Assembly: GCA_034231615.1 (NCBI GenBank)
Contig: CM067322.1
Span: 58,410,938-58,474,937 of the forward strand
DNA: 64,000 nt
Direction of reading: 5' to 3'
Source: Meghimatium bilineatum
Taxonomy: Eukaryota > Mollusca > Gastropoda > Stylommatophora > Philomycidae
The number at the start of each line of letters is the position of its first letter. Positions within the stretch are counted from its first letter, which is position 1. The notes under the pieces are model-generated. The model had not been told where the DNA came from. It was given only the letters and a program-made list of their open reading frames with translations, and did no database searches. The translations under genes were made by a program, and so were the position numbers. Positions 1 through 64,000 of this stretch are shown piece after piece.

Positions 1-128
1 GTAACTAGCATCTGGATTGTTGATGAGAAATTCAATAACAATCTTGGACATATGAACTTTGACCCTCATCTGCTCAATGAAAGGACTGTAAGCCTCGCTG
101 GGTTGCATCAATATGTACTCGACAAAAC
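1..128 (-). CDS. DNMT1: DNMT1 exon: RFTS C-terminal part, cut by window edge
   Basis: Begins after the acceptor at 130-129 and reads FVEYILMQPSEAYSPF and then KVHMSKIVIEFLINN. This matches the family's AEYILMDPSPEYAPIF and YISKIVVEFL. It is open to the window edge; the downstream CXXC, BAH and methyltransferase exons would lie outside. Confidence 0.93.
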
Positions 129-3100
129 CTGCAGTCAGAAAAAAAAAATTATGTGTAACTGTAATCAAACCAGAGGTCGTAGTAACTGGATTACCAGAAC
201 CACAATTTTTTTTATGGTTGTAAAGCTTTTATATAACCAAATTGGACTAACATCTAAGGTTGAAAGAAAGTACCATAAGAGGTACATTTTACTTAACCTT
301 TAGGACTCTACAGGTGCAATTTTGCAACAAAAGTGTGCCCCACATCTTGCCTATTGGCTCAATATTGCGCAGTGACTTAACAGATAGTGCCGAATCGCGA
401 GTACGGAACTTCACGAAGTAAAGCTTATAAGACGTAGAAATTCCCGCCACATGAAGCTAGGAATACGTCAGTCTAAAGATCAAATTCCTTTACACATTAC
501 CACTGTAAGAAGGGGAAAGCCAGTTGGTTTTGTAACGCATTTCTGGAGCGACTTTAGCTATTTTCGGTGCAGTATTTTACTATCACATTGAGTACCGCCT
601 GCCATGGGTAAGTAATCGCAACTACATGTTCTAATTGTTGTTTTTTGTGTTTAATATGTTGTTATTTGTTAAGAATGTATGTGTATTCGTTCAAAAACAC
701 AAAAATAATATGTATCAGGGGTGACACGTGTGTGCATGGACAATAATTACGCTGTGTGTCGGCCAAGACCTAGTGTTGACCGGACGGACATTATGAGATT
801 TCTTCACGTTTTATTCGTTTTTTAGGCCATATTATATTAGTTTGTATATGAAACAATATATATACAACAAGTATAGGTATTAGGGAGGATTTTATCAATT
901 TTTGCACACATTGCTCAAGTATTAGGGTCGTTAAGAAGTTATATGTGCGATTTTGCAATTTTTCCCCAAATTTTCAACTTCACATCATGCTCACCACTGT
1001 CATCTTCTTCTTCTTCTGCGATTCTACTCAAACTCCTGCAGATTAGCAGGATGTAGTCCAGAGAACGGAATGCAATGTGTCATGGTTTACACATTGCTGC
1101 GGTATCTGCGCCTTTTGACCTGACACATCCAACTTCAGCATGGCTTTGGGTCTCTGACCCTATATGGGATGGGACAGCCAACTACATCCCATAACCTCCT
1201 TAGTCGCCTTTTACGACATGCATGGAAGGTAAACAGTGTTGCTATTCTTTGCTACCCTTAAGGCCCCGGCAACACACGGGCGGCTCACAACTGTCATATC
1301 ATACATACAACAACAACAAAAAAACACAACTATATTCACTATTCACTCCTTTATTTAGATATGCAAAAATTATTTTGATATCTGTTAAAACAAAAATGTT
1401 ATCGCGTTTTCAAAACACCCACCATCAATAACGCAAATTTTCCAAAAAAGAATTCAGGCCCCAGGGGGATATTGCGTAATTTTAATTGAGGGCTGGGCTC
1501 TAAAGGTTAACCGGAAAAACATGCGTCCGGAATAAAACGGATTATTTGTTTGAAATAATGTTTCACTTTGTCAGATGAATGTACATACAAGGTTTTTACG
1601 TCTCCTCCATAATTTCAAGAAGCATTATGCTTGTAAATTCATGAGTATGCAGTAATAATACACTCAAATTGTTGCAAGAATGCGGTGGACAAACTGGTTA
1701 GGGAACAAAATTCTACAACCTTTAAAATTTTCTTGTACAGAATCATGATTTGACCTATTTACACACAAAACTCCCCCCCCTCCCCAAAGACAAATAAGAT
1801 ATACGTTCAAACAATTGGGTCAAAGTGCATGAGCCATGGAAAGATGAATTAGCAACCAACCAATCATTTGATTAATTGCAAGTGATACAATGTATAAAAC
1901 TGTGATATAATCAAGTGTTTTTAAGTAATTCAATCACATTCTGTTCCTTAGCATATTTCAATTTTCACTATTTAAAATATTTAATACAAATTATGCTCTT
2001 CTGCATGTGTTCATGAGATATAAGAGTTTCCCTTACTTGAAACAATCAAATAAAGGCTAATTTAAATAATGACAAACCTGTTGAAAACCCAATCAAGGCA
2101 TTTTCTCCTCCATCAAAGCCAGCAACAAATCATTCATTTATTGGACCCATGTTGCGGCAAGGTACTCCACCTGGAATAGAACAATCACATTAAAGAAAAA
2201 AAACTACCAAACATTGAAAACACTTTATTTTCTTCTACACATGAGAAGCCTTGTAGGCTAGTTGATAGTGAGCTTGCCTACTGTAACTGAGTTACAGAGG
2301 TGCCAGGTTCTAGCCTAGTTGATAGTGAGTTTGCTTACTGTCACCAGGTTACAGCGTGCCAGGTTTACTATCACCAGAAAATGTGATTTGTTTGAAACCA
2401 AGTCCAGATAAAAAATCATGGTCGTGATTTCTCACTTAATACGGTCATTCCTCCAGTTCAGGGGTTGTAGTTGGGTACCAGGAGTATGTGTTGAGGAAGG
2501 TAAACACTGCAAGGAAGGAAACTGGCCACACCACCTAATAGTTGCTACCATGGGACTTTAACACATATCTGTACTACGACTAAAAGATGTTGCCATTTTT
2601 GTTTCAATCCCTGGAAATAATGAGCAATACAGGATTTGCATCCTTTTGTGCAATTGAGGTTTCTCCAGAGATGTATTTCATGACTCCCAACTCCCTATAC
2701 GCATGCAATGCTTTGAGAAGAAATGTACCACTCAGAAGGTAAAAAGCTTCCTGTGTAGTCATATAATTTACTATGGCCACGCAGAAGATGGATGTGTTAG
2801 ACCATTGGCACAAATAACAGTGACACAGCGCATTTCCATTCTCTGGACTACATCCTGCTGGAAATCTAGTAGGACCATTGTCCTGCTATAAGGGAGATCC
2901 AGCGGGAGTTTGAGAATGAACACTGTAGAAGATCTAGTAGCGAATCTGTGCTGTTGCATAGCAAGTTTGTCTAATGGGACACTAGTGAGACCTTCACACC
3001 TGCATGCTAAAACTGGCATGTTTGTTTATCTGAATTTTAACTTTATGTATGTCTTTGAAACAGCCATTCCTTGTTTTCTTCTTTTTTAGACTAATTCCTT

Positions 3101-6100
3101 TGTTTTCACTTGCTTGTACTACCATGTCCAACAGGGCTTGAAGTTGTTGTTCGCTCCCTTCAATCAGAATTGTATCATCAGCATTTCTTAGATTATTCAG
3201 ATTGTAACCTCCAACTGTTAATCCTGGAATGTGAAATGAATATAGAAAAAGAAAATCTTCTAATGAAAAAAAAGCAAACAAAACAAGAAGTGATCATATG
3301 GGGAATATAAAGATTAAAAAAATTGCTGGAACATCTGCGGTCAAATATATTGAAAATCAGAGACTGAAATGGTTCCGCCACTTAATGAGAATGAACCAGT
3401 ATTGGCCAACAACAGAGCATACAACATAAATGAAGACATCAAACGGCAAAGGAAGACCAAGAAGAAAGTGGATTAAAGGAGTTACAAACGCTCTGAGACC
3501 TCACAATATTACTGCATATCAAGCGACCAAATGTAATATTGCCCAAAAACCGACCAGCATTCAACCATGCTACAGCTAACAGTAACAGCAGAGAAAACAC
3601 AATCGATAGAAGAAAAATGTTACACTGAAGAACTAATAACAGAAAAAATATGGAAGTTATTTGCTGCTGGCATCTTTTACAGAAACTCTATACAAACAAC
3701 CTAACTTCACATCCATACCTTCTGGGCTGGCATCCTCTTCAAATATGGGTTTCAAGACTCCGCTGAAGTACAGATACTTGTTACGTTCAATCAGGCAGGT
3801 GTCAAATGCACACAAGTGTGTGTTCTTATCATAAACACTGGAAGGGAACACAGTTTTAAAGATTAAAGTGCATGCAGATGAATCTATCAATCAAATACTC
3901 AATCAATCAATCATCTATTATGTCTATCTATCTGGCTATACAACTATTTGCACCTCATGGAATATAGGTCTTAAACAAACTCCTCTATCTTGTCCTATTT
4001 TTAGCTTGCTTCCAGTTCTTTCCATGCTCTACCACACCAAACTACTTTTGCATCTCTGCATCTATTTCTTTCCTCTAGATAATACTTGTTATTTCTCGTT
4101 TCCTGTGGGTTCTAGAGTAATGCCTGTATTATTATGCTTTCTTCTTCAATGTTCATTCTCAAATTCCTATTGAATCTCTCTTGTTAGGACAATGGTCCTA
4201 CTAGATTTCCAGAAGGATGTAGTCCAGAGAATGGATATGAAAATGGAGAATTAAATTGTGTTGTCGCCATTTTATTTGCACCAATGGCCCAACACATCCA
4301 TCTTCGGTAGTTTGCTATGCTTTCTGTTAGCTTTCTTAATGTGTGTCCTCCGCCGAAGACGGGATGTGTCTGCCATTGGCGCAAATAAAACGGCGACACA
4401 ATGCATTTTCATTTTCTGGACTACACCCTGCTGGAAATCTTGTAGGATCATTGTCCTGCTATAAGAGAGAACCAGCATGAGTTAAAATGAACGCTGAAAA
4501 AAGAAGATATCAGCTTCTGACTCCGATAGGAGAACGAGGAAGGAGACAAATAATTTTTGAACGTTCAAAAAAAAAAAGGGAGACTTACCTGAAGTTTGTG
4601 ATTTTATGTTGTGGCCGGTCTTTCGTTATTTTATCAAAGTCTTCATTACCAGTAAACAATGACAACTTTGGATCAGTGAGGGCAATGAACTCTTCAACCT
4701 AGAAATAGTAAAACCAACATTAGCCTGACATTTCCCGCTACAGACATTACAATAGATCTATTATGTGTATGAGAGACAAAATTAGCTATAAACATCAATC
4801 TTCGGGATTCGTTTTTAAATTACTAGATGAAATATATCACATCATGGTTTAAAGCTACACTATCCATGCATTTTTCGCCCAACACATCAAACTTCCGCAT
4901 GACATTTTTGGTCAAAAACAACTTATTGAATGAGGAAGTCAGTCCATACCAAAACATCCTTAGTCACCACTTACACTATGCATGGTAAGTGGCAGTGTTA
5001 TTTCTTTGATCCCTTTTTCAGACCTGGCAATACACATCATGATCATATCCATAACCCTTCAGGGTCGTAGAGTTGAGACTCTTGAAATATAGCGGTGCCA
5101 CTCTTGAAATGTCAACAGAAAAATTTTGCCATGCCTCTCTGTTCTTTGTTTAGGTGAAGAATCTTAATCTTGTCCAGTCTTTAATATTATCAATCCATAC
5201 TTTCCTCTTACCACCTCTTCTTCATCAACCATCAGCTGTTCCCTGCAAGATAATTTTGGAAAGGAAATCATGCCTCATGGCCAAACCACACAAGTTTTGT
5301 GATGTCTCACCACTGCCGTGAGATGTTCCTGTTGGCGTCAAATACACATAGGCCAACAGAAATATAATAGCAAGTGAACTGCAGATTAGTAGCATGTACT
5401 CTGGAGAAAAGAATGTTGTCATGGTTTACAGATTGACTGCACCTTTCGGCCTGACACATCCAACTTCAGCATATACCAAGTAAAAAATTAGAGACAGTTT
5501 TCAGGAATTCTAGGGATGCAATTATTAATTAAGAGAGAAAATGAAAAATTCACTGCATGGTACATGCCGAAATCGGATGTGCAGGACCTTCCAAGGTGCA
5601 AATAACTCAGTTATGCCGTAAATTAGTACTACAACGTACTTCATGCTTCCCGGCGGAAATCACATGCACTTTTGTGTTGATTACCAGAGTTCGAAAGAAG
5701 ACTGTATGTCACAACAACAGGCTGCAGTTCAGAGGATGGAATGAGTTGTACCATAGTTTGCAGCTTGACTACAATATATGTGCCCGTCAGCCCAGCACAT
5801 CCAACTTCAGTATAACATTGGATCGTTTATGAAACAGTAAATTCAACTCACAAAATCCTCTTAGTCACTTCCTACAACATGCATGGCATGCCTTAGTGTT
5901 GGTACTCTCTGTTCCCCTTTTGAGTCCGGCAACATTTGCCCGACTACAAATAATCATTTTAGCTTAAGTAAGGCCTGCCGTCTAATGAAAGCAATGAGAT
6001 CAAGCAATTACTAGAGTACACCCATAACTGAGCCAAATGCAAAGCGTGTTACGAAACCATGGCCTTTGGAAAAGTAAGAAATTGGTCGCTCACGGTCACT

Positions 6101-9100
6101 TACAAAGGACACTGTTCTGTAGCATTCTTTACATTCAGATCCGTCTCTCGTTTACACAAAAGTCGCTTCTAGTGGACAGCAGGCCTAATGTGTGCACAAT
6201 GGAAAAAAAAATACTTTATGGACGTGACTATTACCTTCTAACCTTGCTACAATGATCCTTCAAGGAACGATGCAAGGAAAAAAAGGAAGAGACAAATTTT
6301 TCTTAACTGACCACAGATACAAACAAATGAGCAACACAACTTACAGCATATTCAGAATCACCAGGAAATAACTTCAGTTCCTGATCGTCCATGTACTTCA
6401 AACATTCATTACATCTTTCTGGGAGAGCTTTCGTATGACTTAAAGTCAACACTGTGGAATTTCTGTAAATAAGAAACAGTTCATAACATGTAACACAAGT
6501 AAAAGATTACAAGTGGGAGGGGAAACAAACAGATGATGATGATGAAATAATACCTTTAGCTGCGAGCATATACCTCTTGACACATGATGATGATGAAATA
6601 ATACCTATAGCTGCGAGCAGATACCTCTTGACACATGATGATGATGAAATAATACCTATAGCTGCGAGCAGATACCTCTTGACACATGATGATGATGAAA
6701 TAATACCTATAGCTGCGAGCAGATAGCTCTTGACACATGATGATGATGAAATAATACCTATAGCTGCGAGCAGATAGCTCTTGACACATGATGATGATGA
6801 AATAATACCTATAGCTGCGAGCAGATAGCTCTTGACACATGATGATGATGAAATAATACCTTTAGCTGCAAGCAGATAGCTCGACATTCCACTGATAAAT
6901 TGACAGATTTTCTGACAAAAGTACAGGTCTTCCTCAACTAAGGTGATACCGGTGAGTATAAGCATGGTTGTGTTAAGGGGGCTTATAGGTTTATGTTTTT
7001 CCCAAAAGGAAGCATTTATTATTATTCGAGAAAAATAATATTATTCACGACATACACGTTATCTACTAGGGATTTGTTGTTGCATGGTGGTTGTTCTGGT
7101 ATGTCACTGGCGAGACCTGGCACTCTACATGCAGTTAACATAATCTATGCCGAGTCATATGCCAGATTGTAATTAATTTAAAAATCAGCTTACCTTTCTT
7201 GTTGGTTGATATTATTTTCATCTTCTAGTTTGGCCCTCTTGTGACTGTTTTCCTTATCATCGCTCTCATCAGGACACTTGTCACATTCAGTCATCTTGGC
7301 TTGAACATCATTAGCAACTATTTCTTGACCTTTTTTTGGTTCCAACTTGGGCCTGCTTGGAAATTATGAATGTTTCCGTAGAAAGTAGTTTCAAACAAGT
7401 AATATCAATAATAAAATATCAATGCAAAAGCAGTCAAGCTAAATTACATCTGGACAGAGCAAGCATATTATTTATCAAGTGAGATATTCTTCTCAGAACG
7501 ATGTGTTCATCGTGGATACTCTGAGCGCTTCTCTATCCCGGGCAAGCAGGACTGCATTGGCCAGAGATATGTGCATACATTCTTCGATGTCGCTGGTCCA
7601 TCGTCTTCTTGGTCCATGCACAGAGAAAGACAAATCAATGTAAAGAACATTAAATGTAGATACGGGTCGAATCTTGAACAACATCACAACATGAAAGCTG
7701 AAGTTTATTTTGGTTATATAAAGAGACGTAATAGCATGAGAAAACTAGTAATGGAAGGCATAGTTGCTGGTAACAAGGCAAAGATAACAACGGACGAGAG
7801 ACATTTCAGAGTCTTTAGAGGTGCCCATGGCGGCATCATGTCAACTTGCTCAGAATTGTGAGGATGTTTAGTTCTCAATAGTAATACTGCATTTTGGGAA
7901 GAATGTAACTCAATTAATGCTATTCATAATATATCCCAATCATTTATATTTTCATATAACCTTAATTTCTTGCTGCCTCAATGGAGCCCTGATATACAGG
8001 AACAGACGAGATCTGGAACAGACCCGTGAGCTTTCTAAAAATAAGTTGTTTTAGAAACCTCTTCTATTTATGCTGTCCATATTTTCATGGGTGCCTCTCT
8101 AACTTTAAGCCCACTGTATTTAAACAGCGTCACTTTTCGGATGGTATTAGTAACTAGTAGCATGTCAGAACCATTTGACCTGCTGTTTTCTGATGAAGTT
8201 CCGCACTCGTGTTATACCCACCTGCCGTCTGATTGTCTCATTACTGATTATATCTATTTTTGTGACCTTGTGAAAAAAAACTACTGAAAGCAAACAAAAG
8301 GGTAAAGTACACCCTGATCAAGTGAAAATATTTGATAGAATAGGAACTACCAAATCAATCAAACAAACACAGAATAGGAACCACCAAATCAATAAATCAA
8401 ACACAGAATAGGAACCACCAAATCAATCAAACAAACACAGAATAGGAACCACCAAATCAATCAATCAAAGAATAGGAACCACCAAATCAATCAAACAAAC
8501 AGAATAGGAACGACCAAATCAATCAATCAAACACAGAATAGGAACCACAAAATCAATCAATCAAACACAGAATAGGAACCACAAAATCAAACAGTGATTG
8601 TTCCACGTAAACTGCTATTTAATTTTTTTAAATATATTTACTTACCAATTGGTGTACAATCTTACTGCAGTTTTCTATTTACTTGAATTTTTTTAATCAA
8701 ACGAATGCAAACATGTTTTGGCAGTAAAGAAAGTCAATAATAATCATGTACGTTCAAATAACTCACCTTCCAGAAAACAATGACATAATTGTGGGCTGTT
8801 TGTCATCAGGAGTCTTAGAGGCGAGACGACCTGAAGTCCGAGCAGGTGCTGTTGAGTATAGGTAAAACATATACATATTTTCTGATGCCACTAAGCAATT
8901 ACACCTAATTAACCTTACAGGCTCTATAGGTGGTTATAGCCCCGACGTCATTATGTAACTTGGGTCGGTAGGCGTCTCCATTCACCCCCATTGCTATGCC
9001 CCAAATCATCAGCACGGAATCACACGAAGTAAAGCTTATATGATGTAGAATTCCCGCCACACGAAGCTAGAAAGAAATATGTCACAGCCTAAAGGTCAAA

Positions 9101-12100
9101 TTCCTTTACACATTACGATTGCAAGAAGGAAAAAGCCAGCTAATTTTTGACAACAAATTTCTGAAATGAATTTGTCCATTTTCGACCACATATTTTACTA
9201 TCAAATGTAGTGTAGCATTGACAAGTGATCAAATGTAGTGTAGCATTGGCAAGTGATCAAATGTAGTGTAGCATTGGCAAGTGATCGTCATAGAAAAAGG
9301 CAATGTACCATATTAGAAACACTGTTATTTGCCAATCATGTCATAAGAGTCAACTAAGGAGGTTTTGGTGTGGAGTTAGCTGTCCCTTCCCGTCATAGTG
9401 ACCCAGAATCCATTCTTAAATCTGATGTGTTAGGCTGAAAGGCGCAGACATCACAGCTAAGCTGTAAACCATGACCAAATGCATTCCATTCTCCGAACTA
9501 CATCCTGCTAAACTTTAGGAGTTTGAGTACGAACGCAGAAGAAAAATAAACACAAAAATAAAACATTTATCTTACCACTTTGCAGTTGACCTTGCTTCTG
9601 CCATCTGTATTCTCCTTTGTAAATTCTTTATTTTCTACGTTATTTTCAATGTTAGAGCCCAATGCAAATTTAGACAATGTCACAGCAACAGAGGATCCGT
9701 TAGTGATATGCCCATTGGCTACTGTCGCTGATGAAAATTCACCATTGTGAGCATGCTCAATGTCGATGCTACTTGTACCATTGCTAGTTCCGTTTGTGTT
9801 AATACTCTTCTTGTAAAAACCTTTCTATTAAAAAGAAAAAAAGTATTTCAAAAATACTTTTAAACTGGGTTTATTCAGTTCAAAGATGATAAAAACCTGC
9901 TAGGATGGTCTTTATCTGGCATTCTTTATGAGGTTATACTAAAGAGAAATGCGGTGGCCTAGCTGATAGTGAGCTTGCTTACTGGATTACAGCGTGCCAG
10001 TGCTGGGTTCCAAACAACATCTGGACAAAACAATCGGGGCTAGATTTACCTCCTGACAGCTCCTCCAGTTGACCCAGCTGTAAATGGATACCTGACGCAT
10101 GAGTTGGGGAAGGTAAACACAGCAAGGAAGGAAACTGGCCATCCCATCTAATACTGTAGTTGCTGCAGCTTAGCAAACGAAAAGTTATCTTCATCTCCGA
10201 CGGCAGGTCACTGTTATGGGATCTGCCGTACCTTTATACTAAAGAAAATCCTGGATTGACAACATCAAGGAATGGTCTGGGCATGATTTTGTCTACACCC
10301 CTCCAAGTGGCTATGGATAGAGATATTTGGAGAGCGTTCTTTTACTGATGTCACCAGTGTGGCACCCCTACGATCTAAATGTTTTTGGGTCTTATTGTTA
10401 TTGTTATTATCTAAGGTTTTCCACAGTTTATGCAAGCACCAGATGACTGCTGTACTCAATGTACCTGTGGGTTGCAATGTACCTGTGGGTTGCAATGCTA
10501 CAAAATGGACATATTATTTCTAGATGAGATTTTGTCATGATTTTCTTGCACTCTCAAAGCATCCTGCAGATAAAAGGGTTAATTTTCTCCCAGAGGTACA
10601 GGAATGGGTTTTCAGCAGACTTCAGCTCAGAGAAGATCATTGGATGAAATAGCTCATACCTCCTTAGTACCTTCTTACGACATGTGACAAGTGTTATTTC
10701 CCTTTCTGGTGCCAATAACACACAGGCAGTATTCTTCTTCTGCGTTCTTTCTCAAACTCATGCAGATTAGCAGGATGCAGTCCGGAGAACGGAATGTGTT
10801 GTGTCATGGTTTACAGCATTGCTGCGATATCTGCACCTTTCGGCCGGACACATCCAACTTCAGCATGGCTTTGGGTCACTGACCCTATATGGGTAAATGC
10901 AAATAAAGTAAATAGGTTACTAGAAAACTATCAATATAAAATAATAAAATATAGAAAATAAAAATATAAAATTTTTTTTTTTAAAAGAACAAATACAATT
11001 GTCAACGTGGTGGTCCAATTGGGATCTTTATCAAGACAACAAAAACAGTTAAGAACAAAAAACCATAACGAATATAAACAAAATGGATTTCTCCCACCAG
11101 GAAATCAACAACCAGCAACAACAGATCCAGTGCAATACCAACTCCATCCCATAACCTCCTTAGTCGCCTTTTACGACATGCGTGGAAGGTAAACAGTGTT
11201 GCTATTCTTTACTTCCCTTTTGGGCCCTAGCAACACACGGGCGAGGCATTATTCTAAACCTCTTTATTACCTCTTACGACATGTGGTAAGTGTTATTTCC
11301 CTTTCTGTGCCAATAACACACAGGCATTATTCTAAACATAAATAAAGTTAGCAGCAGAGACAAGAAAAACATTTAATCTTGTTTGTTTGTTTTGCATTCG
11401 CTCCATTGTAATCAGCACAGATATTCATGTGATTTCCGCCAGGAGCGTAGTTACATTGTGCCACCGTTATGTGCCTTGCAGGCCCAGCACATCTGATTTT
11501 GACATGCCTTGACATTTCGGGTGGACTGCCCTAGCCTGTGACAGCCTTCCTATCTGTCGTCAGGCAGTGAATGTGTACTTATTCTACGCCGAAACTGTCC
11601 TTCACATCTATCTTGCACGAGGTGTTCCGCCACCAGTGAACTTGTCTCATGTAATTTGACGTATTGTGACTGGGCCCATTGGGTACTGAACCTTTTCTCA
11701 TCCTCAAGCCTGGTTCCGGTTTAGTAAGAACTTGACAGAAGAAATGGACTCGGACTCGTTCACTCTCTTAGCCGAAGTGTTGTTCACCAACTTCATGAAC
11801 CACTCATCCTAAGTCCGAGTCTTTACACATTTTTATGAGCGTCAGGGACTAGCATTTGTTCTAGAACAGCTGAACAGTGCTGTCACCCTGGAAGGCTGTG
11901 CCTGCGCCCATCAGGCACTGAATCTTTTCTCTCCGCAAGCATGATTCCGTTATAGAAAAAACTCAACAGTAGAGTTGGGCCTGGGATCACCGGTATCTAG
12001 GAGCTTGTCTCGAATAAACAAAACAATAGTTCTGATTTCCTTGAAACGTTTTTCATTCTCTTTGCACGTGCTGCTGTCCTCTAGTGCTGTGCTTCCCTCT

Positions 12101-15100
12101 CAGTGTACACATTGTGCTATTATTTTTATTGTGACTAATGTGCCATTCTTTATATTTCTCATAACATCTGCCCACTTTGTAACAACTGCATTGGCCACCC
12201 TTCCGATGCTTCTGCAGAACTGACTAGCTTCATTGTATGTCGACAGTGCTGCTGCATGTGTTGATGCAGAGGTGTCTGAGATATTGCCTGTCAAATCTCT
12301 TTCCAGCTGCTACCTCCACTTTCACGGACACAATCCCCAAAAGTTTTAGCCAGAATCAGCACGAGCAGTTGTATTTCTGTTTCCAGGGTGCACCATGAGG
12401 AGGTAATTATGGGATCTTGGTTATCTGCTAACCCTGGGTCCGCCGAGAGCAATGCTGTACCCTTTGCACTCAACATCTTATCTTGATAAAGACCTTTTTG
12501 TTCAAAACATCAATTCTGAGAATTGTTTCACGTAAAACTGTTATACAACAATTTTTTATTCAATCAAATATCATGTGCCTACCCACTTTTTTCTGAATTG
12601 TGAACGAAATGTGCAGCTTCATTCCAAGTTTGTTATAGTACGAGCAGTAAAGGTCACCAGCAGACAATGTTGCCAAAAAAACAAAACGGTTAATTTAATC
12701 GGAGATATCTGTTTAGTGAGCTTGCCAGCTACAGTACAGATAAAGATGTGTGTTTGTTACAAACTCCTGCCAAGGTCATGAGGGAGAGCTCTCAGTGTGT
12801 AGCGCACAGTTTGATTACAGCTTGGCTGCGATATCTGTGCCTTTTGGTCTGCCATATAACTTTTGGATCATTAGCCTGTGTAATGGAATAGCCAACTCAA
12901 TCCCCAAATCTCCTTAATGGCCTCATATGACATGCATGGAAGGTGAGTGATGCTATTCTTTGTCCATATGGGACTCCGAGCAACACACATGAGGTCCTAC
13001 ACTCAATTCAGCAGCCACTGCTCCTAACTAAGTGTTGAAATAATGACGACATTTCACGACTAACAGAACATCGACTCGTTTTATATGTAAGTACCTCACC
13101 CAAGTGTTACCTGGGAACCAAAATGAGAGCAAAGAATAAAAACACATTTACCTTCCATACAAATTGTAATAGGTGACTAAGGAGGTTAGATGGAGTTGGC
13201 TGTCCCATCCCACATATGATCAAAGAGACACAAAGTGATACTGAAGTTAAATATGTTCGGTTGAAAGGCGCAGATACCGCAGCAATGATGGAAACTGTGA
13301 CAACACATTCTAACTACATCCTGCTGATCTGCAGGAGCTTGAGAAAAATCGCAGAAGATGAAATTTAAGTATGGAAACTGCTGGTTGCTCTAAAATATTG
13401 GCCATAAAACAAATATTTCTCTTAGATCACAATTTCCACCAAAGGCAGATGTGTCGGGCAAATGCCGCAAATAAAATGGTTTTAAAGCGTATTTCCATTC
13501 TCTGGACTAAATCCAACTAGAAATTGTGTAGGACAATGTCATGTTACAAGGGAAATCCAGCGGAGAGTTTCTTCTTCATCATTTTTCAGTCAGATATCAG
13601 ATACCAATAACTTCAATGAATTGTGTGGTTCCTTCAGGTCATCCATGGAACCCCTCAAGTCTAGAAGAAATGCAGTCTCAGTGGGCCATATTTTCTCCTC
13701 TTGGTAGATTTGACACATATGAAGAATGTGTTCTGCAGTCTCTGGACTCCGTGGTAGTACAAGTGACGACGATAGAACTGTGGTAGTACACGTGACGATG
13801 ATAGAACTGTGGTAGTACAAGTGACGATGATAGAACTGTGGTAGTACAAGTGACGATGATAGAACTGTGGTAGTACAAGTGACGATGATAGAACTGTGGT
13901 AGTACATGTAATGATGATAGAACTGTGGTAGTACATGTAATGATGATAGAACTGTGGTAGTACAAGTGACGATGATAGAACTGTGGTAGTACATGTAATG
14001 ATGATAGAACTGTGGTAGTACATGTAATGATGATAGAACTGTGGTAGTACATGTAATAATGATGGAACTGTGGTAGTACATGTAATGATGATGGAAACTG
14101 TGGTAGAACATGTAATAATGATGGAACTGTGGTAGAACATGTAATAATGATGGAACTGTGGTAGTACATGTAATGATGATAGAACTGTGGTAGTACATGT
14201 AATAATGATGGAACTGTGGTAGTACATGTAATAATGATGGAACTGTGGTAGTACATGTAATGATGATGGAACTGTGGTAGTACATGTAATAATGATGGAA
14301 CTGTGGTAGTACATGTAATAATGATGGAACTGTGGTAGTACATGTAATGATTATGGAACTGTGGTAGTACATGTAATGATGATGGAACTGTGGAAGTACT
14401 GTGGAATCCATCTATAGCTCATACATTTCTAGCAAATTTCCTGTTACCAGCAAACCCCTCCATCACGAACGCCTTTTATACAGACATAACACAGCTGTTT
14501 ATAACACAAACATAACACAGACCTACCACAACCTGACACAGGTTGTAATCTGGTAAGTGAGTAATAAATGCTTCTTTCCCTGAATTTGCGCCTACCAACT
14601 TCATTTTCTTTTGATTATAAAGAAAATATGAGTATACTCAACAGAGAGGTTGTAAGCTGGTAAACAGTGTCTACTTTCATAGGCAACAACAGACCATCAT
14701 TATTCGACTTAGAAAGGCTTCTGCACGACTCCAGGGCCACTTGTACCGGATCAGGGTAGCCCATACAAATGAATGTCCATGCCGAGCAGGCATACAGATC
14801 CCTGAACACATACTCAAAGATTGTCCAGGATACAAAGAACTGCAAGGCAAGACATAGCCACACTAGACTGAACTGAGGCAAAAACTTTAGGGCAGCCGCT
14901 ATGACCTGGAGAAGACGGAGCTTCGTCCTGGCCACTGGCCTGAAGACCTAACACAACCAAAAGAATCCTGAATACAGAAACATGGTCTGCTGAAATGTCG
15001 ATGTGTCAGGAGTCAAGTTAACTATGTGATCATTGATGCCAACAAATAGAAGTTCTAAATTTTGAAAACTGATTTCGTTGGGTTCTGCTAACATCCTCCA

Positions 15101-15605
15101 CCCCACGCAATCATCTTTGTTGTCTGATTCTACAAACTCACTCCCTATACACAATCATTTCTTGTTTGATTCCACTAACCCACTGCATATACACGATCAT
15201 CTATAATATTAAGTTCGCCCGTGTGTTGCCGGGCCAGAAAGGGGAGCAAAGAATAACAACACTGTTTACCTTTCACGCATGTTGTAAAAGGCGACTAAGG
15301 AGGTTATGGGATGGAGTTGGCTGTCCCATCCCATATAGGGTCAGTGACCTAAAGCCATGCTAAAGTCGAATGTGTCAGGCTGAAAGGCGCAGATATCGCA
15401 GCAATGCTGTAAACCATGACACAACGCATTCCGTTCTCCGGACTACATCCTGCTAATCTGCAGGAGTTTGAGAACGAACGCAGAAGAAAAAAAGAATATT
15501 AAGTTAACCTCTGCTTCCATTTAGACATATGACCAACTACAAACAATTCATCTCACCTTCACAGTTATGTCTCCATCTTTGAACTCTGACTCAATCTTGT
15601 TTAGC
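1..15605 (-). CDS. DNMT1: DNMT1-type maintenance DNA methyltransferase, N-terminal half, nine exons, with an in-frame stop
   Basis: DNMT1 copies CpG methylation onto newly made DNA in the nucleus. Exons in transcript order: 15605-15557, 9824-9576, 8848-8767, 7352-7194, 6462-6345, 4698-4589, 3837-3719, 2170-2078, 128-1 (open at the window edge). They encode a DMAP1-binding-like segment, a Ser/Asn/Thr-rich linker, a PIP box, an acidic/basic linker and the RFTS domain up to the SKIVIEFL helix. All junctions use GT/AG, and phases agree from 8848 to 1. The 9576 donor ends in phase 0 while the 8848 acceptor needs phase 1, so a small exon or different splice may be missed between them. The upstream start exon(s) were not found above 15605. 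Codon 2132-2130 is TGA in place of a conserved Trp. An intact but mutated allele, a recent pseudogene, a base error, or a recoded transcript all remain possible. Family identification is firm. Confidence 0.9.
297..1506. mobile_element. piggyBac-like non-autonomous element with nested SINE
   Basis: Bounded by TTAA at 293-296 and 1507-1510. The ends are imperfect inverted repeats: CCTTTAGGACTC at the left and, on the other strand, CCTTTAGAGCCC at the right. No transposase ORF is visible. Without the nested SINE-A (1004-1283) and its duplicated target it is ~0.9 kb. TTAA targets and short CC-starting ends are characters of the piggyBac superfamily; assignment is inference. It lies in a DNMT1 intron. 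Confidence 0.6.
1004..1283 (-). mobile_element. SINE-A, full length
   Basis: A 280-bp element inside the piggyBac-like element. It is flanked by CTCACCACTGTCAT (990-1003) and CTCACAACTGTCAT (1284-1297), a 14-bp target-site duplication with one mismatch. In its own direction it starts CGCCCGTGTGTTGCCGG and ends in a GAA-rich tail. Confidence 0.8.
1511..2077. other. DNMT1 intron, no recognised feature
   Basis: AT-rich intronic sequence with a short C-run near 1773. No exon, repeat family member or inverted ends seen. Confidence 0.5.
2078..2170 (-). CDS. DNMT1: DNMT1 exon: RFTS domain carrying an in-frame TGA
   Basis: A 93-nt exon reading CRNMGPINE, stop, FVAGFDGGENALIGFST. The family reads [20 protein letters not shown] here, so TGA (2132-2130) replaces the first Trp of the WW pair. 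The rest of the exon, its phases (1 in, 1 out) and the flanking AG and GT are intact, so this is a single nonsense change, not general decay. Confidence 0.92.
2245..2560 (+). mobile_element. tRNA-derived SINE with duplicated head
   Basis: The head motif AGTTGATAGTGAG, similar to a tRNA A-box, occurs twice (about 2259 and 2313). The 3' body has AAACACTGCAAGGAAGGAA, also found at 10,110. Intronic in DNMT1. Confidence 0.6.
2775..2940 (+). mobile_element. SINE-B
   Basis: Near full-length copy: GAAGATGGATGTGTTAGACC head through GAGAATGAACACTG at the tail. DNMT1 intron. Confidence 0.7.
3000..3240 (-). mobile_element. LINE fragment, reverse transcriptase core (family Y)
   Basis: Degenerate minus-strand reading with NADDTILIEGSEQQLQALL and DMVVQASENKGISL, the YADD catalytic box region of a non-LTR reverse transcriptase. 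It matches the plus-strand copy at 25.5 kb. Truncated at both ends. Confidence 0.8.
3295..3640 (+). mobile_element. LINE fragment, C-terminal region after reverse transcriptase
   Basis: Broken frame with ENQRLKWFRHLMRMNQ and GKGRPRRKWIKGV, patterns typical of the end of non-LTR reverse transcriptase ORFs. It has internal stops and lies on the opposite strand to the neighbouring LINE piece at 3.0-3.2 kb. Confidence 0.7.
3719..3837 (-). CDS. DNMT1: DNMT1 exon: RFTS domain with altered zinc ligand
   Basis: A 119-nt exon containing CAFDTCLIERNKYLYFSGVL and KPIFEEDASPEG, matching the family's HLCPIDTGLIEKN and FFSG regions. At the start the order is S-V-Y-D-K-N-T-H. Vertebrate DNMT1 has Cys where this Asp lies, and that Cys (with the His four residues on, which is kept) is a zinc ligand. 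The donor GTATGG is weaker than the others. Confidence 0.93.
4148..4312 (-). mobile_element. SINE-B, left arm of inverted pair
   Basis: Full-length-like copy with head pointing right (CATCTTCGG near 4306). It faces the copy at 4348-4505 with about 35 bp between them. Confidence 0.75.
4348..4505 (+). mobile_element. SINE-B, right arm of inverted pair
   Basis: Begins CGCCGAAGACGGGATGTG and ends ATGAACGCTGAAAAAAGAAG, only about 85 bp from the DNMT1 exon at 4589. It forms a head-to-head inverted repeat with 4148-4312. Confidence 0.75.
4589..4698 (-). CDS. DNMT1: DNMT1 exon: RFTS domain
   Basis: A 110-nt exon reading VEEFIALTDPKLSLFTGNED and then RPQHKITNF. It corresponds to the family stretch with KLSIF and LPQHKLTCF. 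Phase 0 entry, phase 2 exit at GTAAGT. Confidence 0.93.
4885..5035 (-). mobile_element. SINE-A, degenerate
   Basis: Retains CCTTAGTCACCACTTAC and CTATGCATGGTAAGTGGCAG, diverged from full-length copies. DNMT1 intron. Confidence 0.5.
5375..5475 (-). mobile_element. SINE-A, 3' portion only
   Basis: Keeps GTCATGGTTTACAGATTGAC and the CCTGACACATCCAACTTCAG block. Confidence 0.6.
5700..5945 (-). mobile_element. SINE-A, degenerate
   Basis: Diverged copy with ACATCCAACTTCAGTATAAC and ACAACATGCATGGCATGCC; ends near GAGTCCGGCAACATTTGCCC. Confidence 0.6.
6345..6462 (-). CDS. DNMT1: DNMT1 exon: start of RFTS domain
   Basis: A 118-nt exon containing PERCNECLKYMDDQELKLF. The C-x-x-C pair and the YxDD motif match the zinc-binding start of the replication-foci-targeting sequence (RFTS), which binds ubiquitylated histone H3 and autoinhibits the catalytic domain. 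It ends in phase 0 at GTAAGT. Confidence 0.92.
6527..6885. repeat. Minisatellite, 51-bp unit, about 7 copies
   Basis: Tandem units containing ATAGCTGCGAGCAGATA and CTCTTGACACATGATG. The 51-bp period is divisible by three, which keeps a 152-codon minus-strand frame (6965-6507) open; its repeated SYLLAAIGIISSSSCVK is a by-product. The same unit occurs at 43.3 kb in the opposite orientation, so it belongs to a dispersed element. It lies just upstream of the first RFTS exon. Confidence 0.9.
6885..6970 (-). mobile_element. Fragment of dispersed element D flanking the 51-bp array
   Basis: On the minus strand it reads GITLVEEDLYFCQK, related to HLSYTTEKNLCLCQKR at 43.2 kb. This links the 6.5-kb array to the element at 37.6-38.6 and 42.9-43.6 kb. 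Confidence 0.5.
7194..7352 (-). CDS. DNMT1: DNMT1 exon: charged linker
   Basis: A 159-nt exon rich in Lys, Asp and Glu, including the stretch CDKCPDESDDKENSHKRAK. It sits between PIP box and RFTS as in the family. Entry and exit are both phase 2. The short basic run HKRAK could serve nuclear import; that is inference. Confidence 0.8.
7353..8330. other. DNMT1 intron, nothing recognised
   Basis: No exon-like frame with splice sites and no member of the repeat families defined here. The stretch 7571-7861 is open on the plus strand but resembles no family I know. Confidence 0.4.
8331..8595. repeat. Minisatellite, ~34-bp unit, about 8 copies
   Basis: Units of AATAGGAACCACCAAATCAA plus TCAAACAAACACAG with length variants. 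Intronic. Confidence 0.9.
8767..8848 (-). CDS. DNMT1: DNMT1 exon: PCNA-interacting peptide
   Basis: An 82-nt exon coding KQPTIMSLFSG near its end. This fits the PIP-box pattern Q-x-x-I-x-x-(aromatic/hydrophobic)-F and lines up with the vertebrate DNMT1 peptide that tethers the enzyme to PCNA at replication forks. The exon ends in phase 2 at GTGAGT and joins 7352 correctly. Confidence 0.85.
8915..9200. mobile_element. piggyBac-like element, partial second copy
   Basis: Starts at TTAACCTTACAGGCTC and shares GAAGTAAAGCTTATA and AATTCCTTTACACATTAC with 297-620. The right end is not found; it runs into a 28-bp tandem repeat. Confidence 0.55.
9198..9285. repeat. 28-bp tandem repeat, 3 copies
   Basis: Unit ATCAAATGTAGTGTAGCATT plus GGCAAGTG, at the broken edge of the piggyBac-like copy. 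Confidence 0.85.
9320..9548 (+). mobile_element. SINE-A, near full length
   Basis: Lacks the extreme head; ends GAACGCAGAAGAAAAAT, 28 bp before the donor side of DNMT1 exon 9576-9824. Confidence 0.75.
9576..9824 (-). CDS. DNMT1: DNMT1 exon: end of DMAP1-binding segment and low-complexity linker
   Basis: A 249-nt exon (83 codons), fully open, beginning KGFYKKSINTNG and continuing as a Ser/Thr/Asn-rich, probably disordered stretch. The donor is GTAAGA. The family's equivalent stretch between the DMAP1-binding domain and the PIP box is poorly conserved, so assignment rests on position and the GFYKK link to the previous exon. Confidence 0.7.
9950..10160 (+). mobile_element. tRNA-derived SINE
   Basis: Head GCGGTGGCCTAGCTGATAGT (A-box-like) and GCTGGGTTCCAAAC (B-box-like), then a non-tRNA body with GGAAGGTAAACACAGCAAGG. 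Same family as 2245-2560. Confidence 0.7.
10161..10640. other. DNMT1 intron, nothing recognised
   Basis: Includes a small direct repeat of ATGTACCTGTGGGTTGCA near 10,458-10,496. No other structure seen. Confidence 0.4.
10645..11335 (-). mobile_element. SINE-A cluster with an internal foreign segment
   Basis: A nearly complete SINE-A runs 10,734-10,891 and resumes at 11,139-11,245, interrupted by ~250 bp of AT-rich DNA. It is bracketed by two similar SINE-A head pieces (10,645-10,733 and 11,255-11,335) that both carry GTGCCAATAACACACAGGC, suggesting a SINE inserted into or recombined with an older copy. Confidence 0.6.
11385..12480. repeat. ~1.1-kb dispersed repeat R, copy 1
   Basis: Starts TTTGTTTGTTTTGCATTCGC and ends near GGGTCCGCCGAGAGCAATGC. 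The same order of blocks is found at 22,685-23,935. It contains two units of an internal repeat around AACTCAACAGTAGAGTTGGG. No intact long frame; class unknown. Confidence 0.75.
12790..12990 (-). mobile_element. SINE-A, degenerate
   Basis: Keeps GACATGCATGGAAGGTGAG and GAGCAACACACATGAG. Confidence 0.6.
13170..13375 (+). mobile_element. SINE-A, partial
   Basis: Keeps GACTAAGGAGGTTAGATGG through GCAGGAGCTTGAG and a GAA-type tail. Confidence 0.7.
13440..13570 (+). mobile_element. SINE-B, partial
   Basis: AGGCAGATGTGTCGGGCAAA head; the 3' part is diverged. Confidence 0.6.
13590..13750 (-). mobile_element. LINE fragment, C-terminal region (family H)
   Basis: Minus-strand reading TAEHILHMCQIYQEE then WPTETAFLLDLRGSMDDLK. 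This is the Cys/His-containing end seen in many non-LTR retrotransposon ORF2 proteins (EHILxxCPxY pattern). A minisatellite has expanded at its upstream edge. Confidence 0.75.
13751..14400. repeat. Minisatellite, 29-bp unit, about 22 copies
   Basis: Unit TGGTAGTACATGTAATGATG plus ATAGAACTG with two main variants (ACAAGTGACG and ACATGTAATG). A 29-bp unit cycles through all three frames, so three overlapping open frames on the minus strand are artefacts. Confidence 0.95.
14690..14960 (+). mobile_element. LINE fragment, C-terminal region (family H)
   Basis: RLRKASARLQGHLYRIRVAH then CPCRAGIQIPEHILKDCPGY, ending in stops. Related to, but opposite in strand from, the piece at 13.6 kb. Confidence 0.8.
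15216..15494 (+). mobile_element. SINE-A, full length, clean target-site duplication
   Basis: Flanked by AATATTAAGTT at 15205-15215 and 15495-15505. It starts CGCCCGTGTGTTGCCGGGCC and ends CGCAGAAGAAAAAAAG. This copy defines element limits and direction. It sits 50 bp from DNMT1 exon 15557-15605. Confidence 0.9.
15557..15605 (-). CDS. DNMT1: DNMT1 exon: part of DMAP1-binding domain
   Basis: A 49-nt exon reading LNKIESEFKDGDITVK, preceded by a pyrimidine-rich tract and AG and followed by GTGAG. The SEFKDGDIT pattern followed by GFYKK in the next exon resembles the DMAP1-binding motif shared by DNMT1 and DIP2 proteins. It joins exon 9824-9576 in phase 0. Because the motif is short, a DIP2-like origin cannot be excluded from this exon alone; order and strand favour DNMT1. 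Confidence 0.65.
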
Positions 15606-15639
15606 CTGAAATTCAAAAAATATTAATATTCTTGCTAAA

Positions 15640-15765
15640 GTCAGATGTGTCAGGACAGAAGTCACAAATATGACATCAAAGCTGTAAGCTGTGACACCAA
15701 TGCACTACATTCTCCAGACTACATTCTGCTTAGATGCAGGAGTTTTAAAACAAACGCAGACTTAG
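15640..15765 (+). mobile_element. SINE-A, 3' portion
   Basis: GTCAGATGTGTCAGGACAG through GCAGGAGTTTTAAAACAAAC. Confidence 0.6.
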
Positions 15766-15804
15766 AAAGAATATAAACAACATAAAAATCAATGTCAGTT
15801 TTAG

Positions 15805-16150
15805 TCTTGTCTGCATTCTTTCTCAAATTCCTGCTTATATACAGGAGATAGTCCATACAACGGAATATACTATGTCATGATTAAATTGACATTAAGCACA
15901 TGTGTTACGCAAACCGAAAGGGGAGCAAAGAATAGCAACACCACGACCCTTGACCCATGCATGTCATAAAAGGCAACTAAGGTTTGGGGAAAGAGTTTCA
16001 GTCTCACCTCATAGGTTGAATTTACCAAAATATCCATGATGAAATTGGATGTGGCAGACCAAAAGCAGATATTGCAACCAAGCTGTAAAACATGATACAA
16101 TGCATTCCGCTATCCTGACTACATTCTAGCAACCAGGAAACGTTTAAGAA
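15805..16150. mobile_element. Two SINE-A pieces in opposite orientations
   Basis: A minus-oriented 3' piece (15,805-15,890) abuts a plus-oriented copy (15,897-16,150) that begins CACATGTGTTACGCAAACCG. Both are degenerate. Confidence 0.55.
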
Positions 16151-16382
16151 TGAAAACAGAAAAATTATTCCAATAAATTAAACGATTGCAAAGTTTCACA
16201 TTTAAACTTTACCACGAAACCAAAGGCCATCGGTTTTCCTTTGGTAAAAGACAGGCAGACATTTTCAACCAGTTGCTATACTCATTTAGCGACATATAAC
16301 ATATGATGTTTAATGTTTACATGACCGGAATTAACAAATGATAGCTAGTGATATTTTTTTATTCATAGTAGATATAGTAACA

Positions 16383-17535
16383 CAGCATTCATAGACTTAA
16401 CAAAAGAATTTAACATGGTAAGTAGGAAGGAGCTGTGGTAGATGATGTGTATTAGCCCCTACAATACTTAACATCATGTGCTCTGCTATGTTGGATGATG
16501 CTTTTAGAGATCTAAACTTGGGAGTAGACATATATAGCATCCATGGAAAATTATTCAACCTTTGGCGGCTCCGAGAAAAAAACAAAGTCAAATCACACAC
16601 AATCAGGGATCTCTTATTTGCTGATGACTGTGCCCTAAATGCCAACTCTGAGGCTGATCTACAAAGTATTATAGACAGATTCTTCAAATCTTGTACCAAC
16701 ATTGGACTTTCTATTAACATGGATAAAACATACGCCATGTTACAACTTTGACCAGCACCTGGCAAAAGTTATCACGAGACCTGCATAAAGGTAAATGGTG
16801 TAGCCCTGAAAGTTTTGAATAGATTCACATACCTAGGTAGCACTTTATCACAAAATGCCAACGTTGATGATGAAGTGTATACAATGATTGCCAAGGCAAA
16901 CATTACTTTCGGCAGATTGTACGCAAATGTGGCATAGAAATGGCATTAACCAACAGACTAAGCTGAATGTTTACAGAGCAGTGGTACTCCCAGTGCTGTT
17001 ATACGCTAGTGAAACATGGACTCTGTATAGACGTCATGTGAGGAAACGCAATCACTGTCACACAACTTTCTCAGAAAAGTTATGAACATCAGATGGCAAG
17101 ACAAGATTCCGGTTACCACAGTCATTGACAGATCTGGTATCCCTAGGATTGACACTATCCTGATGCAGACACAGATTCATTGGGCAGGTCATGTGGTACG
17201 TATGCTAATACTTCTCTATTAGCATCTGATACTTCTCTATGGTCAGCTGGAGAAGGGTACATGATCTCAAGGTAGCCTGTCAAAAAGGGTGCATCATCTT
17301 GTGAAAATAGGAGAAATGCAGCAGCTCACAGCGGAGAGTAGCTAGAAAGTCACGGACAGACCAAAAATCATCTATGGTGGTTATTCTATGTCCAAACTGT
17401 TCAAGCTCATTTGCGGCTCGAAAAGGGCTCATTAGCCATCATAGGAACTCATAGGCAAGGACATATCTCAAACTGAATTTCAGTGGATGTAACAAATAGT
17501 CATAATTACTTGTTATGGACGAACAACAAAGACGT
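16383..17535 (+). mobile_element. LINE, 3' half of ORF2 and 3' UTR (family C), degenerate
   Basis: The frame has LLFADDCALNANSEADLQ (reverse transcriptase catalytic box), then LPVLLYASETWTLYRRHVRK, and near 17,390 a Cys2-His2-like end, CPNCSSSFAARKGLISHH. Frameshifts and stops break it. The 3' end matches the better copy at 47,641-48,793. No nearby gene uses it. Confidence 0.9.
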
Positions 17536-17712
17536 TATGGGATGGAGTTGGCTGTCTCATCCTAAATAGGATAAAAGCAACCCAGAAGTCATGCTGAAGT
17601 TGGATGTTTCAGGCCGAAAGGTGCAGATATCGTAGCAAAGCTGTAAACCATGACACAATGCACTCTGGTTTCCCGACTACATCCCGCTAATTTGCAGAAG
17701 TTCAAGAATGAA
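17536..17712 (+). mobile_element. SINE-A, partial
   Basis: GGGATGGAGTTGGCTGTCTC through AATTTGCAGAAGTTCAAGAA. It directly follows the LINE 3' end. Confidence 0.7.
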
Positions 17713-17899
17713 CAGTGTGCTATTTATAGCACAGTGAAGAATCAAAAGCAACTTTTACTGAATATTCACTCCCTGCATTGTCCTCCATCAACAGGTTACT
17801 TTTTCTCTGTCACGGTCTGCCTTCTCATTACCCCATGCTCTGCATTACCTACCATGGGTGATGATGACTTCACAGGTTACTGATGATGGTCAGGCTAAT

Positions 17900-18480
17900 G
17901 ATGAATAACGTATTGTTACATGGGTGGTGGCAACATTATTGTCAATTTATATTTATTATTGACTCTTTGCTCTTCTTTTCGTGCTCGCCAAAGTCATTTT
18001 ATTTGCCTACTATAATTTAAATTCATATTTGCAGTTTTTTTAAATTATGGGCCTAATTAATTTAATTACTTAGTCGATCTGAATCAACGGGGCATGCATA
18101 GAATAGACTAACTTGAGCGTTAGGCCTCAGCCTTACTATGCCCAACACATGCCTATTTATTTATTACTAGTAGTATTAGTTATCAAGGCCCCTAAGCATG
18201 TTTTGTTTTAATTAGAATAATGAATAATTATTATTATTAAATATTAAATCACATCAAATGTTATTTTTATTTTTATGCCAATCTTCACATTTTTATCAGA
18301 CTTGCCTGCTCATACAATCTGCATCAATTTTATTTAGAAACTGCAGAATATCTAACAAACAAATGCAAATGGAATTATACAGAAAGTAGGCAAACTTCGC
18401 GCTATTTCAACAACCGGAACTCTTCTTCCTGTCCAAGGTTACCACTCAATATTTTAGACAAGAACTTGTTCAGAAGACAA
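17900..18480. other. AT-rich spacer, nothing recognised
   Basis: No coding or repeat signature seen. Confidence 0.4.
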
Positions 18481-18481
18481 A

Positions 18482-18625
18482 TCATCATCAGGTGCCTTGC
18501 TGCATCAAAGTCGTTGTTGTTTCCTTGTCGTGCCAGGTTGTCAAACTTCTAATATTTTCTCTGGAGGTGGCTCTGTTGCCTTCAATTTTGTCTGTTGTGA
18601 CTATGTTCTCTAAACCAGACAAATA
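18482..18625 (-). mobile_element. LINE 3' end (family Y)
   Basis: Minus reading GLENIVTTDKIEGNRATS then SLTTWHDKETTT, ending at a CATCATCA tail. Same end as 31.3 and 53.4 kb. Confidence 0.75.
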
Positions 18626-18774
18626 CAAATACAAATCCAAAAAGCCCAGAAAAAATGTATTTGTTCGTGACCATCGACAATATAAGTCTTTTTTTTTCTT
18701 TTCGTTGTATACCCCTTTGTGCATTGCAGCGTCAGAGGTAGAATAGTTCTCTGGGGGTGGCTTTTTGTGCGCTT

Positions 18775-18940
18775 CATATGTTTATTTTCGTTGACTCATT
18801 TATTTCTGTAATTCATCGTAAAATGGTCAGCTCCTGGATTTGTAACCATCAGTCTTCAATCCTGTATAGTAATTCTTTTCAAGGAAGACTGTCTGATGGT
18901 AGTCTGGAAGCATGTAAAAACCACTTAATCTGTTGTCATT
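18775..18940 (-). repeat. Unclassified dispersed repeat, shared with 34.4 kb
   Basis: Minus strand contains ATGCTTCCAGACTACCATCA, also at 34,430. The similarity continues as a coding-like stretch (WITEINES, NIYEAHKK) for about 160 bp. Confidence 0.55.
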
Positions 18941-18954
18941 TTATATAATAATTT

Positions 18955-20345
18955 CAGGTTGTGAAATGATCAGACTAGTTAATTTATTTATTGACTTAGC
19001 TGAAATAGAGGATATATCATCCGCCGGAATCTTCTCCTCTTTGATTAGATGTCTTCATTCTATTGGATTGACAGAGGAGTGCTTGAATGAATGTTTAATT
19101 TTTGTTTTTTTGTGATGGTACAGCGGTAATGTTGGGTTCTCGTAGAAAACAATGTTATTAAAAGATAAATGTCCATCATTAATTGTTTGACACTGTGCTA
19201 AGCATAATCTGGAATTATCTGTCCACGATGCTGGTAAGAATGTTTCTGGAATTAATAGATTCAAATAATTTATTGACAAGTGATACGTTTTTATCACGCA
19301 TCGCCAAAAGAATAATTGCGAACTCCATGTATGTGCCAGTTCACTGGAAGCGAAGTTGTTGAAAATTCAACGAATATTAAGCTTAATATTCGTTGGGTAG
19401 AATCCAACTTTCGCTCAGTATCTGCAGTTTTGTAGGATTATAAAGACTTAGTTTGTCATTTTAGAAATCCTAAAGATGATAATTCCAGAGATAAAAAAAA
19501 GAAGATAGGTGCACATATGAGGGATTGATGAAGAAGATTACTATTGTTTAGTTTATTTTAGACTTAGGATAGATGTGCGATACACTTCAAAAGCTCTTTG
19601 AACAGAGCATGACATCGCAAAAACGAAACATAACTTTTAATTGTGCCAATAAAGCAATTAAACGCACTATACAGTTGTTTGTAGATATGAGATCATATCC
19701 CGGACAGTACTATAAGGAAACCGCCCAAGCTGCAAAGTCTCTAGTCCAAGAAATTCTTATTTACAAAAGAGATAGAAAAGATAACCAACTAATATGCCCT
19801 GTTTCCTTTTATGATAACTTGGAGACTTCACTAAAACAACGACAGCTCGAATATAAAGAAGCTGATTTACTCAAGTGAGCCCTTTGTGTTTGAGGAAAAA
19901 CAGTTGTCTGAAGAAACACACAATTTTGTAATATATGACGAAGAAGCAATTAGACATTTGTCAATGCGGTTTCGTTTGAACGACAGAAATATAATACATA
20001 GAATCTTGGAATAAAAGGAGGAAAAATACTTTCAAACCTTCAATTCACAATCTTGACATCACTCCGATCTTCTCAAGTAAACTTGCAAGAGATTTCTCAC
20101 AGCTGAACATGATTGCAACACCTTTAAAATCGTCATTACTGATTAAGATTATATCAGCAGTTATGTTTATCAAGATAGTTGACCCACTCTCTGTCAATTT
20201 TATCCTACTAAATGTGTTGAATCCTGGCTGCTTTTTGGGCACCACGCAGCAACAGATTACAAAAGCAAGGAAAGAAACAGAAATATTGAACTTTCTAAAG
20301 GCATGGATAAATTATGGCCTTTATGATAAATCTGGCTACAGTAAG
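18955..20345 (+). pseudogene. hAT-superfamily transposase remnant (KIAA1586/ZNF862-like)
   Basis: Broken plus-strand coding blocks in family order: DLAEIEDISSAGIFSSLIRC, then CDGTAVMLGS, ILDLG and MCDTLQKLFEQSM, IKRTIQLFVDMRSYPGQYYK, FRLNDRNIIHRIL, and the C-terminal dimerisation part SQLNMIATPLKSSLLIKIIS followed in another frame by GHHAATDYKSKERNR. At least four frameshifts and several stops. hAT proteins move DNA by cut and paste; this copy cannot. Terminal repeats were not identified. The identification rests on recognising the domain order from memory. Confidence 0.8.
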
Positions 20346-20399
20346 TTTTATATTAATGTATTTTTGTATGTATGTCTGTATGTGTGGAGGTTGTGAGGC

Positions 20400-20550
20400 C
20401 CATATATATATGGAAAGGTGTGAGTGGTTCTTTTTGTTGCTCGTTCACATACTCAACACTAACCTCAAACCTATTAGTAGTCTCTTATGACATGCATGGC
20501 AGATCAAAGTGTTAATATTCTTCGCTCCTCCTTCTGACACTGTCAAAACA
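20400..20550 (-). mobile_element. SINE-A, head portion, degenerate
   Basis: Keeps TATGACATGCATGGCAGATC and TTCTTCGCTCCTCC. Confidence 0.5.
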
Positions 20551-20894
20551 CGAAATGATTGAACCCTTCCTCTTTAGATAACGCAACCTCATAATTAACG
20601 TTACGGAGAATACACAACAAACCACACCGCCGCCCGTTTTATATTATGACAGTAGAACTATAAGAAAATTATATGATTACTCAAAATGTTTCATACGTAA
20701 GCTTGTTTTGTTTTTTTTCAAAGTTCCCAATATGCAAATTATTACGGCCTAATAGGGGGGGGGGGTAGGGGAATGGGTGGTGGCCATTCATGTTAAAGTA
20801 TTGACCATCCACTTTTGTAAACGCCGTATACCCTTCTTTTTTCCTAGAAAAAAAACCACTTAATGTATGTATGTATGTATGTATATATATGGCG

Positions 20895-21110
20895 CTCTAC
20901 AGTCAAAAAAAGCGCATCATCTTGTGAAAAGATGAGAAATGTTGCAGCCTAACAGCCGAGAGTAACTAGAAAGTCACGGATAGGTCAAAATCCGTCTACA
21001 GTGGTAATTCCATGTTCGAACTGTGCACGGATATTTACAGCTCGAATAGGGCTCATTAGCCATCTACGAACTATTAGACATGGTCATAATTCTAATTGAA
21101 TTTTCAAATG
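20895..21110 (+). mobile_element. LINE 3' end (family C)
   Basis: Contains the zinc-finger-like end CSNCARIFTARIGLISHLRT and shares GTCACGGATAGGTCAAA with other family C copies. Confidence 0.75.
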
Positions 21111-21132
21111 TGAATGTAAAAATGGTCATCAT

Positions 21133-21333
<201 letters not shown>

Positions 21334-21517
21334 ATCAAGGAATACTTTTGATCACAATATGTTTATGTAATAAACCTCTGTTTTGTCATCCTCGTGTTTC
21401 GTTATTACCTAACTCTTGTTTGTACTACAAACTATGTTATTATTATAATTAATTTTATTTAAAGTAACCTTATGGTGAGGCGCACTTCTTTCAAACGCGT
21501 ACATGGTCCAATTTCTC

Positions 21518-21785
21518 TCCTCTTCTTCTGCGTTCGTTCTCAGACTCCTGAATATTAGTATTATGTAGTTCGGAGAACGAAGTGCATTGTGTCATAGCTT
21601 ATATCTTAGCTGCGATATCTGCGCTTTTCGGTCTGACACATCCTACTACTTTGACATTTTTGGGGATGAAACAACCAACGCGAGCCCAAGACCTGCTTAC
21701 TCACCTCTTACAACATAATTGGCAGGTAATAATGTTGCAATTCATTACCCCCCCCCCTTCTGTCCTCTGGCAACACACGGGCACC
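21518..21785 (-). mobile_element. SINE-A, near full length
   Basis: Starts CTTCTTCTGCGTTCGTTCTC and ends GGCAACACACGGGCACC. Confidence 0.75.
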
Positions 21786-22680
21786 AATTTGGTTATATAA
21801 TAGTTTTTTTAACCATAAAATAATAATAGAGCCACCCTTGGGTAATCCAGCCACCATGAATTCGAGAGTATGTATTTCAGGGAGTGCTGCAAAACTATAA
21901 CCGCCGAGTTATATATTCAATACGTTTTTGTCATCACAATGTTAATATTGGAATCATGATGACTGGATGATCTGAAACATAACCTTTTTTTTTGTGGCTG
22001 AAAGGCGCATACCTCGCCATAAGATACTTTCTTTATTTTTTTTTAAAGAAAAACTGAAGAATGGTGATTATTTTGGTAAACAGTGAATATATTATATATT
22101 CAGAAATATATTTATAACTTTCGTATTGTAGGAATGTCAAAGAAACTAACAATATATATGATGTCCCTATAATCTACAGTTTACTCAATCTGTGTACTTT
22201 GAATCGTAGGTGCTTAACATGACTAGCATACCACCTAAGGACAAAGATGGTGCCATAGACCTCACACTCTAACATCCACGCTTCCTTTTCTCACTTACTG
22301 TCTTTGGAATAAATGAAAGTGATAATTTGTCATGTGTATCACGTTACAGAAAACCCAAACGTATCATCCATTACTCAATAACTTACAGCGACCATGACTA
22401 ACCCTTATACATAATAATACTAGACAACACACTGTTAAAATTATATTCATTACAACTCTCCCACATGTGTTACAATGATATTCCTTATTACTCTCCCACC
22501 TGTGTTAAAATGAATAAATGGTAGAAGTTTCTCTGGCAAAGAACGCCGCAATAAAAGCGAGCACAGGGTTCAAAAGAAACAATAGATTAATGCTTTTGAG
22601 ATTGTTAAATAGTCCAATGTCAGATGAAACTTGTTTGTTTCTTCTAAATCCATAAATGTGATCCATAAATGTCTAGTTTG
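21786..22680. other. AT-rich spacer, nothing recognised
   Basis: No frames with splice sites, no family members. A short near-duplicate, TCTCCCACATGTGTTA and TCTCCCACCTGTGTTA, lies around 22,458-22,507. Confidence 0.4.
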
Positions 22681-22684
22681 TTTG

Positions 22685-23935
22685 TTTGTTTGTTTTGCGT
22701 TCGCTCCATTGTAACCAGCACGGATATCCGTGCGATTTCCGCCGGGAGCGTGATTACGTTGTGCCACAGTTATGCGCCGTGTAGGCCTAGCATATCTGAT
22801 TTTGGCATGCCTTGACAATTCGGGTGGGTTACCCTAGCCTGTGACAGCCTCCATATCTGTCTCCAGGCACGCGTGTATGTGGTGACTTTTCGCCAAGTCG
22901 ATTTTTGCTCTCGTCTGACTCGTACGAGGTGTTCCACTGTCTATGAACTTGCCTCGTGTAATTGGACGTATTGGACGTAAACCGTTTCTCATCCGTGAGC
23001 CTGGCTCCTTAAGGGGAAGAACTCAACAGAAGAGTTGGACCCTGGCTCTTTCGCCTTTTTAGCCGAGGTGTCATTCACCGACATCGTGTACCCCTTGTCC
23101 AAGTTCGAGTCTCACACCACGCGTTTGAGAGTAAGGCGTTCTCGAGCTGAGCGACCTTGTCCCAATATCGCCTGAGCTCATCAGGTACTGAACCCTTTCT
23201 CTCTGCCAGTGTAGTTTTGGTGTAGGAAAACCTGATAGTAGAGTTGGGCCAGGGCTAAATCGTTGCCTTTTTTGTGTCTGAGCTCATAGGGTACGGAACC
23301 ATTTCTTTCTGCAAGTGTACTTCCGGTATAGGAAAACTTGACAGTAGAGTTGGGCCAGGACATCCATCGGTGTCCCTTTCTTGCCTAAGCCCATCGGGTA
23401 CGGAACCCTTTCTCTTCGCGAGCATATTTCTGGTTTAGGAAGGCTCGACATTAGAGTTGGGTTAGGTCTTCTTGCTTTTCCGAACACCAATTCTAACATC
23501 CATTCAAGAATGGGTCTGGGTCTCCGCCTGTAAGGAGCACAGGTAACTACAAGCTCGTCTCGAGCTGACGGAGCTTGTAGTTCCCCTTTCCTAGAAACAT
23601 TTCACTTTCTATTTGCAGTTCACGCAGTTCTTTTCACTTTCTATTTGCAGTTCGGGCTGGACTGACTAGCTTCACTGTATGTCGACAGTGTTGCTATATG
23701 TGGTGATGCTGGTGGTGTCGGAGATAGTGTCTGTCTCTTATGCAGTCAAATCTCTTTCCATCTGCTGCCTCCACATTCTCGGACACGATCCCCAAATGAT
23801 TTGGCCAGAATCAGCTCGAGCTGCTGTATTTCTGTTTCCAGGGTGCACCGCGAGGAGGTACATTTGGGGTCTTGGTTATCTGCTAACCCTGGGTCCGCCT
23901 AGTGCAATGCGTTCCCTTTGCACCCCAAATGTCTA
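22685..23935. repeat. ~1.2-kb dispersed repeat R, copy 2, with internal tandem units
   Basis: Matches 11,385-12,480 at both ends (CTCCATTGTAACCAGCACGG; GTTTCCAGGGTGCACC). Between about 23,000 and 23,480 it carries four or five diverged ~110-120-bp units, each with GTACGGAACC followed by GACAGTAGAGTTGGGCC. On the minus strand the units give partial open frames with repeated AQLYCQVFL-like peptides, not recognised. Confidence 0.75.
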
Positions 23936-23944
23936 GTGAATCCA

Positions 23945-24195
23945 AGGTGGAGAAAGTGAACAATGTATAACCCAAGTATGTAATTATTGAGCACTCTGAA
24001 CATTCTGCAGTTATGTTGAATGGTGTACAGGATTTTTTTTATGTATTTAAGATCAAAACTTGCAAAATGAAATGTCTGAAGAAGGTCATTGGAATCACCA
24101 GACTCAACAAAATGCGCAATGAGAACATCAGAAAGATAATAGATATAACACCATGCATAGAATATATATAGAAACAACAGATAAAATAGTTTGGA
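23945..24195 (+). mobile_element. LINE fragment, C-terminal region
   Basis: Reads KMKCLKKVIGITRLNKMRNE then DITPCIEYI and KQQIKWFGQW, the late reverse transcriptase region of non-LTR elements. Internal stop. Confidence 0.7.
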
Positions 24196-24219
24196 CAATG
24201 GAGGGAGGGGGTTTAAATT

Positions 24220-25250
24220 TCAGTAATTATTACTAATGCGGACGTTTTTATAAGAATTGTCTATTGTCTTAACGTCCACACTTGCCGCTGAGGGTAGAGG
24301 TTTGTATAGAAGATGTAGTCTGTGTTCCAGAGCCAGGTATATTGCTATGGTTGTAGTGTAGTCATGTTTATTCAGGATGGTCTTGATGTCTATCTTTTCC
24401 TTGGTCTGCCCTTGGCTTTTTATCATTAGTTAAATCTTGTTATACGCTCTAATGGGACCGTTCATCCTCATAAGACGTCCAAACAATTTTATCGGTTGTT
24501 TCTCTATATACTTGATGCACTATGTTATACTTAGTATCCGTCTGATGTTCTAATTGCGCACCTTGTCGAATCTGGTGACTCAAATAGTCTTACTTAGACA
24601 TTTCGCATGTTTCGATCTTTCTCTTATGTGCAGGTGTTAGTTACCAAGTCTGACATTGGTAGCATAGTGTTGGTACAAAGATGCTCTTATTTATGTGTAG
24701 GTGTTAGTTGCCAAGTCTGACATTGGTAGCATAGTGTTGGCAGAACGATGCTCTTACTTATGTGTTTCTTTACTTCCGTGTTGTTTTTTGGGTGTTATAG
24801 CAAAAGTGACATCTGGTATATCCCAATATTTGCCTTTTTTACATCTTGTTTCTATCTCTCAATTGACTCATCCGTCTTCTGTAAAGATACTTCGTAGGTA
24901 CTTGAACTCTTTGACTTTTATTATTTTTGTGTTCTCTATTTGAATGTTTAAATGCTCTGTTGATCTCGTTATTTGCACAGTTTCTGCTTTTTGTCTGTTA
25001 ATATCGTTATTTGGATAGTTTCTGCCTTTTGTCGGTTGATCCGCATGTTGTATTTATTGCATATTCTTGATAGTGAGTTGATGTGAGTTTGCAGTTTTTC
25101 TTCGTCATCATACATGATGTTTTTATCGTCAGCGAAAAGCAGTTTATTGAGTTTGTTTTTACGTTGTTCATTCTCTGTTGTTTCATAAATCAGAAGTTGT
25201 ATAAGAATACGCATATAAATTCTACTACATATGACTGTATATAAAAATAA
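24220..25250 (-). mobile_element. LINE, RT core to 3' end (family N), degenerate
   Basis: From the right: NKLLFADDKNIMYDDEEKLQ (catalytic box), later DKIVWTSYEDERS, then TILNKHDYTTTIAIYLALE and a 3' end containing AGACAATAGACAAT. The same 3' end occurs in the insertion at 49,337-49,680. Confidence 0.8.
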
Positions 25251-25257
25251 GATGACA

Positions 25258-26035
25258 GCTATGTTGATGGAAAAGATCTAAAGATAGTAAGAAACATGTA
25301 TTGGAAACAAACAGCTGTGTCGAGTGTTGACGGCAATGTAGGAGAATTTAAAAAGATAGAGATGGGCATCAGACAAGGATGTGTAATGTAACCAGATCTT
25401 TTCTTCCTGTATACAGAGGATATTATATGAAACTTAGAAAACATGCTAGGAATAGCAGCTAGAGGTTACAAAATCTGAATAATCTAACATATGCTGACGA
25501 TACAGTTCTGATTGCAGGGGGAGAAAAAGAAATTTGAAGTTTGTTAGACATGGTAGTACAAAAAAGTGAAAACAAAGCTCTCAGTCTAAACAAGAAGAAA
25601 CTAGAAGTAATGGCTGTTTCAAGAAATACACACCGCCAGAATACAGCATTACTATCTATGTTATGTTATGTTCCTCCAGGGCCATAGACGGCGCATAGGG
25701 CAGAAACCATAGCTTTCCATTTCTGTTTGTGTTGCCAGGTCTTTCAATTGTTGCGTGTTGTTTAGGTTCATTGACATGCCTTCTCTATTAATGGATCTTC
25801 GTAGAGTTTCTCTAGGTCTCGCTCTTCTTACTCTAGGTGGCACCCAATATAGTGACTGCTGGGGAATTTTTAGGCTGTTCATTCTGAGAACATGGCTGAT
25901 GTAAGTCCAACGCCTTTGTCTAATGAATGAAGATATATACTATCTATGATTCAACATTAAATCATGGGGATAAAGTCAGGTATCTTGGCACCATTTTAAC
26001 ATCAGATGGCAGGTGCTCCAATGAGTTACAGTAAA
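25258..26035 (+). mobile_element. LINE, RT core (family Y), split by a nested LINE
   Basis: Reads EMGIRQGCVM, then LTYADDTVLIAGGEKEI and DMVVQKSENKALSL, and after a gap DKVRYLGTILTSDGRCSNE. Stops and frameshifts are present. The gap 25,661-25,937 is another element, and the two halves are in frame when it is taken out. Confidence 0.85.
25661..25937 (-). mobile_element. Nested 5'-truncated LINE with target-site duplication
   Basis: Flanked by TACTATCTATG at 25650-25660 and 25938-25948. The minus strand codes RRSINREGMSMNLNNTQQLK and YGFCPMRRLWPW, an ORF2 C-terminus, and ends in an ACATA-type repeat tail. Confidence 0.85.
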
Positions 26036-26039
26036 AGTA

Positions 26040-26690
26040 ACTGTAACAATGAAACAGTAACCCTATGATTTTTTAAAAATTGATAGAACAAGGGGATCTC
26101 ATCCAAATTTCTCGTTTTTGTATATAGGAAAAACTTAATGTGTCAGCCTAAGTGTGAGAGTTTCATAATAATTTTTAAAAATATTTTAGACAGATGCATA
26201 CAATTTAAAAACAAAAAGAACACACTAATTGGTAAATGCAAGTTTAAAGTGAAAGTACATCAGGAATAGATTTCTCAACTTTGTTTTGACACAATAATTA
26301 ATTAAAACAAATATGTTCACAACTGTACATATTATCTCCCCTTCATTGCAAACGTAAAACCACTTTCTATAAAGTGAAAACCACTCTCTATAAAGTGGGA
26401 AGTTCTCTGTTTACTGTGACTAAATTATATTTTATTAATGAAGCATTATGTTTAGTCAGTGTGACTATCTAAGACACAATAGTCAAGTTTTCTTCCAGTA
26501 AACAGAGCCCTATTTCTATCTCGTGAGCACAGTTCACGAAAGTTAGAGTGCTCTTAAGATGTCAACATTAGGACTAGTAAGAAAAACCAAAACACAAACA
26601 ATGCGTGGTGTGTACTGTGATATGTAGTTTAGATCAGTGAATGTGGTTTAGATCAGTGTTGCCAATGTGGTGTGGAAAAAGAAGCGAAGT
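26040..26690. other. AT-rich spacer with short inverted motif
   Basis: CTCTGTTTACTG near 26,407 and CAGTAAACAGAG near 26,497 are inverted copies. No transposase or exon seen. Confidence 0.4.
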
Positions 26691-26958
26691 TAGTGGTACT
26701 GTTATTGTTGTCTACCATGCACATCGTAAAATGTGACTAAGAAGGTTTTTTTTTTGGGGGGGGGGTGATTTGGCTCTCCTATTCAATAGAGGATCATGCT
26801 ATCCAGAAATCATGCTGAATAGGGTGTGTCAGATCGAAAGGCGCAGATAACGCAACCACGATGTAAATCATGACATACCACATTCGATTCTCCGGATTAC
26901 ATCCTGATAACATACAGGAGTTTGAGGACGTACACATAAAAAGATAAAGCAGATAAAG
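26690..26958 (+). mobile_element. SINE-A, degenerate
   Basis: GACTAAGAAGG through CATACAGGAGTTTGAGGACG, with a T-run and G-run replacing part of the body near 26,745-26,765. Confidence 0.6.
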
Positions 26959-27734
26959 ATCAGTGGTTCTCAAAATGTAATTAGGTCCACGTTTGGGGCT
27001 ATATATTTGAAGGGAGGGGGATAATTTCACCCAAAAATGAAACTATGGCGCAGATTCTTCCAGATCTGCGACACAAAAATAAGTTTTTGAATGCTTCTAT
27101 TCTTTTTACAAAACTGCCCACTATATCACATCACAAGGGAGAAACGATGGCTATCTGAAACAATTCTGGCGGAAAGCTCTACTGCACTAACTACGGCACT
27201 GGAGCCTCTAACTACAGAACAGTTCTTTGATGGAATCCATATCAGCATCTGACCTGCTGGAAAACGAGGAAGAAGGAGAAAAGAATTATGCGACGCATAA
27301 GATATACGATAGTAATAATCCTTGAGGAAATATGACAAGCTTTTTTCTCTGGTCTATTGGAATTAATCTCTAGTGCCGGGAGCAACACATCGGCTGGAAA
27401 TACGAGGGCTGGGGAAACACAGTGGAATATAAGGAAAAACGGATTTAGATACAAATGTTGTCAATATGTATACACACGATATACTAGCAAATAGACGCAA
27501 AGACATACGAAGTTTTGAAAAAGAAACCATCATCAGGACAAACTATAGCTGACTAACAATGAATAGAAACACACATATGACGAAATGGGAGGCAAGGGAT
27601 GATGAAAGTGGGAGAGAAAGAAGCACAAGCACAAGTGATTATTAAGGGAGTGATATTACGGATGATGTGATCAACCTTGGTAACAGGAGATAAAAAGGAC
27701 ATTGATGCTTTCCATCTTAGTTCTCACTCTGGAT
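26959..27734. other. Spacer, weak coding-like patch, unrecognised
   Basis: Around 27,110-27,270 the plus strand reads TALEPLTTEQFFDGIHI before a stop. I cannot assign it to a family. Confidence 0.3.
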
Positions 27735-27965
27735 AATTGAGTCTGCGTTTGTTCTCAAACTCCTGCAAATTAGCGTTTTGTCATTGTTCACAACATTGAT
27801 GCGAGATCTTCGCTTTTGACCTAACACATTCGACTTTATAATGGCACTGTATCATTGTGACCTTATATAGGATGGGGCAGCCAACTCCACCATATAACCT
27901 CCTTAGTCGTTTCTTAAAATATACATGGAAAGCAAACAGTATTGCTACTATTTGTTCCCCTCTCG
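27735..27965 (-). mobile_element. SINE-A, degenerate
   Basis: CTGCGTTTGTTCTCAAACTC through CAGTATTGCTACTATTTG; internal deletion after the first 45 bp. Confidence 0.65.
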
Positions 27966-29130
27966 AGATTTAAAAAAAACCACTAATGGTGTGTGACTTT
28001 TTAAAAACAATTTGTGTTGTCTAGTGCTTTTGAAGGAACGAGTTGGTGGCACTTGCCTAAACACAATACGTGTTAAATGGTGGTTATTTTGTGCATCTAT
28101 CATTCGGGGCAATATACCGCTAATTTTCCCAAACAACTTGCATATCATATATTAATAAAAGAAAAGTGTGAAAACCAGAATACTGGTTTCATTAGTTATT
28201 ATAAAGATAAAGAATGCAACAGATCGCATGTAACCCATGTCTGCTGAAAGACACAGTACAAATAGAAATGACCGGAATATACCGGTGTGGTATCAAAAAT
28301 TCCCCATTACACATTGTTTACTACACTGTATAATCTTGTCTCTCAATTAGTTGTGTGGACTATTTGAAAATAATCCATCTGAAGTCACATTATTTAACCA
28401 TTACAGTGATTTTCATTGGTCACTTTTGTATACATTGTGTCGACAGCCAATGACAAATCAACGTCAAGTAAAGTCATTTAGAAGAATGAGTTCACGTGAC
28501 TGTATTTGACGAGAGACACGGTACAGTAAGTCGATATGACCTAGCAAAAGACAATCTCATAAAACGTTTACAAACAAAAATGTAATAGTCATGATTGAAT
28601 GATTGTCCAAACAAATGTCAAGTGTTTTGTTTTTGCGAAAACTAATTGTACTTGAATTAAACTCACAACATAAAAACATGACTCTTTTTGGAACTTGACG
28701 TTTTAAAAAGATAAAAACGTGATTGCAATGCAAAAATAGGATAAAAACTGAGGCTCTGTATGGAAAAATAATTTTGTGAAATATATTTTGAGGCTCTGTC
28801 TAGGATAGCAGGGCTATAGAGAGTGGACATTTTCATTATTGATTAAGGGTCGTAACCCCGCAGATACTATCAGATAAGGGGATGTAATACATGTGAAATG
28901 TATTAATATGTGCAAATGTATTAATAAATCATAAGAACACAAATATTTTGATCTGATCACGTGGTAATATAATTTAAATAAACAACTCTCATTTATTTGA
29001 GTGATTTTATGTAACTCTTCCCCGTTCTACTATTTATAAAAACGTTTTTTTGAAAGCAATATGCACGACAATCTTCCCTAACTGTTGACATGGTGAACAA
29101 AAGTGTGGCACATAAACTTTTGGATGTTAA
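27966..29130. other. Repeat-poor AT-rich spacer
   Basis: None of the SINE or LINE families seen elsewhere, and no gene recognised. Confidence 0.4.
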
Positions 29131-29530
29131 GGGATAATGTCCGTATAAGGTTCAAGTTCCCCGCGGAACTTTCCTACAAAAGTTGGCTCTTGACTTTGTA
29201 TGGGAACTAGTGTCAGTAGTCCGTTCACATGTCTTAGACTCCACCGCGGGGTCAAGGTTCAGCCAGTGTCGAGTCAGCTCGCTCGTCACAGTACCGCTTG
29301 GGATCTAGGCTGGTTCCTCCCCATATGACATGTTAAGACAGGACGAAGTCACCGGGGTGAAGTTTTCGGTCGTACGGAATGTTAACAGCATAAACGTGCT
29401 CAGCTAAGTGGTGAGCTATACTTAGCGTCCGAGTGGCTTTCGAATGTCGGCGCCTGCTATGTCATACCTCCTCGAAAGAGGATTACGGGGGTATAGGAGA
29501 GCTGCTTAGAAAGTGCTTCACTCGACTTTT
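29131..29530. other. GC- and CpG-richer block of unknown nature
   Basis: Distinctly richer in CG dinucleotides than its flanks (CCCCGCGGAAC, CACCGCGGGGTC, GTCGGCGCC). No open frame, no homologous copy within the window. It might be an LTR, a promoter-like region, or part of a transferred sequence. Confidence 0.3.
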
Positions 29531-30454
29531 TTGTCATGAAATTATCTAAATTTTAGTATATTTGTATTTACACGGTTACACTTAAACGTATTTTTGATAC
29601 TGTTATTTATTGGAAAGAATAAACAATTTTGATACAAAGTAATAATATAGTCTTACAGTTTTTATGGCCATAGTTCTTAATTCCTAATTTAAAAGATCTA
29701 ATTATAATTTCGTTAACACAAGAAAATAAATTTAGTATTCACGAGAAAAAAAATGGGATTGCGGATTGCAATTTGTGAGTTTTAAAACGCTTCATTTTTG
29801 AGAGAAAATTTACTTTCAACAGTAACGCAATTCCACAATATAACGACATCCACCTGTGTCAGCTGAGTTTAAAAAAAATGTAAACTCAAAATATTTTGAC
29901 TTGATACATTGCTTACTAAAATTGCGGAAATATATATTTGTTTATGTTAATGGCACGTATGTATTGTAATTGTATGTATTGAGTGCAAAGATGTGTCCAG
30001 GTCTCACCAAGATTGTCTTGGTTTTATAACACTGACTTATATCTCGCCCTGTTTTGCCTATGTCCCAGTTTCTATAACAGTTTACAAATACAAGAAATGT
30101 GTTACGTGTTCAAATCAACACACTTGGTCTCGCTTTGTTCAAGCGAATAAACACGCTTGGTAATCCTAAATGCGGTAGAGCGTGAAGACTTTGATTTATT
30201 TATACATAGATCAGTGGTCATAAGGTATTTTCTGTAGAAGTATTAATTAATTCATAGTATTATGTGATTGCCATGTGTCTTCTGTCACGGAGATTATCCA
30301 ATAAATAAATTAAATTTCCATCACAGCTGACCTATGTTCTTTGATATAATTAAAAAGAAAGAATCTCTTCAAGAATCTGTTTCTAGTAAACAAAAATCTG
30401 AACGTAGTGATAGTTAGATAAACTTAATTTCCAATAGAGATCGTCCTTGGTTGG
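29531..30454. other. Repeat-poor AT-rich spacer
   Basis: Nothing recognised. Confidence 0.4.
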
Positions 30455-30945
30455 CGGGTCTGAAAGGGGAGCATGGGGAGCTAAACTGTTACCTGTCAAG
30501 CATATCGTAAGCAGCAACTAAGAGGAATTTAAGGTGGAGTTTGTTGTCCCATAAAGGCCCGTAGGGTTGAGATATTCAATTTCCCGTCCTTTAGCAAATA
30601 AGAATAGGTCTATGCCTTTTAGCATTAGAAATTTGGCCAAAATGCGGGTAAATAAGGCTCTCCCCCCCCCCCCCCCCACAGAGATGTTCACAAAAGGAAC
30701 ATCACATGAAGATCTGATACACGAAAACATACGAATGACTTTTTAAAGGGAATTACTCCTCCCCCCTCCCCCTACTTATATGACCTATAACATATTTATA
30801 ACACTGGTCTCACCCCACAGTGTCAAATTGACCTAGAGGCTATGCTGAAGTTCGATTTGTCAGTTAAGCTGTCAATTATGGCACAACGTTTATCTGGACT
30901 ATATCCTGCTGATCTGCAGGAGCTTGAGAATGGATACAGAAGATG
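30455..30945 (+). mobile_element. SINE-A, split and degenerate
   Basis: Head part 30,455-30,565 (GAAAGGGGAGCATGGGG) and 3' part 30,805-30,945 (ATCTGCAGGAGCTTGAGAAT) are separated by ~240 bp that includes a C-run at 30,661-30,677. Confidence 0.5.
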
Positions 30946-31334
30946 AAACAAGAAGTTGAAAAGATGTTTACACCAGAAGGCATCTATCTTGAACAGATGT
31001 GTGCACCAGAAGGCATCGATCTTGGTGAAGAATGGATTATCTTTTCAAGACTATCTTTGCAATCACTAGAGTTCATTGATAAACATTTGACTGTGAATGA
31101 ATGCTGTGTTCACGGAGTTTATCTCCGAACATTTTCATGACACAGATGTTGTGTGACACAGACGATCAAAATAATCCACAATCCGTGGTTCGAATGGACT
31201 TTTACCACCAGATCACGTGGAATAACAGTTCACGAAGCCAGTAGAGCCTTCACCAAACAGCCTAACGACGTGTGTGTTTGCTGTAACGCAAGTACACTTG
31301 CTAGAAATTGAAGCCAATTTACGCTAAGACGATA

Positions 31335-31665
31335 TCAACATCATCATCAGGTGCCATGCCAGCTGGCGTAGGCGACCATGGCTCTCCATATCTCTCTGTC
31401 TCCAGTATTATGTATCAAGCTCGTTGTTGTTTCCCTACCGTGCCAGGTTGTCAAACTGTCTAATATTTTCCCGTTGTAGCCATCTGTCTCTGTTGCCTTC
31501 AATCTTGCCTGTTGTGACTATATTCTCCAAACCTCCTTGTCTCATGAAGTGGCCAAAAATATGAAGATTGTCTTTTTCTTATATTATTTATTAGGGTCCG
31601 TTTCGCATTTGACTCTTTCAACACTTTCACATTAGTTTTTCTGACAGGCCATGATATTCTAAATC
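31335..31665 (-). mobile_element. LINE 3' end (family Y)
   Basis: Starts at a CATCATCATC tail; minus strand reads NAKRTLINNIRKRQSS with frameshifts. The same protein end is intact at 52,955-53,392. Confidence 0.8.
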
Positions 31666-32815
31666 CATGATGTCAACATACCTTAACCAAAAGGTTGTAA
31701 TTCCTGATCGACCAATCATCAACTAAGGAGACATTTATTCATACACTGTAAATGTCACGTGACTGTGTCTCCTGTGTACATCGTTATTAGTTTACTGTGT
31801 ATACGTTTTTGAGTATTCCTGTATTTCTCGGTTGTTGGGTTTTTGTGGTTTGGGGGGGGGGGGGGGGGTGGGGTTACTGTGAGGATAAAATGAGACGATT
31901 GATTGAACAGGCCTAAGTCTGACCTATTTATTCGAGGTTCTTAATCAGAGTTGGCACGTTCCTTTTTTTTTAAAAAAAGGTGATATTTCCCCGTAAACAT
32001 GACAGAAGTTCAACATTACAATAGCCTATTTATTACAGATGAGGTACCGTCTTTGCACGAAAGGTCAGCAACAGTTCCCATTTACCTCATGTTCCTTTCC
32101 CTGCTATCACACCAAAACTATAAGCCTATAACCCGGTGTTGTGGCACACGCCCCAAAGGTGAAAAGGGGGGGGGGGGGAATTTCATTGTTTAGGGGGACA
32201 CTTGAAAAAAAATTGTGTTCTTGAGATTTAGTTGTCCATTATATGTTTTGAAAATTTAGCCTACTTAACTGTTATTTTTTCTTTTAATAATTTTCTCGTG
32301 TTTTCTTCCTAAAACGTAAGTCTTGTGTCCTGAACAAGTTATAATTAGGTTTCATTTATGGAATAAGTCATTTTTTTAATAGACCTATAAAAAAATGTAG
32401 GACTGGGGGTGGCATCAGAATTTTTGAAAGATTGAGGGTGGGGAAAGGTTTAAAGAAAAGGTTGGGTAAAACTGCTATAACCTGCCAGGTTCACAGTAGT
32501 ACCACATTGGATGAAACAACACCCAGAGTTCTCCAACGAATTCTTTCTTCAGCGACGCAGATGAGTGTGAAAATACCTTGACCTATCCAGCCCTTGATGC
32601 TGCCTGTCCATGATTTTCTTAGTCTTCGTCTGCTTCTTCCAACCTCGACTGTTCCCTGTAGTATAGTTTATAACGAATAATCATATCATCACACATCCAA
32701 AAAAACCATCAGAGCCGCAGACACGTTTTCATTGAGGAAGGGGATTTACCTATAAAATAATGTGAAAAAAGGCATTCATCCATTTTTTTATGTAATTCCT
32801 TCCTTTTGATGTGAA
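31666..32815. other. Spacer with homopolymer G runs
   Basis: G runs at about 31,853-31,868 and 32,165-32,178. No gene or family member recognised. Confidence 0.4.
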
Positions 32816-33625
32816 AACGGATGACTTTTTTGATGCGAAAACTGATGAATTTTTGAATGAGAAAGATGATGACTTTTTTGATGAGAAAGCTGATACCTTT
32901 TTTTATGCGAAAACTGATGACTTTTTTAATGAGAAAGGTGATGACTTATTTGATGTGAAAACGGATGACTTTTTTGATGCGAAAACATGACTTTTTGATG
33001 CTAAAACATGACTTTTTTGATGAGAAAACTGATGGCTTTTTTGATGAGAAAGCTGATGACTTTTTTTATGTGAAAAAGCTGATGACTATTTTGATGAGAA
33101 AACTGATGACTTTTTTGATGAGAAAGCTGATGATTTTTTTGAGAAAGCTGATGACTTTTTTGATGAGAACGCTGATGACTTTTTTGATGAGAAAGCTGAT
33201 GACTTTTTTTGATGAGAAAGCTGATGACTGTTGATGAAAAAACATGACTTTTTTGATGAAAAAAACATGACTTTTTTTAATGAGAAAGTTGATTTTTTAT
33301 GAGAAAGCTGATGACTTTTTTGATGAGAAAGTTGATTTTTTATGAGAAAGCTGATGACTTTTTTATGAGAAATTTGATTTTTTTAATGAGAAAGCTGATG
33401 ACTTTTTAAAGAAAGTGATGACTTTTTTTGATGAGAAAGCTGATGACATTTTTTATGAGAAAGTAAATTTTTTAAATGAGAAAGCTGATGACTTTTTTGA
33501 TGAGAAAGCTGATGACTTTTTTTATGAGAAAGTTGATTTTTTTATGAGAATGCTGATGACTTTTTTGATGAGAAAGCTGATGACTTTTTTTATGAGAAAG
33601 ATGATGACTTTTTTGTGAAAAATCG
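32816..33625. repeat. Minisatellite, ~24-28-bp unit, about 30 copies
   Basis: Unit GATGAGAAAGCTGATGAC plus a T run of variable length. T-run variation breaks any long frame, although short DEKADDFF-type peptides appear. Confidence 0.93.
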
Positions 33626-33849
33626 TTAATGTAGGGATTTCACCCAACTTTTGGCTAAATTCTTAGCAAATAAAAAACTTGATTTCCTAAGGGTGGAAGA
33701 GGGGAGTTGAACACCCACCTCCACCTAAGCAATAAACCATGCAAGTAGGTATATTTGTTGCTTTACTATTGGCAGTAATGATTTTTGTAGACCTGTATGA
33801 ATCTATTTTATTTCTAATGTACACATTTGTCGCTAGATGGACTAGTATT

Positions 33850-34035
33850 GTGGCACGGTAAAATTTCACAAACCGAGCTCATTGGCCAACACAAGAGAGA
33901 TAGAGTTGTGGAGAAACATGATTGCCTATGCCATTCGGCATGGCACTTGATTGATTGACATATTTGTCTCATGCTCTCTAAAGGAGATGCGCAGAATTTG
34001 TCTGTAACATTTGTATTCGAAGGTCTGTATCCTTT
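33850..34035 (+). mobile_element. LINE 3' end fragment (family D)
   Basis: Shares TTGTGGAGAAACATGATT and GGCATGGCACTTGATTGATT with the end of the copy at 43,925-44,215. Confidence 0.5.
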
Positions 34036-34399
34036 CTCCATGACTGCAGTGAGTGTTCAGCTTACACACCAACACAACACAATAAACAACATAAGTCAGA
34101 TACAATGTTAGATTTTCACACTAACACTGATTTATCTTTTCCAAATTAAAGTTAACTTTGACATATCAGTTATATCTCCAGCCTTAGGGGCATATCTTTA
34201 AGTCTGTTTTGCGTTTTCCGTCGCTGCATACGCAGGATCCGATGTATTTGAAAATATTCACGTCCTCAAATTTATGCCAATTTATCATGATGTTTGTCTG
34301 TGCTTCTGTGCCGTGTGAAATTCTCACAGTAATAATAAACTACAGAATCAGAAATGACAATATCAGTAACAAACACAATGCCAATTCACGATTACACCA

Positions 34400-34610
34400 G
34401 AAGACAATAGATTAAGAGGTTTTCACATGCTTCCAGACTACCATCAGACAGGGCCCCCTCAAAAAAGCATTACTATACCGACAAGATGGATACAAACCAG
34501 GGGCAAACCTTTGCAAACAATGGATTACAGAAATAAATAAGTCAACAAAAACAAACATATATGAGGCATACAAAAAGGCAGTCTCCAGATTCTTGATTAG
34601 AATCTAGCAT
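34400..34610 (+). repeat. Unclassified dispersed repeat, shared with 18.8 kb
   Basis: Reads KPGANLCKQWITEINKSTKT and NIYEAYKKAV before a stop. Related in inverse orientation to 18,775-18,940. Not recognised. Confidence 0.5.
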
Positions 34611-34924
34611 CACAGCACGTGGGGCACTTCCATAAGTGCTCCACTCTCCGTTCCAGCAGCCATCCCAGTGTATGTAGACTCAGAGTCCCAGTCAGATTTT
34701 GCTTGTGTGACCTTTGGGACTTTCCAAAAAATTTACTTTTACTTCCCTCCCCTCTAGATACTCCCATTACTGACATTCTCTGTATGTGTATGTTATCAGC
34801 CTCATTGAAATCATCTTCATCTTGAAATTAATTTATTACTGCCTTGATCAAGTCTGCTTCATCTCTTCTCAGTATTGTGCTATCTATTGCTGCATTGCCT
34901 GCCAATAAAATGATATAAGCAAGT

Positions 34925-35168
34925 ACTTCTTCTTCTGCATTTTTCTCATACTCCTGCAGATTAGCAGAATGTAGCCTAGAGAATGGATATATGCGCCTTT
35001 CGGTCTGCGACATCAGACCTCAGCATGGCTTGGATCACTTTGACCCTATATGGGATGAGACAGTCAACTTCACCCCATAACCTCCATAACAGCCTCTTAC
35101 ATCCTGCATGGAATGGTAAACAGTGTTTCTATTCTGTGCTGCTATTTCAGGCCCCCAGCAACACACAG
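34925..35168 (-). mobile_element. SINE-A, near full length
   Basis: CTTCTTCTTCTGCATTTTTC through CCCCCAGCAACACACAG; short internal deletion. Confidence 0.75.
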
Positions 35169-35229
35169 TTGAAAAACAAATACAAATGTTATTAGAAAAC
35201 TGTTTATTAATAAAGTATAATCATAATAT

Positions 35230-35810
35230 TCGAAACAGAGAAAATATTTGCTCAAAATATAAGCTATATTCAAATGTTTCATTCTAAACAGAGAAAATAT
35301 TTGCTCAAAATATAAGCTATATTCAAATGTTTCATTCTAAACAGAGAAAATATTTGCTAAAAATATAAGCTATATTCAAATGTTTCATTCAAACAGAGAA
35401 AATATTTGCTAAAAATAGAAGCTATATTCAAATGTTTCATTCTAAACAGAGAAAATATTTGCTCAAAATATAAGCTATATTCAAATCTTTCATTATGAAC
35501 AGAGAAAATACTTGCTCCCAATATCAGCTATATTCAAATGTTTCATTATGAACAGAGAAAATACTTGCTCAAAATATCAGCTATATTCAAATGTTTCATT
35601 CTTCTTCTTCTTCTTCAGCGTTCATTCTCAAATTCCCACTGGATTTCTCTTGTAACAGGACAATGATCCTACAAGATTTCCAGTTGGATGTAGTCCAGAG
35701 AATGGAAATGCGTTGTGTAGCCGTTTTATTTGCGCCAATGGCCCAACACATCTGTCTTCGGCGGGAAATGTTTCATTCGAAACAGAGAAAATACTTGCTC
35801 AAAATATAAT
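35230..35810. repeat. Minisatellite, ~53-bp unit, about 7 copies, interrupted by a SINE
   Basis: Unit AACAGAGAAAATATTTGCTC plus AAAATATAAGCTATATTC and AAATGTTTCATTCT. The last unit is split by the SINE-B at 35,602-35,765. Confidence 0.92.
35602..35765 (-). mobile_element. SINE-B, full length, clean target-site duplication
   Basis: AAATGTTTCATTC at 35589-35601 and 35766-35778 flanks a 164-bp element. In its own direction it starts CCCGCCGAAGACAGATGTGT and ends GAACGCTGAAGAAGAAGAA. Defines SINE-B limits. Confidence 0.9.
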
Positions 35811-36335
35811 CCTGACTCTGTGTGTTGATGCTATCAATCCGGTACCCCTATAATCTTGATAGATTATGGGTTTATGGACATAGATTAGTGGTGCCCAAAA
35901 ATTCTACAATAGTTGTATAACAATGTCTTATATATTGTATCTTGTATACAGGATATACATCCAGTTTTTATCATTTTTTCAATATAACATTGCGAATTAC
36001 CAAAATAAAGCATAGAATAATGATATAAATTTCATTGTGACACAAACAATGCATGCAGATTATATTGTGCAACATGAGTTTACAAAAAAAGTATTTAATG
36101 GCATATAGCGGTAGATATAAATATATCGTTTGGAAACTAATATACATGTGATTATGAATGAGATTCACACACCCATATGTTACAAGGACATACAAAAGAG
36201 GCGCAGAGAATAGTAACAATGTTACATACATACGTATGTCATAATAAGTGGTTACGGTGCTGAACTTTGGCTTGTTTACCTCCACTTCATAATCTTCGCA
36301 GTGATGAATTCTGCTTAAGACCTGTGTCCGAACGA
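35811..36335. other. AT-rich spacer
   Basis: Contains a faint SINE-A head-like patch near 36,180-36,250; otherwise nothing recognised. Confidence 0.35.
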
Positions 36336-36339
36336 TCCA

Positions 36340-36720
36340 TTGCACATGTGGTGTGCTGTTGTGGCCCGAAATTGGAGCAAAGAATAGCACCACTGTTTAT
36401 ATTCTATGCATGTCATGGGTCGACTAAGGAGGTTATGGGATGGAGTTGGCTGTCCCATCCAATATAGGGTCAGCATGGCCCAAAACCATGCTAAAGCCGG
36501 ATGTGATAGGCCAAAAAGCACAGATATTGCAGCATTGCTGTAAACCATGACACAACGCACTCCCTTCTCTGGACTACATTCTGCTAATCTGCAGGAGTTT
36601 GAGAAAGAACGAAGAAGATCTGTGTCTGAACAATCCACCACACTGTTGTTGTGGCCCAAAATGGGAACAAAGAATAGCAACACTTTTTACCTTCTATGCA
36701 TGTCATAAGAGTCAACTTCT
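36340..36720 (+). mobile_element. SINE-A tandem: one full copy and one head piece
   Basis: Full copy to ~36,618, then CTGTGTCTGAACAATCCA and a second head (GTGGCCCAAAATGGGAAC) to 36,720. The sequence before the first copy, CTGTGTCCGAACGATCCA, nearly matches the junction, so this may be an 18-bp target duplication or a dimer. Confidence 0.75.
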
Positions 36721-36968
36721 GCATTTGTTATCAAATTTCTGCAGATAAGCAGGATGAAGTCCGAAATATAGAATGCATTGCATCATGGTTTGTAGTTTTG
36801 ATCCGATTTCTGCTTCTTTTGGCTTGACACATCTGACTTCAGCATGGCTTCTGAGTTACTTTGACCCTATATGGAATGGAAAAGCCAACTTCACCCCATG
36901 ACCTCCATAGTTGAATCTTATGACAGGCATGGAAGGTAGTGTTGCTATTCTTTGCTCCTCTTTTAGGA
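36720..36968 (-). mobile_element. SINE-A, near full length
   Basis: TCTGCATTTGTTATCAAATT through TTGCTATTCTTTGCTCC. It abuts the preceding copy in inverse orientation. Confidence 0.7.
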
Positions 36969-37137
36969 TCAAGAGAAAACATTGGTGTTCACTGTGATGA
37001 AGTCTGTTGAGACCAGTATCTCCATGCTGAGATCTATGTCTATATGATCCATGCTTGAACTGTTGAGATTTCTGCTGGAGTAGAATACTGTCTAGCTAAT
37101 GACACATTACCACGCTCATCTGGGACACAGCGGATGA

Positions 37138-37228
37138 TTGACTACATCCTGCTGCAAATCTGGTAGGACCATTGTCCTTCTACAAGAGAGATCCAGTGGG
37201 AGTTTGAGAATAACAGCTGATGAAGAGT
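37138..37228 (+). mobile_element. SINE-B, 3' portion
   Basis: GACTACATCCTGCTGCAAAT through GTGGGAGTTTGAGAATAAC. Confidence 0.65.
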
Positions 37229-37485
37229 AAAAGATTCATCTGGGACTTGAAAAAGTCCTGGAAAACTTCCCTTAAAAAATGCTACGAGAAACACCATTCA
37301 GGAGATGAAAGCAAAACTTCACCACCCGGCACAGGAAGAATCTAGGCAACCTCATACTCCTTCATGGTTTTATTTGTGTGATAACCCTGGCCTAGACTTC
37401 TAGCTCAAGGAGCACAGAATAGGATCTCTTCTTTTCAGGCATGTCATAGAGAGATGACAAGAAAGTTGGGGGGATGGGATGACAT

Positions 37486-37600
37486 GTGAAAAATCATCAT
37501 TGCTGCTGCATGTCTTGTCTCGAGGATGATAACCTGTGAAAAATCATCATTGCTGCTGCATGTCTTGTCTCGAGGATGACAACCTGTGAAAAATCATCAT
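37486..37600. repeat. 50-bp tandem repeat, 2.3 copies
   Basis: GTGAAAAATCATCATTGCTG starts each unit at 37,486 and 37,536; a partial third starts at 37,586. Confidence 0.9.
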
Positions 37601-37635
37601 AGATGATGAAGAGATGCAGTAAACATTGCACCTTT

Positions 37636-38022
37636 GTGGCACAATCCCACATGGTGGGGAAGACTAGGTGGTACAATCCCACATGGCGGGGAAGACTAGG
37701 TGGTACAATCCCACATGGCGGGGAAGACTAGGTGGTACAATCCCACATGGCGGGGAAGACTAGGTGGTACAATCCCACATGGCGGGGAAGACTAGGTGGT
37801 ACAATCCCACATGGCGGGGAAGACTAGGTGGTACAATCCCACATGGCGGGGAAATCTAGGTGGTACAATCCCACATGGCGGGGAAGACTAGGTGGTACAA
37901 TCCCACATGGCGGGGAAGACTAGGTGGTACAATCCCACATGGCGGGGAAGACTAGGTGGTACAATCCCACATGGCGGGGAAGACTAGGTGGTACAATCCC
38001 ACATGGCGGGGAAGACTAGGTG
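37636..38022. repeat. Minisatellite, 32-bp unit, 12 copies
   Basis: Unit AATCCCACATGGCGGGGAAG plus ACTAGGTGGTAC, almost identical between copies, so recent. Confidence 0.97.
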
Positions 38023-38212
38023 GCATCACTGCAGATGGGTCAACAGATCTGATAGAAGAATGGATGAACTAGTTGGCCCAGACATATAATTCTGCCCTCC
38101 TAGAACGATGTGATGATACTGGGATATTGCCACACTGGAATGTCTCCATTCAGGGACTAAACATGTATCCATAAAACTCCCTAAGACAACCATACATTTT
38201 GAAATGGCAAAT

Positions 38213-38370
38213 ACTGCAGATGATGGATGTGTCGGGCCATTGGTGCAAATAAAACGGGTACACAACATATTTCCATTTTCTGGACTACATCCTGCTGCAA
38301 ATCTAGTTTAACCATTGTCCTGCTATAAGAGAGATCCAATGGGAGTTTGAGAATAAATGCTGAAGAAGAA
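38213..38370 (+). mobile_element. SINE-B, full length
   Basis: GCAGATGATGGATGTGTCGG through AATGCTGAAGAAGAAG, inside element D. Confidence 0.8.
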
Positions 38371-38460
38371 GAAACAGTAAATCTTATGCGAATTTGTGTA
38401 TCACCTTAGTTACTCAACTGATGAGGACATGTGGTTTTTCTAGAAGGACTGTCGAAAGCT

Positions 38461-38580
38461 ACCTGCGTACATCTAAAGCTACCTGCGTACATCTAAAGCT
38501 ACCTGCATAAATCTAAAGCTACCTGCGTACATATAAAGCTACCTGCGTACATCTAAAGCTACTTGCGCACATCTAAAGGG
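38461..38580. repeat. 20-bp tandem repeat, 6 copies
   Basis: Unit CTACCTGCGTACATCTAAAG. It corresponds to one part of the 51-bp unit in the other copies of element D. Confidence 0.93.
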
Positions 38581-38864
38581 ATTATTTCATCATCATCTTT
38601 AATGAATGACATTAGTCAGTTGGAAAAAACATTTAACTCATGGAAATATTGTTCAATAAGGCAGGGTGATACTGAACTCCTCTTCTGCTTTGACTCTTTA
38701 ACTCCTGAAGATCACCAGGGTACACTCCGGATAATGGAATAAATTGTCAAAATGTATATCTTAGCTGTGATATCCGATATTTTCATCCCACTTCTGTATG
38801 ACTTCTGAGCCAATATGACTTTCTATTGAATGTGACCAGCCATCAAATGCCCTCACGACCGAGC

Positions 38865-39440
38865 AAGTGTATCCATGAGATACCCAGGGGGATGGATGAG
38901 CTTATCATGTCTGGGGAAGTATATCCATGAGATACCCAAGAGGATGGAAGAGCTTATCATGTCCGGAGAAGTATATCCATGAGATATCCTACCCAAGAGG
39001 TTGGAAGAAACTATAGATATCAATGACTCACAGCAGCATCAGCCATTTATAATCTCTCAATGCATGTACACATTCTTTACTTCATCCTCTTCAGCGTTCA
39101 TTCTCAAACTCCCGCTGGTTCTCTCTTGTAGCAGGACAATAGTCTTATATTTCCAGCAGGAGATTTTTAAGTCAAGTCTTATATTTGTCCAGAAAATGGA
39201 AATAAATTATGTCGCTGTTATTTTTCCGCAATGGCTCGACACATCCATCTTTGGTGGGACTTTTTTTAAAGTCCTGTTACAAAGTCATTATTTTACACTT
39301 CAATTTCCCTTCATAAAGATCATTCACAGACTCGACACGTTTTAAGCAAGTCGAACTGTTCTGTCATTACCACCAGTACTATCATGTGCAGGGAAGAGAT
39401 CCCTGTGATATCCAAGAGGTTGGAAGAAACTAAAGATACG
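38865..39440. repeat. 52-bp tandem units and a split duplicate
   Basis: ATCCATGAGATACCCA recurs at 38,872, 38,926 and 38,974. AAGAGGTTGGAAGAAACTA occurs at 38,994 and 39,414, on either side of a SINE-B. Confidence 0.7.
39085..39260 (-). mobile_element. SINE-B, degenerate
   Basis: TTCAGCGTTCATTCTCAAAC through CGACACATCCATCTTTGG with a small internal duplication (GTCTTATATTT). Confidence 0.75.
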
Positions 39441-39619
39441 AATCACACGGCAACACTGGTCATTCATAAACTTTCAAAGTATGTAGATTGGCAGTCTGTT
39501 AATTACTGTTATAAAGCAAATATTTGACACAGCAAAATTTGTAGAGATAAATCATCAGGAAACCACACAATGTGCTAAAAATTTCCCTTAGTACATGGAT
39601 AATATAATATACAGCACTG

Positions 39620-39990
39620 AGACAAATGTGTTGGGCCATTGGTACAAATAAAACACAGGCACAACGCATTTCCATTCTCTAGACTACATCCTGTTGAAAA
39701 TCTAGGACCATTGTCCTGCTACAAGAGATATAAAATCTTAGACCATTGTCCTGCTACAAGAAAGATAAAATCTAGGACCATTGTCCTGCTACAAGAGAGA
39801 GAAAATCTAGGACCATCCATTGTCCTGCTACAAGAGAGATAAAATCTAAGACCATCCATTGTCCTGCTACAAGAGAGATAAAATCTAAGACCATCCATTG
39901 TCCTGTTACAAGAGAGATAAAATCTAGGACCATCCATTGTCCTGCTACAAGAAAGATCCAGTGGAAGTTTGATTAAATAAAAAAATGCTG
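39620..39990 (+). mobile_element. SINE-B with an internal expanded minisatellite
   Basis: Between its normal 5' and 3' parts the SINE's own segment CCATTGTCCTGCTACAAGAG is repeated about seven times with a ~37-41-bp period (39,705-39,955). The array arose inside the SINE. Confidence 0.88.
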
Positions 39991-39999
39991 AAGATGAAA

Positions 40000-41020
40000 C
40001 ATTGAGGATTTATTTTAGAAACAATCAGGATCTGTCCCTGAATGCGTGCCTACCCAATAAAATTGTATTTTGATTATTTCCCTGATTATGTTTATAAATT
40101 TGTTTATCTATGTTTATTAACTTAAATATTTATTTATTTAAGATGATCATATGTGTGGTTAGGAGAGTTGTATGAGTTAGGGTTAGCATTTGGGCTAATA
40201 AATACCCATTATCTGACAAACATAACCAAGAGAAATAATAAAAATATTTTGGTAGGCACGCATTCAGGGAAAGCTCCAAAAATCATAATGAATTGTTTGT
40301 ACACTCCTACAATAAAAAAATATTTGATGTCTGCTCAAAAGATTTCTATCTTCATTAGTGAAACACAAATATATTTAAATGATTACAATGTTGATATATC
40401 AAATATGAATATATTATTTAGTCTGCAGCTCTGTACATGACTAAATAGCACCAATTAATAAAAAATATATGTTTGTGAAAATATATTACATAATCTGCAG
40501 CTCTGTACATGACTAATTAGCACAAATTAGTATCACATAATATGAAAAATCATTAAGTGAAAAAACATATTTATAATACAAAAACAAATGACAACATTGC
40601 TGATGTAAAGTTCTTCATCTGCATTCATTCTAAAACTCTGTGGTGTGTCTGTGGCTATGACAACAAGTATGAGAACCAGTTCTTTCGTACGTCTGGTGTA
40701 TAATAATAATGGCCCATAACCTATCAGGGTTGTAGGAATTCCACTCTGGTGATGTTAGAAAAAAAAGCAGACCAAAAAACCCTATCACAAAAATCCCTCC
40801 TAACACCCTATCATAAAAAGTCCTCCTAACACCCTATCACAAAAAGCTCTCCCAACACCCCTATCACAAAAAGCCCTTCAAAGCCCTCCATACACCTGTC
40901 CTCCATCATTCGGACGAGTGTAGAAAAATCACACCCTTTGCTTACTATACTATCAATACAGTTACAGACATTTACTGTTCAGTCAAAGTAGTAAAAATAA
41001 TGAATGTATTAGTTACTAAC
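40000..41020. other. AT-rich spacer with small local repeats
   Basis: GCAGCTCTGTACATGACTAA occurs at 40,424 and 40,498. A ~30-bp array with CACCCTATCACAAAAA lies at 40,780-40,890. No gene recognised. Confidence 0.5.
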
Positions 41021-41022
41021 GC

Positions 41023-41155
41023 CGAAGTCGGATGTATTGGCGCAAATACAATTGTGACACAATGTATTTGTGTTCTCTAGATTACATCCTGCTGGAAATC
41101 TAGTAAGACCAGTGTTCTGCTATACAAGAGATAAAGTGAGAGTTTGAGAATGAAT
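41023..41155 (+). mobile_element. SINE-B, partial
   Basis: GCCGAAGTCGGATGTATTGG through GAGAGTTTGAGAATGAATGC. Confidence 0.7.
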
Positions 41156-41164
41156 GCCCCCAAA

Positions 41165-41560
41165 ATTCCTGATGGTTATCTAGAAGTAGTCTGGAGAATA
41201 GATTCTGTTGTTTTGGCTTACAGCATGACTGCAATATCTGTACCTTTCGACCTGAAAGATCCAGATTGAGCATGGTTGATTTACTTTTGAGTCGGGCCAC
41301 TGATGCAAATAAAATGGGGACACAATGAATTTTCTTTCTCTGGATTACGTCCTGCTGGAAATCTAGTAGTACCATTGTCTTGCTACAAGAGAGATTCAGC
41401 AGAAGTTTGAGAATGGACGCTGAAGAAGAAGAGTCACTATGACCTATGGGTTGGAAATGTCAATAACACCCACAAACCTCCTTAGTTGCCACTTACTACA
41501 TGGCAGGTAAGTGTTGTCTTTGCTCCCCTTTCGTGCCTTGGCAACACACCGGTGAGAGGA
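41165..41560 (-). mobile_element. SINE-A interrupted by a SINE-B
   Basis: SINE-A pieces at 41,165-41,283 and 41,438-41,560 surround a plus-oriented SINE-B (41,284-41,437, ending GAATGGACGCTGAAGAAGAA). Confidence 0.75.
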
Positions 41561-41814
41561 AGACAATGATATATATTGGGGACATGCAGAAAAATGGATA
41601 TGCCAAGTTGAAAGTACAAATATTTCAGCTGTACTGGAAACTAACAGAACAACATTACACAGAGAAATTCCAGTCAACAATATAAGTGAGAAGCAAATTA
41701 ACCCTAAGATAAAACATGGGCTGAAGTTCACAATCTTAACCTTAGGATAAAACGTGATGAAGTTCACAATCTTAATCTTCGGATAAAACACGTACTTGAA
41801 AAATACAGGGAGCT

Positions 41815-42060
41815 GGATAGGGCAGTGGATAGCGGGCTAGTTTCGCATATGAGTGGTCTTGGTTTCATTCCCCAGTTTGAGGCAGAAACATTTTTCAGAT
41901 CACAAAGGCTCCCGGGTCAACCCAGCCTTAATTGAGTACCGGATTAATCCAGGAAGTAAAGACTGCGAGGGAGAGGAGATGGCTACCACCCTCATATAGC
42001 AGAGCCACTGAAATGTGAGGTCATTAACATCATACACCCCTACGGCGTTTAATAAATGCT
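41815..42060 (+). mobile_element. tRNA-derived SINE, second subfamily
   Basis: GGCAGTGGATAGCGGGCTAG (A-box-like) and GGTTTCATTCCCC (B-box-like), then a body with AAAGACTGCGAGGGAGAGG. That body resembles the corresponding part of the SINEs at 2.5 and 10.1 kb. Confidence 0.75.
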
Positions 42061-42369
42061 ATGGTTAACTTTAACATTACTACTTGAAAACTAGCTCCAA
42101 TAATGGCATAGCACCAGATCTGTAAATAAGGAAGTATGGGGTGGTGGTTTAGAAATTCAAACACAGCTATTTTCCCTTTCAGCTAAATAGAGTATTTAGA
42201 AAAAGTAAAGATATTGTACAAATATAAAGAATAATTAGATGCTAAATGAATGCCTGAAAGCAAAGACGAATTGTCAAAAATGGCAGATAATCTCCCTCAA
42301 TCCCACGTACTTCAAAATTTCAGGGAAGTAGCGTCTCCGCTAAAATAATCTATGAGACTTTAGTGGAGA

Positions 42370-42700
42370 GAACTAAATGGAAATTACAGCCCCGAGCAAG
42401 ACAGCATGAACAAATTCAACTGACAGGAACAAGTCAGGGTATTTCGACTGAGAATGGAACATTGCCATCTAAAAGCACTTACCCCGAATCGGTATTAGCG
42501 ACTCTGCAACCAACATGTGCAGAATAACAACACCTACCCAGAATATATACTACAGTATTGCCCCAGAGAATTTGGTGACAGAGCAATATCCTGGTCCACA
42601 GGAATATCTCTACAGAACAAACTGTGGGAGACTCATGGCAACCTAAAACAAACTATTCTATACAGGACCAATCGCCCGTATAGTAACTTGGGCCTGGACT
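42370..42700 (+). mobile_element. LINE fragment, C-terminal region (family H)
   Basis: WSTGISLQNKLWETHGNLKQ matches the end of family H ORFs; upstream part frameshifted. Confidence 0.6.
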
Positions 42701-42774
42701 GCTGGTTCCGGGTACAAAGAATAAGGATACTGTCGTCTTCTTTCCAGGAATGTTGTAATAGGTTACTAAGTAAA

Positions 42775-42832
42775 GTGGGGGGGGGGGGGGGGGGGGAAGG
42801 GGGGGGGGAAGGGGGGGGAAAGGGGGGGGGGT
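42775..42832. repeat. G-rich homopolymer cluster
   Basis: About 58 bp almost entirely G on the plus strand with a few A pairs; many runs of three or more G, so quadruplex-capable. Confidence 0.95.
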
Positions 42833-42929
42833 TATTTTGAAAATCTGTCACGAGTGAAAAAAAATCATCTTGTTTCAATTTCTTACTTTTGTTTTCTATA
42901 AAATAATCTTTGATCATGGATGCTGAAGA

Positions 42930-43560
42930 GCTACTGACCAGCAGACATTGCACCATTGTCCAGTTGTGGCAGAGGAATACTTAATGTGCATCACTGCGGA
43001 TGTGTCAACAAATCTGACAGAAGAATGATGAGATTGTTGGCTCAGATGTGCGTGCTGTGCTCCTAGCAGGATGTGATAATCCTAAGATACTGCCACAGTG
43101 GAATGCCTCCCTTTGGGGACAAAACATATGCATCTATAAACTCCCCCTAACCATCCATACCTTTGAGACAACCTTACGTGAGTCTGGCAGGCACCTCAGT
43201 TACACAACTGAGAAGAACCTGTGCTTATGTCAAAAAAGGCTATGGACTTTCAAGAGCTACCTGCTCACAGGTAACGGGATGCATCATCATCATGTGCCAA
43301 GAGCTATCTGCTCACAGATAACGTGATGCATCATCATCATGTGTCAAGAGCTACCTGCTCACAGATCACGGGATGCATCATCATCATGTGTCAAGAGCTA
43401 CCTGCTCACAGCTAAAGGGATTATTTCATCATCATCATGTGTCAAGAGCTACCTGTTCACAGCTAAAGGGATTATTTCATCATCATCATGTGTCAAGAGC
43501 TACCTGTTCACAGCTAAATGGGTTATGTCATCATTATCATCCGTGAACAATATCAGACTG
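42930..43560 (+). mobile_element. Dispersed element D, copy with 51-bp array
   Basis: Body 42,930-43,250 parallels 38,020-38,190, then a 51-bp minisatellite (43,250-43,550, about 6 units: AAGAGCTACCTGCTCACAGC plus AAAGGGATTATTTC and ATCATCATCATGTGTC). It is the reverse complement of the array at 6.5 kb. Confidence 0.7.
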
Positions 43561-43924
43561 GATGTATAGTAATTTATCGCAGAAGAAGAATGCTCGAGAT
43601 ACAAATAGCATGTCTATATCAACAATATTGTGACATAAAATTAAATATACCAGGCCAAAATGCATACATATTGCAGCTTTTCTGTAAACTAGACAGCTAA
43701 TGTAGTTATACTCAACTACATTACGTCACAATAAGAAATATAAATGGTCAGCTGGAACAATAAGAGAAAAATCAACAATATTACAGAAAACATAAATCTA
43801 TTTCAAATATTTCATGATAAAAAAAACACACAAATAATACAGGATTCAGATAATAAACTCCATGTAGTGTAATCCCTCTATCCTTCAGCCTTCCTAATCC
43901 CCCAACCCTTTAATACAGTTCTTC

Positions 43925-44215
43925 ATGTTGTGGCGGTCCCAAAATTTAAAAATTATTTTTGTTGCTACTTCATATGTGTTTTCCGATGGTCTTAGACGTG
44001 CGATGAGAAAAGTAAAACTTCAACATTTAATAACAACTGGAAAGATCAAGGGGAGAAGAGACAGAGGAAGACAAAGAGATACATTTCTGGATGGGTTGTC
44101 AGTGTGGTACAAAATGAAGTCATCAATTGAATTACTTAACAACACAAGAGGCAGTAAGTTGTGGAGAAGCATGATGACCTACACCAATTGGCATGGCACT
44201 TGATTGATTACTTGT
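43925..44215 (+). mobile_element. LINE 3' end (family D), open frame
   Basis: Frame reads LRRAMRKVKLQHLITTGKIK, GRRDRGRQRDTFLDGL and LWRSMMTYTNWHGT, the conserved tail of endonuclease-reverse transcriptase ORFs. 5'-truncated. Confidence 0.85.
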
Positions 44216-44351
44216 AGGTAAGGAGATCTAACTGTCTTGCTACAAAACCCATATCTAATTTAGCGAGCTAAGTTCCAGCTTAGTAATAGAGTTCATCTAT
44301 ATGCCTATTCTCATAATTACACAGCGATTAATTAATTATTCCCATACTTGA

Positions 44352-44619
44352 TTAAAACTCATCCTTGACAACTGGCTCTTCCAGCTTTATAACACCGTCA
44401 ATCTGTGTTTCTGTCTCATCAGGTCTTGCTATGTTTGTGTCTACCAGCAGTTCACTGTCTGCAGCACCTTTACGAGCATGACCCTTGTCAATGATGATTG
44501 AATCTTCAGTGTCAGAGATGTAATATGGTTCTCCAGTGTAATGTGTTGGATATAGAAGGTAAGGCTCCGCTGATAGGCCAACTAGGTCCCGTGGAGAAAA
44601 ATGCTGTTTCCACTGTTCT
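44352..44619 (-). CDS. COLGALT1: COLGALT terminal exon
   Basis: A 268-nt coding part after acceptor TATCTTTTAG. It reads EQWKQHFSPRDLVGLSAEPY, LLYPTHYTG, then an acidic variable tail and stop TAA at 44354-44352. The last four residues are KDEF. Confidence 0.94.
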
Positions 44620-46543
44620 CTAAAAGATAATTTATAATTTAAAAAAAAATTACAAATAACAATTTACAATAAGTAACAACTTATAATACGCTAAATTTAT
44701 AAGTAACAATTTACAATAAGTAACAATTTATAAGCAAAAATGGAACAATACAGGATCAAGTGTCCATCTAGAATTTCCTGCTTACACTTTTTTTTTAAAT
44801 GCGCTCCTGTCGTATTTTTTAGAACTTGGTAATGCCATTCACACTTCCGTTACGTCACTCTTCCACTACATATCTTTAGTAAAATGGCTGTTGTATGTAT
44901 GTTGAATTTGCCTTTGACTGACAAAGACGCAGTACAATTGTTGCAGTCATGAAGAGTACTTGCAAACGGGAAATGCGCACAGTGTCATACTATGACATTT
45001 AACTTCTATTGTGACAATCAAATTCACTATCCGAAACAAAATAATACCCTGCATTCAAACCCAATCATGTTTCCACTCATACAACCCTCCAATTAAATAC
45101 TCCCCCATTTATTGTCTTGGCATATTTATATATGTAAAACCTGCCCAATAATTGTCGCTCAAATATTCTCATGGGAGTTAATACTTCTTCTTCAGCGTTC
45201 ATTCTAAAACTCTCGTTGGATCTTCTTTGTAGCAGGACCATACCATAGTCCTATTAGATTTCCAGTTCAGAGAATGGAAATGCGTTTTGTCACAATTTTA
45301 TTTGCGCCAATGGCCAGACACATCTGTCTTCGGCGAGAGAGGTAATACATAAACAAAGAGTAAGCAGAAATCATTTGTCTCCCTTTCAATGTAGTTACCA
45401 ACTTGAATTGATTAAATCAGAAAGGGGGTTTGCGTTAGAATTAGTCCTAACACTGAGTCTAATCCTCCACCCCCCCCCAACACAACATCTAAATTCTAAC
45501 AGTACCTCATATCTTGAAAATACAAAAACCATTAAATCGTTGCAAGTTTTAATCTCCGCGCGTAACTACTATTAGCTATTTTGAATTACAGTGACAAGAT
45601 CTGTAAATGATGTAATTTCATTGAGCTCGCTAAATGTGTGTGAACCAAAGAACACAAATATTGATCGTATGAAATACTTGTAAGTTTGTTTCAAATCCCG
45701 CTAATTGATAGTATATACATGGACCCTTGATCCCGTATTGTTCTGCAAAAATTTATAAGTAACAATTCATAATAAGGAACAATTTATAATAAGCAAACAA
45801 TTTATAATAAGTAAACTATTAAAAAGTAAAAATTAATAATAAGCAATAATTACATAAACATGAAAATATAGAATAAGCACTGTTTGTGGGTCACTTTAAC
45901 CTATGAGTTGACACAGTCAATTCCATCTTAACTGCCTCTTACATCATGCATGTCGGGTCACATTGTTTCTATTTTTTTTACTTACCTAGTCACCTTTATG
46001 GTGCCCCAACTGTACTTAGTCGCCTTCAACGACATGCTTTAAAATAAGACACTGGCCTTATTCTTTGCCATTAACTAGAAGTTCAAGAAAGTCAGTTGTC
46101 ATACAAGCCCGTCACAATATTATTCTATACATCCTTCCCAGAACCCCACAGCACATGTGATTCCAAGCTCTAACTTAATACCTTGTTCCACCCCACTGGA
46201 TGGTGGGTGTTATAATTTATCTTACCACCTTTAACACTAAGGCATAATTTGTTTTTAGCTCTCAATTAAACAAGAACTCAACATCACCTTTAACACTAAG
46301 ATATTATGTCTTTTAGCTGACAATTAAACAAGTACTCACTCTGGATGCCTATCAAACATGATTGGAAGGTACTCATCCACAGGCACCATCTTTGACAAAG
46401 GTTTCTGATCTAGCAGTTTTCGTGCACCCCGGATAGACAAGATGTAACTGATTTTCCAATAAGAATAGTATGGCCACGCCAGCCGATCGCTGCCCTCTAG
46501 CATTGTCTCTAAGTCTTTGCGTAAACGTTTCCTTCCCAAATAT
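44352..46543 (-). CDS. COLGALT1: Procollagen galactosyltransferase, last two exons
   Basis: These ER enzymes add galactose to hydroxylysine in collagen, using UDP-galactose. The exons 46543-46340 and 44619-44352 join in phase 2. The C-terminal part of the second GT25 domain is clear: YYSYWKISYILSIRGARKLL, LSKMVPVDEYLPIMFDRHPE, then SAEPYLLYPTHYTGEPYYIS. The protein ends VVKDEF, where vertebrate COLGALT1 ends RDEL. The rest of the gene should lie to the right, beyond or within the repeat tract. COLGALT1 and COLGALT2 cannot be told apart here. Confidence 0.93.
44640..45180. other. COLGALT intron, simple AT repeats
   Basis: AAGTAACAATTTA-type short repeats near 44,650-44,740; a similar patch recurs at 45,750-45,850. 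No exon seen. Confidence 0.5.
45185..45343 (-). mobile_element. SINE-B, near full length
   Basis: CTTCTTCTTCAGCGTTCATT through ACATCTGTCTTCGGCGAG; lies in the COLGALT intron, antisense-sense relation as the gene's strand. Confidence 0.8.
45895..46040 (-). mobile_element. SINE-A, head portion, degenerate
   Basis: TCCATCTTAACTGCCTCTTA and CATCATGCATGTCGGG; COLGALT intron. Confidence 0.45.
46340..46543 (-). CDS. COLGALT1: COLGALT exon, GT25 domain
   Basis: A 204-nt exon from acceptor CCACAG to donor GTGAGT. It begins one base before YLGRKRLRKDLE. The motif SYILSIRGARKLL and the acidic VDEYLP are family hallmarks. Confidence 0.94.
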
Positions 46544-46784
46544 CTGTGGACAGTATCATTCATGTAAATAATTCTTAGATTTATTGTAAACAATATCATA
46601 TTTCACAACTGTTGAGTTAAATCCTAAGGATCACCTTTGTTGTGCAGTCACACAGGAACACTGTGTTTCAAGTCTGTGCTAACTTAATGACAATGGTTCC
46701 TGAATGTGGAAGGTTTGAAGGTCGAACTATTCGCTTATCAGACTAACTATTATGCAACAGTAAACTAGCAATACAGTCAAAGTC

Positions 46785-46995
46785 GAATGTATTAGGCCAT
46801 TAGCGCAAATAAAACAGAAACACAATGCATTTCCATTCTCTGGACTACATCCTACTTGAAATCTTGTAGGATCATTGTCCTGCAACAAGAGAGTTCCAGT
46901 GGGAGTTTGAGAAATTATGTAACCTAGTAGGATGGATCATTGTCCTGCAACAAGAGAGTTCCAGTGGGAGTTTGAGAATGAAAAATGAAGAAACA
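46785..46995 (+). mobile_element. SINE-B with internal 3' duplication
   Basis: GGATCATTGTCCTGCAACAA and the following GAGAGTTCCAGTGGGAG occur twice in tandem (about 46,868 and 46,931). Confidence 0.8.
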
Positions 46996-47061
46996 ATAGA
47001 AGCCATGCCAATATAATGAGGATTTCTACTTGTGAATGACCCCATCTCATTTCATCTGTAC

Positions 47062-47342
47062 ATTTCTTCTTCTTCTGCATTCGTTCTCAAACTCCTTCAG
47101 ATTAGAAGGATGTAGTCCGGAGAATGGAATGTGTTGTGTCATGGTTTACAGCAAAGCTGCGATATCTGCACCTTTCAGCCTGATACATCCAACTTCAGCA
47201 TGGCTTTGGGTCACTGACCCTATTTAATGGGACAACCAACTCCATCCCATAACCTCCTTAGTCACCTCGTATGACATGTATGAAAGGTACACAGTGTTGC
47301 TATTCTTTTCTCCCCTTTCGGGCCCAGACAACACAAGGGTGG
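47062..47342 (-). mobile_element. SINE-A, near full length
   Basis: TTCTTCTTCTGCATTCGTTC through AGACAACACAAGGGTGG. Confidence 0.82.
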
Positions 47343-47640
47343 TAAAAATATGTGAAGAAATAGATAAAAAAATAAATCATAATTTAAAAATACGAATAAA
47401 AAATATATATTTTATCAGTAATTATTTATACTATTATTTCTACTTTTCTAATTTTTTATTTTGTTGTTTAATTTATATAATAATCTTTTACCCACTCTTA
47501 TCTTTATAAATAACTTTACTAGGATCAATTTGTTTGATACATTTTTTATTATATTTCTGAATTATTTCATTAATTTATCACCACCAATTATTGTTTCATA
47601 TTCATTCATTAAACATTGTTTTTCTTCTAATTCTTCTTCA

Positions 47641-48793
47641 TTGTTGTTGTTCGTCCATCACAAGTGATGATGACCATTTGTTACATCCACTTTTGAAAAT
47701 TCAATTTTAGTTATGTTCTTGATTATGAGTTCATAGATGGCTAATGAGCCCTATTCGAGCTGTAAAATTCCTTGGACAGTTTGGACATGGAATGACGACT
47801 GTAGACGGATCTTGTTCTATCCGTGACTTTCTAGCTGCTCTCCGCTGTTGAGCTGCAGCATTTCTTTTCTTTTCACAAGATGATGCGCTCTTTTTTATTC
47901 TTGAACACCATGTAGATCTATTTTGTGCGTTCTTCCCATGTATCGTGGTCTATTTCAAAGGCTTTCAGTGAGTTCTTTAACGAGTCCTTGTAGCGCTTCG
48001 TTTGGCCACCTTGAGATCGTATACCCTTCTCTAGCTCACCATAGAGAAGTATCTTTGGCAGACGATGGTCTGGCATATGCACCAAATGACCTGCCCAACG
48101 AATCTGTGTCTGCATCAGGATCGTGTCAATGCTTGGGATACCAGCTCTATCAAGGAGAGTGGTATCTGGAATCTTGTCTTGCCATCTGATGTTCATAACT
48201 TTTCTGAGACAATATGTATGAAAATGATTGCGTTTTTTCACATGACGTCTATACAGTCCATGTTTCACTAGCGTATAGCAGCACTGGAAGTACCACTGCT
48301 CTGTATACTTTCAGCTTAGTCTGTAGGTTAATGCCTTTTCTACGCCAAACATTTGCGTACAATCTGCCGAAAGTACTGCTTGCTTTGGCGATCCTTGTAT
48401 ACACTTCATCATCAACGTTGGCATTTTGTGATAACGTACTGCCTAGATATGTGAATCTATTCACAACTTTCAGTGCTACACCATTTACCTTTATGCAGGG
48501 CTCGAGATAGCTTTTGCCAAGTGCTGGTTGTAACATGACTTCTGTTTTCTCTGTGTTAATGGTAAGCCCAAAGTTGGTACAGGCTTTGGAGAATCTGTCT
48601 ATAATACATTGTAGATCAGCCTCAGAGTTGGCATTTAGGGCACAGTCATCAGCAAATAGAAGATCCCTGATTGTGTGTGATTTAACTTTGGTTTTTGCTC
48701 GAAGCCGCCGAAGGTTGAACAATTTTACGTCTATGCGATAGGTGATGTTTACTCCCAGGTCTAGATCTCTGAAAGCATCATCCAACATAGCAA
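47641..48793 (-). mobile_element. LINE (family C), 5'-truncated, with target-site duplication
   Basis: Flanked by AATTCTTCTTCA at 47629-47640 and 48794-48805 (possibly one base longer). Reads LLFADDCALNANSEADLQC (catalytic box), VLPVLLYASETWT, then after a frameshift near 48,260 RRHVKKRNHFHTYCLRKVMN, RWAGHLVHMPDHRLPKILLY, and a C2H2-like end CPNCPRNFTARIGLISHL. The best preserved copy of this family in the window. Confidence 0.92.
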
Positions 48794-49336
48794 AATTCTT
48801 CTTCATACTCAATCATTTGTTCACCAACTATTTTTAAAACTTCTTTATTAATCATATTTTTTACAATATATTGTTTTAATAAATAATCTTTTGTTTTATA
48901 ATTTTGTTCAATTTTTTTATTTGTTCTTTAATTTCATCACTTTTATTTTTGTTGACAAATAATTTTAGTTCTTCCATTTTTAGAGAATGAAATTCTCAAC
49001 ATCAAATATAACAATAAATTATTTACACTTCTTCTATTGCTTTATTAACATTAAATAATTTATTATTATCCCTTCCATTACCAATTTTCTCTTTTATTTT
49101 TTAAACTTTTAATTTCTTTGTTTCTTTATTTATTTTTAATGTTTCTTTATTACTAATTTCAATATTTTTTATTCTTGTTACTTTTTAAAAAGGAATATCA
49201 TATTTATATGGAAATTTTACATTAAAATCTTGTCTTATTCTTTTTTATTGTAGAAGAAGAAATACCTAATTTACTACAAATCTGATCTTGTGATAAATTA
49301 GGTTGTTCGGTTTTAATATTCATAAATTTAATAATC

Positions 49337-49680
49337 TATCTATTGTCTATTGTCTTTCCCTAGGTGGTTTGTGATCCACTTTTGCAGTTAAGCGTAGGGG
49401 TGATTGGAGCTCGAGCTTGCGTTCTAAAGCCAGATGTGTGGCCTCGGCTGTGCTATGACCGTGTCTGTTAAGGATGTCCCTGATGTTTTCTATCCATCTT
49501 TTCCATGGTCTTCCTCTGGCCTTGTACTCTGATCTCATTTGGTTATATGATTTGTAAGGGCAACTTTTCATGATGCATTCTCATAATGTGGCCAAACCAC
49601 TTGATCTGTTCTCTCTCTATGTAATCTGTACAAGATATTATACCTATTCTTTCCCTGATATATTCATTTCGCAATCTATC
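49337..49680 (-). mobile_element. LINE 3' fragment (family N) with target-site duplication
   Basis: AATTTAATAATC at 49325-49336 and 49681-49692 flanks 344 bp. The minus strand reads GRPWKRWIENIRDILNRHGH and TAEATHLALERKLELQSPL, followed by a short AATAGAC repeat tail. Confidence 0.92.
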
Positions 49681-49769
49681 AATTTAATAATCATATTTGT
49701 TTTATATGCATTATTCATATTTTCAGGTGTCATTTCACTTAAAAGTTTTAATTCGTTTAAATCCATTTT

Positions 49770-49980
49770 ATAAGAGAATAAAAAAGTAAATAGAGGTCAA
49801 ATTAGTTGACTGTCATCCTATTATTTTATTTCATGTAAATTTTTCATAATTTCTCTATTATGATAAATTACAGTTTAATAAGATAGAATAATCATTACAA
49901 ATACTATAAAATCTTATGTATTCATTATTAGTTGATTTACATCTATTAAATTTTTATTTTGGCAAAAGCAAGAAATTCTG
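49770..49980. other. AT-rich spacer between split gene and minisatellite
   Basis: No recognised feature; would be the 5' flank of the split gene. Confidence 0.4.
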
Positions 49981-50870
49981 TTTTCACTATTATATCTACT
50001 TTTTCACTATTATATCTACTTTTTCACTATTATATCTACTATTTCCCTATTATATCTACTATTTCCCTATTATATCTACTTTTTTCACTATTATATCTAC
50101 TTTTTCACTATTATATCTACTATATCTACTTTTTCACTATTATATCTACTTTTTCACAATTATATCTACTATTTCAATATTATATCTACTATTTCCCTAT
50201 TATATCTACTTTTTCACTATTATATCTACTATTTCACTATTATATCTACTATTTCCCTATTATATTTACTTTTCACTATTATATCTACTTTTTCACTATT
50301 ATATCTACTTTTTCACAATTATATCTACTTTTTCATTATTATATCTACTTCTTCCCTATTATATCTACTTTTCACTATTATATCTACTTTTTCACTATTA
50401 TATCTACTTTTTCACTATTATATCTACTTTTTCACTATTATATCTACTTTTTCCCTATTATATCTACTTTTTCACTATTATATCTACTTTTTCACTATTA
50501 TATCTACTATTTCCCTATTATATCTACTATTTCACTATTATATCTACTTTTTCACAATTATATCTACTTTTTCATTTATATCTACTTTTTCACTATTATA
50601 TCTACTTTTTCACTATTATATCTACTTTTTCACTATTATATCTACTTTTTCCCTATTATATCTACTTTTTCACTAATATATCTACTTTTTCACTATTATA
50701 TCTACTACTTCCCTATTATATCTACTTTTTCACTATTATATCTACTTTTTCACTATTATATCTACTTTTTCACTATTATATCTACTTTTTCACAATTATA
50801 TCTACTTTTTCACAATTATATCTACTTTTTCCCTATTATATCTACTTCTTCACTATTATATCTATGGGAG
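49981..50870. repeat. Minisatellite, 20-bp unit, about 44 copies
   Basis: Unit CTACTTTTTCACTATTATAT with common CCCTATT and CACAATT variants and a few 19- or 21-bp units. Two long overlapping plus-strand frames (49,916-50,893 and 49,959-50,897) exist only because the unit lacks stops in any frame. Confidence 0.97.
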
Positions 50871-52923
50871 TTCCAGTGGGAGGTAGATTATAACTAGAAA
50901 TATATTTTTTGATATTCTTTTCCAAACTTTTCAACACATTTCATAAATGTATCTAGTTTATCATTAGAAATATATTTTTTGTGATTTTCAAATTTTTCAA
51001 CACATTTCATAAATATATCTAGTTTATCATTAAGAATATATTTGTTGATTTTCTTTTTCAAACGTAACACATTTTATAAATGTATCTAGTTTATCATTAG
51101 AAATTTATTTTTTGATTTTGAAACTTTTCAACACATTTCATAAATATATCTAGTTTATCATTAAGAATATATTTGTTGATTTTCTTTTTCAAACTTTTCA
51201 ACACATCTCATAAATGTATCTACCGGTAGATTATCACTAGAAATATATCTTTTCATTTTCGTTTTCAAACTTTTCAACACATTTCATAAATGTATGTAGT
51301 TTATCACTAGAAATATATTTTTAATTTTCTTTCCAAACTTTTTAGCACATTTCATAAATGTATCTAGTTTAACATTAGAAATATATTTTTTGATTTTCTT
51401 TTTCAAACTTATCAAAACATTTCATAAGTGTATATAGTGTATAAATTTGAAAAATAATTTTTCTTTTCTTTTTCAAACTTATCAAAACATTTCATAACTG
51501 TATATAGTTTATCATTAGAAATATATTTTTTGATTTTGAAACTTTTCAACACATTTCATAAATGTATCTACCAGTAGTTTATTATTAGAAATATATTTTT
51601 TGATTTTCTTTTTCAAACTTTTCAACACATCTCATAAATGTATCTACCAGTAGTTTATTATTAGAAATATATCTTTTCATTTTCTTTTTCAAACTTTTCA
51701 ACACATTTCATAAATGTATATACTTTATCATTAGAAATATTTTTTTTTAATTTTCTTGTTCAAACTTGTCAACATATTTCATAAATGTATATAGTTTATC
51801 ATTAGAAATATTTTTTTTAATTTTCTTGTTCAAACTTTTCAACACATTTAATAAATGAATATAGTTTATTATTAGAAATATATTTTTTGATTTTCTTTTT
51901 CAAACTTTTCAACACATCTCATAAATGTATCTACCGGTAGATTATCACTAGAAATGTATCTTTTCATTTTCTTTTTCAAACTTTTCAACAAATGTCATAA
52001 ATGTATATAGTTAATCATTAGAAATATTTTTTTTTATTTTCTTGTTCAAACTTTTCAACACATTTAATAAATGAATATAGTTTATAATTAGAAATATATA
52101 TTTTTTATTTTCTTGCTCAAACTTGTCAACATATTTCATAAGTGTATATAGTGTATCAATAGAAAAATAATTTTTCTTTTCTTTTTCAAACTTATCAAAA
52201 CATTTCATAACTGTATCTAGTTTAACATTAGAAATATATTTTTTTGATTTTCAAACTTTTCAACACATTTCATAAGTGTATATAGTTAGCAATAGAAATT
52301 TATTTTTTATTTTCATTTTCAAACTTTTCAACACATTTCATAAATGTATGTAGTTTATCACTAGAAATATATTTTTTGATTTTCTTTTCCAAACTTTTCA
52401 ACACATTTCATAAATGTATCTAGTTTAACATTAGAAATATATTTTTTGATTTTCTTTTTCAAACTTTTCAACACATCTCATAAATGTATCTACCGGTAGA
52501 TTTTCACTAGAAATATATCTTTTCTTTTTCTTTTTCAAACTTTTCAACACATTTCATAAATGTATATAGTTTATCATTAGAAATATATTTTTTTAATTTT
52601 CTTTTTCAAACGTTTCAACACATTTCATAAATGTATCTAGTTTATCATTAGAAATATATTTTTGATTTTCTTTTTCAAACTTATCAAAACATTTCATAAG
52701 TGTATATAGTGTATCAATAGAAAAATAATTTTTCTTTTCTTTTTCAAACTTATCAAAACATTTCATAACTGTATCTAGTTTATCATTAGAAATATATTTT
52801 TTGATTTTGAAACTTTTCAACACATTTCATAAATGTATCTACCAGTAGTTTATTATTAGAAATATATTTTTTGATTTTCTTTTTCAAACTTTTCAACACA
52901 TCTCATAAATGTATCTAGTTTAT

Positions 52924-53448
52924 AATAGGACAGGCAAAAACAACATTCAGAAAAATGAAAAATATACTGTGTAATATGACCTTATCATTAGAGGTGAGAA
53001 AGAGAGTTCTGCAGTGCTATATAACCCCTATACTAACATATGGGTGCCAGTCTTGGACAATAAACAAACTGGAAAGTGGGAGATTGGAGGCAACAGAGAT
53101 GTGGTTCTACAGAAGAATGCTGAGAATACCATGGACTGCCAGAAAAACTAATTTAGATGTGTTAAAAGAGTTAAATGCGAAACGGACCTTAATCAAGAAT
53201 ATAAGAAAAAGGCAATCTTCTTTTTTTGGCCACTTCATGAGACAGGCAGGTTTAGAAAACATAATCACAACAGGTAAGATTGAAGGCACCAGAGACAGAG
53301 GGCGACAATGTGAGAAAATATTAGACAGTTTGACAACCTGGCACAGCAAAGAAACAACAACGATTTTGATACATAATACTGTGGATAGATAGCTGTGGAG
53401 AGCCATGACCGCCTACGCCACCAGGCATAGCACCAGATGATGATGATG
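52924..53448 (+). mobile_element. Young 5'-truncated LINE (family Y) inside the satellite
   Basis: Flanked by ATCTAGTTTAT at 52913-52923 and 53449-53459, both taken from a satellite monomer. An open frame (52,955-53,392) reads CYITPILTYGCQSWTINKLE, MLRIPWTARKTNLDVLKELN, RQSSFFGHFMRQAGLENIIT and ends LIHNTVDR; a GAT-repeat tail follows. It encodes only the last part of ORF2, so it cannot move itself. Confidence 0.93.
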
Positions 53449-53789
53449 ATCTAGTTTATCATTAGAAATATTTTTTTTGGATTTTCAAACTGTTTAACAC
53501 ATCTCATAAATGTATCTACCAGTAGATTATCACTAGAAATATATTTTTTCATTTTTTTTTTCAGACTTTCATAAGTGTATATAGTTTATCAATAGAAATT
53601 TATTTTTTTATTTTCTTTTGGAAACTTTTCAACACATTTTATAAATGTATCTAGTTTATCATTAGAAATATATTTTTTTGATTTTCAAATTTTTCAACAG
53701 ATTTCATAAGTGTATCTAATTTATCACTAGAATTATATTTTTTTGATTTTCTTTTTCAAAGTTTTCAACACATTTCATAAATGTATATA

Positions 53790-56700
53790 GTTTATCATTA
53801 GAAATATATTTTTTTTATTTTCTTGTTCAAACTTTTCAACATATTTCATAAATGTATCTAGTTTATCACTAGAAATATATTTTTTGATTTTCTTTTTCAA
53901 ACTTTTCAACACATTATATAAATGTATCTAGTTTATCATTAGAAATATATTTTTTGATTTTAAAACTTTTCAACACATTTCATAAGTGTATCTAGTTTAT
54001 CATTAGAAATATATTTTTTTGATTTTAAAACTTTTCAACACATTTCATAAGTGTATATAGTTTATCAATAGAAATTTATTTTTTCATTTTCTTTTGGAAA
54101 CTTTTCAACACATTTTATAAAAGTATCTAGTTTATCATTAGAAATATATTTTTTTTTAAATTTCAAACTTTTCAACACATTATATAAATGTATCTAGTTT
54201 ATCATTAGAAATATATTTTTTTGATTTTCAAACTTTTCAACACATTTCATAAGTGTATCTAGTTTATCATTAGAAATATATATTTTTTGATTTTAAAACT
54301 TTTCAACACATTTCATAAGTGTATATAGTTTATCAATAGAAATTTATTTTTTCATTTTCTTTTGGAAACTTTTCAACACATTTTATAAATGTATCTAGTT
54401 TATCATTAGAAATATATTTTTTTGATTTTCAAACTTTTCAACACATTTCACAAATGATCTAGTTTATCATTAGAAATATATTTTTTTGATTTTCAAACTT
54501 TCAACACATTTCACAAATGATCTAGTTTATCATTAGAAATATATTTTTTTAAATTTCAAACTTTTCTACACATTTCAGAAATGTATCTAATTTATCATTA
54601 GAAATATATTTTTTTGATTTTCAAACTTTTCAACACATTTCATAAATGATCTAGTTTATCATTAGAAATATATTTTTTTGATTTTCAAACTTTTCAACAC
54701 ATCTCATAAATGTATATACTGGTAGATTATCACTAGAAATATATTTTTTGATATTCTTTTCCAAACTTTTCAACACATTTCATAAATGTATCTAGTTTAT
54801 CATTAGAAATATATTTTTTTGATTGTCTTTTTCAAAGTTTTCAACACATTACATAAGTGTATATAGTGTATCAATAGAAATTTATTTTTTATTTTATTTT
54901 TCAAACTTTTCAACACATTTCATAAATGTATCTAGTTTATCACTAGAAATATATTTTTTGATTTTCTTTTTCAAACTTTTCAACACATCTCATAAATGTA
55001 TATAGTTTATCATTAGAAATATATTTTTTGATTTTATTTTTCAAACTTTTCCACACATTTCATAAATGTATCTAGTTTATCATTAGAAATATATTTTTTT
55101 TAAATTTCAAACTTTTCAACATATTTCATAAATGTAACTAGTTTATCATTAGAAATATATTTTTTGATTTTCTTTTTCAAACTTTTCAACACATTTCATA
55201 AAAGTATCTAGTTTATCATTAGAAATATATTTTTTTTAAATTTCAAACTTTTCAACATATTTCATAAATGTAACTAGTTTATCATTAGAAATATATTTTT
55301 TTATTTTCTTTTTCAAACTTTTCAACACATCTCATAAATGTATCTACTGGTAGATTATAACTAGAAATATATTTTTTGATATTCTTTTCCAAACTTTTCA
55401 ACACATTTCATAAATGTATCTAGTTTATCATTAGAAATATATTTTTTGTGATTTTCAAATTTTTCAACACATTTCATAAATTTATCTAGTTTATCATTAG
55501 AAATATATTTTCTTTAAATTTCTAACTTTTCAACATATTCCATAAATGTATCTAGTTTATCACTAGAAATATATTTTTTAATTTTCTTTTCCAAACTTTT
55601 CAACACATTTCATAAATGTCTCTAGTTTATCACTAGAAATTTAATTTTTGATTTTCTTTTTCAAACTTTTCAACACATCTCATAAATATATCTAGTTTAT
55701 CATTAAGAATATATTTTTTGATTTTCTTTTTCAAACGTAATACATTTTATAAATGTATCTAGTTTATCATTAGAAATTTATTTTTTGATTTTGAAACTTT
55801 TCAACACATTTCATAAATATATCTAGTTTATCATTAAGAATATATTTGTTGATTTTCTTTTTCAAACTTTTCAACACATTTCATAAATGTATCTACCGGT
55901 AGATTATCACTAGTAATATATCTTTTCATTTTCGTTTTCAAACTTTTCAACACATTTCATAAATGTATGTAGTTTATCACTAGAAATATATTTTTTTTAA
56001 ATTTCAAACTTTTCAACATATTTCATAAATGTAACTAGTTTATCATTAGAAATATATTTTTTGATTTTCTTTTTCAAACTTTTCAACACATTTCATAAAA
56101 GTATCTAGTTTATCATTAGAAATATATTTTTTTTAAATTTCAAACTTTTCAACATATTTCATAAATGTAACTAGTTTATCATTAGAAATATATTTTTTTA
56201 TTTTCTTTTTCAAACTTTTCAACACATCTCATAAATGTATCTACTGGTAGATTATAACTCGAAATATATTTTTTGATCTTCTTTTCCAAACTTTTCAACA
56301 CATTTCATAAATTTATCTAGTTTATCATTAGAAATATATTTTCTTTAAATTTCTAAATTTTCAACATATTCCATAAATGTATCTAGTTTATCACTAGAAA
56401 TATATTTTTTAATTTTCTTTTCCAAACTTTTCAACACATTTCATAAATGTCTCTAGTTTATCACTAGAAATTTAATTTTTGATTTTCTTTTTCAAACTTT
56501 TCAACACATCTCATAAATATATCTAGTTTATCATTAAGAATATATTTTTTGATTTTCTTTTTCAAACGTAATACATTTTATAAATGTATCTAGTTTATCA
56601 TTAGAAATTTATTTTTTGATTTTGAAACTTTTCAACACATTTCATAAATATATCTAGTTTATCATTAAGAATATATTTGTTGATTTTCTTTTTCAAACTT

Positions 56701-58455
56701 TTCAACACATCTCATAAATGTATCTACCGGTAGATTATCACTAGAAATATATCTTTTCATTTTCGTTTTCAAACTTTTCAACACATTTCATAAATGTATG
56801 TAGTTTATCATTAGAAATATATTTTTTTGATTTTCAAACTTTTTAACACATTACATAAGTGTATATAGTGTATCAATAGAAATTTATTTTTTATTTTCTT
56901 TTTCAAACTTTTCAACACATTTCATAAATGTATCTAGTTTATCACTAGAAATATATTTTTTGATTTTCTTTTTCAAACTTTTCAACACATCTCATAAATG
57001 TATATAGTTTATCATTAGAAATATATTTTGTGATTTTCTTTTTCAAACTTTTCAACACATCTCATAAATGTATCTACCGGTAGATTATCACTAGAAATAT
57101 ATCTTTTCATTTTCTTTTTCAAACTTTTCAACACATTTATTAAAAGGGAATCTACCGTTAGATTATCACTAGAAATATATCTTTTCATTTTCTTTTTTAA
57201 ACTTTTCAACACATTTCATAAATGTATATACTTTATCATTAGAAATATATTTTTTTAATTTTCTTGTTCAAACTTGTCAACATATTTCATAAATGTATCT
57301 ACCGGTAGATTATCACTAGAAATATATCTTTTCATTTTCTTTTTCAAACTTTTCAACACATTTCATAAATGTATCTACCGGTAGATTATCACTAGAAATA
57401 TATCTTTTCATTTTCTTTTTTAAACTTTTCAACACATTACATAAATGTATATACTTTATCATTAGAAATATATTTTTTTAATTTTCTTGTTCAAACTTGT
57501 CAACACATCTCATAAATGTATATAGTTTATCATTAGAAATATATTTTTTGATTTTCTTTTTCAAACTTATCAACACATTTCATAAATGTATCTACCAGTA
57601 GTTTATTATTAGAAATATATTTTTTGATTTTCTTTTTAAAACTTTTCAACACATCTCATAAATGTATCTACCAGTAGATTATCACTAGAAATATATCTTT
57701 TCATTTTCTTTTTCAAACTTTTCAACACATATCATAAATGTATATAGTTAATCATTAGAAATATTTTTTTTTATATTCTTCTTCAAACTTTTCAACACAT
57801 TTAATAAATGAATATAGTTTATAATTAGAAATATATATTTTTTACTTTCTTGCTCAAACTTGTCAACATATTTCATAAAAGTATATAGTTTATCACTAGA
57901 AATATATTTTTTTAATTTTCTTTTTCAAACGTTTCAACACATTTCATAAATGTATCTAGTTTATCATTAGAAATATATTTTTGATTTTCTTTTTCAAACT
58001 TATCAAAACATTTCATAAGTGTATATAGTGTATCAATAGAAAAATAATTTTTCTTTTCTTTTTCAAACTTATCAAAACATTTCATAACTGTATCTAGTTT
58101 ATCATTAGAAATATATTTTTTGATTTTGAAACTTTTCAACACATTTTATAAATGTATCTACCAGTAGTTTATTATTAGAAATATATTTTTTGATTTTCTT
58201 TTTCAAACTTTTCAACACATCTCATAAATGTATCTACCGGTAGATTATCACTAGAAATATATCTTTTCATTTTCTTTTTCAAACTTTTCAACACATTTCA
58301 TAAATGTATATACTTTATCATTAGAAATATTTTTTTTTTATTTTCTTGTTCAAACTTGTCAACATATTTCATAAATGTATATAGTTTATCACTAGAAATA
58401 TATTTTTTGATTTTCTTTCCAAACTTTTCAACACATTTCATAAATGTATGTAGTT
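53790..58455. repeat. Higher-order satellite block, copy 1 (~4.66 kb)
   Basis: Matches 58,455-63,060 in monomer order. Anchors: 54,823 to 59,486 and 55,893 to 60,556 (offset 4,663), 57,015 to 61,608 and 57,912 to 62,505 (offset 4,593). It holds one extra 70-bp monomer near 57,005-57,075. Confidence 0.88.
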
Positions 58456-61400
58456 TATCATTAGAAATATATTTTTTTTATTTTCTTGTTCAAACTTTTC
58501 AACATATTTCATAAATGTATCTAGTTTATCACTAGAAATATATTTTTTGATTTTCTTTTTCAAACTTTTCAACACATTATATAAATGTATCTAGTTTATC
58601 ATTAGAAATATATTTTTTGATTTTAAAACTTTTCAACACATTTCATAAGTGTATCTAGTTTATCATTAGAAATATATTTTTTTGATTTTAAAACTTTTCA
58701 ACACATTTCATAAGTGTATATAGTTTATCAATAGAAATTTATTTTTTCATTTTCTTTTGGAAACTTTTCAACACATTTTATAAAAGTATCTAGTTTATCA
58801 TTAGAAATATATTTTTTTTTAAATTTCAAACTTTTCAACACATTATATAAATGTATCTAGTTTATCATTAGAAATATATTTTTTTGATTTTCAAACTTTT
58901 CAACACATTTCATAAGTGTATCTAGTTTATCATTAGAAATATATATTTTTTGATTTTAAAACTTTTCAACACATTTCATAAGTGTATATAGTTTATCAAT
59001 AGAAATTTATTTTTTCATTTTCTTTTGGAAACTTTTCAACACATTTTATAAATGTATCTAGTTTATCATTAGAAATATATTTTTTTGATTTTCAAACTTT
59101 TCAACACATTTCACAAATGATCTAGTTTATCATTAGAAATATATTTTTTTGATTTTCAAACTTTCAACACATTTCACAAATGATCTAGTTTATCATTAGA
59201 AATATATTTTTTTAAATTTCAAACTTTTCTACACATTTCAGAAATGTATCTAATTTATCATTAGAAATATATTTTTTTGATTTTCAAACTTTTCAACACA
59301 TTTCATAAATGATCTAGTTTATCATTAGAAATATATTTTTTTGATTTTCAAACTTTTCAACACATCTCATAAATGTATATACTGGTAGATTATCACTAGA
59401 AATATATTTTTTGATATTCTTTTCCAAACTTTTCAACACATTTCATAAATGTATCTAGTTTATCATTAGAAATATATTTTTTTGATTGTCTTTTTCAAAG
59501 TTTTCAACACATTACATAAGTGTATATAGTGTATCAATAGAAATTTATTTTTTATTTTATTTTTCAAACTTTTCAACACATTTCATAAATGTATCTAGTT
59601 TATCACTAGAAATATATTTTTTGATTTTCTTTTTCAAACTTTTCAACACATCTCATAAATGTATATAGTTTATCATTAGAAATATATTTTTTGATTTTAT
59701 TTTTCAAACTTTTCCACACATTTCATAAATGTATCTAGTTTATCATTAGAAATATATTTTTTTTAAATTTCAAACTTTTCAACATATTTCATAAATGTAA
59801 CTAGTTTATCATTAGAAATATATTTTTTGATTTTCTTTTTCAAACTTTTCAACACATTTCATAAAAGTATCTAGTTTATCATTAGAAATATATTTTTTTT
59901 AAATTTCAAACTTTTCAACATATTTCATAAATGTAACTAGTTTATCATTAGAAATATATTTTTTTATTTTCTTTTTCAAACTTTTCAACACATCTCATAA
60001 ATGTATCTACTGGTAGATTATAACTAGAAATATATTTTTTGATATTCTTTTCCAAACTTTTCAACACATTTCATAAATGTATCTAGTTTATCATTAGAAA
60101 TATATTTTTTGTGATTTTCAAATTTTTCAACACATTTCATAAATTTATCTAGTTTATCATTAGAAATATATTTTCTTTAAATTTCTAACTTTTCAACATA
60201 TTCCATAAATGTATCTAGTTTATCACTAGAAATATATTTTTTAATTTTCTTTTCCAAACTTTTCAACACATTTCATAAATGTCTCTAGTTTATCACTAGA
60301 AATTTAATTTTTGATTTTCTTTTTCAAACTTTTCAACACATCTCATAAATATATCTAGTTTATCATTAAGAATATATTTTTTGATTTTCTTTTTCAAACG
60401 TAATACATTTTATAAATGTATCTAGTTTATCATTAGAAATTTATTTTTTGATTTTGAAACTTTTCAACACATTTCATAAATATATCTAGTTTATCATTAA
60501 GAATATATTTGTTGATTTTCTTTTTCAAACTTTTCAACACATCTCATAAATGTATCTACCGGTAGATTATCACTAGTAATATATCTTTTCATTTTCGTTT
60601 TCAAACTTTTCAACACATTTCATAAATGTATGTAGTTTATCACTAGAAATATATTTTTTTTAAATTTCAAACTTTTCAACATATTTCATAAATGTAACTA
60701 GTTTATCATTAGAAATATATTTTTTGATTTTCTTTTTCAAACTTTTCAACACATTTCATAAAAGTATCTAGTTTATCATTAGAAATATATTTTTTTTAAA
60801 TTTCAAACTTTTCAACATATTTCATAAATGTAACTAGTTTATCATTAGAAATATATTTTTTTATTTTCTTTTTCAAACTTTTCAACACATCTCATAAATG
60901 TATCTACTGGTAGATTATAACTCGAAATATATTTTTTGATCTTCTTTTCCAAACTTTTCAACACATTTCATAAATTTATCTAGTTTATCATTAGAAATAT
61001 ATTTTCTTTAAATTTCTAAATTTTCAACATATTCCATAAATGTATCTAGTTTATCACTAGAAATATATTTTTTAATTTTCTTTTCCAAACTTTTCAACAC
61101 ATTTCATAAATGTCTCTAGTTTATCACTAGAAATTTAATTTTTGATTTTCTTTTTCAAACTTTTCAACACATCTCATAAATATATCTAGTTTATCATTAA
61201 GAATATATTTTTTGATTTTCTTTTTCAAACGTAATACATTTTATAAATGTATCTAGTTTATCATTAGAAATTTATTTTTTGATTTTGAAACTTTTCAACA
61301 CATTTCATAAATATATCTAGTTTATCATTAAGAATATATTTGTTGATTTTCTTTTTCAAACTTTTCAACACATCTCATAAATGTATCTACCGGTAGATTA

Positions 61401-63060
61401 TCACTAGAAATATATCTTTTCATTTTCGTTTTCAAACTTTTCAACACATTTCATAAATGTATGTAGTTTATCATTAGAAATATATTTTTTTGATTTTCAA
61501 ACTTTTTAACACATTACATAAGTGTATATAGTGTATCAATAGAAATTTATTTTTTATTTTCTTTTTCAAACTTTTCAACACATTTCATAAATGTATCTAG
61601 TTTATCACTAGAAATATATTTTTTGATTTTCTTTTTCAAACTTTTCAACACATCTCATAAATGTATCTACCGGTAGATTATCACTAGAAATATATCTTTT
61701 CATTTTCTTTTTCAAACTTTTCAACACATTTATTAAAAGGGAATCTACCGTTAGATTATCACTAGAAATATATCTTTTCATTTTCTTTTTTAAACTTTTC
61801 AACACATTTCATAAATGTATATACTTTATCATTAGAAATATATTTTTTTAATTTTCTTGTTCAAACTTGTCAACATATTTCATAAATGTATCTACCGGTA
61901 GATTATCACTAGAAATATATCTTTTCATTTTCTTTTTCAAACTTTTCAACACATTTCATAAATGTATCTACCGGTAGATTATCACTAGAAATATATCTTT
62001 TCATTTTCTTTTTTAAACTTTTCAACACATTACATAAATGTATATACTTTATCATTAGAAATATATTTTTTTAATTTTCTTGTTCAAACTTGTCAACACA
62101 TCTCATAAATGTATATAGTTTATCATTAGAAATATATTTTTTGATTTTCTTTTTCAAACTTATCAACACATTTCATAAATGTATCTACCAGTAGTTTATT
62201 ATTAGAAATATATTTTTTGATTTTCTTTTTAAAACTTTTCAACACATCTCATAAATGTATCTACCAGTAGATTATCACTAGAAATATATCTTTTCATTTT
62301 CTTTTTCAAACTTTTCAACACATATCATAAATGTATATAGTTAATCATTAGAAATATTTTTTTTTATATTCTTCTTCAAACTTTTCAACACATTTAATAA
62401 ATGAATATAGTTTATAATTAGAAATATATATTTTTTACTTTCTTGCTCAAACTTGTCAACATATTTCATAAAAGTATATAGTTTATCACTAGAAATATAT
62501 TTTTTTAATTTTCTTTTTCAAACGTTTCAACACATTTCATAAATGTATCTAGTTTATCATTAGAAATATATTTTTGATTTTCTTTTTCAAACTTATCAAA
62601 ACATTTCATAAGTGTATATAGTGTATCAATAGAAAAATAATTTTTCTTTTCTTTTTCAAACTTATCAAAACATTTCATAACTGTATCTAGTTTATCATTA
62701 GAAATATATTTTTTGATTTTGAAACTTTTCAACACATTTTATAAATGTATCTACCAGTAGTTTATTATTAGAAATATATTTTTTGATTTTCTTTTTCAAA
62801 CTTTTCAACACATCTCATAAATGTATCTACCGGTAGATTATCACTAGAAATATATCTTTTCATTTTCTTTTTCAAACTTTTCAACACATTTCATAAATGT
62901 ATATACTTTATCATTAGAAATATTTTTTTTTTATTTTCTTGTTCAAACTTGTCAACATATTTCATAAATGTATATAGTTTATCACTAGAAATATATTTTT
63001 TGATTTTCTTTCCAAACTTTTCAACACATTTCATAAATGTATGTAGTTTATCATTAGAAA
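58455..63060. repeat. Higher-order satellite block, copy 2 (~4.59 kb)
   Basis: Tandem to copy 1, with scattered single-base differences (for example ACATTTCAT at 55,877 against ACATCTCAT at 60,540). A further partial repeat at about 63,570-64,000 matches 61,430-61,860 (offset 2,140). Confidence 0.88.
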
Positions 63061-64000
63061 TATATTTTTTGGATTTTCAAACTTTTCAACACATTACATA
63101 AGTGTATATAGTGTATCAATAGAAATTTATTTTTTATTTTATTTTTCAAACTTTTCAACACATTTCATAAATGTATGTAGCTTATCATTAGAAATATATT
63201 TTTTTGATTTTCAAACTTTTCAACACATTACATAAGTGTATATAGTGTATCAATAGAAATTTATTTTTTATTTTATTTTTCAAACTTTTCAACACATTTC
63301 ATAAATGTATCTAGTTTATCACTAGAAATATATTTTTTGATTTTCTTTTTCAAACTTTTCAACACATCTCATAAATGTATATAGTTTATCATTAGAAATA
63401 TATTTTTTGATTTTCTTTTTCAAACTTTTCAACACATCTCATAAATGTATCTACCGGTAGATTATCACTAGAAATATATCTTTTCATTTTCTTTTTCAAA
63501 CTTTTCAACACATTTCATAAATGTATCTACCGGTAGATTATCACTAGAAATATATCTTTTCATTTTCTTTTTTAAACTTTTCAACACATTTCATAAATGT
63601 ATGTAGTTTATCATTAGAAATATATTTTTTTGATTTTCAAACTTTTTAACACATTACATAAGTGTATATAGTGTATCAATAGAAATTTATTTTTTATTTT
63701 CTTTTTCAAACTTTTCAACACATTTCATAAATGTATCTAGTTTATCACTAGAAATATATTTTTTGATTTTCTTTTTCAAACTTTTCAACACATCTCATAA
63801 ATGTATCTACCGGTAGATTATCACTAGAAATATATCTTTTCATTTTCTTTTTCAAACTTTTCAACACATTTATTAAAAGGGAATCTACCGTTAGATTATC
63901 ACTAGAAATATATCTTTTCATTTTCTTTTTTAAACTTTTCAACACATTTCATAAATGTATATACTTTATCATTAGAAATATATTTTTTTAATTTTCTTGT

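Follow-up and report, generated by a model that had tools for sequence, protein, structure and literature searches.

A private nonsense codon in one of many dispersed, intron-containing copies of a DNMT1 5' region in the land slug Meghimatium bilineatum

The window (the whole stretch of 64,000 nucleotides analysed here, C25:58410938-58474937, contig CM067322.1, from a genome of 1,612,235,226 bases in 32 contigs) holds on its minus strand the 5' part of a DNMT1 gene (Table 1). Coordinates below 1 designate bases preceding the window start. The plus strand reads TCA at 2130-2132, which gives an in-frame TGA on the minus strand. The exon that contains it is bordered by TTCCAG on its 5' side and GTTTGT on its 3' side, both consensus splice flanks, as the original prediction had noted. 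It translates as GPINE-stop-F, with TGA where the RFTS domain of human DNMT1 has the first W of the NEWW motif. The same exon in a copy that carries TGG (L024) aligns to the human DNMT1 RFTS with an E value of 3.6e-10, GPINEWF facing GPINEWW. The TGA of the window therefore occupies the position of the first Trp of NEWW, and the initial reading of a nonsense codon at this conserved residue is confirmed. At the second W of the motif the window has F, as do 19 of 20 other copies; the remaining one has L. The neighbouring exons in the window are all open. Since the TGA-bearing exon measures 93 nt and has phase 1 boundaries at either end, its skipping would preserve the reading frame.

Table 1. 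Coordinates of the features in and around the window
Feature	Position	Strand	Remark
Next DNMT1 RFTS exon, running past the window start	1..128	-	Pfam match of that exon at at least 74 genome places
DNMT1 RFTS exon, 93 nt, phase 1 at both ends	2078..2170	-	
TGA codon replacing TGG (Trp)	2130..2132	-	private to the window copy among copies read
Upstream DNMT1 RFTS exon, open	3719..3837	-	
Upstream DNMT1 RFTS exon, open in the window	4589..4698	-	private stop in the C8 copy
DNMT1 exon, start of the RFTS region	6372..6446	-	tblastn stretch, ends not refined
Private stops of the window copy	Trp at 2132; Arg at -13526; Cys of motif I at -16049		
Segment of about 2.1-2.5 kb missing from the window copy	9259..9295		present in 4 of 4 other copies read there
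COLGALT1-like exon (C-terminal part)	46339..46602	-	E 4.5e-17
Part of the window colinear with the C8 copy	1..49821		89-99% identity where sampled; near-continuous to 19476, then six probes

Before the window start lie, in order, the rest of the RFTS region, the CXXC exon, the BAH exons and an exon carrying catalytic motif I. The ordered succession of RFTS, CXXC and BAH exons indicates that the likeness to DNMT1 is not due to chance. The RFTS domain is recognised both by the Pfam RFTS model and by alignment to human DNMT1, and the CXXC zinc finger by PF02008 (E 1.4e-11). Exons of both BAH domains were placed by tblastn. PF01426 matches three of four BAH-region exon translations; two of the three, including one that belongs to the C25b copy described below, exceed the curated cut-off. 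This is the organisation of an animal DNMT1, from which the window copy differs by its nonsense codons and by a catalytic domain that was not found after motif I in the stretches read. A human DNMT1 query detected no exon corresponding to human residues after 1150, either in the window or in the loci searched, which total 280,383 bases and are mostly other parts of the duplicated block. Of the C5-methyltransferase domain, four copies yielded only the motif I exon, which bears a stop in the window copy. The sequence read beyond this exon amounts to about 16 kb in the window copy and 12-15 kb in the copies C25b, C8 and C15, a range compatible with a catalytic exon lying more than 12-16 kb away.

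The locus had originally been taken for the maintenance methyltransferase itself, and the downstream exons had been proposed as a check. The RFTS, CXXC, BAH and motif I exons are indeed present, but the later catalytic exons were not found within about 16 kb. Together with the lack of about 2.1 kb kept by the other copies, this means that the window copy does not look like a maintenance methyltransferase, and its two further private stops likewise speak against that premise. A null allele of a working maintenance methyltransferase is consequently a highly improbable explanation of the TGA. In its favour, the RFTS part of the gene model is otherwise sound, and the loci read include no other complete DNMT1. 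However, many similar copies exist, the window copy carries three stops, and the 16 kb after motif I are devoid of any exon although the exons already located are separated by introns of 0.7-2.4 kb.

Scanned with the Pfam RFTS model, the genome yielded at least 105 matches, assigned by hand count to the upstream (29) and downstream (76) exon; 150 of 237 candidates were scored and these counts are thus a lower bound. The downstream exon is found at at least 74 places on 20 contigs (three of its 76 matches lie within 3 kb on C19), so that the search for further DNMT1 loci suggested at the outset returned a large family. Each of eight loci retrieved by this search has intron sequence in common with the window. 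The copies C25b (C25 at 17.29 Mb), C8 (43.27 Mb), C15 (21.23 Mb) and part of C12 align with it through both exons and introns of the gene, with about 91-99% identity. They are therefore not processed pseudogenes, which would have lost these introns, and they correspond to segmental duplications, in which stretches of 1 kb or longer recur at several places with no less than 90% identity. Several copies occur in pairs, as seen by hand reading: two same-direction pairs lie 41-42 kb apart (C14:26278759/26319929 and 26899289/26941188), and five inverted pairs, on C10, C3, C12, C1 and C25, lie 52-102 kb apart with their DNMT1 3' sides facing.

The codon was checked in 24 other copies, 4 from long stretches and 20 from short ones, leaving 49 of the 74 places unread. 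The exon was not found in the stretch retrieved for four of them (L030, L032, L033 and L034), and all 20 copies with a readable exon carry TGG. Of the 24, 19 also gave the TGG motif in a stricter text search; L029, the twentieth copy with TGG, has a silent change in the adjacent codon. Among the origins first considered for the TGA, a pseudogene, in the form of the decayed paralogue that had been foreseen, is the one these copies bear out; A-to-I recoding received no positive support and a base-calling error is not needed.

Comparison of the window, C25b, C8 and C15 copies, after removal of codons that were incomplete in two or more copies or lacked a clear majority, gave 58 nonsynonymous changes (including 5 stops) and 16 synonymous changes for 5905 and 1592 sites respectively, that is, a pN/pS of 0.98. 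Private stops number three in the window copy, one in C25b, one in C8 and none in C15; the C12 stretch, outside this count, contains two in-frame stops. Private changes per 1487 exon bases amount to 13 (window), 9 (C25b), 13 (C8) and 19 (C15), and per 19044 intron bases to 113, 150, 180 and 159 in the same order. In these four copies and over 15 exons, private change is similar in exons, in introns and in the LINE situated within the block. Such disabling changes and lack of coding constraint are those of an unprocessed pseudogene, although two RFTS exons point in the other direction. In a comparison of 31 rows, in which some copies are counted twice because of overlapping loci and a small number of divergent intron stretches have a strong influence, these exons depart from the consensus at 11 of 1953 (0.56%) and 9 of 1570 positions (0.57%), against 521 of 32307 (1.6%) for introns. 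This lower exon variation runs against neutral decay and would fit some past constraint, but the gap between exons and introns is absent from the four-copy comparison. The number of stops also counts against the neutral reading. About 4.4% of single changes in the RFTS exons of the window create a stop, and its 19 changed codons include three stops for an expected 0.84, the chance of three or more being about 0.05. Pairwise differences, computed without tandem arrays, are 1.7-2.1% among the four long copies and 2.3-2.5% to the partly read C12, with no close pair. This uniform divergence is as would be expected from a burst of copying. Private changes of the window copy (17700 to -26700) affect 38 of 887 CpG positions against 175 of 29843 elsewhere and are thus about 7 times as frequent at CpG, an excess that would fit germ-line methylation of this copy.

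The same private changes bear on an assembly or base-calling error at 2130. The base was judged from the assembly sequence, and the heterozygosity of 1.05% given for the species (PMC10770140) allows it to represent one allele. However, the published assembly (1.61 Gb, 25 pseudo-chromosomes and 7 unanchored scaffolds) is described as built from PacBio HiFi reads (PMC10770140). A copy that already has 13 private differences in 1487 exon bases and 113 in 19044 intron bases is expected to have one more, and two other private stops occur downstream in it. An error is therefore quite unlikely.

A third possibility is that the protein is rescued by A-to-I editing, by stop readthrough or by skipping of the symmetric exon, which would keep the frame. 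Restoration of TGG by editing had been put forward in the original prediction. In the predicted fold the U of the codon is unpaired while the G and the A are paired beside a loop; the A belongs to a short imperfect hairpin with a pairing probability of 0.63. However, no long duplex is predicted, and the region folds with a z value of -1.42, 8 of 100 shuffles being at least as good. A 5' G disfavours ADAR. The predicted fold around the TGA decides neither for nor against editing. The two further private stops downstream would remain in any case, and TGG is the codon of all the other readable copies, which makes a rescue of any of these kinds hardly credible.

The TGA is thus very probably a private, neutral change from TGG in one non-functional member of a set of dispersed, intron-containing DNA duplicates. 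Fairly recently, copying at the DNA level would have brought to dozens of places a chromosomal block in which the 5' part of DNMT1 (RFTS, CXXC, BAH and the first catalytic exon) adjoined a COLGALT1-like gene. The copies would then have drifted with no detectable coding constraint, the window copy gaining three stop codons and lacking the 2.1 kb kept by others, while a separate intact DNMT1 presumably supplies the function. We infer both that the places beyond those read resemble the read copies and how the block spread. The observations themselves are many copies, conserved introns, a private stop, a pN/pS near 1 and no catalytic exon after motif I in the stretches read. Since the window copy is a decaying duplicate, neither editing nor a null allele of a working gene need be invoked. 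The initial observation accordingly reads the sequence correctly, and what lies behind it is ordinary: one of many decaying duplicates has acquired a private nonsense change. A false lead towards a knockout of the maintenance methyltransferase or towards RNA recoding is removed.

The dispersed block is a more interesting object than the codon. The likeness between the window and the C8 copy, the only one followed this far, extends over at least 79 kb, as sampled with separate stretches and probes rather than by continuous reading. A stretch of C8 (L051) matches the window to 19476. Six C8 probes match at 24.2-24.8, 29.2-31.2, 36.0-36.4, 40.8-41.4, 45.9-46.0 (only 97 of 600 bases) and 49.2-49.8 kb, with 93-99% identity. 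The COLGALT1-like exon lies between the last two of these matches; the exon itself was not read on C8. No upstream COLGALT1-like exon was noticed among window ORFs of at least 70 aa. An ORF at 44355-44663 ends in KDEF and matches no Pfam family; it may, as a guess, represent the last COLGALT1-like exon. Before the window start, C8 matches to -29136, then over 203 of 2200 bases to about -29576, with no match for the rest of that stretch. In other copies the alignments end sooner, at -24110 in two C14 copies and at -26702 in C15, and a 7-kb stretch between two C10 copies has only dispersed repeats in common with the block. C25b (L012 16-1331) and C15 (L022 1871-3185) share 1.3 kb (95.5%) beyond window position 17.73-17.76 kb that has no match in the window, a possible sign of subfamilies among the copies.

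Three delimitations of the block were considered and discarded. A 44.5-kb element ending at 17761 and -26706 is contradicted by C8, colinear to 49821 and -29576 where sampled. A gigantic 3' transduction by a LINE was considered as the C15 alignment ends at the LINE 5' end, at about -26706, but C8 and C25b continue past this point. The inverted repeats at 28962-29537 and at -26710 to -27273 are not supported as terminal repeats, both being internal to the larger block. The LINE, with endonuclease and RNase H domains (L009, about 3295-7313, corresponding to -26706 to -22687), is common to the long copies with the same divergence. C8 carries an extra insertion of it at window position 10614-10626.

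A giant mobile element that took up the regulatory part of DNMT1 could account for the spread of the copies, a question that concerns the block and not the codon. Relatives at at least 74 places on 20 contigs, the similar divergence between all long copies, the conserved introns, which imply copying at the DNA level, and the common LINE of equal divergence are in keeping with such an element. However, the provisional ends show no inverted repeat apart from a single 10-base match (E 0.12), the true ends lying beyond, and alignments end at different points in different copies. No transposase was recognised among 10 ORFs compared with Pfam (four LINE proteins, one PAS match below the cut-off and five without any match). 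In viral contigs no relative of one 62-residue RFTS exon was confirmed among 68 pattern matches, which is a weak test. A mobile element thus appears rather unlikely, and passive segmental duplication is also compatible with the data. A bolder proposal is that a giant DNA-level mobile block captured the DNMT1 regulatory part, leaving most of the catalytic domain aside, and spread to dozens of sites of the slug genome, and that, while the block was young, a catalytically dead RFTS-CXXC-BAH protein translated from its transcripts could have interfered with methylation of the block; we consider it doubtful, more so than mobility itself.

The copies resemble the unprocessed pseudogenes of dispersed segmental duplications in that they bear introns, exceed 1 kb, are more than 90% identical, show private disabling changes and have a pN/pS near 1. 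They differ in number, with at least 74 places for one block of tens of kilobases. Such a count is unusually high for a duplicated block of this kind. What is unusual is therefore that a block of this size, with half of a key epigenetic gene, occurs in pieces at so many places and apparently dispersed over a short period. In this species it could confuse gene counts, surveys of methylation genes and expression mapping. Retrotransposons carrying DNMT genes are reported from dinoflagellates and charophytes (PMC5890265). These also place a cytosine methyltransferase gene in dispersed copies, but there the DNMT is part of the retrotransposon, whereas the slug block has kept its introns and has no defined carrying element. 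Moreover, the slug copies are devoid of most of the catalytic domain in the stretches read and are decaying neutrally. Titles and abstracts of the open-access literature searched contain no mention of a DNMT1 multiplication in slugs or snails.

Two kinds of repeats complete the description of the window. A SINE-like dispersed repeat of about 270 bp occurs many times on both strands, in the window and downstream (for example at 1005-1283, 10730-10890 and 15218-15491). The region 50884-63998 is a 13-kb AT-rich tandem array, strongly strand-skewed, composed of 70-bp (and 136-bp) units.
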